This document shows positions 1-64,000 of a stretch of 64,000 nt of DNA, piece after piece. This DNA comes from Sulfurovum sp. TSL6 (GTDB lineage: Bacteria > Campylobacterota > Campylobacteria > Campylobacterales > Sulfurovaceae). Under the pieces are notes generated by a model, which worked only from the letters and a program-made list of their open reading frames with translations, ran no database searches and was not told the origin of the DNA. How positions within the stretch are numbered: the first letter of the stretch is position 1; every line of letters starts with the position of its first letter. The DNA is taken from contig NZ_BPFJ01000001.1 in the NCBI RefSeq assembly GCF_019972115.1, positions 248,001 through 312,000 of the forward strand, in the 5' to 3' direction. A program made the position numbers and the translations under genes.

Positions 1-77
1 CTTTTGACGAAGAGGATCTAAAAGAAGACCTCATTAAAAACTTTAAAATTATCGTAGACGAAGTAGAAACATTATGA
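1..77 (+). CDS. sbcD: SbcD nuclease subunit, C-terminal end only
   Basis: An open frame runs in from the left edge and ends in TGA at 75-77, giving an acidic and lysine-rich tail that finishes DEVETL. It overlaps the ATG of sbcC by four bases (ATGA), the usual translational coupling of sbcDC. SbcD is the Mre11-type manganese nuclease that works with SbcC on DNA ends and hairpins. The identification rests on the junction with sbcC, since the catalytic part lies outside the window. Confidence 0.7.
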   Translation, partial: FDEEDLKEDLIKNFKIIVDEVETL

Positions 78-3000
78 AGATATTACGTCTCAAATCAAAA
101 AACATCAATTCGCTCAAGGGTGACATATCCATAGACTTCTACGAGCTATTAAAAGACAACGCTCTCTTTGCTATAACAGGTCCTACAGGTTCTGGTAAGA
201 GTACTCTTTTAGATGTCATTACCTGTGCCTTATACGGACAAACACCGCGTCTTAAAAACCCCAGCGACTTAATGTCCAGACATAGTGGTGAAGCTTTTTG
301 TGAAGTAGAGTTTGAGGTCAAAGGAAAAGTCTACCGTTCTTCATGGAGACAAAAAAGAGCACGTAACAAACACGATGGAAAACTGCAACCTGCCTCTATG
401 GAACTTTCCGATGTTAAAGCCGAAGAAGTGATAGAGACAAAAGTAAGTCGAGTGCCTAAGTTCATAGAAGAACTTACTGGTTTAGACTTTGATCGATTTA
501 CTCAATCAATGATGCTAGCTCAAGGAAGTTTTGATGCCTTTTTAAAAGCTAAAGAGGGTGAACGATCCGCTCTTTTAGAAAAGATAACTGGCACAAAGAT
601 ATATGCAGATATCTCAAAAAGAGTTTATGAAAAGTACAGTGAAGGCAAACAGGCTATCGAAATCGATGATAAGTTACTAGAAAACATTGAGTTTATGAAT
701 GAGGAAGTCTTAAAAGCGAAAACAGAGACCCTTGCTCAAAATAAAAAGCAAAAACTTGAAGATGATAAACACCTCAAGGAATTAAACCTAGCCTTACACT
801 GGACCGACACACTGTCTAAATTAATCCTAGAGAGCGAAAAGTATCATCAAGGCTTTATCGAAATTAGCAAAGAAAAAGAGGATAAAAAAGAAGATTTTAT
901 CAAACTAGATTTGGCCAACAAAGCTTTAAATGTATCATCTCTTTATACTCAAAAATCAGGCCTAGAAAAAATAGTCCAAACAGATAGTACTTCTTTAGAG
1001 GTATTAGACAAAGAGCTTAAAATATTAGCTGCAGATATCGTCATAAGCAGTGAACTTTGTGAGCAGACTAAAATGCAAAGTACTCAAGCTAAAAGCACTT
1101 TCGACAGTGAAGTCCAAAAGCTAAAACTCGCCAGAGAGATCCAAACTCAAGAACAAGAAAACCAAAAAGCTACTACTGAGATACAAAAGACGATTGAGAG
1201 TAAAACAGCATCCGAAAAATTCCTCAAAGAGAGCCTTGAAAAAGTCAACGAAAATTTTAAAAATCTAAGCATAGAGATTGAAGCGAAAAACAACTACCTT
1301 CAGACAAATATTAAAGATGAAAAGCTCATAAGTAGTATGAGTCTCATCGAAGAGAATCTTAAAAAATTCACCCAAGAAGAGACTCGATTAACCTTACTGC
1401 TAAATGATAAAGCAAAAGTAGATGCCAGATTAAAACAAACACAAGAGTCAGAAAAAAGCTTTCAAGCAGAGCTGGAAACACTGTCTTTGACTTCAAAGAA
1501 CAGCGAAACAGCCTATGTAGATATTGAAAAGAAAACTTCTGCCGATGTCACTGTAGAGCCACGTCTGCAAGCAGAACTAAAACAGATCGAGACACTACTT
1601 TATGAGCTAAAGATATATCATGAGCTATTAAAGAAAAAAGAGCAGGAGCAATTAGGCATCACACTTAATAGTGAAAAAGAGAAAAGCTTAACAGAAAGTG
1701 TAAAAAGTGCTACAGAAAATATCAAAGAGTTAAAAGCCCATATAGAGACACTTCGTATCAAAAAAGAGCAAGAACTCAAAATTAAAGCATACGAAGCAGA
1801 TAGAGCCAATCTTGTAGAAGGCGAAGCCTGTTTTCTCTGTGGCTCTAGAGAACATCCCTTTGCTGAACACTCAGAAGCTATCTCTACAGATGAAACGACA
1901 TCTCTGATCAAAGAAAAAGAGTCTCAACTGCTGCTCAAAGAAACAGAGCTCAGATCACACGAATCAGCTCGTTCAAGTATCAAAAATAAGATCGAAACTT
2001 CTACTTTAGAGATAGCTAAACTTGACAGATCTATTGCCACTATCACAGAGATCTTTAAAAACAGCTCTTTTGAGATAACCTCAAAAAGTAAAGCCAATCT
2101 CAAAGAGAAACAGACCTCTATCGAAGAGAGTCTAAGAGAGATAGTCAAAAGACGACAAGAGAAAGAGACATTATTAAAACAAAGAGATGCAGCAGCTCTT
2201 GCACTACGAACAAAAGAGAATGAGTTAAGTGCTATCAAGACAGAAACAGTCAAGCGCTTAGAACAGCTAAAACAGTTTCATGTCAATGAAAAAGCTTCTA
2301 TAGTTGTTATTGAGAACTTAACAAAAGAGTTAACTACCCAGTGGAAAGAGTATGGGCTAGTCTTTGATAAAGAGAGAGTCTCTCTGCAGATAAAAGATCT
2401 GTTGGATAAAAGAGATGCTTACCTAGCCTGTAAAACAAGCTTAGAGACACTAGAAAAAGAGTTAGCGGGCTGTGGCATCAGTAAAGTAGAAAACGAGACA
2501 AAGATTGCCTCACTGACAGCAGAACTTTCGATAGACAATAAAAAGCTAAACGATCTTGCTGTGGACCTAACAGCCTTAATAGAAAAACGCATCTCTATAC
2601 TCAATATCGTCAACCTCGATGCGCATGATAAAGAGATACATGAGACCTTTAAGATGATAGAGTCAAAAGTTCAGGCAGCCACTCAAAAGCTCCAAGAGCT
2701 AACAACTAAGAAGAGTGAAAAAGAGATACAGACAAAAGCACTCTCATCTAAGATTACCAAAGATAAAGAGACTCTAGATGCACTCGCTAAAGACTTCACA
2801 GTACAGTTAAAAGCCAATGGCTTTGATACGATAGAAGAATTGAACCAAGCTTCTATGGAAAACGAAGCACGACAAGCACTAGAGCTTTCATGTAAGACTA
2901 TAAACGATAAGTTTAACGAGATAAAGACACTTCAAGAGGAGACTGTCAAACGTTTAGAAGAGCATAAAAAAACACCTCAAAGCGACAAGCCGATCGAGCT

Positions 3001-3667
3001 TTTGAAAGAAGAGCAAGAACTTTGTCAGAAAAAAGTTGATGATTTACAGCTTTCTATAGGTAGAGATGAAAAAGAGTTGGAACTTAACCGTGAAAACGAG
3101 ACCAAACACAAAGACAAGATAGCCTCTCTAGAAAAGAAAAAAGAAGCCTTCAAAGTCTGGGCAAAGATGCAAGAACTCATCGGTTCAGCAGATGGAAAAA
3201 AGTTCGCCAAGTTTGCCCAAGGCATCACTCTCGATCAGCTCATAAGTCTAGCAAATCAACACCTAAACATCTTAAGCCAACGCTACACACTCGTACGAAG
3301 CCAAGAAGAGAAACAGCTCCTAGAGATCGAAGTCATAGATGCCTTTCAGGGTAATGTTATGCGTCCAGTCTCTACACTCTCAGGTGGGGAGAGCTTCATT
3401 GTGAGCTTGGCATTGGCTCTAGGGCTATCAGAGCTTGCCTCTCAAAAGATCTCTATCGATTCACTCTTTTTAGATGAAGGCTTTGGGAGTTTGGATGAAG
3501 AGAGTTTAGAGACTGCTTTAAATGCTTTAAACCTTTTACAAAGCTCTGGCAAGATGGTTGGAGTTATTTCGCATGTGGAGGCTCTAAAAGAGCGGATACC
3601 GTTGCAGATAAAGGTTGTGCCTAAGGGTGATGGGACGAGTTTTGTTGAGATTGGGGGAATCTTATAA
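74..3667 (+). CDS. sbcC: SbcC, Rad50-type ATPase of the SbcCD nuclease
   Basis: This is a 1197-residue SMC-like ATPase that partners SbcD in cutting DNA hairpins and processing ends in the cytoplasm. The N-terminal Walker A is GPTGSGKST near residue 36. Two very long coiled coils flank a central zinc hook, CFLC, near residue 587. The C-terminal head has the signature STLSGGES and a Walker B DSLFLDEGFGSLDEES. Length and order match full-length SbcC. The start overlaps the end of sbcD, so the two are coexpressed. It is probably a core chromosomal gene that marks the left shoulder of the defence island, because foreign-looking genes begin 35 bases downstream. Confidence 0.95.
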   Translation: MKILRLKSKNINSLKGDISIDFYELLKDNALFAITGPTGSGKSTLLDVITCALYGQTPRLKNPSDLMSRHSGEAFCEVEFEVKGKVYRSSWRQKRARNKHDGKLQPASMELSDVKAEEVIETKVSRVPKFIEELTGLDFDRFTQSMMLAQGSFDAFLKAKEGERSALLEKITGTKIYADISKRVYEKYSEGKQAIEIDDKLLENIEFMNEEVLKAKTETLAQNKKQKLEDDKHLKELNLALHWTDTLSKLILESEKYHQGFIEISKEKEDKKEDFIKLDLANKALNVSSLYTQKSGLEKIVQTDSTSLEVLDKELKILAADIVISSELCEQTKMQSTQAKSTFDSEVQKLKLAREIQTQEQENQKATTEIQKTIESKTASEKFLKESLEKVNENFKNLSIEIEAKNNYLQTNIKDEKLISSMSLIEENLKKFTQEETRLTLLLNDKAKVDARLKQTQESEKSFQAELETLSLTSKNSETAYVDIEKKTSADVTVEPRLQAELKQIETLLYELKIYHELLKKKEQEQLGITLNSEKEKSLTESVKSATENIKELKAHIETLRIKKEQELKIKAYEADRANLVEGEACFLCGSREHPFAEHSEAISTDETTSLIKEKESQLLLKETELRSHESARSSIKNKIETSTLEIAKLDRSIATITEIFKNSSFEITSKSKANLKEKQTSIEESLREIVKRRQEKETLLKQRDAAALALRTKENELSAIKTETVKRLEQLKQFHVNEKASIVVIENLTKELTTQWKEYGLVFDKERVSLQIKDLLDKRDAYLACKTSLETLEKELAGCGISKVENETKIASLTAELSIDNKKLNDLAVDLTALIEKRISILNIVNLDAHDKEIHETFKMIESKVQAATQKLQELTTKKSEKEIQTKALSSKITKDKETLDALAKDFTVQLKANGFDTIEELNQASMENEARQALELSCKTINDKFNEIKTLQEETVKRLEEHKKTPQSDKPIELLKEEQELCQKKVDDLQLSIGRDEKELELNRENETKHKDKIASLEKKKEAFKVWAKMQELIGSADGKKFAKFAQGITLDQLISLANQHLNILSQRYTLVRSQEEKQLLEIEVIDAFQGNVMRPVSTLSGGESFIVSLALALGLSELASQKISIDSLFLDEGFGSLDEESLETALNALNLLQSSGKMVGVISHVEALKERIPLQIKVVPKGDGTSFVEIGGIL

Positions 3668-3702
3668 ATGGGTAATACTTTAAAAACAATTAAGGAAATT
3701 AA

Positions 3703-5490
3703 ATGAATGATAATGGTGTAAAAAACAGAAATTTTGATAGTTTATTTAAGCATCCTGTTCAATTTGAAATTCCATTCTTTCAAAGAGGGTATGCATGGGA
3801 AAAGAAGAATTGGGATCAACTTTTTGATGATATCAAAGAGCAAATACTAGAAGATATGGAAAGTACAGAAGACTTTAATGAACATGATTATTTTTTTGGT
3901 CCGATAGTTGTACTAGAGAGAACCAACGCCGACCCAGAAATTAAAAAGTTCCTTGTTATTGATGGTCAGCAACGAATAACGACCATCTATCTATTGTTAG
4001 CTGCAATTAGAAAACAATTACATTCTAAAACTGAACTCTCTGAAAATGCAGCAGATCATTTTGCAGAATTGTCAAAATATATTATTAATGACGTTGATAT
4101 TGGCAATGAAGATTATCGCCAAATAAAAGTATTTAGTACAAAAGGGGATCGACTACCCACATTTTTATCAATTTTTGATTCAAATCCTAATTCTCCTTTA
4201 CTAGCGGCAGATCAACAGCTATATATTGCGTCACAAAATAAAATTGATAAATTTAATAAGTACTTACATAAAAAATTATCAAATGACTATCCTGATGTAC
4301 CAAGCCTGTGGAAATTATCTCAAGCAATATTATTCGCATTAAAAATAGTATGGATTCCTTTAGATGACACAAAAGATGATCCTCAAGCTATTTTTGAAAG
4401 TTTAAATGATAAAGGTATGCCTTTATCAGCAGGCGAACTTTTATGTAACTATATGTTTAAGCCGATTATGGATGGGAAACAAGACCACGAACAATTGCAT
4501 ACGGATTATTGGCTAAGTACACGTAAATTACTTGAAAATGAACAACATTTTGAAGATTATTTAAGAGCACTATTTTCAATTGGACAGAAGAAGATGATTG
4601 GTAAAGGTAGACGTGTATATGTTTACTTCAAGAATAATCATAAAAAACTTACTGAAGAAGTGTCAGTTAAATATCTTAGAGATATTAAAGTCGGTGCCAA
4701 TTTTTATAAGCAAATAACATCACCAATCGCTAATCCACACAAAAATTCTAAAATTAAATCTTCATTGTCAGCTATACAAGATACTAGAATGGAATCATCT
4801 GTACCATATATTTTGTCACTATTACTTGCATTAAATGATAATCTAATCGAAGAGGAAATAGTTGGAAAACTACTAAAACAATTACTTGTTTTACTGGTTA
4901 GACGTAAAATGAAAGAATTGCCTACTACAAAGTATGATGTTTTCTTTCCAGCACTAGGCTCTAAAGTAATTGGAATGGAAAATCCTATTCAAAAATTTCA
5001 TGATGAAGTGAAAAATGAAGGGCTATGGATAAGTGATGATGACTTTAGAGATGGACTTATAAATAATGCATTGTACAGAAAAAGAGACTTGGCATTTTCA
5101 AGATTGATTTTACGGGAAATAGATAAATCTATGCAAGTGTATGGGCAACTACCTGATTATTCTACTCTACACACGATTGAGCACGTATTACCACAAAATT
5201 TGACTGATGAATGGAGATCATATCTGGGAGATGATGTTTTAAATGATAAGTTTACTATTGTAATTAATACGCTAGGTAACCTATGCTTTTTGAGTCAAAG
5301 TGCAAATAGCCATGCAGGACAAGATCCATTTACTTCCAAAGTAACTGATTACACGGATGTGACAGCTTTAACAAAAGATCTTAAACAACGAGTTGATAAG
5401 AATATACACTGGAACACTAAAGCAATTAATGATAGATCTGAAGAACTAGCAACAAAAGCTATTGAAATATGGAGTTGGACAATCATTTAA
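3703..5490 (+). CDS. GmrSD-like DUF262/DUF1524 type IV restriction nuclease
   Basis: This is a 595-residue single-chain protein. The N-terminal DUF262 (ParB/sulfiredoxin-like NTP-binding) domain shows IPFFQRGYAWEKKNW near residues 24-38 and DGQQRITT near residue 87. The C-terminal DUF1524 His-Me/HNH-type nuclease shows HTIEHVLPQN near residues 489-498, followed by LGNLCFLS. Members of this family (GmrSD, BrxU, SspE-like enzymes) use nucleotide-dependent cleavage to restrict modified phage DNA. Here both halves are fused, as in GmrSD homologues outside E. coli. A ribosome site AAGGAAAT precedes the ATG. It stands first in the defence island, just after sbcC. The modification it recognises cannot be read from the sequence. 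Confidence 0.85.
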   Translation: MNDNGVKNRNFDSLFKHPVQFEIPFFQRGYAWEKKNWDQLFDDIKEQILEDMESTEDFNEHDYFFGPIVVLERTNADPEIKKFLVIDGQQRITTIYLLLAAIRKQLHSKTELSENAADHFAELSKYIINDVDIGNEDYRQIKVFSTKGDRLPTFLSIFDSNPNSPLLAADQQLYIASQNKIDKFNKYLHKKLSNDYPDVPSLWKLSQAILFALKIVWIPLDDTKDDPQAIFESLNDKGMPLSAGELLCNYMFKPIMDGKQDHEQLHTDYWLSTRKLLENEQHFEDYLRALFSIGQKKMIGKGRRVYVYFKNNHKKLTEEVSVKYLRDIKVGANFYKQITSPIANPHKNSKIKSSLSAIQDTRMESSVPYILSLLLALNDNLIEEEIVGKLLKQLLVLLVRRKMKELPTTKYDVFFPALGSKVIGMENPIQKFHDEVKNEGLWISDDDFRDGLINNALYRKRDLAFSRLILREIDKSMQVYGQLPDYSTLHTIEHVLPQNLTDEWRSYLGDDVLNDKFTIVINTLGNLCFLSQSANSHAGQDPFTSKVTDYTDVTALTKDLKQRVDKNIHWNTKAINDRSEELATKAIEIWSWTII

Positions 5491-5533
5491 AGATAATGTC
5501 TAAATGGGTATTTAATGTAAAAAAGGATTATAT

Positions 5534-7285
5534 GTGAAAATAAAGAAAGTTACGATATCAAACTTTAGGTCTATTATTGATATTGAAATAAGTTTTGAAA
5601 ATTTAATGATGTTTATAGGACAAAACAACCATGGTAAATCAAATATTTTGTATGCCATACTTTTCTTTTTTGGAGAGATAAAAGTACAGGATTTAGATTT
5701 TTTTGATGGTACAGAGGAACTTTATGTAGAAATATTATTTGATAATTTAGATGAAGATGATAAAGCAACTTTCAATAAATATTTAACAATAGATAATGAA
5801 ATTTTGGTTAGAAAAACCGCTTATAAAAATGGTAGTTTTGAATATAATGGTTATATACAAAATCCTCAAAATGAATATCTACAAGAGTCTAATGCTACTA
5901 ATTATAGAAGTCGTGCAGCTGCTCAAGAACTACCTTTTTATGATGACCTTCCATCGGAAGGAAGACTGACAATAGATATTATACAAGTAGCACAACAACA
6001 ATATATTTCAAATAACAGAGACAGAATTGAATTTGTTTATGAATTAGAAGCAACTAATTTCTTAGGTGCAAAAAATGTTGCGCAGGGAATATTCGGAGAA
6101 ATCTTTTTCATTCCAGCAGTTAAAAATATTAATGATGATTTGTCTAATAATAAAACAAGTGTTTTTACTAAATTATATTCAAAAGTTATTGAATTAGTCA
6201 CAACAAATGATGATGATATATCTGAGATTAAAGATCAAATAAATGCACAGTTTCGTAAGTTTCAAAAGTATAATGAGGATTCGACGGAGAATGAAAATAG
6301 ACCTAGTGAGTTAAAAGAGTTTGAGGATAGACTTTCAGGTAATTTAAGAGAATGGGGAGTAAACCTCGAAGTTGAAATTCTTCCACCTGATATTGACGAG
6401 GTATTTAAATCGGATGTAAACGTTTGGATACATGATGGTATTAAGACTGACATTAATAGAAAAGGACATGGATTGCAAAGGGCAATGACATTTTCGTTAA
6501 TAAAAACTTTTTCAGAACATGTATTATCAATGCCAGAAGAAGAAAGACCCAATAGACAAGCATCGAAATCTTCATATTTTATTTTTGAAGAACCAGAATT
6601 ATATCTTCACCCACAAGCACAAAGAGCATTGCTAGATTTATTAATTAATTTATCTGAAGATAGTCAAGTTGTATTATGTACGCATTCAAGCTCATTAATC
6701 AGTTTAGATAATTATAAATCTATTGCAATTGTAAGAAAAGATGGAATGACAAACGAAACGAGTATTACGCAATATCAGGAAGAAATATTTGTAGGAGATG
6801 AAAAGAAAAATTTCAACTTGTTGTCTTGGATAAATCCAGATAGAGCAGAGTTGTTTTTTGCTAAAAAAGTAATTTTAGTTGAAGGTGCAACTGAAAAATC
6901 AATCATTCCATTTATTGCGAAAAAGCTAGAAGTTTTTAAATTTGAGTATACGTTAATTGATTGTGGCTCTAAAACTCAGATTCCTTATTACATACATTTA
7001 TTGAACAAGTTTAAAATACCATATATTGCTGTTTATGATAAAGATCATCAATCTGGCAAAGGACAACAAGCAAAAGATATGGCAGATAGAGATACTAATA
7101 AAATTGAAGATATTATTGCTGCGAGTATAGGAAAAAGCGTTGTTTTTGTAAATGATATTGAAGAAGAGCTTGGCATGACCGCAGGTACAGTTAGTAAGCC
7201 TTTTTCTGCATTAGAAGAAATTAGTAAAGATGAATTTGAAATACCTGTAGATTTAGAAATTAAAATTAAAGAAATTTTTTCATAA
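5534..7285 (+). CDS. OLD family ATPase with C-terminal TOPRIM nuclease
   Basis: This 583-residue protein starts at GTG 5534, preceded by AAAAGGA; the overlapping ATG at 5532 is followed at once by TGA. It has an ABC/SMC-like ATPase head with Walker A GQNNHGKSN near residue 29, Walker B FEEPELYLHP near 348 and a switch His in CTHSSS near 381. A TOPRIM domain follows, with VEGATEKSII near 448 and YDKDHQ near 500, the acidic metal sites of OLD nucleases. Known relatives include P2 OLD, GajA of Gabija and retron Eco8 effectors, all anti-phage. The next gene is not a UvrD helicase, so this is not standard Gabija. It is probably cotranscribed with the next gene, 52 bases on. Confidence 0.88.
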   Translation: MKIKKVTISNFRSIIDIEISFENLMMFIGQNNHGKSNILYAILFFFGEIKVQDLDFFDGTEELYVEILFDNLDEDDKATFNKYLTIDNEILVRKTAYKNGSFEYNGYIQNPQNEYLQESNATNYRSRAAAQELPFYDDLPSEGRLTIDIIQVAQQQYISNNRDRIEFVYELEATNFLGAKNVAQGIFGEIFFIPAVKNINDDLSNNKTSVFTKLYSKVIELVTTNDDDISEIKDQINAQFRKFQKYNEDSTENENRPSELKEFEDRLSGNLREWGVNLEVEILPPDIDEVFKSDVNVWIHDGIKTDINRKGHGLQRAMTFSLIKTFSEHVLSMPEEERPNRQASKSSYFIFEEPELYLHPQAQRALLDLLINLSEDSQVVLCTHSSSLISLDNYKSIAIVRKDGMTNETSITQYQEEIFVGDEKKNFNLLSWINPDRAELFFAKKVILVEGATEKSIIPFIAKKLEVFKFEYTLIDCGSKTQIPYYIHLLNKFKIPYIAVYDKDHQSGKGQQAKDMADRDTNKIEDIIAASIGKSVVFVNDIEEELGMTAGTVSKPFSALEEISKDEFEIPVDLEIKIKEIFS

Positions 7286-7337
7286 TAAATAAAAAATTAA
7301 ATATGCTTATGAGCATGTAAAATAGGGTGAAACAAAT

Positions 7338-9143
7338 ATGATAGAATCGGCAGTGGAATTATGGAGAGACATAATTGGTAAACGAAATTTTGATGAAAAA
7401 TATTACGACTTTAAAGAAGCAGACTTGATAAAAGATCGATTGAGATTACCAAAAGACAAATCAATCCTGAAGGGTTTAAAAAAACTTAATATTTCTTTGG
7501 AAGAATTTATAGAAGTATTTTTTGAAGCAAATAGTTCGTATACGGCCATGATGAATGACCTATTAAATATGTTTCAAGAAATTGGAGCCAAGCAAACAGA
7601 TGTCAACTTAGAAATTAGTTTCGAATTTGATAAAAACCAACCTTTAACTATTGATATTAATAATTTCAAAAAACAAATCGAAAGATGGAAGTTAATAGAA
7701 AAAGAAGTACTTATATCTGGAGCAACAGATATAAGAGAATATCACCGTATTACAGGTGAACTTTTAGAACTAAATTTTCCTATACAATTAAACGATAATG
7801 AACGTGAATACAATGATTTTATAATAGATTTGGAAACTACGGATGATAATGAGTTCAATGAATTAATCGATAAATGGAAGATATTCTTAAATAATTTTGT
7901 TCAAGAAGTTATGAAGTATGGAACTGATAAAGCTAGTTTGGCTGCATCTAGCCGCAAGGTCAAAAACAATGTCCATATCGAATTAGGAATTGATAGATGG
8001 CCTTATCAAATACATAGTCAACTTCAACAGATAACGATAAAGTTTGATACTTTAGGTACAAAAAATCAACAATATATAATAAAAATATTAGATGGTTTTT
8101 TAAATAATATTGGAGTTCAAATAACTACTATTAAAGAAAGAGTAAAAATACTAGATGATTATTTAGAGTTGCCTTTTTGGAAAAAACGTTATGAATTATA
8201 TTCGGTTTGGATATTTAGTCAAATTTATGATGTAATTAAAGAGCATAATCATCAAGTCCATGTGTTAGATGGAAAACTTTCTTTTCCCTTTAAAGAAACA
8301 CATTTGGCAACTATCTATTCCGATAATAATAAGAATATCTATATTTATTGTGAGAAAAGAACACCTATTAATAATCCCATAGGTTCAGGAAGAACTAAAA
8401 ATATTCAGCCAGATTATTCTTTTTATCAAGAACCCCTCAGTAATGTAAATTCTTCAATATTGGAAATAGAATGCAAACAATATAAAAAACCTAATAATGA
8501 CTCATTTGCAAAGGCCTTAATTGATTATTCAAATGGACGACCTAAAAGTCAAGTTTTTTTAGTAAATCATGGAGAAATGAAAGCCTCTAATGTTATTAGT
8601 AAAGCTGAAAAACTTGAAAGTAATTTTAAAAAAGAAAGATGTCAACTGTTCTCGTCAATATATGCAAATTCAACTGAATTGTATACATTTAGATCTAGTA
8701 TAAAAGGCATATTATTTGACAATAAAGTATTTAGTCAAAGTTCAAATATCGAGATACAACTTATTTGGGCAAAGGAACCACAAGACTTAGACCTTTCTGT
8801 TAGATGTTTAGATATAAATAATAATACTATGGGTACTGTTTCTTATAAGAATAAAAACTTTGAAGGCATGACCTTTGATACAGACATCAGAACTGGCTCT
8901 GGACCTGAAGAAATTTCTTTAATAGCACAGGAAAATTATACTTATGTTGTTCAAGTAGAAAATTTTTCAAAAGAAATACCATTAATAAAGTCAGAAGCAA
9001 AAGTGGAAATCTCTGTTAATGGACAAAGTATAAAACAGTTTGATATTAATAGTAATGATATTGAAACAGTTTTCTGGAAGGTATGTACAATGAAGACAAT
9101 TTTTTTAGATGAAGAAAAATTATATTTGACATGGCAGGATTAA
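7338..9143 (+). CDS. Unrecognised PD-(D/E)XK nuclease-like protein with YfaP-like C-terminal domain
   Basis: I do not recognise this 601-residue protein as a named family. Residues 1-330 are mixed helical and lysine-rich, with no known motif. A likely PD-(D/E)XK nuclease core lies at 355-410: P358-D359, then E378-C-K380, then a helix KALIDYSNG and a strand VFLVN. The last 130 residues look like a beta-sandwich of the YfaP/DUF2135 type, with LIWAKEPQDLDLSVR near 475 and DTDIRTGSGPEEISL near 514. It sits between an OLD ATPase/TOPRIM nuclease and a Cas4-like nuclease, all in one direction with 1-52 base gaps. That supports a defence role, but the function is inferred. Confidence 0.6.
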   Translation: MIESAVELWRDIIGKRNFDEKYYDFKEADLIKDRLRLPKDKSILKGLKKLNISLEEFIEVFFEANSSYTAMMNDLLNMFQEIGAKQTDVNLEISFEFDKNQPLTIDINNFKKQIERWKLIEKEVLISGATDIREYHRITGELLELNFPIQLNDNEREYNDFIIDLETTDDNEFNELIDKWKIFLNNFVQEVMKYGTDKASLAASSRKVKNNVHIELGIDRWPYQIHSQLQQITIKFDTLGTKNQQYIIKILDGFLNNIGVQITTIKERVKILDDYLELPFWKKRYELYSVWIFSQIYDVIKEHNHQVHVLDGKLSFPFKETHLATIYSDNNKNIYIYCEKRTPINNPIGSGRTKNIQPDYSFYQEPLSNVNSSILEIECKQYKKPNNDSFAKALIDYSNGRPKSQVFLVNHGEMKASNVISKAEKLESNFKKERCQLFSSIYANSTELYTFRSSIKGILFDNKVFSQSSNIEIQLIWAKEPQDLDLSVRCLDINNNTMGTVSYKNKNFEGMTFDTDIRTGSGPEEISLIAQENYTYVVQVENFSKEIPLIKSEAKVEISVNGQSIKQFDINSNDIETVFWKVCTMKTIFLDEEKLYLTWQD

Positions 9144-9144
9144 T

Positions 9145-10647
9145 ATGCAAAGAATGAACTTCTCTAAATCACTCTACACAAAAGGTATCCAGTGTTCTAA
9201 AGCCCTCTGGCTAAAAAAATACAACAAAGAGGTACTTACAACTCCTGATGCAACTGTACTGGCACACTTTGAAACGGGTAATGTCGTCGGTAATCTTGCA
9301 AGTAAGCTTTTCCCTAATGGTCTAGAAGTAACTTATGATGCCAGCAATTTCAACAATATGGTCGAGACTACAAAGCAATGGATGGATGAAGGTCTGGAAT
9401 ACATCTATGAGGCGACTTTTTTATATGATGATATCCTTATTCTAGTCGATGTCCTGAAAAGTACACCGGATGGTGTCGAGATTTATGAAGTGAAAAGCTC
9501 TAGCAGTGTTAAAGAGATTCACTTGCATGATGTCTCTATTCAGAAGTATGTGCTTGAACAGCTAGGATATACAGTTACAAGCAGTAATATTGTACATATT
9601 GACAGTTCCTATGTCCGAGGTGATGAACTTGACCTGAACAGGCTTTTCAGGGTCATAAATGTAAGTAATGAAGTCAATGCTCTGCAAGTAGACATCCCGC
9701 AAAGGCTTAAAGAATTTGAAACCTGTCTGTCTGACCATGAGAACGAACCAGATATCGATATCGGGGCCCACTGCAACAGGCCTTATGCATGTGATGCAAA
9801 AGACTACTGCTGGAGGACTCAGAGGAATATACCTGACTACTCAGTATTCAACATTTTTAATCTTGGCAGTAAAAAACAGATAGAACTCTACAAACAGGGG
9901 ATTGTACGGATCGAAAATATTCCCGATGATCTATCTATGACACCTATACAAAAACAAAAAGTAGATAACTGGAAAAGTCAGGTGAGCTACATTGACAAGG
10001 AAAACATTAAAGCCTTTCTTGATACGTTAACTTACCCTATCTATCATCTTGACTTTGAGACCTTTCAACAGGCTGTTCCTGAATGGGAAGGGATGAGCCC
10101 ATATCAACAGATACCTTTTCAGTACTCACTTCATATTGAACATGAAGATGGGACTTTGGAGCATAAAAAGTTTCTTGGAGCTGATAGCATCGATCCCCGT
10201 TACAATTTGGCCAGAAGACTTATTGAAGATATTCCACGAGATGTAACAGTTTTGGCCTATAACATGAGTTTTGAAAAAGGCGTCAATGTAAAGTTGGCTG
10301 AAAGCTTTGAAGAGTTCTCAGAGCATCTATTGGCTATCAATGAAAATATGAAAGATTTGATGTACCCATTTCAAAAGCAGTACTACGTTATGCCTGAGAT
10401 GCAGGGAAGCTATTCGATCAAATATGTCTTGCCTGCACTGATACCTGAGATGGCACAAGCATATAAAGAGTTGGACGGTATCCAAAATGGCAGTGATGCG
10501 ATGAATGCATTCCCTCGACTTTCCAGTATGGAAGTACTAGAGAAAGAAAAGACGAGAAATGCTCTGCTTGAGTACTGTAAACTTGATACGTTGGCAATGG
10601 TAAAGATTTTAGAGAGGCTGAAAGAGCTAAATGAAGAAAATGTATAA
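9145..10647 (+). CDS. DUF2779 protein: Cas4-like nuclease fused to DEDD exonuclease-like domain
   Basis: This is a 500-residue protein. The N-terminal half resembles Cas4/AddB-type PD-(D/E)XK nucleases: YTKGIQCSKALW at 11-22, a YEVKSSSS strand near 117 and a cysteine cluster HCNRPYACDAKDYCW near 208-222. Together with C17 the cluster could bind one 4Fe-4S cluster. The C-terminal half has a DEDD/RNase H-like exonuclease pattern: YHLDFETF near 299, AYNMSFEKG near 372 and YCKLDT near 476. The start follows the previous stop by one base, with GGA upstream. Base composition is visibly less AT-rich than the OLD and PD-(D/E)XK genes before it, so it may have joined the cluster separately. A DNA-processing role is inferred. 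Confidence 0.8.
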   Translation: MQRMNFSKSLYTKGIQCSKALWLKKYNKEVLTTPDATVLAHFETGNVVGNLASKLFPNGLEVTYDASNFNNMVETTKQWMDEGLEYIYEATFLYDDILILVDVLKSTPDGVEIYEVKSSSSVKEIHLHDVSIQKYVLEQLGYTVTSSNIVHIDSSYVRGDELDLNRLFRVINVSNEVNALQVDIPQRLKEFETCLSDHENEPDIDIGAHCNRPYACDAKDYCWRTQRNIPDYSVFNIFNLGSKKQIELYKQGIVRIENIPDDLSMTPIQKQKVDNWKSQVSYIDKENIKAFLDTLTYPIYHLDFETFQQAVPEWEGMSPYQQIPFQYSLHIEHEDGTLEHKKFLGADSIDPRYNLARRLIEDIPRDVTVLAYNMSFEKGVNVKLAESFEEFSEHLLAINENMKDLMYPFQKQYYVMPEMQGSYSIKYVLPALIPEMAQAYKELDGIQNGSDAMNAFPRLSSMEVLEKEKTRNALLEYCKLDTLAMVKILERLKELNEENV

Positions 10648-10817
10648 CAGTCAAATTTTATATTATCAAATGCTTCAAATTTGTTTTGGGCTTGCACATG
10701 ATGATATTACAATCGGCACCTAAATCAAGGTAAATTCGCCGATATTTAGTTAAGTACAATGATTTTTTCTAATTTATTAGATACACTTTTTATAAAGACA
10801 AAAATTAAAGTAGACAC

Positions 10818-12047
10818 ATGGCAAATAAAAGTATCAAAGATGCACAAAGTCTTTTGAACATCATGACAATGAAGAAGAACCGCGAACTTCTGGCTCAATT
10901 ATATGAAAGAAGAGGGGTTGTTGTAAGAATGTCTTCTATCTCAAACATAGAAGAGGAAGATGTTGCTCTTGCAAGACTAAAAGATTTTGACCTTATTGAA
11001 ACCGATGATGACAGAATATCTATCTCTCCAACACTTGAAACTTTTTTTGATGCCACACTTGATGCAACACAGGAGATAAGTATTGCCGGTATCAAAGAAT
11101 CTATGGAATACCTTTCTCAGCATCTTGATGACTATGAGGATGAGAATATAAAAGAAAAGGGAAAATCGATAAAAAGCATAAGAGGGCATCTGCGAAAGAT
11201 GAGTAGAACTCTTGCGCATACTTACAGGATTATGAGACATAGAATTCTTTTAGAGTTTGAAAACCAGGATGATTTTTATAAAAAGAAAAAAGAGCTTGAA
11301 CGATATCGCAAAAAAGTAATGGAGCTTGATCAAGCAAAAGAATATATTTATAAAAAACTTGTATATCGACAAAAAACTTTTGAAACTATATTAAACAAAG
11401 ATGTGCATATAAATCTCAATGAACTCTATCTTGTCCTCAATGAGATTACCTCATCTCTTGTCTACTTACAGAAAGAAGTGATTACTTATCTCTATAAACT
11501 TGAAGAGAAGAAAAATTTTGTAGACAGGTTATTTGACTTATCCAACATGGTGCGAAATCAAGAGATACTTTATGAAACAAATATTGAAGATGTTATCAGG
11601 AAAACACCTGTAAGAGTGGATCATGTATTATATAAAATTCCAGAACTCTACGGACAAATAAATGCCAGTTCAGATGAGCTCCTTGAGTATTCAGCAATAT
11701 ATGATGAATTGGTTATTAAATCTTTAGAGGAAGCAGGCATTAAAAGAGATCTGGTTGCAGACCCAAAAGAACGTCAAGTTACAACAGACGTTTCGTGCTT
11801 TGGGAAAAACGTTATAGTTGAAGAAGATGTGGATATTGACGCACTCTTCACAATTTTTAAAGAGCAAGGAAGAGACCTGTTTAGCTTTATTTTCTATAAA
11901 AAGTTCAGTAAGGAAAAAACACTGGACGAAAAAATAGATATCTTTGTACAAACTGCAATTCAATATGAAAGAGAAACTATTATAGATGCCACAGAGAGAA
12001 TTAGGCACCAACGATACAATCTTGCAAAAATACACTACAAGGAGTAG
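10818..12047 (+). CDS. jetA: Wadjet JetA, MukF/kleisin-like subunit
   Basis: This 409-residue, mostly alpha-helical protein opens a tight four-gene operon with the jetB, jetC and jetD types. The N-terminus looks like a winged helix (residues 10-80, with a short acidic turn DVALARLKDFDLIETDDD). The rest is coiled-coil rich, as in MukF-type kleisins. Wadjet complexes are MukBEF-like condensins that extrude and cleave small circular DNA, and so protect against plasmids. The assignment rests mainly on position and size, because jetA families are weakly conserved. The 170-base gap upstream probably holds the operon promoter. The ribosome site before ATG 10818 is weak (AAAGTAGAC). Confidence 0.8.
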   Translation: MANKSIKDAQSLLNIMTMKKNRELLAQLYERRGVVVRMSSISNIEEEDVALARLKDFDLIETDDDRISISPTLETFFDATLDATQEISIAGIKESMEYLSQHLDDYEDENIKEKGKSIKSIRGHLRKMSRTLAHTYRIMRHRILLEFENQDDFYKKKKELERYRKKVMELDQAKEYIYKKLVYRQKTFETILNKDVHINLNELYLVLNEITSSLVYLQKEVITYLYKLEEKKNFVDRLFDLSNMVRNQEILYETNIEDVIRKTPVRVDHVLYKIPELYGQINASSDELLEYSAIYDELVIKSLEEAGIKRDLVADPKERQVTTDVSCFGKNVIVEEDVDIDALFTIFKEQGRDLFSFIFYKKFSKEKTLDEKIDIFVQTAIQYERETIIDATERIRHQRYNLAKIHYKE

Positions 12048-12050
12048 GAA

Positions 12051-12653
12051 GTGGCATCAAACGAAACAACTGCAAAAGTTTATAATCTTTTTCTTCAAAA
12101 AGGAAAAGGAGGATTTTTAACAAAAAATTCTTCAAGTTTGGCAGAGCAAAAACTCTTTGAGTTCTGTGTAAAAAACTTTGAAGAGATGTACGATTTTTTT
12201 GAAAAGATGGGGTATGAACTTGTAGATGGAGGTGACTACTTTTATCTCAATGCAATCATCAAAGATAAAGACCTCGAAGAATACCTAAAGCCAAGAATAG
12301 ACGCACTTATTAAGGCCATAAATATTTTTCGATTTATCTACACTTGCAAAAAAGACCTTGATGTTGATTATATTGTAACAAGTAAAGAACTTGCCTCTGC
12401 AGTGACTGAAGATATGGCTGCAAAGGAACAACTTGGTGTAATCATGGCTATGAGAAAAGGGAAGACACTTATTGACGATATCGAGGGAAAAGCACTTAAT
12501 GTTCTAGTCAAGATGGGATATATGGAAAAAACAGATCAGTATGGAGGAGAGTACAAAGTATTAAGCTCCTATAGGCATTTTCAAAAGATGGCGAACTCCA
12601 TTGAAAACTTAAAAGTCAAAAGAAAAGAAGAAGAGGATGAAGAAGAATGGTAA
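12051..12653 (+). CDS. jetB: Wadjet JetB, MukE-like subunit
   Basis: This 200-residue protein starts at GTG 12051 with AAGGAG seven bases upstream, three bases after the jetA stop. It has the size and winged-helix character of MukE-like (DUF4194) JetB subunits, which bind the kleisin JetA and regulate the JetC ATPase. The acidic tail ending EEEDEEEW overlaps the start of jetC by seven bases, indicating translational coupling. No catalytic residue is expected or seen. The call depends on synteny with the clear jetC and jetD genes. Confidence 0.82.
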   Translation: MASNETTAKVYNLFLQKGKGGFLTKNSSSLAEQKLFEFCVKNFEEMYDFFEKMGYELVDGGDYFYLNAIIKDKDLEEYLKPRIDALIKAINIFRFIYTCKKDLDVDYIVTSKELASAVTEDMAAKEQLGVIMAMRKGKTLIDDIEGKALNVLVKMGYMEKTDQYGGEYKVLSSYRHFQKMANSIENLKVKRKEEEDEEEW

Positions 12654-15600
12654 GCGAACTTGTGAAGGTCACATTGATAAACAGCGCTGATTATGGATTT
12701 GGGGAATTTGACTTTAGGGGGAATACACTCCTAACAGGTACGAATGGCGCCGGTAAAACTACACTTATCAGGGCAGGACTATTCTTTTATTATCCCAAAC
12801 TTGATAAAAAAGATCTTGGGATACAAGCTCAGAAAAAGAGTTTCACTGATTATTATCTTCCTGCCGATACTTCAAATACCTATGTGGTTTACCAATATAA
12901 TAATCAGAACGGGAAGAACATGGTTGTTCTATTCAGAGAAGAAGAGCAGAGAAAGATGCGTTTTAAATTTTTTAGCTTTGGTGAAATACAAGAAATAGAT
13001 ATGAAAAGTCTATTTTTTGATGGACAAATAGCAAAACTACCTAATGATCTGTTTACAAGTCTTAGAACACTGTGTACTTCTGAAAGTCGAAACATTTCTA
13101 CGGCAACAAAGTTTGAACGGATCATATATGGAACAATAGATGATACCGAACTTAGAAAATATTCCCCTTTTCAAGGTAAGAGAATATCCTCTAATGAAAA
13201 TAACCTTGTAGGCAAAACGATACGAAATATTTTTGTGAACAACCGCATAGATTCAGAAAGCATAAAAAGTATCCTGACCTCAGCGATAGATAATTCCAGT
13301 AGTAGTGGCTTTAGGCTCTCTAAGTTCAAAGAAGACACTAGGATTATTCTTCTCAAAAAAGAGGAGATAGAAAGAGTAGATAAGAAGAGACCTATTGCAG
13401 ATGAAATTGTTTCCCTCTATGATTCTGTAAATAATAATCTGCAAATAATCAATGACACTGCCATATCTATAAAGATGAGGTATGTGTATGTAATGAATGA
13501 GCTTACGACACTAAAAGCAGAAGAGGTAGAGATACGGAAAGCACTAAACCTTGTTTCAGATAAGAAAGATAAGCAGGACAGGGAGCACAAAAACCTTGAA
13601 ACTCAGGCTACAAAGAGAGAAGGTATCTACGAAGAGAGACTTAAGGATGCTCACAAGAAAAGAAAAGAGTATCTAGAAAAGGATATTGACTCAAAGGCTA
13701 AAGAAGTAGCACAGCTAGATACAATGAGAGAACAACACTCTTCTCTTTATAGACAAATAGTGGTACTTGAAAGCAAAGCTGAGGATCTAACACGAGAACT
13801 AAAACAAGAAGTTGAAGCAAGTAAGCAGAGACTTGAGAGTGTGAAATTTAAAGAAAAAGAAGAGCTGTTATTAATGCAGAAAGCTCACGCAGATGAACGT
13901 GAGGTGCAATTGGATGAGTTGCAGAAAGCATATAATAAAGAAGAAGTACTTATTAACGACAAAGAAGAAGAGCTAAAAGAGAAGCAGAATCAACTCACTG
14001 ATAAAAAAATCACCAAGAATGATGAACTTTCGAAAATAAAATATGCTTCCCATGAAACAGAAGAAATGATTACACTTAGAGAAAAGATAGATACTTTAAA
14101 AACTAAAAAAGAAGAATTGAGTTTAGAAGAAGCAGTCTTATCTGACAACATGCGTGAGCAAGACCAGGCTTTGGAGTCTGCGAATAGAGAAGAAGAAACA
14201 CTTATAACTGCTAAGATCAATGCTGCAGATATAAAGAAAGCTCCGCTTGTTTCAATAGTTAAAAAAGTAGAAAGCCTCATAAAATATGAGGAGGGCACTG
14301 TTATTGATTTTATTTTAAAAAATGACATAGTTCGAAAAGATGAGGTAATTTCCTTACTTAGTAATGAAGTCTTGTTAAAAAAAGATGCTGAGCCAACGTA
14401 TTTCGAGAATGAGAGTTCCTTGTCAATATATGGTGTTGTATTACAGAATATAGAAATAAAAGATATAGCGTACTGGGAAAAAGAAAAAAAACAGGCAGAA
14501 TCCCAGATATCTGAAATAAATGTACATCTCAATGGCGAAACTACCAGGATACAGGACGAATTTTCTTCAAAAAGAATGATGATTGAAAAAGACAGACAAA
14601 AAATAAATAAAAGAAAGAGCGAGATCTCCATAGAAGTGAGTAGGGTAGAGACATCTATCTTGTCCAACACGACAACACTTATAGGATTGGAATCGCAAGC
14701 TCAAGATGAGAAGAAAAATAGAATAGCTGCTCGTCAAAAAGAAATAGATGAGCTTGTTGTAGTGGAAAAAAGTATTCAAGAGGATGTAACGATATTAAAA
14801 AGGGAGAGGAATCAAAATAAACTTCTTTTAGAACAAAATAAAGAGGCAATAAAAAGAGAAATCCTTCAAAAACTGGAAGTAGCACTTCATAGAGCAAAAG
14901 AGATATATGCGGGATTAATGAAGGACATTATTAGGGAAATAGAAGAGCAGGAAGAGAATATTGAAAAAATACAGCATAAAGAGGGTGTTGATGTAGATAC
15001 CATAAAGCAGTTAAAAAGAAAAGTGGAAGACATTAGCTCTCATATAAAGAGAGTTGATAGTTTCTCTGGAGAAGTAACGCTTTATATGCAATTTAAAAAA
15101 GAATATATTGATAAGATAGATGACATTGAATATGAGTTGAATGAGATACAAAATAAAAATGAACAGGAAAAGAAAACTAGAGAAGCAGAACGGAAAAAAG
15201 TTGCTGAAGAGATAAAAAATATAGAGGAAAAACACAATCAACTCATAGCTAAGATAAAGAATCTTCATGAGAATGATATTGATAAGTATACTAAACTCAT
15301 GTCCTCGACTATAGAGACAAATAGATTTTTGGCTTATACGGGAAGAACAATAACAGCGATAGAAAATCTTGATAGTCTGGAACAAGTAAGAGAATATCAA
15401 GATATGCATGGTGTATCTGAATATATAAGACTTACCATTATTCAGCTTATTGCGAGACTGGAAGCTGCAGAGACCCAAAAACTATTTGATGAAAGACAAC
15501 TTGGATACAAGATAAACAATTTCTTTTCTGGAATTTCGGATTTTAATTTCTTCGGTCTTGAAAAAGTAAATATGGAAAAAAGTGGTTCTGAAGAGAATAT

Positions 15601-16471
15601 GCGTGTTGCAAGAAGTGTGAAAGCTTTTATTGATAAGGGATACACTGATATGGTTATTGTCGAACTTGTCAGATTTCTTATGCTTCACCTTTCAGATACT
15701 TCTAACCAGATAAGGATTTTGGAGGGGAAATTAGATGAGATTAGAGTATATTTACGAAAGATAAGAACTCAACTCGGCAGTGTGACAGGGATATCGGTAA
15801 TAAAGTCTATAGAGATAGAGATGCCGGATGAAGATAAAATCAAAGGTTATCAGAGTGACAGCAGTGAGATACTAAAGCTTCTAAAACGACTAAGGAACGA
15901 GTTTGAGGAGAGGGAGAGGGCATTTGTCGGCCAAGGACTCTTTGAGCACTTCTATACGCAAGAGAATAGTAAGACAAGCCCTTCTGAGGATAGGAAACTA
16001 ATATCACTCCTAGGTTTAATTAATACAAGACTTGAGGAATCAAAAAATGAAGAGCTTACGCTTGAAGATTGTTTTGATATCCGGTTCAGGGTAGTAGAGA
16101 ACAATAACGATAGCGGGTGGCAAATGTCTCTAAACGGGATAGGTTCTGAAGGAACTGATGCACTCGTCAAGATGCTGATAAATATTTCTTTCCTTGATAT
16201 CCTTAAAAAAGAAAGTATTGGTGAAGGAAGAATCCATTGTATGATAGATGAAATAGGAAAGCTCTCTGAGGGATATTTTAAAGAGGTAATAATTTTTGGG
16301 AACGAAAGAGGAATAAGTTTCATCAATGCACTTCCAGCCAAAATGTTGGTCTCTACACATAGAAATGTATATAAGCTACAAAAAGTAGGGGATCAAAATG
16401 TGACTGTTCCACATCTGCTAGTAAGTAGAGAAGATGTAGTGAATGAAGATGAGGTATTGGATAATGCGTAA
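12647..16471 (+). CDS. jetC: Wadjet JetC, MukB/SMC-like ATPase
   Basis: This 1274-residue SMC-type motor carries Walker A LLTGTNGAGKTTLIR near residues 28-42 and long coiled coils from about 270 to 900. Between the coils, near 550-600, is a likely hinge-like globular region. The C-terminal ATPase half includes MIDEIGKLSEGYFKE near 1195 as the Walker B region. It is the loop-extruding subunit of the Wadjet anti-plasmid complex. Size and end-to-end layout match JetC/MukB-like proteins and not SbcC: there is no CXXC hook. It overlaps jetB by seven bases and jetD by eight, so the four subunits are made as a unit. Confidence 0.92.
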   Translation: MVSELVKVTLINSADYGFGEFDFRGNTLLTGTNGAGKTTLIRAGLFFYYPKLDKKDLGIQAQKKSFTDYYLPADTSNTYVVYQYNNQNGKNMVVLFREEEQRKMRFKFFSFGEIQEIDMKSLFFDGQIAKLPNDLFTSLRTLCTSESRNISTATKFERIIYGTIDDTELRKYSPFQGKRISSNENNLVGKTIRNIFVNNRIDSESIKSILTSAIDNSSSSGFRLSKFKEDTRIILLKKEEIERVDKKRPIADEIVSLYDSVNNNLQIINDTAISIKMRYVYVMNELTTLKAEEVEIRKALNLVSDKKDKQDREHKNLETQATKREGIYEERLKDAHKKRKEYLEKDIDSKAKEVAQLDTMREQHSSLYRQIVVLESKAEDLTRELKQEVEASKQRLESVKFKEKEELLLMQKAHADEREVQLDELQKAYNKEEVLINDKEEELKEKQNQLTDKKITKNDELSKIKYASHETEEMITLREKIDTLKTKKEELSLEEAVLSDNMREQDQALESANREEETLITAKINAADIKKAPLVSIVKKVESLIKYEEGTVIDFILKNDIVRKDEVISLLSNEVLLKKDAEPTYFENESSLSIYGVVLQNIEIKDIAYWEKEKKQAESQISEINVHLNGETTRIQDEFSSKRMMIEKDRQKINKRKSEISIEVSRVETSILSNTTTLIGLESQAQDEKKNRIAARQKEIDELVVVEKSIQEDVTILKRERNQNKLLLEQNKEAIKREILQKLEVALHRAKEIYAGLMKDIIREIEEQEENIEKIQHKEGVDVDTIKQLKRKVEDISSHIKRVDSFSGEVTLYMQFKKEYIDKIDDIEYELNEIQNKNEQEKKTREAERKKVAEEIKNIEEKHNQLIAKIKNLHENDIDKYTKLMSSTIETNRFLAYTGRTITAIENLDSLEQVREYQDMHGVSEYIRLTIIQLIARLEAAETQKLFDERQLGYKINNFFSGISDFNFFGLEKVNMEKSGSEENMRVARSVKAFIDKGYTDMVIVELVRFLMLHLSDTSNQIRILEGKLDEIRVYLRKIRTQLGSVTGISVIKSIEIEMPDEDKIKGYQSDSSEILKLLKRLRNEFEERERAFVGQGLFEHFYTQENSKTSPSEDRKLISLLGLINTRLEESKNEELTLEDCFDIRFRVVENNNDSGWQMSLNGIGSEGTDALVKMLINISFLDILKKESIGEGRIHCMIDEIGKLSEGYFKEVIIFGNERGISFINALPAKMLVSTHRNVYKLQKVGDQNVTVPHLLVSREDVVNEDEVLDNA

Positions 16472-17342
16472 AATACCTCTTAGCTTTGCGAAGGTTATCT
16501 TAAAAATAATAGAAAATAGTGAAACGGGCGGTGTTAGGGGTGGTGAGATTAAAGACAAGAAAGTGCTGTTGGAATTTGTCTCACACAGGCTCATCACAGA
16601 AAAACGTGAAACGAAAACACGGAAGTCATATACTGTCACTAACCTTCTTGCACTTCAAAGTTATCTCTTAAGTGTATATGGAATAAAAGATATCAAAAAG
16701 TATGTTGAAACTATGCAGGATAAAGATGCCTCTAGAGGCAATATGCTAGAGTCGTCAACAAGAGACAAGGAAAAGCAAATAGGCACACAAACGGGTATAT
16801 ATTTAAAAAGTACCTTTGCTCTGGAAATATATCAAGGGATTAGTGTTCCAGCAAATGCCGATATTGATGGTCTTTCTTATTTCTTGACAGATTATACTCA
16901 GATAGTACTCGATAAAGATATCTGTATTATAGGTGTAGAAAATTCTGAAAATCTTATGAAAATAAGCTCACAGATTCATTTGTTTTCCGGTTACGGAAGT
17001 AGATTACTGTTTATGCTAGTTAATCCATCAATGCTCAATCTACTGCCAGGAACAGATAATAAATACGTTCATTATGGAGATTTTGACTATGCAGGTATAT
17101 CAATCTATTTACATAAAATAAAGACAAAATTAAAGGGGAAGAGTGAGTTTTTTGTTCCAGATAATATTGGGCAGCTTCTCAAAGATGGAGATAGCACAAA
17201 ATATTTTCAACATAAGCATCTTGAAAAATCAATTACGGGTAGTGAGGAAAAAATAGATATGCTCATAGAAAGTATACGTAGTTTACAGAAAACTGCGTAT
17301 CAAGAAGCACTTATTATTAAAAAACAACCAGTAAAGAGATGA
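16464..17342 (+). CDS. jetD: Wadjet JetD, TOPRIM nuclease subunit
   Basis: This protein of about 292 residues is related to topoisomerase VI A-subunit and Spo11-type TOPRIM folds. The acidic metal site appears as IIGVENSENLM, then HYGDFDYAGI, where the DxD pair is clear. I chose ATG 16464, which has GAGG ten bases upstream and overlaps the jetC stop; the longer ATG at 16443 lacks a better site. JetD cuts the DNA captured by the JetABC motor. At 292 residues it is shorter than many JetD proteins (about 380-400 in the family). The DUF3322-like N-terminal arm seems reduced, which may mark a Wadjet subtype. Confidence 0.85.
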   Translation: MRKIPLSFAKVILKIIENSETGGVRGGEIKDKKVLLEFVSHRLITEKRETKTRKSYTVTNLLALQSYLLSVYGIKDIKKYVETMQDKDASRGNMLESSTRDKEKQIGTQTGIYLKSTFALEIYQGISVPANADIDGLSYFLTDYTQIVLDKDICIIGVENSENLMKISSQIHLFSGYGSRLLFMLVNPSMLNLLPGTDNKYVHYGDFDYAGISIYLHKIKTKLKGKSEFFVPDNIGQLLKDGDSTKYFQHKHLEKSITGSEEKIDMLIESIRSLQKTAYQEALIIKKQPVKR

Positions 17343-17386
17343 TTATCTTTATGGCTACTAAGACACAAAGAGTATCTAATTTTCTT

Positions 17387-18565
17387 TCAGAGCACATCAA
17401 CAAAACTATCAATGTCTCCTTTAACATTAAGATATTTCTGAGTAGTTGTTACATTAGTATGGTTAAGAAATAGCATAGCCTGAACGATACCTTTGGCTTT
17501 ATATATTTTAGTACCACTTGTTCTTCGTAGAGAATAAAATGAAACCCTATCCATCACAGCACTAGTTGGTATACCTACATTAAACAGTTTATCAAAAATT
17601 TTTTGTCCTGCACGTCTTATTCCAGAATAGTTTGCCGGCTTTTGTTTTGCCAAAGAGCTTTTTGTACTTTGATAGGTTTGTGTGGGATAAAAGAGGTAGT
17701 CTCCGTATTTTAATTCATGTTTTTTTATCCAGTCGGATATCAGATCCATTACTTCAGTATTTACATGTTGTTGGTAACTTTTACCTTTTTTCATAGCTTT
17801 TAAATGAATTTTATTCTGATTAAAATCACAGTGTTGTACTTGAACATCTATAATGGCGCTTGGACGTGCACCTGTATGATATAAAAGTTTAGCAAAAAAG
17901 TATAATCTTGGTTGTGGAGATATACCCGACTCAGGAAGTCCATCATGAAAAGCATCAAACATAATTTTTAATTGTTCATCACTTAATATGATACCTGGTT
18001 CATGTTCTTCTGCTAATTTTGGAATAATATATCGATCTACAGGGTTATAATCAACCCATTTTTTTCTAATTGCAACATTGTAAAGAGCACGTAATTTATC
18101 AATAGTATCATTAACAGTTTTAGGTGCATACTTCATTGCGATCAGTTTATTTTGTAACAGTTGGATATCATCATGATTAATTTTTGATGCAACTTTGGTA
18201 CCAAGGATAGGGATTACTCTTTTGGAAAATTTATTTTTATCTTTTAGGTTTTCTTTTGTTTGTCTCTGCTCATAATATAAATTTGCAAGCTGTATTAGAG
18301 TGAGTTTTTTCATATTTTTGGATCTTTGTAATTCTCTTTGATCTGATTCCAATCTACGTTTCAATTTTTTCACATTTGCTTTTATATTATTCAGTTCAAT
18401 CAGTGCATCATCTTTATCAAGTGTATGTAGCTTTTTCTTTACAGCTTCACCGTATTCATCTCTGTAGCTTATGTAGAGTGCACGTGTTTCTCTATCTGTA
18501 GATTTAGGGTTATAGTATTCAGTTATCCCATTATATTTTTTTGCTTTGATTTTTCGAAAAGCCAT
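17387..18565 (-). CDS. Tyrosine recombinase / phage-type integrase
   Basis: This site-specific integrase has an AP2-like arm-binding N-terminus and a SAM-like core-binding domain (NKFSKRVIPILG onward). The catalytic domain shows R in TGARPSAIIDVQ, SLRRTSGTK, LNHTNVTTTQKY and the terminal Tyr nucleophile. The box II motif reads SLRRT where HxLRHT is usual, so the first His is Ser and the second is Arg. I set the start at ATG 18565 because CAAGGA lies upstream; the longer frame to 18607 has no such site and runs into the repeat region. It reads away from a tRNA 3'-end fragment 300 bases upstream, the usual int-att layout. It converges on jetD, so it probably carried the Wadjet island. Confidence 0.9.
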   Translation of the reverse strand: MAFRKIKAKKYNGITEYYNPKSTDRETRALYISYRDEYGEAVKKKLHTLDKDDALIELNNIKANVKKLKRRLESDQRELQRSKNMKKLTLIQLANLYYEQRQTKENLKDKNKFSKRVIPILGTKVASKINHDDIQLLQNKLIAMKYAPKTVNDTIDKLRALYNVAIRKKWVDYNPVDRYIIPKLAEEHEPGIILSDEQLKIMFDAFHDGLPESGISPQPRLYFFAKLLYHTGARPSAIIDVQVQHCDFNQNKIHLKAMKKGKSYQQHVNTEVMDLISDWIKKHELKYGDYLFYPTQTYQSTKSSLAKQKPANYSGIRRAGQKIFDKLFNVGIPTSAVMDRVSFYSLRRTSGTKIYKAKGIVQAMLFLNHTNVTTTQKYLNVKGDIDSFVDVL

Positions 18566-18576
18566 ATTTGTCCTTG

Positions 18577-18780
18577 TATAAAAAGTTTTCCACAAAAGTT
18601 TCCACAATTAAGTCTAGATTTGTAGAGAAACACATAAATCGGATAACTAATTCAGCTATATTTATTTGTTTCAATTATTTTTAATTTTTTGAAAAGAAAT
18701 ATCCATTCTATATAAAATGTTTTCCACAAAATGTTTCCACAATTATACCTAAACTTGTGGAAAAATGCATAAATTTGATA
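18577..18780. repeat. Pair of ~70-base direct repeats with TTTCCACAA motifs upstream of integrase
   Basis: Two similar copies, at 18577-18646 and 18711-18780, both run TTTTCCACAAAA, then GTTTCCACAATTA, then an inverted TTGTGGAAA (exact in the right copy, decayed in the left) and CATAAAT..GATAA. In the right copy TTTCCACAA and TTGTGGAAA form nine-base perfect arms. Their position between the integrase start and the att-like fragment suits arm-type integrase binding sites or int autoregulation. TTTTCCACA also resembles a DnaA box, so an origin-like role is a weaker alternative. Confidence 0.6.
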
Positions 18781-18871
18781 AAATTTTAAATTTCATATAA
18801 TGCTATATAGCCATTATATACGTGAGTTTTGAGAAGGTTTGAGTAGTATTGATAAAACAATGAGTCGGGAG

Positions 18872-18897
18872 TTCGAGTCTCCCCCGACCCACCACTT
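18872..18897 (+). other. tRNA 3'-end fragment, probable attachment site
   Basis: The stretch reads TTCGAGTCTCCCCCGACCC followed by ACCACTT, which is a T-loop, T-stem 3' side, acceptor 3' side and CCA. Upstream GGGAG completes a T-stem, but no matching 5' acceptor GGGTCGG lies within the preceding 80 bases, so this is not a whole tRNA. The same 26 bases recur exactly at 20184-20209 and in decayed form at 23144-23169. A tRNA end beside an integrase is the classic core att site. Confidence 0.7.
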
Positions 18898-19163
18898 TAA
18901 TCCCCCAAAACACGTACTTTCAGACTAAGAAATTTTGGACTCTGCCAAATTTATTCCAATTTTTTCGGAACTCAAGTATTATTTAGGTCTCGGGAGGTCA
19001 TGTCTCTCATCACCCGCCGTTATAATTTAGATTATTCTTACTGCTAGTTTCTCATAAATTAATGTAAATATCCAAATGATTATAAATTAATCATTTTTTC
19101 TTTCATTTTGGTTCTTTTTTAAGTAATAATAATTATAGAAATAATTCAAAGAAGGTGAAATTT

Positions 19164-19520
19164 ATGTTGTTGAAATTTTATGATCAAGAAAGAAAGCCAT
19201 ATGCTTACACAGAAGATAATAAAACAATTTATACATATGATGGTGAACCGATAGCTTATATAGATATTGAAGATATCTATGCGTTTACAGGAACTCATTT
19301 AGGTTTTTATGAAGAAGGTAATATTTGGGATCATAACGGCGATATAATGTTGTTCACTAAGGATTCTATACGTGGACCATTAAAACCCCGAAAATCTCTC
19401 ATGCCATTAAAAAAGCTAAAATCAAAAAAGCCTTTAAAGGGAACAAAAGCACTTAAACCTAAAAAGCCTTTAAAAAGTAACAAATGGTCTTCATGTAATC
19501 TAATAGATGTTTTTATCTAG
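19164..19520 (+). CDS. 4-fold beta flower domain protein
   Basis: This protein of about 118 residues starts at ATG 19164, with GAAGGTG seven bases upstream (the GTG at 19155 lies within that site). Residues 3-70 have the repeating pattern of the 4-fold beta flower domain: YTYDGEPIAYI, then DIYAFTGTHLGFYEEG, then IWDHNGDIMLF. The C-terminal third is an unusual lysine/leucine/proline tail in which PLK/KPLK-type units repeat about seven times. The biochemical role of the domain is not established. The gene lies between an att-like fragment and a palindromic repeat, so it may be mobile cargo. Confidence 0.65.
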   Translation: MLLKFYDQERKPYAYTEDNKTIYTYDGEPIAYIDIEDIYAFTGTHLGFYEEGNIWDHNGDIMLFTKDSIRGPLKPRKSLMPLKKLKSKKPLKGTKALKPKKPLKSNKWSSCNLIDVFI

Positions 19521-19558
19521 AAATAAACTAAAATTTTAGTGGTTTTACTCTATATATT

Positions 19559-19665
19559 TTATAAGGTTTCTACATTTTCGTAGACTCTGCCAAATATGTA
19601 CGTTATTTGTATGCCAACAGCAACTATTTAATTTAAGATTGCCCGTATCTAGTACTGCTGTTTAG
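19559..19665 (+). repeat. Palindromic intergenic repeat, copy B (diverged)
   Basis: This ~105-base element starts TATAAGGTTTCTACATTTT and runs through ACTCTGCCAAA, TATGCCAACAGC and AATTTAAGATTGCCCGTAT. It matches the copies at 20069, 23030 and 54209. Here the left arm of the central palindrome is damaged (TTTCGTAGACTCTGCCAAA). It lies 40 bases after the beta flower gene. Confidence 0.75.
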
Positions 19666-19743
19666 AGTTATGGAAACATCATCTGTACAAATAGATGAGT
19701 TTTAGATATCCTACCTAATAAGAACAGTAAAAAGGATAAACAA

Positions 19744-20010
19744 ATGGCTAAGACAACAACCGAATTAAAAGTATTCTCAGTATGTTACAGACCGCCTTTC
19801 TCTCAAAGTATGAATAAGTTTATAATAGATCATGTCACATCTTCTATGGTTTCACCACATAAAGGCACGCTAGAGGAAAGAGAAACGGAACATTATCTTT
19901 TCTCGAAGATCATTGAGGCGATTGAACAATATAATCCAAGTATTTTAAAATCAGACCAACTAATTCTCGATAAACTGTATGAAGCTGAGATTGAATTCGT
20001 GGAGTTGTAA
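19744..20010 (+). CDS. Small hypothetical protein
   Basis: This 88-residue protein has no recognised domain. It begins MAKTTTELKVFSVCYRPPFS, is predicted soluble, and is mostly helical from residue 20 on with an acidic C-terminus. The ATG follows AAAAAGGATAAACA, a good ribosome site. It lies alone between two copies of a palindromic repeat, and the second copy leads directly into a tRNA 3'-end fragment. The arrangement suggests cargo of a small integrated element. Confidence 0.55.
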   Translation: MAKTTTELKVFSVCYRPPFSQSMNKFIIDHVTSSMVSPHKGTLEERETEHYLFSKIIEAIEQYNPSILKSDQLILDKLYEAEIEFVEL

Positions 20011-20068
20011 TTGTAATACTCCCTCTATTTCGTTATTATAATAACCTTATAAAGTTATATATTTTATA

Positions 20069-20170
20069 AGGTTTTTACATTTTGGCAGACTCTGCCAAAT
20101 TTGTATGTTAATTGTTTGCCAACAGCCAACTATTTGATTTAAGATTGCCCGTATATAGGGCTTTCAGAGG
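20069..20170 (+). repeat. Palindromic intergenic repeat, copy C (perfect palindrome)
   Basis: The core TTTGGCAGACTCTGCCAAA at 20081-20099 is a perfect palindrome of nine-base arms around one base. It is followed by GTTTGCCAACAGCC, GATTTAAGATTGCCC and TATAGGGCTTTCAGAG, and 14 bases later by the tRNA 3'-end fragment at 20184. It is closest to the copy at 23030, with which it shares the CTTTCAGAG link to a tRNA fragment. Confidence 0.8.
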
Positions 20171-20183
20171 ATTGAGAATAGAT

Positions 20184-20209
20184 TTCGAGTCTCCCCCGAC
20201 CCACCACTT
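20184..20209 (+). other. tRNA 3'-end fragment, probable attachment site (exact repeat)
   Basis: These 26 bases are identical to 18872-18897 (T-loop to CCA plus ACTT). The stretch 5' of the T-loop differs, so only the attB-like core is shared. The two exact copies enclose about 1.3 kb with two small genes and could be the ends of one small inserted unit. Confidence 0.65.
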
Positions 20210-20439
20210 ATTAATCCCCAATATAACGTAATCTAATCACTTTTAGCTAACCATAGTATCATCATAATTTAACCATAGGTGTCAAGATAGGTATCACTTT
20301 TATAAGGGTATTTATCCACTTGAATATCTTTTCGTCAACTCTAATTACTATATGAATATTGAGTTAAACTGTATATACCTATTAGTGCATGCTGTAGAGC
20401 TTTGAAGGCACTATCTTTGTCAAGGTGAGAAGATATATT

Positions 20440-20447
20440 CCCCCCCC
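20440..20447. repeat. Run of eight C in a gene-poor 390-base gap
   Basis: The gap from 20211 to 20601 has no convincing gene. It contains a C8 tract directly before an ATG at 20448, whose frame runs into the following lipoprotein gene in a different reading frame. Homopolymer runs of this size are uncommon in such AT-rich DNA, and in Campylobacterota similar tracts cause slipped-strand switching. No gene clearly depends on this one. The sequence around 20390 (GCTGTAGAGCTTTGAAGGC) resembles 21030 (GCTGTAGACATTTGAGAGC), so the lipoprotein is flanked by weak direct repeats. Confidence 0.35.
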
Positions 20448-20601
20448 ATGCCAAAAGCTCTCAAATATAATCTGACATATCCTCCACAGAAAAATATTTC
20501 ACATTGTCATAATCATACATTCTTCGGTAGTAAAAGATACCTACACAAAAAATGCACACAAGATTATTATATTAAAAAAATACATTTAAAAGGATATAGC
20601 T

Positions 20602-20904
20602 ATGAAACAATTCAAAATGCTTTTACTTTCAAGCATGGTCATACTTTTCATTGCATGTGGTGGAGGTGTAGGTGAAGTATCTTATGATACTAATACCACT
20701 TACCCACCAATAGCTATATTTAACATAATATCCTATGCTGATGATGATACTCAACCTGTTCCAACAGTAGAAGATTATACTGATGCAGGTGTAGTCGGTG
20801 TGACGGTAGATAATATTGATGATATCAATGAAGTTGTAGCAGGTTTAACATCTAGTGATGTGGACACTACAGAAGAGATTCAAAAGATCATCTCGATGAT
20901 TTAG
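20602..20904 (+). CDS. Small secreted lipoprotein
   Basis: This 100-residue protein has a lipoprotein signal peptide: MKQFKMLLLSSMVILFIACG, with lipobox FIAC and Cys at residue 19. The mature part is acidic and rich in Asp, Thr and Val (for example DNIDDINEV), with no known domain. AAAAGGATATAGCT precedes the ATG. Since +2 is Gly, outer-membrane sorting is more likely than inner-membrane retention, by general Lol rules. The function is unknown. A strong terminator hairpin follows at 21057. Confidence 0.6.
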   Translation: MKQFKMLLLSSMVILFIACGGGVGEVSYDTNTTYPPIAIFNIISYADDDTQPVPTVEDYTDAGVVGVTVDNIDDINEVVAGLTSSDVDTTEEIQKIISMI

Positions 20905-21056
20905 GTATTAGTATTCTACCTACACACCACTACCAATAATATCAAATAATAACGGGTTTTAGTTTATTCTTAATCTGATGTATTAAAGCTATTGGCGTGT
21001 TTGAAATAGGCTTTATACCATTTACAAGTGTGCTGTAGACATTTGAGAGCGTACAC

Positions 21057-21100
21057 CTTTTTTCTCGTTCCCATCGAGATTATGGGAACGAGAAAAAAAG
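21057..21100. terminator. Strong bidirectional terminator hairpin
   Basis: CTTTTTTCTCGTTCCCAT at 21057-21074 pairs with ATGGGAACGAGAAAAAAAG at 21082-21100 around a seven-base loop. A-tracts and T-tracts on both sides allow termination in either direction. The rest of the 20905-21269 gap shows no gene; it should hold the selO promoter. Confidence 0.8.
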
Positions 21101-21269
21101 ATATATGTAGCTGAATAGGCTGGGTAACTATATCATTGGTGCATTTGTTTTATGTTACATCTGATATAGTGCAAACAAAAATGAAGATTCCTATGAGCAG
21201 CTGGATTATATTGGGATACGGTTGTTGTAATTTTCAAATATATGTACGTTTTTAAAATAAGGAAAACCT

Positions 21270-23003
21270 ATGAACTCAACAAATAAAACCTCTGTAGAGG
21301 TAGAGACGCTCTACGATCTCGCGACGATGGCAGATTATTCACTCATGGATACGCTAAGCTCTGATCCTGAAGCTACTGCAGACGGTGTTGACCATGCTCC
21401 AAGACAAGTCTTTAGTGGGCATTTTGTCCCCGTGAATCCTATGCCAATCAAAGATCCCAAGTATATCGCGCATAGCAAAAACTTTTTTAGTGAACTTGGT
21501 TTTGCAGATAGCTTGGCAACATCAGAGGATTTTATCCGGATGTTCTCCGGCGATAGCTCGCGGCTTCCAGGACCGATGCGTAGTTTTGGTTGGGCAACGG
21601 GATATGCGCTTTCCATCTACGGCTCCGAATACTACGAACAATGTCCTTTCCAAACAGGTAACGGATATGGAGATGGTCGAGCTGTTTCCATCTTTGAGGG
21701 TGTCATCAACGGACAGCGCTGGGAGATGCAGCTTAAAGGAGGCGGTAGAACACCTTATTGCCGGGGTGCTGATGGTCGTGCCGTCTTGCGTTCAAGTATT
21801 CGTGAGTTTTTGGCACAAGAGCACATGCATGCTCTGGGTGTGCCGACATCACGCTCTTTGAGTCTCTACACCTCAAAAACAGAGACGGTAAGGCGGCCAT
21901 GGTTTACAAACGGATCATACTCAAGAGACCCTGAAGTCATGATCGATGAGGCTGTTGCTATCACAACACGGGTTGCACCCTCATTTATTCGAGTGGGGCA
22001 ACTTGAACTTTTCGGTCGTCGTGCGCGTAAAAATGAGCATCCAAAAGCGATGGAGGAGCTTGAAAAAATAGTGTTGCACTTGATCGATCGTGAGTACAGT
22101 GATGTCATCGAAGAGCATTTACCCACCCAGGAAAAAGTGCTCTTACTGGCACGTGAGTTTCGAAAGCGCCTCACCTCTTTGGTGGCAAACTGGATCCGTG
22201 TTGGCTACTGCCAGGGGAATTTCAATAGCGACAACTGTGCCGCAGGTGGCTTCACTCTCGATTACGGACCATTTGGGTTTATAGATATGTTTGACCCAAG
22301 ATATCAGCCATGGACGGGTGGGGGAGTGCACTTTTCATTTTTAAATCAACCTCAAGCTGCCGAGCGTAACTTTCATATGTTTTGCTTGGCGTTAAAGCCG
22401 CTCCTGGAGTCGAGTAAGAATGCTCTAAGCCAGTTAGATGAGATCAAAAACGACTTTCCAAAAGTCATGCAAGAAGAGTTACAAAAGATGTGGTCCGCCA
22501 AGCTTGGATTGAGTACCTTTGATGCTGTATTGTTCAAAGAGCTCATAACACTTATGATAGAAACCTCTGTTGATTATACGATCTTCTTTCGTGAACTCTC
22601 CAAGATACCTGAGGATATCTCTCCACTCATAAAAAGCTTTTACGGTGACTCCATATTAAATGAAAAGATTTTAAAAAGCTGGTCAGCATGGCTGGAAAAA
22701 TGGAAATCACTCATCCATACTGCAAACCCTGCCGACATCAATGCCAATTCGGCTGAATCCTGTAAAAAGCTTTCTAAGCAAATGAAAGCTATTAACCCAA
22801 AATACACTTTGCGAGAGTGGTTTCTTGTCCCTGCCTATCAACAAGCCACCAATGGAGACTATACACTTATTAAAGAGTTGCAAGAAGTGATGACAAGCCC
22901 CTATGATGAGCAATCTAAAGAAATAGAGGAGAAATACCATAGAGAAAAGCCCTCTGAGCTATTTGAAATTGCCGGTATATCCCATGTCACCTGTTCTTCG
23001 TGA
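21270..23003 (+). CDS. selO: SelO protein adenylyltransferase (YdiU family)
   Basis: This 577-residue pseudokinase-fold enzyme transfers AMP from ATP to protein Ser, Thr or Tyr hydroxyls and is linked to redox homeostasis. It shows [19 protein letters not shown] near residue 112, then [13 protein letters not shown], the basic [20 protein letters not shown], and the metal-binding [13 protein letters not shown] followed by DYGPFGFID. The C-terminus ends VTCSS; its Cys aligns with the near-terminal selenocysteine of animal SELENOO. It is longer than E. coli YdiU (about 480), with extra sequence near the C-terminus. It is monocistronic and less AT-rich than the small genes beside it. A palindromic repeat and a decayed tRNA end follow. 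Confidence 0.93.
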
Positions 23004-23029
23004 TTTTCGATGCATTCTTATATGCGTCT

Positions 23030-23130
23030 AGGTTTGTACATTTTGGCAGAGTCTGCCAAATTTGTACGTTAATTGTCTGCCAACTGCCACCATTTAATTT
23101 AAGATTGCCCATATATAAGGCTTTCAGAGA
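23030..23130 (+). repeat. Palindromic intergenic repeat, copy D
   Basis: The perfect palindrome TTTGGCAGAGTCTGCCAAA lies at 23042-23060; its centre base is changed from C to G relative to copy C while both arms are kept. The downstream block TTGTACGTTAATTGTCTGCC and AATTTAAGATTGCCC through GGCTTTCAGAGA matches copy C closely. It lies 27 bases after selO. Confidence 0.8.
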
Positions 23131-23143
23131 TTTACACAGCGAA

Positions 23144-23169
23144 TTCGAATCTCCCCAGAACCACCACTT
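23144..23169 (+). other. Decayed tRNA 3'-end fragment, possible old attachment site
   Basis: TTCGAATCTCCCCAGAACC followed by ACCACTT aligns to the exact fragments at 18872 and 20184 with a few mismatches. It is again preceded, 14 bases away, by the palindromic repeat. It could instead derive from a different tRNA with a similar T-arm. Confidence 0.5.
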
Positions 23170-23282
23170 TTTATCCCCTTAATTAACATTCTATGAATGA
23201 TCAGTACGGTTAAATACATGTAATGTCTAATTTATATACAATATTTTCATACTGAGCATTCCATTTCTGATTATAATTTCGC

Positions 23283-24899
23283 ATGGACACTTTATTACTA
23301 GCAATTTTTGCAACGATTTTCATTGCAACACTACTCAATATCATTTTCAAAAAACAGAATATTTCGCATATTCTTGGGTATATCTTCACGGGTACCATTA
23401 TTAGTTATCTTTTTGATTTTAATACCCTAAAAATTGATTCTCTGGAATTGGTAGGGGAGTTTGGTATCGTCTTTTTAATGTTTACCATCGGTCTGGAACT
23501 GAGTTTTGAAAAGATTAAAAAAATGAAAGAGACGTTGCTCATTAATGGTGCCATGCAACTTTTTTTAAGTGTGCTGTTCTTTTTCCCTTTGGCTTTTTAT
23601 GCGTTTGATTTAGATGTCACAGGTTCTATTATTATTGCTCTGGCATTCTCTTTATCCTCAACGGCGATCGTTCTTCCGTATTTGAAAGAGTCTAAAGATA
23701 TCTATACGCCGTACGGAAAAAAATCGGTCGGTATTCTGATTTTTCAAGACATATCGGTCATTCCTATTTTGCTACTTATCACATTTTTATCCTATGGGGC
23801 GTCTGGAACAGATATATCCATCATGGAAGTAATGCTAAAAACAGTGTTGGCTCTTGTTTTTATCGTACTGTTTATTCGCTATATAGGTGATAAGATCGTG
23901 GATGCTATGCTGAAGTTTGCAGCAAGAACACAACTGGAAGAGATATTTCTTGGAGCCATTTTCACGATTGTCCTGGGTATGGCAGTCTTGATGCATTCTA
24001 TAGGCTTTACCTACTCTCTTGGAGCATTTATAGCCGGCGTTTTGATCGCTGATACTAAATACGCCATCAAAGTAGAGTCAGACATCTTAAGCTATAAAGA
24101 TCTGCTTTTGAGTGTCTTCTTTTTTAGTGTGGGAACAAAGATCGATATCGTTTATCTGTTTTCTAATCTTCATACGGTTTTCTTTATTTTCATATTGGTA
24201 TCTCTAGTGAAAATGGGGGTTATCTATCTTATTATAAAGAGAAAATCAGATACCAATACCTCTATGAAAACAGCGCTCGCCCTAGCACAGATAGGAGGCT
24301 TTTCTTTTGTCGTATTTGATTTGGCTGCGGCCAATCATCTGATCACGCATGATATGGCAAATTTTTTATTTTTAGTCACTTTTGTATCCATGATCGTCAC
24401 CCCGTTTGTACTGAACAATATCTATAAACTCTCTTCGTATTTTGAAAAAGAGTTTTATGAATCTGATGTTATTACCCCGATCGATAAGAAAAATCACATT
24501 ATTATCGTGGGATTTGGTACCCTAGGAAGAGCTGTTGCCAAAGAGCTTCATGCAAAAAATATCGATTTTATTATCATCACAGACAATTTGCAACATGTCT
24601 TATTGGCAAGAAGAATTAATTTCCTTGCTTATTTTGGACACCTTAACAAACGCCCTGTTATGGAGTCACTTAAAGTGGAAGAGAGTTCCAGTGTTATTAT
24701 TACTATGCAAGATGAACATTCGAAAGATCTTATTAGTCAAGCTGTCACAGAGTACTACAGTGATGCAAACATTATCATAAAAGTCGACACTGATGAAGAG
24801 AGACAGCATTTCCAAGAGATGCGCAACATTGATTTTGTTGATTCAAACTATGAGCTGTCCTCACGTCTTGTTCAGCTTTCATTAAAGCATCAGAATTGA
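23283..24899 (+). CDS. Kef-type cation/proton antiporter with TrkA-N domain (CPA2)
   Basis: This 538-residue inner-membrane protein has about 12-13 hydrophobic segments over residues 1-390 with CPA2 motifs (GEFGIVFLMFTIGLELS near 57 and FSLSSTAIVLPYL near 122). It is followed by a cytosolic RCK/TrkA-N domain beginning HIIIVGFGTLGRAVAKEL near 403. It probably exchanges K+ or Na+ for protons under NAD(H) or redox control. It has no clear ribosome site. A TATAAT at 23272-23277 ends five bases before the ATG, so the message may be leaderless. It seems monocistronic. Confidence 0.88.
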   Translation: MDTLLLAIFATIFIATLLNIIFKKQNISHILGYIFTGTIISYLFDFNTLKIDSLELVGEFGIVFLMFTIGLELSFEKIKKMKETLLINGAMQLFLSVLFFFPLAFYAFDLDVTGSIIIALAFSLSSTAIVLPYLKESKDIYTPYGKKSVGILIFQDISVIPILLLITFLSYGASGTDISIMEVMLKTVLALVFIVLFIRYIGDKIVDAMLKFAARTQLEEIFLGAIFTIVLGMAVLMHSIGFTYSLGAFIAGVLIADTKYAIKVESDILSYKDLLLSVFFFSVGTKIDIVYLFSNLHTVFFIFILVSLVKMGVIYLIIKRKSDTNTSMKTALALAQIGGFSFVVFDLAAANHLITHDMANFLFLVTFVSMIVTPFVLNNIYKLSSYFEKEFYESDVITPIDKKNHIIIVGFGTLGRAVAKELHAKNIDFIIITDNLQHVLLARRINFLAYFGHLNKRPVMESLKVEESSSVIITMQDEHSKDLISQAVTEYYSDANIIIKVDTDEERQHFQEMRNIDFVDSNYELSSRLVQLSLKHQN

Positions 24900-25029
24900 G
24901 CAGCTGTCTTTTTAGGTGCTCAAATTTACAAATAGCTTATTATTTATGGTCTAATTCAAAAAAGTAATGAAATTACAGATAAATTATGCTAGTATCACAC
25001 AAAATTTGTATTATTATAAAGGATAACAG

Positions 25030-25479
25030 ATGACAAGTGGAAAAGTATTATCATTATATATGACTATGCCTGATATGATACGTTCTGGTCACCGTATGAG
25101 GGTAGAAGACATGGAATGTGATGAAAATGGTATCATGGGCAGCAGAGACTATGAAAATGGAAAAGAACATACGATGGTACTGGTTTCAAAAAAGAGTTAT
25201 GATATTATAGAAGAAGCGGAACTTGCTTTTGAAAGAGGCCTTTTGATGGAAGACATTTATGTAGATGTTGACCTGTATCATCTTAAAAAAGGATCCATCA
25301 TTGAGATAGGTGAAATGCTCTTTGAAGTGACTGGACCGTGCGAGGATTATCGATATCTTTATGCATTTGCACCTGAGCTTCCTGAACTCATCCAAGGAAA
25401 GCGCGGTCTTTTTATATCTCCGATAGAGTATGGAAGAATTGAAGTTGGAGATGAAGTGAACGTGGTACAAGAGGCTTAA
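25030..25479 (+). CDS. MOSC domain protein
   Basis: This 149-residue protein resembles MOSC sulfur-carrier domains: GKVLSLYMTMP at the start, the NGIMGSRDYENG turn near 37, a TMVLVSKKS strand near 49 and LFISPIEYGRIEVGDEV at the end. VTGPCEDYRYL (about residue 100) carries the Cys expected to bind sulfur. Such proteins work with molybdenum cofactor or sulfur transfer. AAAGGATAACAG precedes the ATG. The next gene begins two bases after the stop, so they form a two-gene operon. Confidence 0.65.
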   Translation: MTSGKVLSLYMTMPDMIRSGHRMRVEDMECDENGIMGSRDYENGKEHTMVLVSKKSYDIIEEAELAFERGLLMEDIYVDVDLYHLKKGSIIEIGEMLFEVTGPCEDYRYLYAFAPELPELIQGKRGLFISPIEYGRIEVGDEVNVVQEA

Positions 25480-25480
25480 G

Positions 25481-25948
25481 ATGAAAAAAGTAGGTATCGG
25501 CATAGACTATAGTAACATCTGTAAAGATTATAATACTTCATATTTGGATAGAGACAATACAGACCCCGCAACCAAGAAATGTATGAAACAAGTACTTGCC
25601 TGGACCCAGGATTTTTTATCTGAACTTTTAGAAAGCTTCGGATATCAAATACATCACTTACACTCTTCTACTTCAGTAAAAGTAGAGGATGTCGCTTCGA
25701 AAAGATTTCTTTTTTACTCTCTAGAGAAAGAGATAACATTACAAAGCTATATTATACAAAAAGAGTATGTAGAATATGAATCTTTAGCAGCATGGGAAAC
25801 AGAAAACAGTGGGGGAATACTTATTCAAAATGATGAGGATGGAGAAGGGATCTATCTTTATCTCGATGAAAACTCCAGTGAACATCAATGGATACTCGAT
25901 AAGCTGCAAGACTTCTCTTTAGACGAAGTTCCTTTTCATGCAAAATAA
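25481..25948 (+). CDS. Hypothetical protein cotranscribed with MOSC gene
   Basis: This 155-residue acidic soluble protein has no recognised motif. It starts MKKVGIGIDYSNICKDYN and contains two Cys near residues 14 and 34, and an acidic segment QNDEDGEGIYLYLDENSS near 118. The ATG lies two bases after the MOSC stop, with AAGAGGC upstream, so it is translated with it. A link to sulfur transfer or cofactor handling is guessed only from position. After it, 25949-26196 holds a short leader for the next gene, with no other visible feature. Confidence 0.5.
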   Translation: MKKVGIGIDYSNICKDYNTSYLDRDNTDPATKKCMKQVLAWTQDFLSELLESFGYQIHHLHSSTSVKVEDVASKRFLFYSLEKEITLQSYIIQKEYVEYESLAAWETENSGGILIQNDEDGEGIYLYLDENSSEHQWILDKLQDFSLDEVPFHAK

Positions 25949-26196
25949 AAAAGATGCCATGGTGGAATAACAGATTTTTTTATTCGTCACTATAAGCCAT
26001 CTTAATCCATTATATGTATCACATTGCGGACAATTACCCTTTTTTAGAGAACTTTTCATTTTTTTTATACACTTCTGTTTTATATATGATACAATTGTAA
26101 TATGAGGTGGCGATAGATCTATAAGAAGAACATACTATCATATCTTCATGCTTTTCATTGAACATGATCAGCTAACTTATTTTAGGAGAAATTATT

Positions 26197-26637
26197 ATGA
26201 AAGAAATTAAAGAAAAACTGGAAGAAATTGTAGCACTGATGAACGATCCGGAAGAAACGGTATTGGAAAAAGAAGTGAAAGAAAAACTTGAATCAGTGAT
26301 GTCTCTTCTAAATAATCCTGAAGAAATTGAAATGGGTGAAAAAGAAACGAAAGAGAAATTAGAAGAGATTGTTGCACTTGTCAATAATGTGATGGTAGAC
26401 CCAGAGATCGATATTGAATATTGTATACCTGATGTAGCGACAACATCAGAGACTTGTGATGTTTCTGGAGATCCTTATATTTTAGCGACATATGTTGTGA
26501 GTGAATACACAAGACCGACACGTAAGATCCGTTTATCTGGTTCAAATATGCAAAATACACCAAAAGTGATAGCTGATTTGGTTACTTTCTCTATTGAACA
26601 ATTTAAAAGTGAGATAGACTCTGTAGAGATGGGTTAA
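26197..26637 (+). CDS. Hypothetical protein with three N-terminal helical repeats
   Basis: This 146-residue protein opens with three copies of a 23-24 residue unit of the form KEKLEEIVALMNDPEE, at about residues 5, 28 and 52. The copies are also similar in DNA, which suggests recent internal duplication. A globular, beta-rich C-terminal part follows (YILATYVVSEYTRPTRKIRL near 90). TTTTAGGAGAAATT gives a strong ribosome site. The repeats probably form short coiled helices. The function is unknown. Confidence 0.55.
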   Translation: MKEIKEKLEEIVALMNDPEETVLEKEVKEKLESVMSLLNNPEEIEMGEKETKEKLEEIVALVNNVMVDPEIDIEYCIPDVATTSETCDVSGDPYILATYVVSEYTRPTRKIRLSGSNMQNTPKVIADLVTFSIEQFKSEIDSVEMG

Positions 26638-26704
26638 ACCATCTCTTGTAGGAAGATTTTATTTAGGCTAAAAAAGTTTTATATTTAGCCTGTAAATTAG
26701 CAGC

Positions 26705-27301
26705 TTATTTAACAATTCCATGGAATTGTTCATAAACTCTTTTGACATATTTTGGTTTAAGACCTGTCGTTTTGATCTCTGCCAATTCTTCTTTAAGATG
26801 CTCTTTTGTAATTGCGATGAGATTTTCCCATCTTTTCACCAAAAAGTTTCTTACATCTGCTTCAAAGTCACCGTTATAATCAGGGTATGCAGTATTTAAT
26901 TTTTCTACAACATCATTAAACTCTGTTTCTTTGATCAGCTCTAATTGTTCTTTTGGATGCGTTTTTTCGACTTCTACAAGGTGTGCCCAACCTATTTCCA
27001 ATATAGTTTGTAGTTCTTGAGCATAATCTCTCTCTTCATTTGGAAACTTTTGGATCAATGCTGCAGCGATATCTTTGAGTGCATTGGCATTTACGATTTC
27101 TAACTCTTCTTCAAAAGCTTTTAATCCCTCTTCATACTCTGCTGCATCTTCATACATTTTTGCAATTTCAGCATTTTTACTATTATCTCTAGTATTTTTT
27201 GTAGGAGCAGAATTATTTTCTTCTCCCTCTGCCTCTGCATGAGCGGCTTTAAGTTCTTCCATTTGTAATTCTAAATAACGCTTTGTTTTCTGTTCAGCCA
27301 T
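26705..27301 (-). CDS. Coiled-coil hypothetical protein
   Basis: This 198-residue, highly charged, almost entirely helical protein is rich in Glu, Lys and Ala. A polar low-complexity stretch lies at 25-45 (EGEENNSAPTKNTRDNSK), and there are two related helical blocks, each with W in IGWAHLVEVEKTHPKEQLELI and VKRWENLIAITKEHLKEEL. These look like an internal duplication. No signal peptide or catalytic motif is seen. The ribosome site is weak. A perfect 12-base inverted repeat lies 42 bases upstream of its start. Confidence 0.5.
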   Translation of the reverse strand: MAEQKTKRYLELQMEELKAAHAEAEGEENNSAPTKNTRDNSKNAEIAKMYEDAAEYEEGLKAFEEELEIVNANALKDIAAALIQKFPNEERDYAQELQTILEIGWAHLVEVEKTHPKEQLELIKETEFNDVVEKLNTAYPDYNGDFEADVRNFLVKRWENLIAITKEHLKEELAEIKTTGLKPKYVKRVYEQFHGIVK

Positions 27302-27342
27302 AGTATCAATACCCCAAAATGATTTTTTTGTATTCTAGCATT

Positions 27343-27369
27343 AGTTGTTTAATTACAAATTAAACAACT
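27343..27369. promoter_or_regulatory. Perfect inverted repeat upstream of coiled-coil gene
   Basis: AGTTGTTTAATT and AATTAAACAACT, twelve perfect bases each, are separated by three bases. The site lies in the divergent region between 27301 (minus) and 27536 (plus). A further inverted pair, CTTGATAC at 27432-27439 and GTATCAAG at 27461-27468, lies nearby. Both could be operators. Confidence 0.45.
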
Positions 27370-27535
27370 CACCTTGGAAATCAAATAAACAAAGGGGTGA
27401 AAGAGCTATACATTGACTCACTTAGGCGATCCTTGATACACTCAAAAGTAAGTTAAATACGTATCAAGTATACATATTTAATAAACAGTAGAGAAAAAAA
27501 TGATAAAATACACAAAAAAATAAAAGGAAGATATC

Positions 27536-27811
27536 ATGTCTCATACACTCATTCACAATGAAGACGAATGTAAATATGAATACCATATAGATGGCTATGT
27601 AGCCTATATTACTTATGAGGATCAAAATGGAAACATGCATTTAACAGAGACCCAAGTACCTAAAGAGTTAGCTGGAAAAGGTCTTGCTAGAATGCTTTTG
27701 GAAGATGTACTGCAAGAGATACAAAAAGAAAATAAAAAAGCTGTAGCTAAGTGCTCATATATAGTAAAGTATCAGGAAAAAAATCCAGAAAAAGACGATG
27801 TATTTGCATAG
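27536..27811 (+). CDS. GNAT-like N-acetyltransferase (YjdJ/NAT_SF_1 type)
   Basis: This 91-residue minimal GNAT domain has a YHIDGYVAYITYEDQNGNMH strand pair and LTETQVPKELAGKGLARMLL, in which the acetyl-CoA binding loop reads ELAGKGLA. It ends AVAKCSYIVKYQEKNP, the usual C-terminal CSYI.YI segment of this family. Its substrate is not known. AAGGAAGATATC gives the ribosome site, and a hairpin follows the stop directly. Confidence 0.8.
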   Translation: MSHTLIHNEDECKYEYHIDGYVAYITYEDQNGNMHLTETQVPKELAGKGLARMLLEDVLQEIQKENKKAVAKCSYIVKYQEKNPEKDDVFA

Positions 27812-27818
27812 ATTTACA

Positions 27819-27856
27819 CAATGATCAGGTCTAAATCTCCTTAGACTTGATCATTG
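27819..27856 (+). terminator. Terminator hairpin after GNAT gene
   Basis: CAATGATCAGGTCTAA and TTAGACTTGATCATTG pair in 15 of 16 positions around a short loop, eight bases after the GNAT stop. No long T-run follows, so termination may be partial. Confidence 0.6.
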
Positions 27857-27900
27857 ATCCATGCTTTTCTCTATTATATTACTCCATTTATCAGATCTCA

Positions 27901-28002
27901 TTAACAACCGCAACATCCACACTTGAATCTTTTTATTATAGCTCTTTTATCACATAATAAGAGATACAATTGCTTCGTATTAAATGAGAAGCGTATAGCC
28001 AT
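27901..28002 (-). CDS. Possible tiny Cys-rich ORF
   Basis: A 33-residue frame reads MAIRFSFNTKQLYLLL and ends KRFKCGCCGC. It lies in a 545-base gap with no other gene. The terminal CGCCGC resembles the Cys-rich tails of other small proteins here (genes at 41174 and 41990). No good ribosome site is seen, so it could be a gene remnant or chance. Confidence 0.2.
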   Translation of the reverse strand: MAIRFSFNTKQLYLLLCDKRAIIKRFKCGCCGC

Positions 28003-28069
28003 AAAACGACGCAGATATCTCTATTATCATTATATCATGTATGATTTTATCTCTTTCTCAACGTAACCG

Positions 28070-28125
28070 CTGCAACATATGGTAACGAATTGACTAACAC
28101 CTGCATCATATGGTAACTATTTTAC
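28070..28125. promoter_or_regulatory. Tandem 25-base direct repeats upstream of first oxidoreductase operon
   Basis: CTGCAACATATGGTAACGAA at 28070 and CTGCATCATATGGTAACTAT at 28101 are the same motif, 31 bases apart (about three helical turns), about 235-290 bases before the first gene of the operon. The spacing puts both on one DNA face, as for a dimeric regulator. Confidence 0.4.
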
Positions 28126-28264
28126 TCCTGAATAGGGTTTAATATGGGTCTTGTCTTCTATATTTAAATTATATTCGATACTATTAGACACAAATTCATG
28201 TTTTTCAAAGAACAGATCGTACATAGTACTTTCTATTTGATAAACTTTATATCTACTGATAATG

Positions 28265-28322
28265 AATTTTAAATGTTTAATACACTGGAATTTAAAAATG
28301 TTTAATACACTTTTAGTGTATT
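28265..28322 (+). promoter_or_regulatory. Repeats and hairpin in the leader of the first oxidoreductase operon
   Basis: The motif TGTTTAATACACT occurs twice, each time after an AATTT/AAA tract (28265-28286 and 28289-28311, period about 25). The second copy also pairs with AGTGTATT to form an eight-base hairpin at 28304-28322 with a three-base loop. This lies 24 bases before the AAGGAG ribosome site, so it could act on DNA (operator) or RNA (leader hairpin). Confidence 0.45.
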
Positions 28323-28357
28323 TTTCGAAACTTTTTCATACATATAAGGAGTCAACA

Positions 28358-29071
28358 ATGACGAAAAGAGTAACAGAAGGTCCTGCTGGGTATATGCCAC
28401 AGTCGGCACCGGAGATGGGGGTAGAGCTTGCACCAGAAGGTTCAGCTTTACTTTATGGTGATGTTGTCACACCTGAAGAGGCAATGAGAGATGCTGCAAA
28501 AGCATTACTCACAAGGGACAACCCAACAATCTTCCCTGGTCCTCAAGTTCTATGGGACTGGAAAGATGATGTTGCAGATAAAGCAGCAGCAATTTTAGAT
28601 CTTGCATCTGAGATTCCAAACTGTAAAATCATTCCAATGCCAGATTACAGACCAAAATATCCAAAAATCGATGTGAAGGCTGAAATCAATCCAAATCACC
28701 CAAATCTAACGATCTTAGACAACAGAATCAAAGCATGTGTTTTTGTTGGTGTACATTGTCACTACGCTAACCTTTCACTTAGAATGATTCGTGCTGGTAC
28801 TGATTGTTACACAACTGCATTATGTGCTTATATGGGACATGAAGAAGCAATGGCATCAATTAGAGATCTACATGCATCAGACATTCAAAAGTTCAAAGAG
28901 ATCGTAATTGAAGAAAGAAACAAATTAGGAATTGAGTGGGAAACTACTCTACCACCTGAAAATCCATCTTTACAAAAAGAAGATTACAGTACATTATCAC
29001 CGGCTGATTATGGCGAGTATAGAAGTCTCATCATGACCAAAAAAGGTGAGCACGTTACTGAAGTCGAATAA
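28358..29071 (+). CDS. 2-oxoacid:ferredoxin oxidoreductase, fifth (E) subunit, copy 1
   Basis: This protein of about 237 residues belongs to the family named CO dehydrogenase beta-subunit-like, known as the extra subunit of five-subunit pyruvate or 2-oxoglutarate oxidoreductases in Aquificales. I set the start at ATG 28358, which has AAGGAG upstream; a longer frame from 28262 crosses the leader repeats. Conserved blocks shared with the copy at 49695 are TIFPGPQVL, DYRPKYPKID, EINPNHPNLTI and GVHCHYANL, the last with Cys and His that could bind metal. It has a C-terminal extension of about 40 residues that copy 2 lacks. It is first in an operon of five with 12-base gaps. Confidence 0.8.
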   Translation: MTKRVTEGPAGYMPQSAPEMGVELAPEGSALLYGDVVTPEEAMRDAAKALLTRDNPTIFPGPQVLWDWKDDVADKAAAILDLASEIPNCKIIPMPDYRPKYPKIDVKAEINPNHPNLTILDNRIKACVFVGVHCHYANLSLRMIRAGTDCYTTALCAYMGHEEAMASIRDLHASDIQKFKEIVIEERNKLGIEWETTLPPENPSLQKEDYSTLSPADYGEYRSLIMTKKGEHVTEVE

Positions 29072-29083
29072 AGGAGAAAATCA

Positions 29084-30268
29084 ATGGATGCAAGTCAAAG
29101 ACCACAATTAGATAAGAAAAAAGCAGATATAAATTATATACTTAAAGAGGCTCCGAGAGAGCAGCACTTTATTACAGGTGCGCAGGCAATGGCGGAAGCT
29201 GTTAAAAGAGCAAACGTAGATATGGCGATTGCGTATCCTATTACACCACAATCAGAGGTAATGCACCTTGTTGGTGATATTTATGCGCAAGGTCACATTA
29301 AAGAGTACTATAGAGCTGAAGAAGAGCTTGGTACTATGTCAGCTATCGCTGGTGCTGCAAGAGCAGGTGTTCGTCTATTTACAGCAACATCAGGACCAGG
29401 ACTTCTTAGAGGTCTAGAAGCGATCGTATCATGGTCAGGACATAGAGTTCCAGCTGTACTTGGTATCTTAACTCGTGTTGTAAATGCGCCGTTATCAATC
29501 CAGCCAGATAATATCGAAATGGCATACATGATGCACTGTGGTGCTGTAATGCTTCATGCTGAAAATCAGCAAGATACATTTGACTACACATTGGCAGCAT
29601 TTGCTATTACAGAAAAAGTTGATGTTTATATTCCAGTAGCTGTTGCAACAGAAGGTTTCTTCGTAACACACGCTAAGGGTTATGTTGATATGACAGCTGA
29701 CGATATTTGTCTAAATGACTTTGATCCAGTTGCAGCGCCAGTTCCAGCTATGGATAATGAAACTCCACCAGCTAGAATCCAGCGTGATGCTCCAGTTCAA
29801 AAGTCAAACTTCATGTCTTACTTGATTCACTCAGTATGGCAGCAAGAGATCTGGGATTCAAACAAGCGTGCGATGAAATATATCTATGAGTACCTTGGTG
29901 GACCAATCGAAGTTCAAAACCCTGAAGCAGATGTATTTGTTCTTGGTTCTGGTTGTGCAGCAGCACAATGTAGAGAAGCGCACAGATATGCTCAAGAAGA
30001 TGGACTAAGTGTTGGTTTCGTTAAAGTAAAAGCGATCAGACCATTCCCAACTCAAGAGATCAGAGATGCATTGAAAAATGCTAAAGCAGTAATCGTTCCT
30101 GAACACAACATTATTGGTTGGTTATGTAAAGAAGTTAAAGCAGCTATTCCAAATGGTGGAATCGTTGTAGAGGGTCCAAGAGTATATGGTGGTATGACAC
30201 TTCCAGTGGAATTGATCATGAAAGAAATTCATACTGCTCTTGGCCTAGAGTATGATCTAAAACTATAA
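29084..30268 (+). CDS. porA: 2-oxoacid:ferredoxin oxidoreductase alpha subunit, copy 1
   Basis: This 394-residue alpha chain carries the pyrimidine-binding and transketolase-C-like domains. It shows the substrate motif AYPITPQSE near residue 50, EEELGTMSAIAGAARAG near 87, TSGPGLLRG near 106 and, in the C-terminal part, VKVKAIRPFP. The enzyme joins CO2 to acetyl-CoA or succinyl-CoA with reduced ferredoxin (or runs in reverse). The sequence alone does not tell me whether the substrate is pyruvate or 2-oxoglutarate. It is the second gene of an E-alpha-beta-gamma-delta operon. Confidence 0.85.
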   Translation: MDASQRPQLDKKKADINYILKEAPREQHFITGAQAMAEAVKRANVDMAIAYPITPQSEVMHLVGDIYAQGHIKEYYRAEEELGTMSAIAGAARAGVRLFTATSGPGLLRGLEAIVSWSGHRVPAVLGILTRVVNAPLSIQPDNIEMAYMMHCGAVMLHAENQQDTFDYTLAAFAITEKVDVYIPVAVATEGFFVTHAKGYVDMTADDICLNDFDPVAAPVPAMDNETPPARIQRDAPVQKSNFMSYLIHSVWQQEIWDSNKRAMKYIYEYLGGPIEVQNPEADVFVLGSGCAAAQCREAHRYAQEDGLSVGFVKVKAIRPFPTQEIRDALKNAKAVIVPEHNIIGWLCKEVKAAIPNGGIVVEGPRVYGGMTLPVELIMKEIHTALGLEYDLKL

Positions 30269-30280
30269 GAAAGGTATAAA

Positions 30281-31177
30281 ATGAGCTTAAAATATATAAC
30301 TCCAGCAGAGAGATTTAAAAAATATTTACCAAAAGATTATGTAGAGTTAGTTGACTACGGTCCGTTTGGAAAGACTCAAGATGAAGCTGGTCCAGGTAAC
30401 ATGGGACAGTTTAAAGAGTTAATGGAAGAACACCCAATGTGTTCTGGTTGTTGGATGGCGTATTACATCAGATTGATCTTCGCTTCACTTCCACAACCTG
30501 AAGAGACTGTAACATTAGGTACAGCTGGATGTGGTCGTTTGGCTATTTCTCAAGCAGCTGTTCCATTTATCTATGGTAACTATGGTGACCAAAATGCTAT
30601 GGCTTCTGGTCTTACACGTGCATTTAGACTACGTTTCCCAGATAAACATAAAGACGTTATCACTATCGCTGGTGACGGTGGTACTATGGATATCGGTTTC
30701 TCTATGACTATGCACTCATGGATCCGTGGTGAAAAATTCACAACGATCATGCTTGATAACGAAGTTTACGGAAACACTGGTGGTCAAGAGTCTGGTATGT
30801 CTCCTAAGGGTGCTATCCTTAAGATGGCTCCACTAGGTAAAAAAGGTGAGAAAATGCCTGCAACTGATTTAGCAAAAGCTGCTGGTTGTGTGTATACTGT
30901 TAGAATGTCTCCAACGAACATCAAAAAAGCTGCAAAAATCATCAGAAGAGCGATCTTTGTTGCTAGAGAAGTTGGACCAACGTTTATTCACGCGTATACT
31001 TCATGTAACATTGAGTACTCTATTCCTACTGAAGATGTATTTGCGGATGCAAAAGAGAAAGAGAAAACAAGATTCCAGTTTGAAGAGTACATGACTGATG
31101 AAGCTAAAGCTGTAATCGAACGTGTAGAAGCTGAAGAAAAAGCGGCTAAAAGAGCAAAAAAAGCAGAGGTGGTTTAA
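30281..31177 (+). CDS. porB: 2-oxoacid:ferredoxin oxidoreductase beta subunit (TPP-binding), copy 1
   Basis: This 298-residue thiamine-diphosphate subunit has four candidate 4Fe-4S cysteines: C-SGC in HPMCSGCWMAYYIR near 50, one in TAGCGRLAIS near 83 and one in YTSCNIEYS near 239. The TPP motif is GDGGTMDIGFS near 127 followed by DNEVYGNTGGQESG. The position after CXXC is Trp (CSGCW), where typical members have Gly. The C-terminus is a Lys/Ala/Glu-rich tail. The gene starts 12 bases after alpha. Confidence 0.87.
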   Translation: MSLKYITPAERFKKYLPKDYVELVDYGPFGKTQDEAGPGNMGQFKELMEEHPMCSGCWMAYYIRLIFASLPQPEETVTLGTAGCGRLAISQAAVPFIYGNYGDQNAMASGLTRAFRLRFPDKHKDVITIAGDGGTMDIGFSMTMHSWIRGEKFTTIMLDNEVYGNTGGQESGMSPKGAILKMAPLGKKGEKMPATDLAKAAGCVYTVRMSPTNIKKAAKIIRRAIFVAREVGPTFIHAYTSCNIEYSIPTEDVFADAKEKEKTRFQFEEYMTDEAKAVIERVEAEEKAAKRAKKAEVV

Positions 31178-31178
31178 T

Positions 31179-31889
31179 ATGGCTGAGCAAAAGAAAAGAG
31201 AACGATATAATATTAGAATCTCAGGACTAGGTGGGCAGGGTGTTGTAACTACTGCTCACATCCTTGGTTCTACTATGGATAACGCAGGTAAATATGCATC
31301 ATTGGTACCATTCTTTGGTTCTGAAAAAAGAATGGCACCTGTTGAAGCATATGTACGTGCTTCTAATCAACCGATTTATGAAGTGGGTGAAGTTGTTTAC
31401 CCTGACATTATTATGATCTACCACTCACAAGTTGTTACACATGGTAAATCATATACAATGCCTTTCTATACTGGCCTAAAGCCGAACAGTTTGATCATTA
31501 TCAATACTGATTTTGATGTTCTTACTGAAGACGATATTACCGTTCTTGAAGAGCTAAATGCAACTGTTGTACAATTTGATGCAACAGCATTGGCACTAAA
31601 AATTGCAGGTACTGAACTTGCAACGAATATGGCAATGATGGGTATGCTTCTTGGTCTTACAAAACTTGTAACAACTGAAAACATTGAAGCAGCGGTAAGA
31701 GAAAGATTCTTGGGAACTTCATTCGTTTCTTCTGGTGGTACAGCTATGCTGGATTCTGCTATTGAGAAAAAGTTTAAGAAAAAAGAACAATTACTTGAAG
31801 CGAATATGAACGTTATCAATAAAACTTTTGAGATGGCTGACTCTGTAGATATCAGTGGATCTGAACTAATTGTCAGATTTGACATATAA
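31179..31889 (+). CDS. porG: 2-oxoacid:ferredoxin oxidoreductase gamma subunit, copy 1
   Basis: This 236-residue gamma chain has the family's N-terminal SGLGGQGVVTTAHILG near residue 14, then FFGSEKRMAPVEAYVR and a conserved TELATNMAMMGMLLG near 142. The gamma subunit packs against alpha and helps bind coenzyme A. The start lies one base after the beta stop. It is more distant from copy 2 in the C-terminal 30 residues than in the N-terminal half. Confidence 0.85.
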   Translation: MAEQKKRERYNIRISGLGGQGVVTTAHILGSTMDNAGKYASLVPFFGSEKRMAPVEAYVRASNQPIYEVGEVVYPDIIMIYHSQVVTHGKSYTMPFYTGLKPNSLIIINTDFDVLTEDDITVLEELNATVVQFDATALALKIAGTELATNMAMMGMLLGLTKLVTTENIEAAVRERFLGTSFVSSGGTAMLDSAIEKKFKKKEQLLEANMNVINKTFEMADSVDISGSELIVRFDI

Positions 31890-31901
31890 GGAAGGAATTA
31901 A

Positions 31902-32126
31902 ATGTATTATGTAGCAAAAGTAGACGCAGACAAGTGTGCTGAATATAAATGTAACACGTGTACTTTATATTGTCCAGAAGCGAATACGCTTATGTTCGAT
32001 AAAGAAGGTAACACATCTTGGGTAGATGAAGATAGATGTAAAGGGTGTGCACTTTGTGTATACGTTTGTTCTGACATGCTTGATCGTAATTGTATTACAA
32101 TGGAAATGGCTGGTCACGAAGAGTAA
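31902..32126 (+). CDS. porD: Ferredoxin-like delta subunit of 2-oxoacid oxidoreductase, copy 1
   Basis: This 74-residue protein has two 4Fe-4S motifs: C12-X4-C17-X2-C20-X3-C24-P and C46-X2-C49-X2-C52-X3-C56. The first motif has four residues where CX2C is usual. It carries electrons between the TPP site and external ferredoxin. The protein is identical, residue for residue, to the product at 49427, while the DNA differs at about a dozen silent sites. It is last in the operon, and a terminator follows 14 bases later. Confidence 0.88.
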   Translation: MYYVAKVDADKCAEYKCNTCTLYCPEANTLMFDKEGNTSWVDEDRCKGCALCVYVCSDMLDRNCITMEMAGHEE

Positions 32127-32139
32127 GCTCTTCAAGCCA

Positions 32140-32161
32140 TAGTCACCCTCTTGGGTGACTA
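32140..32161 (+). terminator. Terminator of first oxidoreductase operon
   Basis: TAGTCACCC and GGGTGACTA pair perfectly around TCTT. The remaining 280 bases to trigger factor are AT-rich and hold no gene; they should include the tig promoter. Confidence 0.7.
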
Positions 32162-32443
32162 AGCTAAATGATCTCTCTTATCATCTAGCAATAGTATTAA
32201 TCCAAACCTTCATATAACAAATTTTAAACCGTAAAATCAAAATATTTTAATAGCTTGAAATGATAAATTTCAACACACTTGTATGATTAGCATGACTAAC
32301 TTATAACATTATAGAAGCTTTTTTTCTTTTGCCATATAGAGGTTTTATGCATATTTTACACCGCTATTCAGTGGCTCAATGCCCTCAATGTTAATTTTAG
32401 ACAATAATGCTAAAATTACGCAATTAAAACCGAAAGGATTGTA

Positions 32444-33700
32444 GTGAAAGTTACAGTAGAAAAAGTAGATGATATAAACTACATTATAAGTGGTACAGTT
32501 GAGAACAGTGTGATTGAAGACAAGGTTGCTAAACTTAAAGAAGAAGCAGCCAAAAAGCCCAATGATGAAAAGTCTACAGATGAAAATATTGAACAGGATG
32601 CAGCAGGACAAGTCTTTCAAGACTTTATCAGTGCTGGAATTAAAGAAGGTAATTTAAATGTTGAAAATCTTTTGGGGCAACCTGGGCTTAAAAAATATGA
32701 GCAACAAGATGATTCCATTTACTTTGAAGTAGAAGTAGCGGTGAGCCCTGAAATCGATGTAGACATTGATTACAAGGATATCGCACCGACTTACACAAAA
32801 CCTACGGCAAGCCCTGAAGCTGTAGAAGCTAAACTTGCAGAATTCGCTCAAAAACAAGCACCATTTACCAAGCTAGATGAACCAAAGCCTATTGAAAATG
32901 GTGATGTTGCTGTGATCGATTTTACAGGGTATATTAATGGTAAACCTTTTGAAGGCGGTAGTGCAGAGAAGTTTAATATTCAAGTGGGTTCCAACAAGTT
33001 TATTCCAGGATTTGAAGAGCAGCTTGTAGGTATGGAATACGGCGAAGAAAGAGATGTTATCGTCACCTTTCCAAAAGATTATTCAGCAGATGATTTAGCG
33101 GGTAAAGAAGCTAAATTTGTTGTAAAACTGCATGAAATTCAGGAGCAAAAACCAGAGACGATAGATGATGCTTTTGCAAAAAAAGTATTAAATAATGAAA
33201 CAGCAACAGTTGAGACACTGAAGAAACAATTTGCAGAACAAACCACTGCTGAAGAACTGTCACAAATTTATATGCGTGAACTTAAGCCAAAAATTGTTGA
33301 AGCTTTACTTGAAAAATTTGATTTCACCTTACCTAATAACATCGTAGAACAAGAGATCGATGCAAAAGTCCGTGAAAAGACAAGAGGATTCAGTGAAGAG
33401 CAACATAAAGCGTATATGGAGGACAAGGGTAAATTTAAAGAGCTTAGAGAATCTGTACGTGATGAAGCAAGAAAAAGTATCAAGTTGGCGCTTATAGTTG
33501 AAGCCTTAGCTAAAAAAGAGGGTATTGATGTACATGAACAAGAGGTCATTGCTGCACTAGGATACCAAGCTACGATGACAGGTCAAGATCCACAGGCATT
33601 ATTAAAGTACTACCAAGATAACAACTTGATGACATCAGCGAAAATGGGACTCACAGAAGATAAACTGTTTGGGCATATACTTGGGTTTCATAAAGCATAA
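32444..33700 (+). CDS. tig: Trigger factor, ribosome-bound chaperone and prolyl isomerase
   Basis: This 418-residue protein has the three expected parts: a ribosome-binding N-domain (about 1-130), an FKBP-type isomerase domain from NGDVAVIDFTGYINGKPFEG (about 148-235), and a helical C-domain ending at about 410. The start is GTG 32444 with AAAGGA seven bases upstream. The usual ribosome-contact GFRxGKxP loop of the N-domain is not evident; in its place lies an acidic stretch, EAAKKPNDEKSTDENIEQD (about 34-52). It folds nascent chains at the ribosome exit. In many bacteria tig is followed by clpP; here an LRR gene follows after 17 bases. Confidence 0.9.
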   Translation: MKVTVEKVDDINYIISGTVENSVIEDKVAKLKEEAAKKPNDEKSTDENIEQDAAGQVFQDFISAGIKEGNLNVENLLGQPGLKKYEQQDDSIYFEVEVAVSPEIDVDIDYKDIAPTYTKPTASPEAVEAKLAEFAQKQAPFTKLDEPKPIENGDVAVIDFTGYINGKPFEGGSAEKFNIQVGSNKFIPGFEEQLVGMEYGEERDVIVTFPKDYSADDLAGKEAKFVVKLHEIQEQKPETIDDAFAKKVLNNETATVETLKKQFAEQTTAEELSQIYMRELKPKIVEALLEKFDFTLPNNIVEQEIDAKVREKTRGFSEEQHKAYMEDKGKFKELRESVRDEARKSIKLALIVEALAKKEGIDVHEQEVIAALGYQATMTGQDPQALLKYYQDNNLMTSAKMGLTEDKLFGHILGFHKA

Positions 33701-33717
33701 GTAAGCCTTGGTCAGTG

Positions 33718-34383
33718 ATGCATAAAACAGATGATATATGGATTCAAACACTGTGGGATTGGGCAGATGCAAACGCTGTTTCCGATCTACAGTGGATTGA
33801 ACATGATTCATATTTAAAAGGTGGTTATTTTAGAGGGTTACCAAGAGACAAAGAAAAGTTACTGAATCTAACCGAACTGAATCTTCTTGGTGCTCAACTC
33901 ACTGCATTACCGGCAGAAATAGGAAACCTGATACATTTAAAGAAGCTTTATCTTTTAGGTAACCAACTCACTGCATTACCAGCAGAAATAGGTAAACTTA
34001 TTCATTTAGAGGAACTTTACGTTCCAGGGAATCAGTTAAAGGCGTTACCAAAGCAAATAGGAGCTCTAAGAAATTTAAAGCTGCTTCTTCTTCAAGAAAA
34101 TCAAATAACAACATTACCAAAAGAGATCGGAGATCTTTTAAGTCTGACGACTTTAGAGCTTGGAGGTAACAAGCTTACATCCCTGCCAGAAGAGATTGGA
34201 AAACTTATAAAGTTGTGTAAATTGACCCTTTGGAAAAATCAGCTTACAAAGCTGCCAGAAGAGATAATACATCTTTTAAACTTAACAGAGTTAGATTGTA
34301 TTTACAATAAACTAGCGTTAACACAAGAACATGTTCAATGGTTAGAGACCTTACTGACCAAAGAGTGTTCAGTGAATGTGTAA
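33718..34383 (+). CDS. Leucine-rich repeat protein
   Basis: This protein of about 221 residues has six LRR units of 23 residues with the pattern LPAEIGNLIHLKKLYLLGNQLTA, running from residue 45 to 200. That is the plant/bacterial-type LRR (LxxLPxEIGxLxxL). An N-terminal Trp-rich segment (TLWDWADANAV) precedes it. It has no signal peptide, so it is probably a cytosolic protein-binding scaffold. The start is ATG 33718, or the GTG one codon earlier. It begins 17 bases after tig and may be read through from it. Confidence 0.8.
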   Translation: MHKTDDIWIQTLWDWADANAVSDLQWIEHDSYLKGGYFRGLPRDKEKLLNLTELNLLGAQLTALPAEIGNLIHLKKLYLLGNQLTALPAEIGKLIHLEELYVPGNQLKALPKQIGALRNLKLLLLQENQITTLPKEIGDLLSLTTLELGGNKLTSLPEEIGKLIKLCKLTLWKNQLTKLPEEIIHLLNLTELDCIYNKLALTQEHVQWLETLLTKECSVNV

Positions 34384-34461
34384 TGTTGTAAAGCTCTATA
34401 CCCGTAAATACACTTGTAGTATAGTTTAGCTATACTCTCGACATTAATAGTAGGAGAGACA

Positions 34462-34866
34462 ATGCCTTATGATTCAGTTGACAGACCTTCCATAGAGAGA
34501 ATGGTACGTGAGTTTTATACTGATGTACTTCAAGATGATATCCTAGGTCCTATCTTCACTAAAGCTCTGGGAGATGATCTGACAAATGGTAAATGGTATG
34601 AACACCTTAACACCCTATATAATTTTTGGATGCAGATGATGACAGGCGAGTCTCCGTATCAGGGACACCCTTTTCCTCCGCATGCATTTATAGGACCGCT
34701 TTACCGTGAAACTTTTGAGCGTTGGTTAGAACTTTTTCACGCGACAGTCTATCGGCTCTTCGTTCCTGAGATCGCCGATAAGTTTTATAAAAAAGCCAAC
34801 ATTCTGGCAGAGCAGTTTATGGACAATCTTGGTATGAATGATGAAGACGAAGATGAAGAGTACTAA
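34462..34866 (+). CDS. Group III truncated hemoglobin
   Basis: This 134-residue globin of the group III (Ctb-like) type shows the B-helix MVREFYTDVLQDDILGPIF, NTLYNFWMQMM, and HPFPPHAFIGPLYRETFERW, which includes the likely proximal His region. Family members bind O2 and NO and protect against nitrosative stress or moderate intracellular oxygen. The acidic tail ends DEDEDEEY. AGTAGGAGAGACA gives a strong ribosome site. It is followed after 55 bases by another small gene. A second globin gene lies at 40338. Confidence 0.88.
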   Translation: MPYDSVDRPSIERMVREFYTDVLQDDILGPIFTKALGDDLTNGKWYEHLNTLYNFWMQMMTGESPYQGHPFPPHAFIGPLYRETFERWLELFHATVYRLFVPEIADKFYKKANILAEQFMDNLGMNDEDEDEEY

Positions 34867-34921
34867 TAAGTATCGATAAAGTGCTTATAAAAGCAAAAGA
34901 GATCATTAAAAAGGAGATACA

Positions 34922-35287
34922 ATGAGTGAACAGGCAAAAATATTAGCAGAGATGCAAGAGATCATTATGACCATTTTAAAAAATGGATCGGCCTCAGAGG
35001 CGGAAGCTAATAGGATCGATGAACTTGAAGCCTTGTTACATGAGCAAAAGTGTTATAAAGAGATCGATCATGAAGAATATGAGTATCAAGGAGAAGAGAT
35101 AGCAGGTCTTTTTGCTACTGACCATTCTATGGAAGCCATAGATAAAATGTGTGAGTGTGAAATTACACCTGATGATTTCTTTGGGTTCATAGCCTATCAT
35201 GATGAAGATGAAGAGTTTACAGAACTGTTTACAGATACCTTTATCGCAGAGGTAGAAAAGGTCTATCAATCAAAGTGTAAATCCTAG
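34922..35287 (+). CDS. Hypothetical acidic protein
   Basis: This 121-residue helical protein is rich in Glu and Asp, with Cys at about 40, 77, 79 and 119 (CYKEIDHEEYEYQG; KMCECEITPDDFFGF). I do not recognise the family. AAAAAGGAGATACA gives a strong ribosome site. It may share a transcript with the upstream globin gene. Confidence 0.55.
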   Translation: MSEQAKILAEMQEIIMTILKNGSASEAEANRIDELEALLHEQKCYKEIDHEEYEYQGEEIAGLFATDHSMEAIDKMCECEITPDDFFGFIAYHDEDEEFTELFTDTFIAEVEKVYQSKCKS

Positions 35288-35407
35288 TAGCAACGGTGTA
35301 AAGCTTATTCAAGCCTTGAAGTCTCTTCATGTTTACACTTTGTTGCATAGAAAAGAGATCTTCATTTTTAAGTTCTCTAGACTGCCCATAAAGAAAGATA
35401 GAAAAAG

Positions 35408-35851
35408 TTACTTTGCCGTCTTCGCTTTTATCACTGGGTTTTTCATCACAGCTGCCCGGACATCTTCATTTTCATCTATCATTAAGAGATCCAATGTCTC
35501 AGCGGGTGTACTTGTATTGACTGCAACAGAGGATCGAACATTTTCATCTTCATCTTTACTGAGTGTATTGAGTATCTCTACAGGTGTATTAGGATTTCCT
35601 GCGATCCAATAGGCAAGATCACTATCTTTACTTAATTCAACTAAAGTCTCCATAGGTGTATTTAAATGTTCTGCAACAAACTGTTTTACCAGAGGCGTTT
35701 CATCTTTACTCAAGTTCACTAATGTTTCTGCTGATGTGTTCATATGTGCAGCTACTCGTACGCGGACAAATGGATTGTCATCTTTACTTAATTGATCTAA
35801 AATCTCAGCCGATATATTTTCATCTTGTAAGAGTTCTAATGCGTTTGTCAT
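35408..35851 (-). CDS. Leucine-rich repeat variant (LRV/HEAT-like) protein
   Basis: This 147-residue protein consists of about five 24-25 residue helical repeats of the form NTPAETLVNLSKDEDENVR, the LRV/HEAT-like pattern (N-T-P-E-L-LSKD). It starts near residue 1 with ALELLQDENISAEIL and ends VIKAKTAK. It is probably a solenoid protein-binding scaffold. The start at 35851 has AAAGGTAACACAT upstream. It lies between unrelated small genes on the plus strand. Confidence 0.8.
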   Translation of the reverse strand: MTNALELLQDENISAEILDQLSKDDNPFVRVRVAAHMNTSAETLVNLSKDETPLVKQFVAEHLNTPMETLVELSKDSDLAYWIAGNPNTPVEILNTLSKDEDENVRSSVAVNTSTPAETLDLLMIDENEDVRAAVMKNPVIKAKTAK

Positions 35852-36024
35852 ATGTGTTACCTTTATCGTTTTTCATTTTTTTTAGCAATGAATTATTTGG
35901 ATGAATTGTAGCTTTTATATCTTAAATATTAAAGCATCATAGTATGCTCAAAAGTTTGAAATAGGGTTTTAAGTGAATTTACAATATGATGGCCTACAAA
36001 AATCCTAAAGGAAAAGAAAGATTA

Positions 36025-36399
36025 ATGGATACCACTATTGATATACACTTTAATGTAACACAAGAACAAAAAGAGACGATAGATTTAAGAGCGTCAGAAA
36101 ACGGGTTTGATGACATCTCTGCGTATGTGAAGGTCGTTGCACTTAAAACGCAGGCATTTACGCTTACACCTGCAGGTTCATCCACGGGAGAAGCATCTGT
36201 AGAACTTGGATTTAAAGTCACAGAGGCACAAAAAACGAAAATAGAAGAAAAGATGAAAGAGAGCGGTTGTGAAGACCTTACAAGTTATCTAAAATATGTT
36301 GCATTGCATGCAGTAGTTACGGCAGTCGTAGAAGTACGTTCAACTGGAGATTTTGATGCAATGTTAGCGCGTATTGCTAAAGCAAAGAGTAACGGCTAG
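36025..36399 (+). CDS. Protein with two tandem ribbon-helix-helix-like domains
   Basis: I prefer ATG 36025, which has AAGGAAAAGAAAG upstream, giving about 124 residues; a start at 35986 is possible. Two copies of the same unit are visible: IHFNVTQEQKETIDLRA..DISAYVKVVAL at about 5-42 and LGFKVTEAQKTKIEEKM..DLTSYLKYVAL at about 57-93. Each looks like a strand plus two helices, as in RHH/MobC-like DNA-binding proteins. RHH proteins normally act as dimers, so a fused pair could be a single-chain dimer. The function is inferred. Confidence 0.5.
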   Translation: MDTTIDIHFNVTQEQKETIDLRASENGFDDISAYVKVVALKTQAFTLTPAGSSTGEASVELGFKVTEAQKTKIEEKMKESGCEDLTSYLKYVALHAVVTAVVEVRSTGDFDAMLARIAKAKSNG

Positions 36400-36503
36400 T
36401 TTTCACCCTCTAGCTTGATACTCCATAATTAAGATAGAAAAGCTACAATTCACTTTATTGATTATAGACATAATATAGATTCAAAACTAATAAGAGTAAA
36501 AAC

Positions 36504-39128
36504 ATGACAGAAACAGAAGCACTGGTCAAAGCAAATATTGAAAAACATAAGAAACTAGATGAAGATGATTGGGATGACGAATCCCTCATAGAGGCACAAA
36601 ACAATATAGAATTTGTGAAGCAATTCAAAGAAGAACTCTCTAAAGATCTTTTTGGACAAGAACAAGCGATCAATATTGTTGCCAACAGTATGAAAACCTC
36701 CATCAAAGACGAAAAAGGACCTAAGGCCACCTATCTTTTTTTAGGCCCCCCGGCTACAGGTAAGACCTTCCTTGCTGAACTGATGGCAGAACATATGCCT
36801 AAATATAAGATCATGAAGTTTGACATGACACAGTACCACCAGCAAAATGGTGGAGAGTTGTATGGTTATCCTGCCGGATGGAAAGGTTACGGTGTCGGTC
36901 AACTTACTGGATTTGTACACAGAAATCCTAAGGCTGTTATCGTACTTGATTCCTTTGAAAAGTGTGACAATGTCATTCAAAACAACCTTTTTTCCATATT
37001 TGAAGGTGGTAAGATGCGTGATGCATGTGGTTGGGACAAGATCACTGATGAACCGTGTAATGAAGATCCTGACATCATCTATAACGATGAAAATGCAAAC
37101 TACCTGGTGGACTTTACCGAGGCAATTTTTATTATTACGACAAGTGTAGGTAAAGAGCTTTACCAAGACTACAGGTTTCATGATTTGGTTGAAAAAGACT
37201 ATATTCAAGCCGAATCGATGATCCTTGAAGCCATAAAAAGAGAAAAGAAAAGAGAAAGTAGAAGTGGCGGTATCCAGGAAGCTATCGTACCGGAACTTGT
37301 TTCCAGATTTTCTAAAGCACATATTGTCTTGTTTAATAAGCTTGAGTATGATGCCTTTGAAAAAATATCCAAAAGGGTGTTTTTAAACTATAAAGATGAG
37401 TTTTATGACCAATATAAGATCGATTTTGTCGTAGGTAAAAATTTCGACAACTTTTTGAAAATACAGATGCTTAACTTTGCTCCAGAACTCGATGCAAGAC
37501 GTCTTAAAGAGAAAGTGAGCACCATCTTTTTTAACAGAATCACTGAATTCATGCAAGAAACAGACAAACCGATCATGAGTTTCAAGCAGATAAAAGTATC
37601 CCTGTCTAAAGAGGCTGTAGCATTTTTAAAAGAAAGGGTCAGTCCGCTTATTGAAAATGAAACACTCGTAAGAGAGTTGTTTAGGAAAAACACGACCCTT
37701 GATATCAATGATACCATCACCGAGAAAAACGGTATCATAACCTATAAGGTCAATTCATGCAAGTTTTCACAAGTGGTGAGGATCAAAGACTTCAGCGAAG
37801 ATGGTCTTGTTTTTGATATCCCTAATGTCTCTTTTGATGATATTGCAGGCCACCATAAAGCAAAGCAGAGACTAGGGGAGGTCATTAACTTCTTTAAAGA
37901 GCCAAAACTCTTGGAAAGTTTTAATATCGTACCACCAAAAGGTATGCTTCTTTATGGACCTCCAGGTACAGGAAAGACGATGCTTGCAAAGGCTTTTGCC
38001 AAAGAGGCGGAACTGCCTTTTATCTCGACTACGGGACTTGAACTGCTCCAACCTGAAAAGACAAAGTCAATCTTTACCAGGGCAAAAGCGTACGCACCTG
38101 CGATCATCTTTATTGACGAGATCGATACCATTGGAAGACGTGATGGAGAAAATGGCAGAGAAGTACCTATTAATAAACTCTTATCGGAGATGGATGGCTT
38201 TTCGGGCAGGAAAGGTGAAGACATCTTTGTGATTGCTGCAACCAACTACAAAGAAAATATTGATCCTGCCATTATCAGACCGGGAAGGGTAGAGATCCAT
38301 ATAGAGATCAACAATCTTGATAAAGATGCAAGACAGTACTTCCTGGACAAAGTAATTAATGACAAGCCTACAAGCGGTTTATTTGATATGCAAAAACTGC
38401 TCATGTATACCACAGGATTCACAGGTTCTCAACTTGAAATGCTAGGGAAAGAAGCTTCATACTACTGTTTACGTCATGGCTTGCCTGCAATCACCCAGGA
38501 TATTTTAATTGAGCAAATCAATACGATCAAATATGGTGAGAGACAGTCTTACCTATCGCTTGAACAGATGTTTGAAGAGACAGCGGTCTATGAAGCAGGA
38601 CGTGCAGTTATTTCTAAGACATTAATGCCTCATGTAAGTATTGAACATGTAAGTCTTACACCAAAAGACAATAATGAGCACTTTATTTCACGCAACTACA
38701 GTGATGTTCAAGAGAACATGACAGTAAAAGATTTTAAAGACAAAGTTTGTGTATCATTGGCAGGAAGAGCGGCCCAGATAAAACAGTTTGGTGAGATAGA
38801 AGGCATGGATTCAGGAGCTTCAAATGACTTACAGCAAGCTACACGTGATGCCTACGTTGCTATAGCCCATTATGGAATGGATAAAGAGGTCGGTTATATC
38901 AATATCAATGGTGTGATAGATGCACAACAAAAAACTGTTGCTAATAAAGACACAGAACACTATCATGAGAAAATAGACTTGGCACTTGAACGCTGGATGG
39001 ATGAAGGTCAAAAAACAGTGACTGATCTGGTAAATGAACATTGGAGTACTATAGAAAAGCTATCTAAAATACTGCTTCAAAAAGAGATCATTTATGAAGA
39101 TGAATTGGATGAGATAGTAGCTGGATAG
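36504..39128 (+). CDS. Hybrid AAA+ protein: ClpA/B-like module fused to FtsH-like module with degenerate zinc site
   Basis: This 874-residue protein holds two AAA+ units. The first resembles the ClpA/ClpB D2 or ClpX type: Walker A GPPATGKTF near 80 and Walker B AVIVLDSFEK near 143. The second is FtsH-like: SFDDIAGHHKAKQRL near 444, GPPGTGKTMLAKA near 484, IIFIDEIDTIGRRDG near 533 and the arginine region NIDPAIIRPGRVE. It continues into an FtsH M41 peptidase-like region, but the zinc motif HEAGH reads YEAGR (about 696-700), while the third ligand region GASNDLQQAT is kept. There is no membrane segment. It should be a cytosolic ATPase without protease activity, perhaps an unfoldase or remodeller. 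A perfect terminator follows. Confidence 0.8.
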   Translation: MTETEALVKANIEKHKKLDEDDWDDESLIEAQNNIEFVKQFKEELSKDLFGQEQAINIVANSMKTSIKDEKGPKATYLFLGPPATGKTFLAELMAEHMPKYKIMKFDMTQYHQQNGGELYGYPAGWKGYGVGQLTGFVHRNPKAVIVLDSFEKCDNVIQNNLFSIFEGGKMRDACGWDKITDEPCNEDPDIIYNDENANYLVDFTEAIFIITTSVGKELYQDYRFHDLVEKDYIQAESMILEAIKREKKRESRSGGIQEAIVPELVSRFSKAHIVLFNKLEYDAFEKISKRVFLNYKDEFYDQYKIDFVVGKNFDNFLKIQMLNFAPELDARRLKEKVSTIFFNRITEFMQETDKPIMSFKQIKVSLSKEAVAFLKERVSPLIENETLVRELFRKNTTLDINDTITEKNGIITYKVNSCKFSQVVRIKDFSEDGLVFDIPNVSFDDIAGHHKAKQRLGEVINFFKEPKLLESFNIVPPKGMLLYGPPGTGKTMLAKAFAKEAELPFISTTGLELLQPEKTKSIFTRAKAYAPAIIFIDEIDTIGRRDGENGREVPINKLLSEMDGFSGRKGEDIFVIAATNYKENIDPAIIRPGRVEIHIEINNLDKDARQYFLDKVINDKPTSGLFDMQKLLMYTTGFTGSQLEMLGKEASYYCLRHGLPAITQDILIEQINTIKYGERQSYLSLEQMFEETAVYEAGRAVISKTLMPHVSIEHVSLTPKDNNEHFISRNYSDVQENMTVKDFKDKVCVSLAGRAAQIKQFGEIEGMDSGASNDLQQATRDAYVAIAHYGMDKEVGYININGVIDAQQKTVANKDTEHYHEKIDLALERWMDEGQKTVTDLVNEHWSTIEKLSKILLQKEIIYEDELDEIVAG

Positions 39129-39137
39129 TCTACTATG

Positions 39138-39165
39138 GGAGTGAGACTTTTAAAAGTCTCACTCC
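39138..39165 (+). terminator. Perfect palindromic terminator
   Basis: GGAGTGAGACTTTT is followed directly by AAAAGTCTCACTCC, a 14-base perfect arm pair just after the AAA+ gene. T-runs on either strand allow it to serve the converging hemerythrin gene as well. Confidence 0.75.
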
Positions 39166-39227
39166 ATAAAGCGTATTTAAAAGCAAAAATCCATTCTAAA
39201 GTGGAACGGTACTTTTAAATAGGTGAG

Positions 39228-39620
39228 TTAGCCAATGTTCGGAGCAGTTTGTGCATCCCATTTGGAAATATGTTGTGTGTACCACTTTTTAAAATCTTTT
39301 TCCAAAAAACCTTGTAGCTCTTTTGGACCTTTAAGTATTTCCCATCGTTTATGAAACTTTTCTAATTTTTTTCTTATTGCATCATGATCGCTTTTGTGCA
39401 TCTGCATGTCTGAGTAATCACTTTGCTCCATCATATCTTCTTCTGTTTTAAAGTGAGTTTCTATTTCAGTTAAGAATCCTGGGAAGAGTTCGTCCACTTT
39501 TTCTACATCTTTGGCTTTCACAGCATCATAAAAGTTGTTGATCACTTCCATCTCATCTTCATGCAGCATATTCATCATAGCATTTGCCACTTGTTGTACA
39601 TCTTGTTGTTGAATTAGCAT
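39228..39620 (-). CDS. Bacteriohemerythrin-like oxygen-binding protein, copy 1
   Basis: This protein of about 130 residues starts at ATG 39620, with GGAG eight bases upstream. It has all the hemerythrin di-iron ligands: His in MMNMLHEDE, HxxxE in THFKTEEDMM, HxxxH in MHKSDHD and HxxxxD in QHISKWD. It reversibly binds O2 at a non-heme di-iron site and may store, carry or sense oxygen. It is a clear paralogue of the gene at 42606; both begin ML.Q..DVQQV.NAMMNMLHE. An FNR-type box lies upstream (39680-39693). Confidence 0.88.
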   Translation of the reverse strand: MLIQQQDVQQVANAMMNMLHEDEMEVINNFYDAVKAKDVEKVDELFPGFLTEIETHFKTEEDMMEQSDYSDMQMHKSDHDAIRKKLEKFHKRWEILKGPKELQGFLEKDFKKWYTQHISKWDAQTAPNIG

Positions 39621-39679
39621 TTTATCTCCATACAATTAGGTTTTTAAAAAAGATTATAGCTACAAAAAGTTTATACTTA

Positions 39680-39693
39680 CTGACAGATATCAA
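39680..39693 (-). promoter_or_regulatory. FNR-like box upstream of hemerythrin copy 1
   Basis: On the minus strand the site reads TTGATATCTGTCAG, close to the FNR consensus TTGAT-N4-ATCAA. A TATAAT lies at 39658-39653, so the box centre is about 41 bases before the expected transcription start, the class II activation position. The -10 context GCTATAATCTTT is the same as for copy 2. Confidence 0.5.
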
Positions 39694-39754
39694 AAAGTTT
39701 CAATATATAAGTGTAAAGGAGGTTGTAAAAGTAAAAGATAAAGTTAGATTAGGA

Positions 39755-40066
39755 CTAAACTTCCTCGATCAAGCATATTAGAGAAAAACCTTCTTTTTTG
39801 GCTTTTTCTTCAATCATCTCTGCTTTGGTTTGGGCTATTTCAAACATGTATCCGCCACAAAACCCTTCACCATTGGTTACGATCTCATGGGCAATGGCTT
39901 CTGCCTCTTCTAGATCTTTATGAAAGACCTCCTTGAGTATTCTCATACAAAATTCCCATGAAACGTGCTTATCATTAATGATAGAAACAAGGCACATTTT
40001 AGGTGCATTGAATTCTATCTTCAAGTAAGATTTGAGTGTAATGGGCTTTTTAATCGTTATTGGCAT
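39755..40066 (-). CDS. ClpS-like adaptor protein
   Basis: This 103-residue protein has the ClpS fold pattern: VSIINDKHVSWEFCMRILKEVF near 27-48, then GEGFCGGYMFEIAQTKAEMI, and LICLIEE at the end. ClpS hands N-degron proteins to ClpA. Asn and Asp of the IND motif are present. The His that in E. coli ClpS (H66, in AVHYQG) holds the substrate amino group appears to be Val here (EIVTNG), so N-degron binding may be altered. It could be a divergent paralogue serving another AAA+ protein. Confidence 0.75.
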   Translation of the reverse strand: MPITIKKPITLKSYLKIEFNAPKMCLVSIINDKHVSWEFCMRILKEVFHKDLEEAEAIAHEIVTNGEGFCGGYMFEIAQTKAEMIEEKAKKEGFSLICLIEEV

Positions 40067-40337
40067 AGTGTTCCTGTATGATCTAAAGATAATTCATAGT
40101 TTAGTATTATACCCAAAAAAACTATAGGTTACTTCGTACGAGTTCTATGATGTATATTTGACACAGCTGATACAGATGAAAAGAATGTTCTAGTTTTTTA
40201 TAAATCCTGCTATAATTCCATTTCAAAAAAAAGCATCTTTTTACCTTGACTATACTTGTGTTTACAGATGGTTTGTACAAAAAGGATGAAGTATAGAACT
40301 TCAAAACAGTATTACTAGAGAAAACCTTAGAATCTTG

Positions 40338-40676
40338 ATGACTTTGTTTTATGAAAAAGCTATAGAGGATGAAGTATTAGCTCCTTTTTTCATAGATGAG
40401 ATCGGTGATGATCTTACTGATGAGGACTGGTTTGAACACATAGATCTTTTAGCAGATTTTTGGTTGGCTAAAATTCTAGGGGAAAACACTTATTATGGAA
40501 ATTTTGTGGGTGCACATGTAAAGATGCCTCATTTAAAAAGAGAAACTTTTACAAGGTGGCTGGAGCTTTTTTCAGTCACGGCTGATGAAGTCTATGTACC
40601 TGATATCGCGGAAGTGTTTAAGAAAAAAGGGGAACAGTTCTCTAAGCAGTTCCTCAATACTAAAAAAAAGATTTAA
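40338..40676 (+). CDS. Group III truncated hemoglobin, copy 2, with unusual 5' end
   Basis: The frame from ATG 40338 gives 112 residues with LFYEKAIEDEVLAPFF, LLADFWLAKILGENTYYG, HVKMPHLKRETFTRWLELF and FKKKGEQFSKQF, a group III truncated globin. Its N-terminal helix is not complete at that ATG. The same frame is open upstream to 40290 and encodes IELQNSITRENLRI, which matches the family. There is no ATG, GTG or TTG to start it, but an ATA at 40293 has AAAAAGG seven bases upstream. Either a rare start codon is used, or one extra A near 40294 has put ATG 40286 out of frame. The likely role is NO or O2 binding, as for the copy at 34462. Confidence 0.7.
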   Translation: MTLFYEKAIEDEVLAPFFIDEIGDDLTDEDWFEHIDLLADFWLAKILGENTYYGNFVGAHVKMPHLKRETFTRWLELFSVTADEVYVPDIAEVFKKKGEQFSKQFLNTKKKI

Positions 40677-40733
40677 ATACATTTTTTGAATACTTTATTT
40701 TAAAAGTATATATTTTTGAATCAAAGGAAAAGA

Positions 40734-41114
40734 ATGAATAGAGATAAAAAATGGAATTTGCTTTTCATCCAAGATGACAGATCGATGTTTGATTCTGGTA
40801 CTAAAATGTTCAGTGCATTGTTCAATAGGGTAGACAAAGTTTCGGGAAAAGAAGAGGCGCTAGCGCATTTTGATGCAAACCAATATGATATTGTTCTTGG
40901 TGATCTCAGCGTCGAACCGGAAGATCTTGGTCTTTTAAAACAGATCAAAGACATGAAACCTGAACAAACAATATTTGCTTTAGTTTCACCCAAAGATACA
41001 GATAAACTTTTTGGGATAGCTGACTTGGGGATCAATGCCTTTGAATTGACAGCAGATTACTTTGATCAAGCCTTGGAACAAATTGCATTATTCGACCCTT
41101 ACGCAAAGCAATAA
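40734..41114 (+). CDS. Stand-alone receiver-like protein, atypical response regulator
   Basis: This protein of about 126 residues starts at ATG 40734 with AAAGGA upstream. It follows the receiver fold: LLFIQDDRSMFDS (acidic pair DD), then DIVLGDLSVE (phospho-acceptor Asp), then FALVSPKD (Ser). The conserved Lys of the fifth strand (normally YLxKP) is missing, since that region reads INAFELTADYF. It has no output domain. It could be a phospho-sink or a pseudo-receiver. It lies 57 bases after the second globin gene. Confidence 0.7.
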   Translation: MNRDKKWNLLFIQDDRSMFDSGTKMFSALFNRVDKVSGKEEALAHFDANQYDIVLGDLSVEPEDLGLLKQIKDMKPEQTIFALVSPKDTDKLFGIADLGINAFELTADYFDQALEQIALFDPYAKQ

Positions 41115-41135
41115 TACTTATTCGTTCCCTGGCAT

Positions 41136-41162
41136 GAGGCTTAACTCTTTAGATTAAGCCTC
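41136..41162. terminator. Bidirectional terminator between convergent genes
   Basis: GAGGCTTAA and TTAAGCCTC pair perfectly around nine bases between the receiver gene (ends 41114) and the minus-strand gene ending at 41174. Confidence 0.7.
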
Positions 41163-41173
41163 TATCATATCGT

Positions 41174-41380
41174 TTATCTGCAGCCGCACCTGCAACCATG
41201 TATTTTTACTTGGTCTTCTTCAAATATTTCACGCCAGATTTGTAAATCCAACTCCATTGGATTTAAGCTATCACTTTTTGATTGTTTCATAAATGTATCA
41301 TTAACATCTATCAACGCTTTGTTCATCTTATTGAGCTCAGGTAATACCTTTTCTCTCAGTGTTAAATCTAATTTACTCAT
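41174..41380 (-). CDS. Small protein with Cys-rich C-terminus
   Basis: This 68-residue protein starts at ATG 41380 (MSKLDLTLREKV), with AAAGGATTAGT upstream. The middle is helical and polar, and the end reads HGCRCGCR, with three Cys and one His that could bind metal or an Fe-S cluster. I do not recognise the family. The tail is similar in style to the genes at 41990 and 54689. Confidence 0.5.
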   Translation of the reverse strand: MSKLDLTLREKVLPELNKMNKALIDVNDTFMKQSKSDSLNPMELDLQIWREIFEEDQVKIHGCRCGCR

Positions 41381-41537
41381 GACTAATCCTTTCTTGATAG
41401 TTCTAAAATATAGCATAGCATATTATTCTTTATTAAAAATTATATGGTTTATTTATAATTAAATATGTGATCTCCCTAAAAAACTTTGAATCCCTACGTG
41501 CTTCTAGCTAAGGGTATAAGTAAGTCTTCTTTCGCTA

Positions 41538-41550
41538 AGATGTCACATCT
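41538..41550. promoter_or_regulatory. Perfect palindrome just upstream of hypothetical gene
   Basis: AGATGTCACATCT is a palindrome of six-base arms around one base, 16 bases before the ATG at 41567 and next to its ribosome site (ATAAAGG). It could be an operator or a small hairpin that affects translation. Confidence 0.35.
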
Positions 41551-41566
41551 AAGATAAAGGCAAAAA

Positions 41567-41911
41567 ATGGAACAAATAAATAGCTTATTAGAGAAGTATA
41601 ACCACTTTAAAGATGCGCAAATTCGCTCAATTCAACCACTATCGGATTCTTCAAAAGTTGTCACAATAGTAGTACAAGATGATGATGGTGAAGATATTAA
41701 TACTGTCAAGATAGAGTTTAACAATATCACTGATTCAAAGATACTGGATAATAGTGTACTGTCTTTTATGGATATGGGATTCGGTATTAGTATAGTCAAA
41801 GAACATGATCTCTATGGTTTTGCACTTGGAAAGGGTACTGCTATGTTACATGTGCAGAATGCACCTTTGTATATTATAGCTTCAGATATCGCTATTGAAG
41901 AAGAAAAATAA
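41567..41911 (+). CDS. Hypothetical small beta-rich protein
   Basis: This 114-residue soluble protein has alternating strands (SKVVTIVVQDDDGEDINTVK; FGISIVKEHDLYGFALGKG) and no Cys or catalytic motif. It resembles small ligand- or protein-binding beta domains of unknown function. ATAAAGGCAAAAA is the ribosome site. It converges with the gene ending at 41990, with a hairpin between. Confidence 0.5.
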   Translation: MEQINSLLEKYNHFKDAQIRSIQPLSDSSKVVTIVVQDDDGEDINTVKIEFNNITDSKILDNSVLSFMDMGFGISIVKEHDLYGFALGKGTAMLHVQNAPLYIIASDIAIEEEK

Positions 41912-41933
41912 AAGAGACTAGTTTATTAACATT

Positions 41934-41962
41934 ATGCAGGGAGCATAGTTGGCCCTCTGCAT
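41934..41962. terminator. Imperfect terminator hairpin
   Basis: ATGCAGGG and CCCTCTGCAT form an imperfect stem around a GC-containing loop between convergent genes. Confidence 0.45.
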
Positions 41963-41989
41963 CTCAATTACGTATGAAATTAGTGGATA

Positions 41990-42265
41990 TTATTCACAAC
42001 CACAACTGCCAGTGCTGCAACTGCTAGCACTACCCGTACTACATGAACTACCTGCATTAGGGTTCTCAGCGACTCTGATCAAAAACGCATTATCACCTGT
42101 TTTTTGAGCAAAGAACAAGTGTTTTGAACAAAACTCCTCATTCATGAATTCTGCTACAATATTTGAATAATTGTATGCATCTTTCTGATTATCAAATGAT
42201 TTTTCACTTGCATATTCACTTTTTTTAAAACATCCGCATTCGTGTTCCATTTGTACTGTATACAT
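41990..42265 (-). CDS. Paralogous small protein MYT-family, copy 1, Cys/Ser-rich tail
   Basis: This protein of about 91 residues starts at ATG 42265, with AAAGGAAAAAG upstream. It begins MYTVQMEHECGCFKKSEY and shares this with the product at 43092 (MYTIEIEKECSCFKKSGF), so the two are paralogues. A conserved Cys lies in EEFCSKHLFFAQK. The last 23 residues form a Ser/Cys/Gly repeat ending GSCGCE, which copy 2 lacks. The family is unknown to me. The ECGCF and tail Cys suggest metal or Fe-S binding. Confidence 0.55.
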   Translation of the reverse strand: MYTVQMEHECGCFKKSEYASEKSFDNQKDAYNYSNIVAEFMNEEFCSKHLFFAQKTGDNAFLIRVAENPNAGSSCSTGSASSCSTGSCGCE

Positions 42266-42531
42266 AAACTTTTTCCTTTTGGTCATTTATTTACGGGAGT
42301 ATAGTTAGTAAAACTTTAAATAAGATAAAAATACTCCGAAAAGCAAATATTCTTTATCAATATTTTTTTGTATTTAAGATTTTTTAGTTCTACTTAGATT
42401 AAAAATAGTAAGTGGTAAGGTACAATACTTTTTGGATAGAAAATTTTTATTTCCTATCGTTCTTACTAATTTTCAAATATACTGACAGATAAAATAAACC
42501 CCATTTTTAATTATTTATATTTTGAGTTTTC

Positions 42532-42545
42532 TTGATTCTTATCAA
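42532..42545 (+). promoter_or_regulatory. Perfect FNR-type box at class II position before hemerythrin copy 2
   Basis: TTGATTCTTATCAA matches TTGAT-N4-ATCAA exactly. A TATAAT lies at 42568-42573, which predicts a start near 42580, so the box centre is about 41.5 bases upstream, the standard class II activator position. It lies within a 318-base AT-rich gap (42287-42605) with no other visible feature. Confidence 0.65.
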
Positions 42546-42605
42546 TATAAAATTTTTTTTTGCAAGCTATAATCTTTATTATCAAGACAATTTTAAGGAT
42601 ATAGA

Positions 42606-43007
42606 ATGTTAATGCAAAAACGAGATGTACAACAAGTATCAAATGCTATGATGAATATGCTGCATGAAGAAGAGATAGATATAATAAATGATTTTCATGA
42701 TGCTGTTTTAGCAGAAGATATAGAAAAAATTGATGAGCTTTTTAAAGTAGTTCAGTTTGATGTAGAGGATCATTTTAGTACGGAAGAAGAGATGATGGAA
42801 CAGAGTAAGTTTTATGCTTTTCAAATGCATAAATCTGAACATGACACTATGAGACAAAAAATAAAAAATATTCAAGAAAACTGGGAAAATAATAAAAATC
42901 CACAGGAAGTACAAAAATTTTTAGAAAATGAGTTCAAGCATTGGATTGTTTTGCATATTTCAAGATGGGATTCGGAAACTGCTATGCATATTGGTGATTC
43001 TAATTAG
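42606..43007 (+). CDS. Bacteriohemerythrin-like oxygen-binding protein, copy 2
   Basis: This 133-residue paralogue of the gene at 39228 keeps every di-iron ligand: LHEEE, DHFSTEEEMM, MHKSEHD and LHISRWD. TTTTAAGGATATAGA gives the ribosome site. It has its own promoter with a perfect FNR-type box, so it is probably induced at low oxygen. It is more AT-rich than copy 1. It may scavenge or store O2 to protect the oxygen-sensitive oxidoreductases. Confidence 0.88.
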   Translation: MLMQKRDVQQVSNAMMNMLHEEEIDIINDFHDAVLAEDIEKIDELFKVVQFDVEDHFSTEEEMMEQSKFYAFQMHKSEHDTMRQKIKNIQENWENNKNPQEVQKFLENEFKHWIVLHISRWDSETAMHIGDSN

Positions 43008-43091
43008 AGTAGAATCACCTTTTAGATTAGTACAAAGAGAGTGTTTGATCTTATTTGATTAAAATAAAAATCATTTATGATATCAATTTTA

Positions 43092-43412
43092 TTAGTTTGA
43101 ACCACTCTCTTTGGGTGGTACTTGGCTGGCATCAAAGCCAATTGTTACTCCACTTTTCTTTACAAGTTCTCTTGCATCTTCAATATCTTCATCATCTTCA
43201 TCATCTTCAGGTCTAACACTGCTATGTATTACTATTTTGTCACCGTAATCTACGGCTTCAAAAAAGTGTGTCATACAAAACTGTTGATTCATAAGGCACT
43301 CTAGCACGCGTGCTTTATTATACATATCTTCTCTTGATTCGAATGTCATATTATTTTCAAATCCGCTCTTTTTAAAGCAGCTACACTCTTTTTCAATTTC
43401 TATGGTATACAT
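43092..43412 (-). CDS. Paralogous small protein MYT-family, copy 2
   Basis: This 106-residue protein begins MYTIEIEKECSCFKKSGF. It is related to the gene at 41990 through the first 60 residues, including a conserved Cys in NQQFCMTHFFEA. The C-terminal part differs: a Glu/Asp run (PEDDEDDEDIEDARELV) and a polar tail PPKESGSN. AAAGGAAATATA is the ribosome site. The function is unknown. The two paralogues sit on either side of hemerythrin copy 2. Confidence 0.55.
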   Translation of the reverse strand: MYTIEIEKECSCFKKSGFENNMTFESREDMYNKARVLECLMNQQFCMTHFFEAVDYGDKIVIHSSVRPEDDEDDEDIEDARELVKKSGVTIGFDASQVPPKESGSN

Positions 43413-43481
43413 TATATTTCCTTTTTTTATACTATTTATAAGAGGGTTATATCATTTAAAACTTAAGATGTAATAAAAGCG

Positions 43482-46364
43482 CTATGAGAGCTCTTTTATT
43501 ACTTTAAAATCGCCAGATTCATAAGAGTAGACCTTTTTAGCCTCTTTATCAATAATCACCGGACGGATCCACTCATTTAAAATAAACTCTTTTGCTATAG
43601 AGTTTTCCACTGCTTTTCCTACTTTTTCCAAAGGCGCTTCCATAAATGTTAGAAGTCTTACCGGTTCATGATATGCTTTACCTTCCAAATGGACTGATTG
43701 GGTAGGCAGACCGATCTTAAGATCACTGTAATTACCATTATAGACACCGATTTTTCCAACCACATTGTGATAGACTTTAGAACCTGCTCCATAAATGGCA
43801 TTATCTACAGTAGAAAAATAGTGTTCCATATTGATCCATTCTCCTACAATGAGTGGCCCGTCAAAGATACGGGTAAGGATATCAGCATTGTCATTATCTA
43901 CCTTCCAGTCATAAGAATGCATAAAAAACCTATTGTTCATCTTTACATGTTTTGTGGAGCTTCTAGGTCCTGCAAAGGCTCCCATATTACCTGCCAGTCC
44001 CCATTCAGGCCTAGGCTCAGACCAGTCCATAGATTTGATCATCACATCTTCTTGTGTATGCGTATAGGGAAGCGCTTCTATTCTTTCTTCTCTGGACATA
44101 AGAGATGCTTTGTTAAAGTCGTGCATGATTTGGAAAAATTGAGGCATCTCTTCGGCTGTCAGAATATCTGTATCATAGTATTTGATCTCATCTGTGGTAG
44201 TAATGTGCAACCCTGGTATGAATTTTGTACTATCAGGGATGACAATACCTTTTTCTTTTAATGCTTCACGTACCTCTTTGGTATTGGCTATCATACACAG
44301 TGCTCTTGTGTTTGGAAGGGAGATGTTTCCTCCACATGCGCCACAATCAAGTGCTGATTCAAATGGATTGTTATCCGAAATACTTCCGTGACCGATGATG
44401 GTGACAAACTGAGGGAAATTATCCACCTGACCGATCATTGTCAAGTAGTTATGCAGATATTTGACTTTCTCTTCAAGTGTGAAACCGACCATCGAAAGCT
44501 TATGCTTTTGGAAGGTATAGTCTTCTTCTGTGATCTTGTATTCATTTTTGAGTTTTTCTACTAGCTCGCTAGACAACTCTATAGGTAGTTCCTGACCTAA
44601 AACAAGGTGATTTCTGATGGCTTGGATCTCTTCTGTTGAATACTCTTTTGAACCGCTACGTGCCAATACTTCACTGATGATGTGTGTATGAAGTTTATTG
44701 ACATACATCTCGATCTCTTCAGATGAGAGTTTATCTAATGTATAGGTTGTTTTTGGTTTTTGAGGCTTTAGTTTTGAAAAAAGCCTTTGTGTTCTTCTTG
44801 GTGAAAATGTTTTTCCAAAAAGATTGATACCGAAGATCCAGCCGATCGCCTCAACCATAATATAGGGTGTATATGGGTTGTTTTTGAGATCGCTTAGGAC
44901 TTTTTTAGTCGTTTTATTCATCCCTTTTTTGGAACTATAGTCTTCATACAACTCTTTTGGTATTTCAAATACTATATTTTCCGATTTTACAATTGCCGGC
45001 GATAAAAAGAGTTCATGTGATTTATCAAACTCGACAAATGCGATCGGAAGACCTAAAAACCCACCGGCACCATAGGTTTCGTATGGACCGCTACTTTCAA
45101 TCTGTCTCCTTATCACTTCAGATCTTACATCCAAACAGAATGTAGCAGAAGCTACTGCTTTTTCATTTTCTTCTTCTTGTACACTGGTAAACTCATCGAC
45201 ATAAGAACGTATATAGCTGTCCTCAAGTGACTTAAGCCAGATATATCCTTCTTCTTCTCTTAGTGTCTCCATGATCTTTGCAAGTTCAGTAAGCGGTATT
45301 TCTGTGTTACCCAGATGATCACTTGCAAGGTGCACTTGCTTTGCATCCAGTTGAAGTACATACTGAGTATAGCTTTCTAAGATATCATCATAGTTCTGCT
45401 GATCTTCCATTGCATCGATGAATTTCCCAGGCAAGTTACCTTTATGTTTAAGTATTTTGAGTAAAACATAAGCGCAATTGTCTTGAATATAACTTCTTAA
45501 TTCTTTATAGTTATTGATCTTTCTGTTTTTTAAATACTTGAGTTCATAGTAAAATCTGATAGCTAAATAATCCATCAGGGAAGAAGGGTTCTGTTGTTGC
45601 GAATAATAGTTTGGATCTTCGGAACGATATTTGATAAATCCTGCCCAACCATGAAGTTTTAGTATGTGCTTAAGAAGGTTTCTCTCTATATCCTCATCTG
45701 TAACCTGTAGTTGTTCAAGTGCCTCTTTTACAAAGGTTTCAGAATCATGTGGATAGGCAAAGTTCTCATAGAGTTTAAATGTTTCAAACATTCCAAGATC
45801 TCTATTCGACATGGTAAGTGTCGTCTGTTCTTCATCTAAAAAACGTGAAACAAATTCGATCACTTCTTTTTCGATCATCTCTTTGTCATCTCTGTCAAAA
45901 AGGATGTCATTGATCTCATAAAGTGTCATGTGTTTTGTAAGTTTTTTGCGCCATTTCTCTTTATTATGATAGAAGAACTTTTCATCTAGGTATGTCAAAA
46001 GATCTTCATCGATCTCATGCTCTGTAATCGATGCAGAACTTCTGAAACTGTTCCATTTTGGATTGACTTCCAAGAGACATTTTTCAGCCAGATCGTAATA
46101 TTCTGCCAGGCCGTCGATCTCGAGAATTTCTTGCAGGTTCGACTTGAGAATGGCAGGATCGATTTTTCCTTCTTCATAGAGATTCAGATAATATGATGAT
46201 TCCATATACACTCTACCGCCGAAGATACTTTGGGCTTTATCAAGTCCCTCTTTAAAGTTAAGATGCTCAAACCCTTTAAGCGGATTATGATGAATGAATG
46301 AACCGATAGGCCAATAGTGCGGTACGGTATTTTTAACGGCATTTAGTTTTTCTAATATACTCAT
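43482..46364 (-). CDS. dabA: DabA, carbonic-anhydrase-like subunit of inorganic carbon transporter (DUF2309)
   Basis: This 960-residue peripheral protein works with DabB in energy-coupled uptake of inorganic carbon. DabA has a beta-carbonic-anhydrase-like zinc site, and the four expected ligand or catalytic residues are present: C410 and D412 in FCLDVRSE, H659 in IGHGS, and C674 in ALDCGACGG. The 15-residue His-Cys spacing matches that known for the Halothiobacillus DabA. Proteins of this length correspond to the longer DabA type. It is the last of three minus-strand genes and overlaps the gene before it by ATGA. Confidence 0.93.
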   Translation of the reverse strand: MSILEKLNAVKNTVPHYWPIGSFIHHNPLKGFEHLNFKEGLDKAQSIFGGRVYMESSYYLNLYEEGKIDPAILKSNLQEILEIDGLAEYYDLAEKCLLEVNPKWNSFRSSASITEHEIDEDLLTYLDEKFFYHNKEKWRKKLTKHMTLYEINDILFDRDDKEMIEKEVIEFVSRFLDEEQTTLTMSNRDLGMFETFKLYENFAYPHDSETFVKEALEQLQVTDEDIERNLLKHILKLHGWAGFIKYRSEDPNYYSQQQNPSSLMDYLAIRFYYELKYLKNRKINNYKELRSYIQDNCAYVLLKILKHKGNLPGKFIDAMEDQQNYDDILESYTQYVLQLDAKQVHLASDHLGNTEIPLTELAKIMETLREEEGYIWLKSLEDSYIRSYVDEFTSVQEEENEKAVASATFCLDVRSEVIRRQIESSGPYETYGAGGFLGLPIAFVEFDKSHELFLSPAIVKSENIVFEIPKELYEDYSSKKGMNKTTKKVLSDLKNNPYTPYIMVEAIGWIFGINLFGKTFSPRRTQRLFSKLKPQKPKTTYTLDKLSSEEIEMYVNKLHTHIISEVLARSGSKEYSTEEIQAIRNHLVLGQELPIELSSELVEKLKNEYKITEEDYTFQKHKLSMVGFTLEEKVKYLHNYLTMIGQVDNFPQFVTIIGHGSISDNNPFESALDCGACGGNISLPNTRALCMIANTKEVREALKEKGIVIPDSTKFIPGLHITTTDEIKYYDTDILTAEEMPQFFQIMHDFNKASLMSREERIEALPYTHTQEDVMIKSMDWSEPRPEWGLAGNMGAFAGPRSSTKHVKMNNRFFMHSYDWKVDNDNADILTRIFDGPLIVGEWINMEHYFSTVDNAIYGAGSKVYHNVVGKIGVYNGNYSDLKIGLPTQSVHLEGKAYHEPVRLLTFMEAPLEKVGKAVENSIAKEFILNEWIRPVIIDKEAKKVYSYESGDFKVIKELS

Positions 46365-47095
46365 GCGATAGTCCCTTTAAATCCAATAATACTTAAACCA
46401 AGTAGTGCGATAATAATAACAAAATGCATGATCTTCTCTTTGGATGTCAGATCAACATAGTGTAGATTGCTATTGGGAGTCCCAAATACAGTCTTTGGCA
46501 TCACTCTCATAGCTACCATAAAGTTACCAAAAAACAGTACTACTACCACGATATACCATAGGAGTGTTGTTTCCTCTTTTATCATACTGCTAAGTAAAAA
46601 GAGTGCATTAGGAAATGGTGGATAGAGTGCCAGTGTGATCAAATAGACTGTTAAAAAACCACCTACATATGGAGTGGCCAAGGTTGTACCACTGATTCCA
46701 TGATAATTGGCACTTCCATAGTATTTCTCATAATGTTTTGCTATGGAATAAATACCAGAGAGTGTGATCAATAGAGACAGACTGTAAAGTAGACCTTGCT
46801 CCCGTATAAACAACATGAAAAATGGTGCATTGATAAAGAGTAAATAGTAACCAAACTTATAAAAATTAGTTGTCTTGGTTACCTTATAGACAGAAAATAT
46901 CGCACTAAGTAATGAAATGATCACTAACAGACTAGAGTATTGACTATCTACAAATGAAGAGAGAACAATGGCACAAAACACTAAGAAACTGCTTATCAAA
47001 AAGATTTTCTCATTGTTTAGTTTTTTATTCTTTTCTAAAATGAGATAATAAGGTACTCCTGCAGCTAATATCAATAAAATTATACTCATTAACAT
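46361..47095 (-). CDS. Membrane protein between dabB and dabA
   Basis: This protein of about 244 residues has seven or eight predicted membrane helices. I prefer ATG 47095, with AAGAAGG seven bases upstream; a TTG at 47101 overlaps the dabB stop. The sequence around GISGTTLATPYVGGFLTVYLITLALYP has the Gly/Pro/Tyr character of proton-channel subunits of the NuoM/NuoN/Mrp family, but I cannot place it in a named family. Its position and overlaps with dabB and dabA point to a third DAB subunit or assembly factor. Confidence 0.65.
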   Translation of the reverse strand: MLMSIILLILAAGVPYYLILEKNKKLNNEKIFLISSFLVFCAIVLSSFVDSQYSSLLVIISLLSAIFSVYKVTKTTNFYKFGYYLLFINAPFFMLFIREQGLLYSLSLLITLSGIYSIAKHYEKYYGSANYHGISGTTLATPYVGGFLTVYLITLALYPPFPNALFLLSSMIKEETTLLWYIVVVVLFFGNFMVAMRVMPKTVFGTPNSNLHYVDLTSKEKIMHFVIIIALLGLSIIGFKGTIA

Positions 47096-47097
47096 AC

Positions 47098-48711
47098 TCA
47101 ACCCTTCTTGAAAATTTTAATATATTTGATAAAGAAGTCAGAGACGTAAGCCTCTTTTGCCAACAGTTTATAAAATAGCCATTGTGTTTTCTTTGGCATC
47201 TTATTTTTTGGTATACCCACAAAGTGTTGCTTATACATAAATAGCCATCCTATGATCATAATTGCACCCAATGCAACCATGGACATGATCATAGTTACAT
47301 TGAGAGTTGCTGCACCATAGAAAAGTAGGGCATGCTCACCATAGATAAAATGTTCTAATGCCAAACCAATAAACTCATATGTAAACAGGATAATAATAAA
47401 TGAACTTACAAGCGCCAAGATCACTTTGATCGAGTCTGACCTTGAAACCTTAAAGAAGGACAAGAAGAGCTGGGTTCCGGTAAGCCAACCGAATGCCAAG
47501 ATCACAATTGCTGCGTTAAACTCAAAGAACTCTTCACTCAGCACCATTTTGACACCGATGAATATAAGAATCGGCAGAATAGTGAAAAGTGCAATAAGAT
47601 TAAACGTTTTGTTACTTTTATGCTCTGTTTTTTCTTCCCAGAACAACTTGTAAGAGAGACGTTGTGGAATGTTAGGGTCATGTCTCGCATAGCGTATAAG
47701 TCCCCCTGACTCCAAGAAGAGTGTTGCCTTAAAGACACCATGTACCATAAGGTGATAGATAGCAAGGCTGAATGCACCAAGACCCACTTCCATGATCATA
47801 TAGCCCATTTGACCCGCTGTTGAGTAACCAAGAGAACGTTTGATATCAGGTACTACGAGCATCAATACTGATGCAAAAATGGCAGTAAAGAGTCCTATGA
47901 CAAATGCAATATTCAGTACGGCAGGTGTCAGTAGAAGCAAGAAGGCCAATTTATTGAGCAAGATACCGCCTACATTGACCACTCCTGCATGCATTAAAGC
48001 TGATACTGGTGTAGGAGCTTCGGATGTATAAGGCAGCCAGATATGAAATGGTACGATTGCAGATTTCATCATGGCAGCCAATAAGAAAAGTAACCCGATC
48101 ACAAAAATAGTAGGGTTATCGGTGGGGTTTTTAGACATCTCCAGCCATGTTTGGCTCAGATGCCCTAAGTCAACACTGCCAAACGTTTGATAGGTTAATA
48201 TCACTGCAAGTATAAACAATAAGTCAGCCCCTTTATGTATCAGCATGGTCCAACTACCATTTTTTACCGCACTTTTTGAGGCAACATTAAATGATACCAA
48301 TAAGTACAGACTGACACTCATAAGTTGCCAGGCAAGCGCAAGAATCACAAGATTATTACTCATTACTAGCATATAGATAGCTGAGAAAATAAAATTTAAA
48401 AGAATAAAAAACCTTTTGTACCCTGGTTCATCCCACATATATTTTGTAGCATATTTACGGATCACAAGACCTAAAATAGCAACATAGGGTACAAGTATGG
48501 CAGAGAGCTCATTGAAAACAAATAAACCCCCAAGTCCATGTATAGATTCATCGGTAGTGATAACATAATAGGTTCCGTATAGCCCTAGCAACGCAATCAT
48601 ACTTGATAACATGATACTCACTTTGGGAATATGTTCCTTTTTACTAACAAAAATGAGTATAAATGCTATAACCAGTGGTATGCCTGGGATAAGCAATATA
48701 ATTTTTTCCAC
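47098..48711 (-). CDS. dabB: DabB, NuoL/MrpA-like proton-channel subunit of inorganic carbon transporter
   Basis: This 537-residue integral membrane protein has about 14 helices. It starts at GTG 48711 with AGGAG six bases upstream. It has proton-pump antiporter motifs: MKSAIVPFHIWLPYTSEAPTPVSALMHAGVVN near 220 (in NuoL, the Lys and His lines of the channel), then DIKRSLGYSTAGQMGYMI. DabB supplies the cation or proton gradient coupling for DabA. It is first in the three-gene operon. A promoter should lie in the first part of the 48712-49426 gap, on the minus strand. Confidence 0.9.
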   Translation of the reverse strand: MEKIILLIPGIPLVIAFILIFVSKKEHIPKVSIMLSSMIALLGLYGTYYVITTDESIHGLGGLFVFNELSAILVPYVAILGLVIRKYATKYMWDEPGYKRFFILLNFIFSAIYMLVMSNNLVILALAWQLMSVSLYLLVSFNVASKSAVKNGSWTMLIHKGADLLFILAVILTYQTFGSVDLGHLSQTWLEMSKNPTDNPTIFVIGLLFLLAAMMKSAIVPFHIWLPYTSEAPTPVSALMHAGVVNVGGILLNKLAFLLLLTPAVLNIAFVIGLFTAIFASVLMLVVPDIKRSLGYSTAGQMGYMIMEVGLGAFSLAIYHLMVHGVFKATLFLESGGLIRYARHDPNIPQRLSYKLFWEEKTEHKSNKTFNLIALFTILPILIFIGVKMVLSEEFFEFNAAIVILAFGWLTGTQLFLSFFKVSRSDSIKVILALVSSFIIILFTYEFIGLALEHFIYGEHALLFYGAATLNVTMIMSMVALGAIMIIGWLFMYKQHFVGIPKNKMPKKTQWLFYKLLAKEAYVSDFFIKYIKIFKKG

Positions 48712-49349
48712 TAAAAACTCCTGTAATTTACTAAATTATTTCGTAAAAAAATTCTATTTACTGGGTTTAGAATTCACTATTCTATATAGCTATAATACTG
48801 AATCAAAATAAATTTGAACAACGAAGATTTTCAAAACCATCTTCTAAAACCTTAGCCATTATAGATAATTTTTTTAAAATATAGTCTATATTAAAAACAA
48901 AGTTGTACTAAAATGTAAATTTAACAGTGCATTGTTACTATTTCACAATTTGATACTACTATTACTTATATTCCAATTGCTGTACCCCTTATCATACATC
49001 AACTTTTTAGTATCAGAGATACCAATAATCAATAAAGCCAATAAAGAGAAGTAAACACATAAAGATGCTGTTCATTTTTTACACTATATAATGTAATAGA
49101 GAAAATTGCCTTAAAGAAGACATGTTCAAAAATACTTATTAAAATCATCTATTATTGTGTTATAATTTCAAATTACTTATAGTTATATTATGCATATTTT
49201 GTATAAATTATAAGAAAAGTCAAAGGTTTTTACAGTAAACTCCCATTTGAAAACATATAAATGTAGTTGATAAAGAATTTGTCATAAATATTACCAATAA
49301 GTGATATAAAGGTTTATTTGTGTAAAGTTTATTTGAAGCTACATTTGTA

Positions 49350-49391
49350 ATCTATTGATTATGATGAATATAATTGTTCTAATCAATAGAT
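49350..49391 (+). promoter_or_regulatory. Perfect 12-base inverted repeat before second oxidoreductase operon
   Basis: ATCTATTGATTA at 49350-49361 and TAATCAATAGAT at 49380-49391 pair perfectly across an 18-base spacer that contains TATAAT. It lies about 35 bases before the first start codon. It could be a regulator site spanning the promoter, or an RNA hairpin. The rest of the 48712-49426 gap is AT-rich with no gene. Confidence 0.6.
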
Positions 49392-49426
49392 ATATGTTTA
49401 AATCATCATGGAGTAAAGGAGTTAAA

Positions 49427-49651
49427 ATGTATTATGTAGCAAAAGTCGATGCAGACAAATGTGCTGAATATAAATGTAACACGTGTACACTATATTGTCC
49501 AGAAGCAAATACGCTTATGTTTGATAAAGAGGGGAACACATCTTGGGTAGATGAAGATAGATGTAAAGGGTGTGCACTTTGTGTATACGTTTGTTCTGAT
49601 ATGCTAGATCGTAATTGTATTACGATGGAAATGGCTGGTCACGAAGAGTAA
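49427..49651 (+). CDS. porD: Ferredoxin-like delta subunit of 2-oxoacid oxidoreductase, copy 2
   Basis: This 74-residue protein is identical in amino-acid sequence to the product at 31902, with two 4Fe-4S motifs, the first of CX4CX2CX3C type. The start at 49427 has AAAGGAG upstream; a frame open to 49355 would cross the inverted repeat. Here the gene comes first, so the order is delta-E-alpha-beta-gamma, against E-alpha-beta-gamma-delta in the other operon. It carries electrons for the complex. Confidence 0.88.
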   Translation: MYYVAKVDADKCAEYKCNTCTLYCPEANTLMFDKEGNTSWVDEDRCKGCALCVYVCSDMLDRNCITMEMAGHEE

Positions 49652-49694
49652 GTCTAGAGTCTAGATTTAATTTAAAATTTTATTAGGAGAAGTT

Positions 49695-50264
49695 ATGGCA
49701 AACCAAGGTCCTGCGTATTATTCACCGTATCCTGCGGCTACGTATGAAGGTGTGATCACACCACCAGAAGGTAAAGCACTTTTATTGGAAAGTGTGGTTG
49801 ATGAAGAAACTGCAATGAGAGAAGTTGCAAAAGTGATGTTGACAAGTGAAAATGCAACTATTTTCCCTGGTCCACAAGTATTATATGGTTTCAATGAAGA
49901 AGCTAAGAGAAAAGCTACACTTATCAAAGAGATGTCAGAAGTTCTTAATGCTAAAATGATCCCAATGTATGATTATAGACCAAAGTATCCAAAAATTGAT
50001 GCTGAAATTGAGATCAATCCAAATCATCCAAACTTAACAATTTGGCATAACAATATTAAAGCAGCGATCTTCATTGGTGTACATTGTCACTATGCAAACG
50101 TTGCATTAAAGATTGTAAGAGCAGAGACAGATTGTTATACGATCGCGATCTGTGGTTTGTCAGGGCATGAAGATGCAATGGCTACATTAAGAGACCAGCA
50201 CTCTTCAGAGCTTGAGAAATTTATCAAAATAGCTAAAGAAGTAAAAGCTGAGTTGGGAAAATAG
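49695..50264 (+). CDS. 2-oxoacid:ferredoxin oxidoreductase, fifth (E) subunit, copy 2
   Basis: This 189-residue E subunit (CO dehydrogenase beta-subunit-like family) shares TIFPGPQVL, DYRPKYPKID, EINPNHPNLTI and GVHCHYANV with copy 1, but lacks the C-terminal extension of copy 1. The Cys and His in GVHCHY could be functional. TTAGGAGAAGTT is the ribosome site. It is the second gene of the operon. Confidence 0.8.
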   Translation: MANQGPAYYSPYPAATYEGVITPPEGKALLLESVVDEETAMREVAKVMLTSENATIFPGPQVLYGFNEEAKRKATLIKEMSEVLNAKMIPMYDYRPKYPKIDAEIEINPNHPNLTIWHNNIKAAIFIGVHCHYANVALKIVRAETDCYTIAICGLSGHEDAMATLRDQHSSELEKFIKIAKEVKAELGK

Positions 50265-50277
50265 GTAGGAGATTATA

Positions 50278-51480
50278 ATGAGTAAAATAACTGATATGAC
50301 AGCAACACACAACTGGTCTGGACAGAAATTAGTTTCAACAGACCACCTTCTTTTCGAAGCTCCTAGAGAAAAACACTTTATGACTGGTTCTGAAGTTTTA
50401 AAAGAAGCAGTAAAAAGATGTACAGTAGATGCATCTGTATCGTACCCTATTACACCACAATCTGAAGCAGCACACCTGATCGGTGAGCTTTGGGCAGAAG
50501 GTTATGTAGGTACATATTTCCGTGGTGAGAATGAATTTGGTGTAATGTCTGAAGTTGCTGGTTGTGCAATGGCTGGTGCTAGAACAATTACGACTACTTC
50601 AGGTCCAGGTACACTTAGAGCGATGGAAAACTTTGCTCAATGGTCTGGTACAAGAATTCCATGTCAACTTATCCTAATGGCTCGTGGTATTAACTCGCCA
50701 CTTACTATTCAGCCAGACAACTTAGAAGTAAGTTACTTACTAGAAACTGGTTGTATGATCTGGTACGCTGAAAATGTTCAAGAGCTATTTGACATGTCAA
50801 TTGCTGCATTTACAGTGGCTGAAAAGCCAGATGTACACGTGCCGATCATTACTGCAGTTGATGGTTTCTTTGTATCTCATACTCGTGAAGCAGTAATGCT
50901 TCCAGCTGATGATATTGCACTTCATCCATATGATCCATATAAAGCTCCACTACCGGCGATTGATTCTGAAACACCTCCAGGGCGTTTCTTAAGAGATCCA
51001 TTCGTTATGAAGTCTAACTATATTTCTTATGCGGCACATGCTTCATGGCAGTTTGAAATCAGATCTGCAATAGAAAGATCTAGACCATATGCAGAACACT
51101 ACTTAAACGGTTTAGTACACGTTACGGGTTCTGAAGATGCTGAGATCGCATTTGTTACTTGTGGTACTGCTTCGAATCAAGCAAAAGAAGCTGAGCGTGA
51201 ATTAAATAAACTGGGAATCAAATCTAAAGTTGTTAAACTAAGAACTATCAGACCTTTCCCAGAAGCTGAACTTCTTGAAGCACTAGAAGGTGTAAAACAT
51301 GTATTTGTACCTGAGTTCAACGTTGTTGGTTGGCTAGAAAAAGAAGTAAAAACTGCACTTTATAAAAAATGTGATGCTGATGTTGTTGGCGGACCAAGAG
51401 TTGCTGGTGGTATGAGTATGCCTGCTGAAGCAATCATTAAAGAAGTTATGGAAAAAATCAACCCTGGAAAAGGAGCATAA
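50278..51480 (+). CDS. porA: 2-oxoacid:ferredoxin oxidoreductase alpha subunit, copy 2
   Basis: This 400-residue alpha chain has SYPITPQSEAAH near 57, ENEFGVMSEVAGCAMAGART, TTSGPGTLRAMEN and VVKLRTIRPFPEAE. Compared with copy 1 it differs strongly in the loops that follow the substrate motif, for example LETGCMIWYAENVQE against MHCGAVMLHAENQQD. That suggests a different 2-oxoacid. GGTAGGAGATTATA precedes the ATG. Confidence 0.85.
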   Translation: MSKITDMTATHNWSGQKLVSTDHLLFEAPREKHFMTGSEVLKEAVKRCTVDASVSYPITPQSEAAHLIGELWAEGYVGTYFRGENEFGVMSEVAGCAMAGARTITTTSGPGTLRAMENFAQWSGTRIPCQLILMARGINSPLTIQPDNLEVSYLLETGCMIWYAENVQELFDMSIAAFTVAEKPDVHVPIITAVDGFFVSHTREAVMLPADDIALHPYDPYKAPLPAIDSETPPGRFLRDPFVMKSNYISYAAHASWQFEIRSAIERSRPYAEHYLNGLVHVTGSEDAEIAFVTCGTASNQAKEAERELNKLGIKSKVVKLRTIRPFPEAELLEALEGVKHVFVPEFNVVGWLEKEVKTALYKKCDADVVGGPRVAGGMSMPAEAIIKEVMEKINPGKGA

Positions 51481-51481
51481 C

Positions 51482-52351
51482 ATGGCAATTGATATATATA
51501 AAATCAACCCAGAATTTAGAGACATTATGCCTAAAGAGATCATTGAACTCGAAGAAAACGCTACATGGGCTCAAAATCAGGAAAAACCTCGTGGTATTAA
51601 AGAACTTCCAGATACAAAAGAGTTACTTGAAGAGCACTCTTTATGTGCTGGTTGTCCAGAAGCTGCTGCATTAAGATATGTGCTTTCTGCACTACCTAAA
51701 CCTGAAGAGACTATTATTGTCAACTCAACAGGTTGTACATCTTTAATGTTCCCACACATCGCACTTCATACAGTGCACTCACTTTTTGGTAACCAAAATG
51801 CTGTTGCATCTGGTATCAAAAGAGTTTTAGACTGGAGATTTCCAGATACTGAAAAAGATGTGGTTGTTCTAGCTGGTGATGGTGCGACTGTTGATATCGG
51901 TCTTGACTATACACTACAGTCTTTCTTTAGACAAGAGAACATCACAACAATCTGTTTTGATAACGAAGTTTATGCAAATACAGGTGGACAAGAGTCTGGT
52001 GCTACGGCAAAAGGTCAAGTATTTAAAATGGCTCCAACTGGTAAAAAGTTTGATAAAGTACCTATGTGGGAACTTGCTACAACTTCTGGTTGTCACTACG
52101 TTACGAACATGACAGCTTCTGCACCAAAAGCAGTTGCAAAAGCAGTGAGAGAAGCGATCTTAGTTGCAAGAGAGATCGGACCGACATTCCTTAACATTTA
52201 TACACCTTGTATTCTTGAGATTGGACTAAGTGCCAACGAAGGACTTGGGGAAATGAAAGATCAAGATAAAGATAGATTTGCATCTTACAAACATGTTTCA
52301 CCAGAAGCAGAAGAATTCTTGAAAAAATGTAAAGCAGAGGGGCGTTTATAA
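51482..52351 (+). CDS. porB: 2-oxoacid:ferredoxin oxidoreductase beta subunit (TPP-binding), copy 2
   Basis: This 289-residue TPP subunit has Fe-S cysteines in LCAGCPEAAALR near 55, NSTGCTSLMF near 85 and IYTPCILEIG near 240. The TPP motif is GDGATVDIGLDYT then DNEVYANTGGQESG. The third residue of the CXXC block is followed by Pro here and by Trp in copy 1. It starts one base after alpha, and its last base is the first base of the gamma start codon. Confidence 0.87.
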   Translation: MAIDIYKINPEFRDIMPKEIIELEENATWAQNQEKPRGIKELPDTKELLEEHSLCAGCPEAAALRYVLSALPKPEETIIVNSTGCTSLMFPHIALHTVHSLFGNQNAVASGIKRVLDWRFPDTEKDVVVLAGDGATVDIGLDYTLQSFFRQENITTICFDNEVYANTGGQESGATAKGQVFKMAPTGKKFDKVPMWELATTSGCHYVTNMTASAPKAVAKAVREAILVAREIGPTFLNIYTPCILEIGLSANEGLGEMKDQDKDRFASYKHVSPEAEEFLKKCKAEGRL

Positions 52352-53052
52352 TGGCAAAAGATTCAATTAAAGTAAGACTGCCTGGTCTAGGTGGTCAGGG
52401 GGCAGTTACTGCTGCGCACATTGCAGCGACTGCAGCGGATACAGAAGGTTACTACGCGGTTTCAAATCCATTTTTTGGTGCTGAGAAACGTATGGCTCCA
52501 TCTGAGAGTTATGTAAGAATCGGTACGGTGCCTATCTATGACAGAGGGGAAGTTATCTACCCTGATATTATTATGATTTTTCACCCACAAGTTATTACTA
52601 TGGGTAAATCATACACAATGCCTTTTTATGCTGGTATTAAAGAAAACGGTCTAGTGATCATCAACAGTGATCACGATCTTTTAACTGATGCAGATAAAAA
52701 GACTCTAGATGATTTAAATGTAAAAGTTCTTACAAAAGATTTTACTCAATTTGCTATTGATCAAGCAGGAACTGAACTTGCTACAAATATGGCAATGTTG
52801 GGTGCATTGTTTGGTGCTTTAGGTACTATTAGTAAACCTGCTATTGAAGAAGGTATTAAAGACAGATTCCTTAAGAAATATACAGCTTCAGGTGGTACAG
52901 CTACACTTGACTCAGTCATTGAGAAAAAGTTTAAGAAAAAGCAAGAGCTTATTCAAAAAAACCTTGACACTGCATCGGCAGCATTTGATTTAACTGCTGC
53001 ATGGGCAAAAGAAGTTGGTTTAGCTCAAATTCTAGACAATCCAGAGAAGTAA
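52351..53052 (+). CDS. porG: 2-oxoacid:ferredoxin oxidoreductase gamma subunit, copy 2
   Basis: This 233-residue gamma chain has PGLGGQGAVTAAHIAAT near 10, FFGAEKRMAPSESYVR and TELATNMAMLGALFG. It overlaps the beta stop by one base (TAATG). It is aligned to copy 1 over its length, except for the last 25 residues. It is last in the operon, and a terminator follows 12 bases later. Confidence 0.85.
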   Translation: MAKDSIKVRLPGLGGQGAVTAAHIAATAADTEGYYAVSNPFFGAEKRMAPSESYVRIGTVPIYDRGEVIYPDIIMIFHPQVITMGKSYTMPFYAGIKENGLVIINSDHDLLTDADKKTLDDLNVKVLTKDFTQFAIDQAGTELATNMAMLGALFGALGTISKPAIEEGIKDRFLKKYTASGGTATLDSVIEKKFKKKQELIQKNLDTASAAFDLTAAWAKEVGLAQILDNPEK

Positions 53053-53064
53053 TTCTTAATATTG

Positions 53065-53087
53065 CAACTGTACCTTTGGTACAGTTG
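53065..53087 (+). terminator. Terminator of second oxidoreductase operon
   Basis: CAACTGTACC and GGTACAGTTG pair perfectly around TTT, 12 bases after the gamma stop. Confidence 0.75.
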
Positions 53088-53210
53088 TTAACCTGACTCT
53101 ACATAATTCACTTCACTTATTAAATTTATTTTATAACCCTTTACAGTTAAGATAAAAGATTATTAAATAAATTTATAACGAATATCCACTCAAATTTTTA
53201 AGGTATAGAC

Positions 53211-54182
53211 ATGATACAATCATTTATTATTACAGGATTTTTAGGTGTTGGTAAAACAACAATGCTTACCAATACGGTCAAAGAACATTTTTCTGATAAA
53301 AAAGTTGCTATTATAGTGAACGAGTTTGGTGATATTGGTGTAGATGGCAATATATTAAAGAATGTACACAGTGAGGTACTTGAAATTTCAGAAGGGTGCA
53401 TTTGTTGTCAATTGGCCCAAGAATTTGAAAGCGGTGTGATTGAGATCATTAATAAGTATAATCCTGAAATCATATTTGTGGAAACTTCAGGTGCATCTGA
53501 GCCTTTTCCTATCTTTTTATCTCTGCAAAACCTTGGTATCTCTGTTGAGGGTGTCATTTGTGTGGTTGATTCCAAAAACTTTGATTCGTACCAAGATAAT
53601 TCAACGGCTAAATATCAAATTGGCGGCTCTAATATCATCGTACTCAATAAGACTGATTTAGTGAATGAGGATGAATTAGAAGCTGTAAAGAAAGATGTTA
53701 TTGAAATCAAAGAAGCATACAATATCAAGAACACGCTTACAGGTAAAAAGATATTTAATAACTATGTGATCAATCAAGCCCAACAAGGTATTGTTCATAA
53801 AGAAGTCTTTGAGGGTGTGTATAAAGTCGATGAAATCATTGGATTGGCAAAAGATTATAATCGCCTTGATCACACTACACAAGATTCAATCACCCAAAAA
53901 GTTGTGTATTTAAAAGATGATATTGAGTTTTCGGATGTAGATGAAGTGTTAAAAACACTTCCAAAAAGTATTTATAGGGTAAAAGGTGTTGTAAGAACAA
54001 AAGATGTTCCAAATCCTATTGTGATAAACTACTCATTTGGTAATGTCTCCTTTGAAGAGTTAGAAAACTATACAGAACGATCTATTATGATATTTATCGG
54101 TGAATCAATAGAGAATGATGTCAATCTGTTAAGTGAAAAATTTGATTTTTTAAACCTGCCTAAATTTAGAATGAGCAAGTAG
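53211..54182 (+). CDS. COG0523 (CobW/P47K) metal-chaperone GTPase
   Basis: This 323-residue GTPase has Walker A GFLGVGKTT near residue 7, the metal motif CICC (EGCICCQLA near 63), Walker B region IIFVETSGASEP near 89 and NKTD near 146. The C-terminal CobW_C domain runs from about 235 to 320. Family members deliver zinc, cobalt or other metals to client enzymes. There is no His-rich tail. It begins 158 bases after the gamma gene, behind the terminator, so it has its own promoter. Confidence 0.85.
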   Translation: MIQSFIITGFLGVGKTTMLTNTVKEHFSDKKVAIIVNEFGDIGVDGNILKNVHSEVLEISEGCICCQLAQEFESGVIEIINKYNPEIIFVETSGASEPFPIFLSLQNLGISVEGVICVVDSKNFDSYQDNSTAKYQIGGSNIIVLNKTDLVNEDELEAVKKDVIEIKEAYNIKNTLTGKKIFNNYVINQAQQGIVHKEVFEGVYKVDEIIGLAKDYNRLDHTTQDSITQKVVYLKDDIEFSDVDEVLKTLPKSIYRVKGVVRTKDVPNPIVINYSFGNVSFEELENYTERSIMIFIGESIENDVNLLSEKFDFLNLPKFRMSK

Positions 54183-54208
54183 CCTACAGCAAATCATTTC
54201 CCATACTA

Positions 54209-54340
54209 CGGTTTTTACATTTTGGCAGTCTTTGCCAAATTTGTAGGTTCTACAGACCACTATTTAAACGATGATTGCCTGTATATTGCTCTTTACGAGC
54301 TTTATTCGGGTATTTAGATCTCCTCCAATCTGAAACAGTA
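54209..54340 (+). repeat. Palindromic intergenic repeat, copy E (distant)
   Basis: GTTTTTACATTTTGGCAGTC and TTTGCCAAATTTGTAG contain TTTGGCA and TGCCAAA arms (54221-54239), followed by ACTATTTAAACGATGATTGC and a T-arm-like stretch TATTTAGATCTCCTCC. It matches copies C and D, 31 kb away, but the right half has drifted and no CCA end is left. It starts 27 bases after the GTPase gene. Confidence 0.65.
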
Positions 54341-54469
54341 TTCCCTTCAATAGAGTATTGACTTCGGTTTTTCAATACAATACTATTTTGATATTGATAT
54401 GGAGTGTCAGTTTGTAATTTAGGTGATAATACGCTAGAATGAATTATAAATTATATCTTTGGAGTCAAT

Positions 54470-54637
54470 ATGGATCTTTTGCCTGTGATATTATTCTCTC
54501 TTATCGTTTTGTTTGTCGTAGTGGGTGGGTATGTCTTTATGTTTCTGCATGTGATGAGATCTGACCCAAGAGAATTAGAGTTTAGAAAAAATGTGGGACA
54601 AGATGGAAGACTCGTACCGCATACTTACAAAAAATAA
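54470..54637 (+). CDS. Small single-pass membrane protein
   Basis: A 55-residue frame starts at ATG 54470 with GGAGTCAAT upstream. It has one hydrophobic helix (LLPVILFSLIVLFVVVGGYV, residues 3-22), then a polar tail MRSDPRELEFRKNVGQDGR ending PHTYKK. A clear ribosome site and good codon use support a real gene. The family is unknown. It lies 51 bases before the ArsI-like gene. Confidence 0.6.
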   Translation: MDLLPVILFSLIVLFVVVGGYVFMFLHVMRSDPRELEFRKNVGQDGRLVPHTYKK

Positions 54638-54688
54638 ATAATCCGAAATATCATTAATCATTTATAAATCAATTCAAAAGGATACAAA

Positions 54689-55204
54689 ATGAACGAAAAA
54701 AGAAGACTGCATATTCATATGTCAGTAGACAATATTGAAGAGAGTATTGCTTTTTATAATACTCAGTTCGGGACAGAAGCAACCAAAGTAAAAGATGACT
54801 ATGCACAATGGTTGGTAGATGATCTTTCTTTGAATTTTGCCATATCAACAAGAGGCTATGAAAAAGGTGTCAATCATTTAGGTGTACAGTACGAAAGTGA
54901 TGATGCACTGTTGGATGCACAACACACTTTTGAAGATAAAGGGATTAAAGGAAAGGTAGAAGAAGGTGCAGTCTGCTGCTACAAATCTTCAAACAAATAC
55001 TGGGTTACAGATCCTACAGGTATGGTATGGGAAAATTATCACTCTATGGATGATGTGGAAGTATTTGGTGTGGATGGCTCTGATACTGCTGATGGCTGCT
55101 GTGTACCGACATTCGGTCAGTTTAGTGAAACACCATCATGTAAACCAACTAATAATGAGGATACGTGCTGTAGTACGAGCTCAGATGAATGTTGTACCTC
55201 ATAG
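54689..55204 (+). CDS. ArsI/CadI-family glyoxalase-fold protein (C-As lyase-like)
   Basis: This 171-residue vicinal-oxygen-chelate protein has HIHMSVDNIEESIAFYN at the start, NHLGVQYESD in the middle, and the ArsI/CadI signature AVCCYKSSNKYWVTDPTGMVWENY near 90. That signature carries the paired Cys that bind As(III) in ArsI and the metal-binding Glu. ArsI cleaves C-As bonds of methylarsenite; CadI proteins are metal-induced. The tail has six more Cys in CC pairs (ending DECCTS), as expected for a soft-metal binder. AAAAGGATACAAA is the ribosome site. Confidence 0.8.
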   Translation: MNEKRRLHIHMSVDNIEESIAFYNTQFGTEATKVKDDYAQWLVDDLSLNFAISTRGYEKGVNHLGVQYESDDALLDAQHTFEDKGIKGKVEEGAVCCYKSSNKYWVTDPTGMVWENYHSMDDVEVFGVDGSDTADGCCVPTFGQFSETPSCKPTNNEDTCCSTSSDECCTS

Positions 55205-55351
55205 CATTGTAACAGAGTATAAAACTTTCATAACGGAACGCTCAACGTTTTAAAGCATCAATTTGACCTATGACATTACACATTTATTACATTTAAAGTG
55301 TATACTATGATAAATAATCTATACATGGAATCATGTAGAAAGGACTAGGTC

Positions 55352-55735
55352 ATGAAATATTTGTTAAAAATCTCTCTTTTTTCGCTGGCTGTTATGTTCA
55401 TGCAAGGCTGTGCAACACATCAAAATTTTGTGAAAAAGTATAACGCTTGGGTAGGACAGGATATCAATGATCTGATACAGAAAATAGGATATCCGGATAG
55501 TACCTATATCTTGCCAAATAAAAATAAAGTCTATGTGTATGAAAGATCTAGGATCTACTCATATCCTTCAATGTCAATGGGATATGGACATTGGCCATAT
55601 TATCATGGTGGTTATGGTATGTTTGGTTATGGTACGGATGTGGTGCAGAAAACCTGTAAACTTTATCTTGAAACCAATAAAAAAGGCATTATCGTAAGAT
55701 GGGGCTCATCTGGTAATGCCTGTGTTTCCAACTAG
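55352..55735 (+). CDS. Secreted lipoprotein, Gly/Tyr/His-rich
   Basis: This 127-residue protein has a lipobox MQGC (Cys near residue 20). The conserved part VGQDINDLIQKIGYPDSTY resembles small outer-membrane lipoproteins of the SmpA/BamE-like style. A Tyr/Gly/His segment (MGYGHWPYYHGGYGMFGYG) follows near 76, and two Cys lie near the end (KTCKLYLE, GNACVSN). The role is unknown. AAAGGACTAGGTC is the ribosome site. Confidence 0.6.
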   Translation: MKYLLKISLFSLAVMFMQGCATHQNFVKKYNAWVGQDINDLIQKIGYPDSTYILPNKNKVYVYERSRIYSYPSMSMGYGHWPYYHGGYGMFGYGTDVVQKTCKLYLETNKKGIIVRWGSSGNACVSN

Positions 55736-55773
55736 TCGATATATTTTGAAAAAAAGAGAGAGCGTGGTGCTGT

Positions 55774-56373
55774 ATGTTTGAACTTGCAGAGTATATCGGT
55801 ATCATCGCTTTTGCCAGTTCTGGTTTTTTTGTGGCTGTACGCAATCAACTTGATTTTCTGGGTACGTTGATCTCTGTATTTCTTACTGCACTGGGTGGAG
55901 GGATCATCAGAGATATTGCGGTAGACAAAATGCCTTATACCTTTACACACAATGCACCTGCACTCACGATACTTATAGTCATGGTCCTATTGATAGTATT
56001 TAGATTCAACAAAAGAGACAGTATAGAGAATAAACCATTTTTTATACTGAGTGACTCTATAGGGCTTATCTCTTTTAGTATTACGGGTGGATTGATAGCC
56101 ATAGAAGCAGGGCTTAATCTTACAGGTGTTTTAGCGCTTTCTTTTGTGACGGCAGTGGGAGGAGGTATCATCAGAGATGTGATCATCAATGAGATCCCTT
56201 TTGTACTTAAAACAGGATTTTATGGGACTATCGCACTTCTGATAGGCTTGACTCTCTATGTGTTAAATCTTTACGAATTGATCTCTTATTATACGATGAT
56301 CATGGTTTTTATAGCAGGGATGGTACTGAGACTGATCGCATACTATAAGAAATGGGCCATCCCGATGCTATAA
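55774..56373 (+). CDS. TRIC/YicG (UPF0126) family membrane channel
   Basis: This 199-residue inner-membrane protein is made of two homologous halves, each with three helices and a GGGIIRDI motif (about residues 43-50 and 127-134). These are the paired glycine-rich kinks of the trimeric intracellular cation channel family. Bacterial members conduct monovalent cations. It is followed two bases later by the stop of a minus-strand gene. Confidence 0.88.
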   Translation: MFELAEYIGIIAFASSGFFVAVRNQLDFLGTLISVFLTALGGGIIRDIAVDKMPYTFTHNAPALTILIVMVLLIVFRFNKRDSIENKPFFILSDSIGLISFSITGGLIAIEAGLNLTGVLALSFVTAVGGGIIRDVIINEIPFVLKTGFYGTIALLIGLTLYVLNLYELISYYTMIMVFIAGMVLRLIAYYKKWAIPML

Positions 56374-56374
56374 C

Positions 56375-56866
56375 TTAACCTTTAGAAATATATTTTCTCA
56401 GATACGCGTCGAGCTCTTTTTTCTGTAATGCACTCATAGCACGGAGCGGAATGACATTGAATCGGCGAGGATTTGTATATAGAAGGTAAAACCGCTCATC
56501 ATTTTTCCATTGAGAAAATGCACTCCATGGTATGGAAGCATTATTGCTGTTTTTATCTAACTTGATACCTTTGCCTGAGATATGCAGTGTGACCTCATTT
56601 GGGAGGGTAGTACTTTTTTGATAGACATTTTTGGCCTGATAAGCAGAAAGCATACGTACAAAAAGCATATAAAAAGAGATAGAAAAAAATGCAGCGATCA
56701 TATTGGTGATGATTTCACGGGTATTTGACAAGTCAGTTCCGACGATCACAATGAGAGCAGCCAAGATGGCATAAAATGCTAGCATAAAGACTCTTTTGCC
56801 TGTTTTGTGATGTAGATTGACTGCTTTAAGATATTCATCTTGTGTGAGTTGGTAGGTGATATTCAT
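56375..56866 (-). CDS. YcxB-like membrane protein
   Basis: I prefer ATG 56866 (MNITYQLTQDEYLKA), with AAGG upstream; a longer frame starts at 56902. The product of about 163 residues has two hydrophobic segments near 30-75 and a YcxB-like C-terminal domain (GIKLDKNSNNASIPWSAFSQ, then FYLLYTNPRRFNVIP). The function of the family is unknown. Confidence 0.7.
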   Translation of the reverse strand: MNITYQLTQDEYLKAVNLHHKTGKRVFMLAFYAILAALIVIVGTDLSNTREIITNMIAAFFSISFYMLFVRMLSAYQAKNVYQKSTTLPNEVTLHISGKGIKLDKNSNNASIPWSAFSQWKNDERFYLLYTNPRRFNVIPLRAMSALQKKELDAYLRKYISKG

Positions 56867-56965
56867 GGTTTGCCTTAGGATAATGTGATGGGTATTATAC
56901 AATGATTACATATATAGTACACAGAGTGCTTGCTATGATACATAATCTATGTGGAAGGAGTCAGT

Positions 56966-57298
56966 ATGTTATATAAGGTCAAAGCGAAAATAGATAAACT
57001 GAAATTGAAAGCTTTTTTTACGGCACTTACAGATGGTAGTATTGCCGATCAAGAGCCTGAGGGTTCGTATATTGTTAATTCAATGCAAAGAGCGTTGATG
57101 ACAGATCCTGAGACACTGGAATGGTATCAAACATGTCATTGTAAGACACCGCTTGAGCATGAAAGAGAAGCGGTCTATGATAAGTACCTGAATGACATTG
57201 AAACCACTTTGGTCTATGAAGAAAAAAATGATATAAAAGGTAAATCATTTTGGGACTTTTTGGAGGATAGCTTCTTTGACGACTCATATAGCTACTAG
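56966..57298 (+). CDS. Hypothetical protein, overlaps pirin gene
   Basis: This protein of about 110 residues starts at ATG 56966 with AAGGAGTCAGT upstream. It is soluble, with a Cys-His-Cys stretch (WYQTCHCKTPLEHE near 52) and an aromatic, acidic end (FWDFLEDSFFDDSYSY). I do not recognise the family. It overlaps the next gene by 23 bases, so the two are probably translated together. Confidence 0.55.
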   Translation: MLYKVKAKIDKLKLKAFFTALTDGSIADQEPEGSYIVNSMQRALMTDPETLEWYQTCHCKTPLEHEREAVYDKYLNDIETTLVYEEKNDIKGKSFWDFLEDSFFDDSYSY

Positions 57299-57986
57299 CA
57301 GACTTTATACAGCCGATCATGGCTGGCTGAAAAGTAGGTTCCATTTTTCATTTGCCGAATATTATAATCGGGATAATATGCATTATGGTGTACTACGCGT
57401 TATGAATGATGACATTATCCAGCCCCATACAGGTTTTGGTACACATCCGCACCAAGATATGGAGATCATCACTTATGTGATACGTGGAGAACTGACACAT
57501 CAAGACAGTATGGGAAATAAAGAGAGTTTGGGACGTGGATCTGTGCAGTATCTCAGTGCAGGCACTGGTATCACACACTCTGAAAAAAATGAAGGTGATG
57601 AAGAAGTACATCTCATACAAACATGGATACTCCCACATTCTAAAGGTCTTCAGCCTCAGTATGGTTCAAAGGTCTTTAACCCTGAAACACGTCATAATAA
57701 ATGGCTGCATCTCATAGCCCCGCAAGGTACGCCTGACATCATCAATATCTATCAGGATGCAAACATGTATGTTTCGGAGTTAGATCAAAACAAAACGCTT
57801 ACCTTTGAACTGGTAAAGAACAGACAGCTTTATGTGAAACTCATGGAAGGTGACGCAAAGATCAATGGTATGGACTTTAAAGAGGGTGATGCTGCTGAGG
57901 TTTCGGGTGAAGATCTGCATGTTGAAGCGTTGAGCGATGTACATGTACTTTTGGTAGAGATGGAGGAGGAAAATTTAAAGCTTTAG
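57276..57986 (+). CDS. Pirin-family bicupin protein
   Basis: This 236-residue bicupin starts at TTG 57276, supported by GGAGGA nine bases upstream within the preceding gene. The metal motif of the first cupin is visible: GFGTHPHQDMEIITYV near 48, and GTGITHSEKNEG near 90 with the two His and one Glu/His. YhaK and other pirins are iron- or nickel-binding redox-linked proteins, and some are quercetin 2,3-dioxygenases. A perfect terminator hairpin overlaps the stop. Confidence 0.88.
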   Translation: MTTHIATSRLYTADHGWLKSRFHFSFAEYYNRDNMHYGVLRVMNDDIIQPHTGFGTHPHQDMEIITYVIRGELTHQDSMGNKESLGRGSVQYLSAGTGITHSEKNEGDEEVHLIQTWILPHSKGLQPQYGSKVFNPETRHNKWLHLIAPQGTPDIINIYQDANMYVSELDQNKTLTFELVKNRQLYVKLMEGDAKINGMDFKEGDAAEVSGEDLHVEALSDVHVLLVEMEEENLKL

Positions 57987-58007
57987 CTATGAGGTAGCTA
58001 AAGCTTT
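57977..58007 (+). terminator. Perfect terminator hairpin after pirin gene
   Basis: AAAGCTTTAGCTA and TAGCTAAAGCTTT pair perfectly (13 bases) around TGAGG. The pirin stop lies inside the left arm. It serves the convergent DUF2202 gene as well. Confidence 0.75.
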
Positions 58008-58020
58008 GATAAACTTATAT

Positions 58021-59058
58021 TTAAGGCAATTGGCTAAGTGCATAGGTAAATGCTCCAAGGTGATTTATACTACCTTCTTTGATATTTTCAAATACACGTA
58101 TAACATCATTTGGCATTCCTACTGCAGCATCTTCAAGATCTGAAATATCCGTTTCTTCTACAAGAATACCAACATTCAGCGCTTCTTCGAGTGTATTATC
58201 CTGTAAAATCAATGCATCATAGAGATCTTGCAGTACCGGCAGTATAAATACACCAATAGCAGTTTCATCTACTGCTGAAATGTCTACACCATATTTAATA
58301 CAAAGTTTTTCGACAGCATCCATATGTTTTTGTTCTGAGAGTATTATATTCGCAAATGTGTTTGTCTGTGTACCATATATATCATCCATCCAAATATAGA
58401 CATCTCTGGCGACTTTTTCTTCCTGATACATATACAGTAGCGTAGCTTTTTGTTCATCAGTCAACTGTACTGGCTTATTGCCTCCATATTTAAATGCTCC
58501 AAGGTTATTTATGCTACTTTCTTTGATATTATCAAATACACTTACAACATCACTTGGCATTCCTACTTCAGCTGCTGCAATATCTGTAATATCTTTTATT
58601 TCTATATCAATACCAACCTGTAGTGCATCGCTCAGTGGAGGAAATGGTTCTACCTTATATGGTGTTATAAGTGTATCATAGCGATCTTGTAGTTCTTGTA
58701 ATATAAATACACCATAGACACTTTCATCTACATTTGAAATGTCTACACCATATTTAATACAAAGCTTTTCGACAGCATCCATATGCTCTTGTTCAGAGAG
58801 TTTTATATCCGAAAATGTGCTTGTCTCTGCATTATATATATCATCCAAATAGTCATAGACATCTCTAGCGACTTTTTCTTCCTGATAGATATACAGTAGC
58901 GTATCTTTTTGGTCAGCTGTCAAAGGTACTTCTGGATTGCTTAAACCATCTGAACCACCACATCCGGTAAGAGATAACAAGGCTAAACTTCCTGTACCGG
59001 ATATGAATATTTTAGAGAAGAAATCTCTTCTATCGTGAGACAGTAATTCTTTTTCCAT
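58021..59058 (-). CDS. Tat-exported lipoprotein with two tandem DUF2202 ferritin-like domains
   Basis: This 345-residue protein has a twin-arginine signal (SHDRRDFFSK) and a lipobox LTGC near residue 33. Two homologous four-helix domains follow, at about 45-180 and 200-340. Each has YQEEKVARDVY and SEQEHMDAVEKLCIKYGVD, with the paired Glu and His of a ferritin-like di-iron site. Their sequence is close enough to show internal duplication. Its role is probably as an extracytoplasmic iron or redox protein. AAAGGATAAGAA is the ribosome site. Confidence 0.85.
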   Translation of the reverse strand: MEKELLSHDRRDFFSKIFISGTGSLALLSLTGCGGSDGLSNPEVPLTADQKDTLLYIYQEEKVARDVYDYLDDIYNAETSTFSDIKLSEQEHMDAVEKLCIKYGVDISNVDESVYGVFILQELQDRYDTLITPYKVEPFPPLSDALQVGIDIEIKDITDIAAAEVGMPSDVVSVFDNIKESSINNLGAFKYGGNKPVQLTDEQKATLLYMYQEEKVARDVYIWMDDIYGTQTNTFANIILSEQKHMDAVEKLCIKYGVDISAVDETAIGVFILPVLQDLYDALILQDNTLEEALNVGILVEETDISDLEDAAVGMPNDVIRVFENIKEGSINHLGAFTYALSQLP

Positions 59059-59252
59059 TTCTTATCCTTTCTGAAATGTGATCATAAACTATTATATAAC
59101 CTTAATTCTTAATATAATATATATGAGTTCATTGAACAATTTTTGAAGCCCGTATTCTAATGGTTTAGGAGGGAGATTAAAAGTTTTGGATGTTGCAAAC
59201 ATCCTAGATCCTGTAAGCTACTCCTTAAGAGAGCAAACAAGAAAAAAGATGA

Positions 59253-59852
59253 CTATGTATGAGCTATAAAGTTTCTTTCCAGGGTATCCTTGAAGCGTTT
59301 GAGCTCAGCATCTATATCTAAGTTCTCTTTAAATACATCATGTATAGCATAAGTTTCAAGTGGTTCTGCACCACAAAACTGAAACAGTTTATGTATGGCA
59401 ATATTGGCTTCATCCAGGGTGAGACCGTCAAAGAAACCCTCTTCATTATCAAACTCAGTGTCTGGACAGTTATAGGTTAAACTCAACATATATTTTTTAC
59501 CCTGCATCAGTCCTCCGCTGCCATATTTTTTAGATGGGTCATCTTTACTTCTTCCGTCACTGACAAAGGTTACGGTATTGATACCCCCAGAGAAGATTTC
59601 ATCGATGTATTTCTTAGTAATCCAAGGCACACCCATCCAAAAAACAGGATACTGAAATACAATATAATCCGCCCAGGAAAGTTTATCAAGCTCATCATTG
59701 ACATCATAGGCGCTTTCGACCATACTTTGTTTCACATTGAATCCATTTTGTGTAAAAAAATCGCTGGCAGTGTCTACCAACAGTTTAGTTAACCTTCCTT
59801 CTGCGATCTTGTCATATCTTTGATGTCCGTTGATAATCAGTACATTTTTCAT
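59253..59852 (-). CDS. mdaB: NAD(P)H quinone reductase, MdaB family
   Basis: This 199-residue flavodoxin-fold FAD enzyme has INGHQRYD at the start, FQYPVFWMGVPWITKKYIDEIFSGG near 74 (the family's FMN/FAD-binding PxxWxxxP block) and SLTYNCPDTEF near 132. MdaB reduces quinones by two electrons and protects against oxygen. It follows a secreted-protein gene by 13 bases, with AAAAGGAAAGAGACG upstream. The small palindrome GGATGTTGCAAACATCC (59188) lies just after it. Confidence 0.88.
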   Translation of the reverse strand: MKNVLIINGHQRYDKIAEGRLTKLLVDTASDFFTQNGFNVKQSMVESAYDVNDELDKLSWADYIVFQYPVFWMGVPWITKKYIDEIFSGGINTVTFVSDGRSKDDPSKKYGSGGLMQGKKYMLSLTYNCPDTEFDNEEGFFDGLTLDEANIAIHKLFQFCGAEPLETYAIHDVFKENLDIDAELKRFKDTLERNFIAHT

Positions 59853-59865
59853 CGTCTCTTTCCTT

Positions 59866-60573
59866 TTATTTTTGTGTGAAGTTTTTCATCATCTCTTGCA
59901 TTTGCTGTATTTGTTCGGGAGTCATTTGAGGCATTTGTGATGGGGTATTGTCCTTGTTGTCTTGTCTGACTTGGATCGGGAAATCAGGTAACTTAAGATC
60001 TTCATCAGAAACAGAAATATTGAATTGTATGTTCGTAGCTTCTGTTGTATGTGTTCTTCCCATGATCCTGACTTTAGATTTGAGCATGATTCCTTTGTGT
60101 AGCCAAAGTTTCATATGCTTGGCCTCCCATATTTCACAGATATAGCCTAGTATAGTTTCTTCACCTGTTTTAGAGCCATTCATGGAAAGTATGACCTCTT
60201 TAGCACTTTTAGCAAACTCTTTATACTCAGACTGTATTAACATTGTATGATCATACTGATGAATGATCTTTTGTTCATAGTCCACGATATACACTTTTCC
60301 ATGATCGATCTTTGTGGTTTGATGGGTAACCTCTTCTCTACCCATAATGACAGACTTACTTGTTTCCTCATGGAGTTCTACTGCTCCCCATTCTTTGAAA
60401 AGTGTTTTACTTTTTCCATCTATCTGGGTTTGTATACCCATCATATTTCCACCGCCACTGATAATATATTCAATGATGCCTGATTGGATCCCATAACGTT
60501 TTGTTTCTGCATCAAGAGTGTTTGCAGCCACAATAAATGCAAAGAGGACACTCCATATTTTCATTTGCTTCAT
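59866..60573 (-). CDS. Secreted DUF4412-like protein
   Basis: This 235-residue protein has a signal peptide (MKQMKIWSVLFAFIVAANTLDA, cleavage near 22). The mature part is beta-rich: RYGIQSGIIEYIISGGGNMMG, then YICEIWEAKHMKLWLHKGI near 145, as in DUF4412 periplasmic proteins. It ends in a Gln/Met/Pro-rich tail (SQMPQMTPEQIQQMQEMM). It probably shares a transcript with mdaB. The function is not known. Confidence 0.65.
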   Translation of the reverse strand: MKQMKIWSVLFAFIVAANTLDAETKRYGIQSGIIEYIISGGGNMMGIQTQIDGKSKTLFKEWGAVELHEETSKSVIMGREEVTHQTTKIDHGKVYIVDYEQKIIHQYDHTMLIQSEYKEFAKSAKEVILSMNGSKTGEETILGYICEIWEAKHMKLWLHKGIMLKSKVRIMGRTHTTEATNIQFNISVSDEDLKLPDFPIQVRQDNKDNTPSQMPQMTPEQIQQMQEMMKNFTQK

Positions 60574-60675
60574 CGTATCTCCTTTTTATTATTATAACTT
60601 ATTCTGTCATAGAACAAAAAAGTATTTTGGTCTGTGTTTTACCTCTCTCTCATGATCATTGGCTACAATGGCGGA

Positions 60676-61674
60676 ATGAAGAAAAAGAAATTAGTCATTA
60701 TCGGGGCAGGGCTTAGTGGGCTCTATAGTGCTGTACTGCTTCAAGATAAGTATGATGTGACGATCATAGAAGCACGTAATCGTACAGGTGGACGGATCAT
60801 GGGGATAGACGGGCATGATATGGGACCCTCTTGGATCTGGCCACATCAAAAAAACATTTTAAAGCTCATAGAGATATTGGACTTGGAACTCTTTTCACAA
60901 TATACTGAGGGACTTGCCTCGTATGATGCTCCTGATGGTGTACAGCACTTTAGACCTTCTCAAACAGGGCCTTCCTTCCGACTCAAAGGCGGTATCAGTC
61001 AAATGGTCAGGGCTTTGGAAAATAGACTTGAAAATCCTGTTAAACTTAATGAGAAGGTGCTCTCTTTAACACAGTTAAATGAAATGATAGTGGTGAAAAC
61101 GCTAGATACAACGTATGAGGCAGAGATGGTGATCTCAACCCTGCCACCACGTTTAGCTGTAGAAAGTATAGCATACTCTCCTGCATTACCCGAAGCCCTT
61201 CATACACAACTACAGAATATACCTACATGGATGGGGTATGCTGCCAAGTGCGTGATTGAATATGCTGATGCCTTTTGGAGAGATAAGGGTTTGAGTGGTT
61301 TTGCCATTTCTCATCTGGGACCATTGGGTGAGATACATGATGCCTGTACTCATGAGAAAGCAGCACTCTTTGGTTTTGTACACAGTACTGAGAAGTATGA
61401 GAACTTTGAAGAAGATGTCATTCAACAACTTACTCGACTTTATGGAAGAAAAGCTTCCGATCCTATTAATTTCCACCTTGTAGACTGGAAAAAAGAGCCC
61501 TATACGTCAACACCTTTGGATGCTATGCCTCTGCGTGAGCATCCTTCCTATGGATTCAATGCAACACATTTTGACGGCCAGCTGATCTTTTTAGGTACAG
61601 AGAGTAGCTTTGTAGAAGGTGGGTATTTGGAGGGGGCAGTCACTTCAGCACTTGGATTATTGAAACGACTCTAG
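60676..61674 (+). CDS. FAD-dependent amine oxidase family protein
   Basis: This protein of about 332 residues starts at ATG 60676 (MKKKKLVIIGAGLSGLYSAV). It has an N-terminal FAD-binding GAGLSGLY motif and EARNRTGGRI. The C-terminal FAD block GQLIFLGTESSFVEGGYLEGAVTSA is the amine-oxidase signature. It is short for the family (usually about 450), with a compact substrate domain. The substrate is unknown: monoamine or another amine. Confidence 0.85.
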   Translation: MKKKKLVIIGAGLSGLYSAVLLQDKYDVTIIEARNRTGGRIMGIDGHDMGPSWIWPHQKNILKLIEILDLELFSQYTEGLASYDAPDGVQHFRPSQTGPSFRLKGGISQMVRALENRLENPVKLNEKVLSLTQLNEMIVVKTLDTTYEAEMVISTLPPRLAVESIAYSPALPEALHTQLQNIPTWMGYAAKCVIEYADAFWRDKGLSGFAISHLGPLGEIHDACTHEKAALFGFVHSTEKYENFEEDVIQQLTRLYGRKASDPINFHLVDWKKEPYTSTPLDAMPLREHPSYGFNATHFDGQLIFLGTESSFVEGGYLEGAVTSALGLLKRL

Positions 61675-61692
61675 TTTGAGGTAGATATGAAA

Positions 61693-62160
61693 TTATATTT
61701 TCATCACAAGCAGGTTACAAAAAGTATCAAGTATATTTACATCTTGAATAGGATTATCTTTTAGATCCAGATAGACAAGCTTTTGTAGTGATGTCAGACT
61801 TGTAACATCTTGGATGTGATTGTTATGTGCAACCACTTTTTTGAGTGCTGTAAGGTGATGCAGAGGTGTAATATCGGTGATGTGATTTTCCTGAATAAAA
61901 AGAAATTTCATTTTTGTATGTGAACTTAAAGGGCTAAGGTCAGAGATCTTATTGTGGGAAAGCGACAGTTTATGCAGTTTTTTCAGTGATGAAAGTGGTG
62001 TAATATCGGAGATATGGTTATCAGAGAGGGAAAGTGTTTCAAGCCAAGTGAGTGCAGCTAGCTCTGAAGGCACCTCTGTGAGTCCAAGACCACTGAGATC
62101 CAGGTATGTGAGTTTCTTTTTTTTACATAAAGCTATTTTTTCTAAAGCCTGCTTGTGCAT
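61693..62160 (-). CDS. Leucine-rich repeat protein, internalin-type repeats
   Basis: This 155-residue protein is almost all LRR. About five 22-residue units of the pattern LETLSLSDNHISDITPLSSLKK run from residue 35 to 150, the internalin/SDS22-like type with a DITPL motif. The N-terminus LTYLDLSGLGLTEVP gives a cap. It has no signal peptide, so it is likely a cytosolic scaffold. ACAGGATCACACT is the ribosome site. Confidence 0.8.
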   Translation of the reverse strand: MHKQALEKIALCKKKKLTYLDLSGLGLTEVPSELAALTWLETLSLSDNHISDITPLSSLKKLHKLSLSHNKISDLSPLSSHTKMKFLFIQENHITDITPLHHLTALKKVVAHNNHIQDVTSLTSLQKLVYLDLKDNPIQDVNILDTFCNLLVMKI

Positions 62161-62365
62161 AGTGTGATCCTGTTTTATTTACTGCAGAGATAATAGCATA
62201 TTTTTTAAGAGGAGTGATAGTAAAACATAAGGAAGTGACGTCGATACCTTTTAGCCAAACTAAAGCGATCCCAAAGTAGTATGAAAATCAATACAACTTT
62301 ACTTCTTTGATGGTGGTATGGAGAAAAGAAATTAAAACATTTATCGTAGCACTTAGAAGGAAATA

Positions 62366-62572
62366 ATGATGATAGATATAAACAAACCATGCATAAAACA
62401 ATGTTGTCTCAATGAAGATGATGTCTGTCTAGGGTGTTTTCGTACTTTTGACGATATGTGTCAATGGAACAAAGCAAATATAGAAGAAAAAACGCAGATG
62501 CTCAAAGTAGCACAGAGAAGAAAAAAAGAACATATACTTAAGCATACATCCTTACAAAAACCTTGTCCTTAA
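62366..62572 (+). CDS. DUF1289 small Cys-rich protein
   Basis: This 68-residue protein has the DUF1289 pattern: CIKQCCLNEDDVCLGCFRTF near 9-28, then W in MCQWNK. The start may be either of the two ATGs at 62366 and 62369. The family is a putative Fe-S or zinc protein of unknown role. The gene overlaps the stop of the esterase gene on the other strand by four bases. Confidence 0.8.
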   Translation: MMIDINKPCIKQCCLNEDDVCLGCFRTFDDMCQWNKANIEEKTQMLKVAQRRKKEHILKHTSLQKPCP

Positions 62573-63201
62573 AGTTTGTTTTTTATCCACTCTTTTATCA
62601 TCATCAATTCATCTTCGGCAATAGTATGGTCTTTATCATAACTTTTAAATGTGATGTCAAACCTGCCATTTTGTAATATTTCAATTTGTGTTTTTGAGGT
62701 ATTAAATGGGAGTATACCATCATAAGTCCCATGCGTACATAACCAGTTTGAAGTATTTACATTTGGGTTCATCTCTTGTAAAAGTATGTCGACATCGTAG
62801 ATATACCCACTTACTGCGATGTACCCTGCAAGCACTTTTTCATATCTGGCCCCAAATTCAAAGGTGAGCAGGGCACCTTGAGAGAATCCGAACAAAAAGC
62901 TTTCCTCGGCATTGAACTCCTCTTCAAAAAGGGCATCAAAGATCTCTGTTAGTAGTGCACGTGAATGTGTAATACCTTCTAACTGGTTGGGTGGCAGATC
63001 ATACCATGAGAATCCTCCATAGTAGTTATATGGAGCATCCAGTAAAAGGTAGTTCATGTCATCAATGTTGAGGTAGGATGGTAAGAAAGTAAATCCACGG
63101 GATGAATCTCCACGACCATGCAGAATGATCATAAGCTTTTTAGAGGCTATTTTTGAGGGGATAAAGATATTGTTGAGGGGCAAATTTTTATTTCTTGGCA
63201 T
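62569..63201 (-). CDS. Alpha/beta hydrolase, phospholipase/carboxylesterase (YpfH-like)
   Basis: This 210-residue serine hydrolase shows the oxyanion region ILHGRGDS near 27, the nucleophile elbow GFSQGALL near 104, Asp in GTYDGILPF near 158 and His in KDHTI near 190, a complete catalytic triad. It is a cytosolic carboxylesterase. AGGAAGCCAAGAA is the ribosome site. Confidence 0.86.
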   Translation of the reverse strand: MPRNKNLPLNNIFIPSKIASKKLMIILHGRGDSSRGFTFLPSYLNIDDMNYLLLDAPYNYYGGFSWYDLPPNQLEGITHSRALLTEIFDALFEEEFNAEESFLFGFSQGALLTFEFGARYEKVLAGYIAVSGYIYDVDILLQEMNPNVNTSNWLCTHGTYDGILPFNTSKTQIEILQNGRFDITFKSYDKDHTIAEDELMMIKEWIKNKL

Positions 63202-63294
63202 TTCTTGGCTTCCTGCATTGAATTGTTGATTCTTATCATGGTGTAGTATACTACGTTTATATTATCATATATGTTTTAAAAGACAAGGAGTTCT

Positions 63295-63825
63295 ATGGCA
63301 GCCAAAGCAACTATCTACAAAGCGTTACTGAACATTGCAAATATGGACAGCCATTATTACGCAGAGCATAATTTGACTATGGCAAAGCATCCATCAGAGA
63401 CTGACCTGCGTCTTATGGTCAGGTTGGTTGCATTTATACTGAATGCTAATGAAGCGCTGGAATTTTGTAAAGGGATATCACAAGAGGATGAACCTGATCT
63501 ATGGCAAAAATCTTTGGGTGGTGAGATAACACTATGGATAGACTTGGGGCAACCGGATGAAAAGCGTATTAAAAAGGCATGTGGGCGTTCTGAAAAAGTG
63601 ATTATCTATACCTACCAGGAAGGTATGGCTGCTTTATGGTGGAAACAGATCGAAATCTCACTGACACGTTTTTCCAATCTTCAAGTCATACATCTCGATA
63701 TAGAGGGTGATATAGAAGACCTTACAAAACGTGCCATGTCATTACAAGCCAATATATCGGACAATGAACTCACGTTAATGGATGATGCAAATAGTGTGGT
63801 CATTAGACAAAAGAATTGGATGTGA
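63295..63825 (+). CDS. yaeQ: YaeQ family protein
   Basis: This 176-residue protein of the YaeQ family (PD-(D/E)XK-like fold, function not firmly known) shows YKALLNIANMDSHYY, HPSETDLRLMVRLVAF near 34, PDLWQKSLGGEITLWIDLGQP near 71 and RIKKACGRSEKVIIYTY. Length and layout match E. coli YaeQ (181). AAGGAGTTCT is the ribosome site. Confidence 0.92.
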   Translation: MAAKATIYKALLNIANMDSHYYAEHNLTMAKHPSETDLRLMVRLVAFILNANEALEFCKGISQEDEPDLWQKSLGGEITLWIDLGQPDEKRIKKACGRSEKVIIYTYQEGMAALWWKQIEISLTRFSNLQVIHLDIEGDIEDLTKRAMSLQANISDNELTLMDDANSVVIRQKNWM

Positions 63826-63956
63826 TGACATTCTAGTATTAAGGTCAGAAAGTATTGTACATTTAATGTATATATTTATTTTATGGTATGATGCTGCCTC
63901 ATAGGATTGACCCTCACTGGTAATCAATACGTACACATAGAGGATTTAAGGTTAAG

Positions 63957-64000
63957 ATGAAGAAGTGTTATTGTAAAAGTGGATTGGATTTTTCAGCATG
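63957..64000 (+). CDS. YchJ/SEC-C-like protein, 5' end only
   Basis: The frame from ATG 63957 begins MKKCYCKSGLDFSA and runs off the right edge. The CYCKSGLDFSxC pattern is that of the SEC-C/YchJ zinc-binding start. The rest lies outside the window. Confidence 0.6.
   Translation, partial: MKKCYCKSGLDFSA

Follow-up and report, generated by a model that had tools for sequence, protein, structure and literature searches.

A chimeric Clp- and FtsH-type pseudoprotease that accompanies putatively oxygen-tolerant CO2-fixing enzymes in some deep-sea Sulfurovum and Sulfurimonas

The genome of Sulfurovum sp. TSL6 raises the question what an AAA+ protein, whose protease domain is devoid of its zinc motif, is doing between two operons for CO2-fixing enzymes. 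Both operons encode a five-subunit 2-oxoacid:ferredoxin oxidoreductase (POR/OOR), the first with the order CO_dh-like protein, alpha, beta, gamma and ferredoxin (positions 28262-32126, + strand), the second at 49355-53052 (+) of the stretch of 64,000 nucleotides that was analysed and is here called the window. The rTCA cycle is oxygen-sensitive, and to explain how autotrophs nevertheless run it in oxygenated water the five-subunit POR/OOR has been put forward: in 'Sulfurimonas pluma' the enzyme was suggested to be O2-tolerant and to let the cycle run in oxygenated water, it was found to be closest to that of Aquificales, and synteny of the operon was shown for Sulfurovum AR (PMC10066037), which is locus L062 in our set of relatives. 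The gene in between, gene A (36504-39128, +), encodes a fusion of a Clp-type AAA+, an FtsH-type AAA+ and an M41 pseudoprotease domain, and for a single chain in which a Clp-type ring is followed by an FtsH-type ring and an M41 chamber no description was found in the literature searched.

Gene A is an open reading frame of 874 amino acids with an ATG start and zero internal stops. Pfam places AAA_2 at residues 73-270 (E 4e-23), AAA at 481-603 (2e-42) and Peptidase_M41 at 691-871 (3.5e-24), while in NCBIfam the ClpA model matches residues 33-176 (9e-30), aligned over its second AAA module, and the FtsH model (TIGR01241) residues 440-868 (2.8e-89) with 300.5 bits, which is below the curated equivalog cut-off of 600. 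These matches bear out the fusion of ClpA-like and FtsH-like modules postulated in the original prediction; in both databases only one Clp-type AAA module is recognised. This first module, D1 (residues 34-430; 36603-37793, +), was delimited by AAA_2 and the second module of ClpA, and shares with the second AAA module of the HSP100 proteins ClpA and ClpB the Walker A (GPPATGKT, 36744-36767, +, conserved among relatives), the arginine finger and sensor-2 regions and an aromatic pore-loop-like segment (GWKGYG, 36876-36893, +), in which the Trp is retained as GWxGY/F across all 40 distinct A proteins. Unlike ClpA and ClpB, A carries an FtsH-type second ring, and its D1 has a degenerate Walker B (VLDSFEK, 36942-36962, +), where Ser or Ala replaces the catalytic Glu in 40 of 40 distinct proteins (one row with ambiguous bases at this site). 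No N-domain is matched either; Clp_N is not among the Pfam matches shown for A and D1 is preceded by 33 residues only, and no ClpP-binding tripeptide of the IGF/IGL type was seen by inspection of residues 154-206.

The second module, D2 (residues 436-678; 37809-38537, +; Pfam, NCBIfam), is aligned with intact Walker A (GPPGTGKT, 37956-37979, +), Walker B (FIDEID, 38109-38126, +) and arginine fingers (RPGR, 38277-38288, +), and these motifs together with sensor 1 are intact in 40/40 A proteins. Because D1 is without the catalytic Walker-B Glu throughout its clade, ATP hydrolysis is expected of D2 alone; the loss in D1 had escaped the original prediction, and the double motor proposed there is probably a single one. 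With FtsH of E. coli and T. maritima, A shares the order and motifs of D2 and M41 at about 31-40% identity, including the AAA motifs of D2 and, in the segment of the third zinc ligand (GASND, residues 771-775; 38814-38828, +), the Asp. It differs from FtsH in the extra Clp-type ring in front and in lacking the membrane part, the periplasmic domain, the FVGVGA loop and HExxH. The pore loop FVGVGA of the genome's own FtsH corresponds to a clean gap of six residues after GLELLQP in A (GLELLQP-EKTKSIF, 38034-38075, +), and in the M41-derived domain (residues 679-872; 38538-39119, +) YEAGR (696-700; 38589-38603, +) stands in place of HEAGH, with the zinc ligands lost. No FtsH_ext was among the Pfam matches shown, and A is regarded as free of membrane helices because its highest Kyte-Doolittle score over 19 residues is 1.04 against 2.58 in the genome's own FtsH. 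Dead zinc site, missing pore loop and solubility had all been read correctly from the first inspection of the sequence. A single-chain structure model was of moderate quality (mean pLDDT 68, pTM 0.48), and the matches listed in a fold search with it were FtsH-family proteins and chains of the Ycf2-FtsHi motor (8xku/8xqw), with low TM-scores.

The losses might reflect a protease in decay, and a comparison within the family bears on this point. Full-length orthologues with 58-94% identity occur in 19 further Sulfurovum genomes, hence the reading frame is real, far beyond chance. Altogether A is present in 20 of 78 Sulfurovum genomes and in 24 of 228 genomes of Sulfurimonadaceae, the family which holds Sulfurimonas and Sulfuricurvum. 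A scan of genome contigs with two short, strict patterns, by which the active paralogues described below were missed, returned Sulfurovum, Sulfurimonas, Sulfuricurvum and two MAGs labelled Arcobacter, and under the same restriction no A was found in Aquificales. Among the 40 distinct proteins from Sulfurovum, Sulfurimonas and Sulfuricurvum HExxH is intact in none. YEAGR itself, the conservation of which had been suggested as a check, varies (YEAGR, YESGR, YQAGR, YEASR, YEAGH, REAAH, KEAAH, REASH, REAAQ, RESAQ); what is conserved is the loss of the first His, in two clades, one YEAGR-like and one R/K-EAAH-like. In pairwise comparisons dN/dS amounts to 0.03-0.06 overall and, within the M41 domain, to 0.04-0.13, with strong purifying selection that extends to every domain, so that the dead domain is kept for something and A is to be seen as a conserved pseudoprotease, probably with one working motor (D2), as judged from sequence. 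The view that A is a protease in decay and about to be lost finds backing in the lost zinc site and D1 Walker B and in the existence of homologues with intact HEAGH, the very homologues which the original prediction had anticipated as proof of a simple decayed gene. They do exist, but the conclusion fails: the inactive clade spans several genera with full-length and mostly open frames (a stop codon was met around the match in a few MAG copies), the same residues are lost throughout while the motifs of D2 are invariant, and the low dN/dS refutes decay in substance, leaving it hardly credible.

The homologues with intact motifs are six relatives (L100, L113-L116, L232) of the same domain order in other genomes, which retain HEAGH as well as the D1 Walker B and are rarer than the inactive form. 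In those that were aligned, and in a further paralogue, B, the D2 pore loop is missing too, and its deletion is therefore old in the group. A tree of D2 and M41 unites the A proteins in a single group (support 0.99) to which neither the active forms nor B belong, the branching order among the three not being resolved; both active and inactive forms occur in genome G658. Since A is grouped apart from forms that keep HEAGH and the D1 Walker B, it is best read as a paralogue of a Clp-FtsH chimeric protease that became inactive and was co-opted for a different task. The idea that the active form is common in its family was rejected (one of 21 genomes of that family), as was phage- or plasmid-borne spread: a tblastn search with an active paralogue gave no record that covered 80% of it, the best rows being matches to the FtsH half, and a scan of viral contigs found Clp-like and FtsH-like pieces separately.

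Four of the six active paralogues (L100, L113, L114, L116) adjoin DUF4062-NACHT/TPR, TIR or TrkA_N proteins, i.e., DUF4062/TIR/STAND-type genes resembling anti-phage systems, whereas L115 adjoins an ankyrin protein and L232 has no neighbour of the DUF4062, TIR or TrkA_N type. DUF4062 proteins were recently reported to be the NADases of an antiphage system (PMC13174449), and the four loci are candidates for a novel anti-phage system that includes an AAA+ protease of its own, the active-looking Clp-FtsH-M41 chimera. By this kinship, A itself might be a component of anti-phage defence, and a defence-island-like run does lie about 20 kb upstream of it in the window. In the loci examined, though, none of the genes beside A was recognised as DUF4062, TIR or STAND; its recurrent neighbourhood is metabolic and O2-binding, its co-occurrence is metabolic and its dN/dS is low, untypical of defence genes, and a defence role is considered quite improbable. 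The upstream run itself (3703-18607) holds an Orf5/HEC-06-like protein, an OLD/GajA-like ATPase and a weakly Cas4-like protein, followed by a four-gene condensin-like set (409, 200, 1274 and 299 aa) beside a tyrosine-integrase-like protein, an arrangement which is Wadjet-like by eye and gave no PADLOC hit.

In the window A is directly preceded by a NikA-like ribbon-helix-helix protein (35986-36399, +) and, further upstream, by an LRV repeat protein (35408-35851, -; Pfam) and a truncated-haemoglobin-like protein (34462-34866, +; Pfam Bac_globin). It is followed by an adjoining hemerythrin (39228-39635, -), a second ClpS, ClpS2 (39755-40066, -), a second globin-like protein (40335-40676, +), recognised by resemblance to the first only, a degenerate response-regulator-like protein (40716-41114, +; below the Pfam cut-off) and a second hemerythrin-like protein (42606-43007, +), assigned by similarity to the first only. 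Of the 14 clade-1 loci with wide flanks, 13 have a hemerythrin near A, and recurrent neighbours in this clade are ClpS2, globin, LRV, NikA-like, SelO and response-regulator-like proteins. In clade 2 A is neighboured by a second trigger factor and an uncharacterised small protein, to which several genomes add a PP2C-kinase fusion, an MFS transporter and a protein of the nitrite/sulfite-reductase type. The second trigger factor of the window, TigF (32444-33700, +), is without the ribosome-binding loop GFRKGK of the genome's canonical trigger factor, as are all its aligned copies. Both clades repeatedly have, in the vicinity of A and the second trigger factor, a member of a small protein family without Pfam match (26197-26637 in the window; 12292-12981 of L044). 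At 43482-48711, a region that separates A from the second POR/OOR operon, inspection suggested a DabA/DabB-like pair for uptake of inorganic carbon, whose DabB-like member matches NuoL models.

With hemerythrins, globins, a second ClpS, a second trigger factor and SelO as neighbours, A could be a general disaggregase or unfoldase for oxygen or redox stress in aerobic lineages, ClpB-like, with ClpS2 and TigF as co-chaperones and no special tie to POR/OOR; the same motifs would be retained by a chaperone with loose client specificity. Against this speaks that the presence of A matches that of the five-subunit POR/OOR nearly one for one, also where the two are unlinked, whereas only some of the A loci have ClpS2, globins or SelO nearby and only four of 14 clade-1 loci have TigF nearby, and that ClpB-like and ClpA-like proteins are already present in the genome. 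We regard a general stress role as a less likely, if serious, alternative.

For this comparison porA of the five-subunit enzyme was searched in the same 78 Sulfurovum and 228 Sulfurimonadaceae genomes as A. In Sulfurovum 20 genomes hold both genes, none A only, one porA only and 57 neither (A in 20/21 with five-subunit porA vs 0/57 without; Fisher p 1e-17), and in Sulfurimonadaceae 22 hold both, two A only, three porA only and 201 neither (22/25 vs 2/203; p 3e-25), p-values which ignore kinship by descent among genomes and thereby overstate independence. The discordant genomes are incomplete (73-83%; the Sulfurovum genome with porA only is 78% complete) or, in one case (G600), 6% contaminated. 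Among genomes of good quality (at least 90% complete, at most 5% contaminated) the sets with A and with porA are identical, comprising 11 of 40 Sulfurovum and 15 of 139 Sulfurimonadaceae, and pooled, A is found in 26/26 with porA vs 0/153 without. In the complete chromosomes G663, G665 and G667 the two genes are roughly 0.6-0.8 Mb apart (in G663 the loci lie at 1.15 and 1.91 Mb), and they are also distant in G658; linkage is thus not the cause of their co-occurrence in these four chromosomes. Clade 1 of Sulfurovum is nearer to Sulfurimonadaceae than to clade 2 of Sulfurovum in A (0.22 vs 0.40) as well as in porA (0.12 vs 0.17), and this same departure from taxonomy suggests that both moved together. 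TigF, scored as copies at least 54% identical to it (canonical trigger factors have about 46-52%; some short fragments of 55% were left out), is present in 18 of 20 A-carrying Sulfurovum genomes vs 0 of 58 others.

Paralogue B served as negative control. It is a soluble AAA-M41 protein of about 450 aa (L002, G000:C1:706453-707796, - strand, and L028-L037), present in 33 of 78 Sulfurovum genomes, in which HEAAH/HEAGH is intact and the ATPase is degenerate (LEDID as Walker B, ATAE for sensor 1, APQK at the Arg fingers), and which, by its motifs, is possibly a live M41 protease with a dead ATPase. Another pseudo-M41 of the same genome is a membrane-type FtsH paralogue of 558 aa with YQAAK for HExxH (L005, G000:C1:588531-589526, -), and similar frames exist in many Sulfurovum genomes. 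As a mirror image of A, B lends some appeal to A as a regulator or scaffold, whose dead M41 ring and ATP-bound D1 would sequester substrates or present them to canonical FtsH, to ClpAP via ClpS2 or to B. ClpS2 does lie directly before A in Sulfuricurvum (L067, with ClpS2, A and hemerythrin head to tail), but was not found near clade-2 loci, and A is without a match to the ClpA N-domain, the usual docking site of ClpS. In ClpS the residues of the HNDD and IHEKDK sites have a role in the N-degron pocket. ClpS2 as an ordinary N-degron adaptor was dismissed, as its pocket looks changed (INDK and IVTNGE vs HNDD and IHEKDK in the genome's canonical ClpS); relatives show YDK, TDR or YNK at the INDK site, and one row keeping NDDY (L080) may be canonical. 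Plant FtsHi pseudoproteases, too, act in mixed complexes (PMC11266112). However, A and B show no association (nine genomes with both, 8.5 expected, p 0.80), whereby A and B as a complementary pair were rejected, and a regulatory or scaffolding role is unlikely.

Among known systems, the plant FtsHi1-5 of the Ycf2-FtsHi import motor come close in that zinc ligands of M41 are lost (REAAV, WAAGR and similar forms; PMC11266112) and the motor is kept, and by its lost ligands and a fold under selection A is a pseudo-M41 of this kind. FtsHi proteins, in contrast, are membrane-bound, plastid-located and without a Clp-type module, and the losses would be independent. The FtsH of MoxR-vWA ternary conflict systems (PMC7159879) likewise carries two AAA+ modules per chain, the N-terminal one inactive and the C-terminal one FtsH-type and active, but there both modules are FtsH-type, whereas D1 of A is Clp-type with an intact P-loop and A carries M41; no MoxR or vWA genes were among the neighbours of A scanned. 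With the Rubisco activases Rca, CbbX and CbbQO (PMC4660213, PMC5437159) there is a functional analogy only, that of an AAA+ remodeller devoted to one enzyme of carbon fixation; the AAA+ subfamilies differ, and the target of the activases is proven while that of A is deduced from co-occurrence.

The reading we prefer, at what we would call an even chance, is that A works as a soluble AAA+ machine of pseudoprotease type, probably assembled as a double-ring hexamer, and is functionally part of the aerobic, five-subunit version of the rTCA cycle. A non-proteolytic remodeller, as offered by the original prediction, stays the best reading of its activity, and most likely it maintains oxygen-exposed rTCA enzymes, loosely like Rubisco activase. 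From the motifs, D1 would bind ATP without hydrolysing it and grip the client polypeptide by its aromatic loop, D2 as the sole motor would hydrolyse ATP and move the D1 ring, and the M41 ring would be a scaffold or docking plate and not a cutting chamber, the client being remodelled or partly unfolded and then released, not degraded. By gene content, the most likely client would be the five-subunit POR/OOR, a large Fe-S/TPP enzyme, or intermediates of its assembly. Direct action on this enzyme we infer from co-occurrence; A, with the trigger-factor paralogue as a holdase, would aid its assembly or its recovery after oxygen damage, much as activases serve Rubisco. The client of A could also be a different member of a set of oxygen-tolerance proteins (hemerythrins, globins, oxidases) that accompanies POR/OOR. 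More tentative, though well worth considering, is the wider notion that the rTCA cycle has an AAA+ maintenance machine of its own, in which A and a ribosome-free trigger factor assemble or repair the five-subunit POR/OOR as a functional counterpart of Rubisco activase for a different pathway of CO2 fixation.

The active form beside DUF4062/TIR/STAND genes and the inactive, metabolically linked form offer a natural series from AAA+ protease to remodeller. The chimeric A is found in some deep-sea Sulfurovum and Sulfurimonas, almost only in genomes with putatively O2-tolerant CO2-fixing enzymes, which it may specifically assist. An ATPase of chaperone type whose occurrence matches that of POR/OOR nearly gene by gene would supply a component so far missing from rTCA-based autotrophy in oxygenated water, and would make the problem amenable to co-expression tests.
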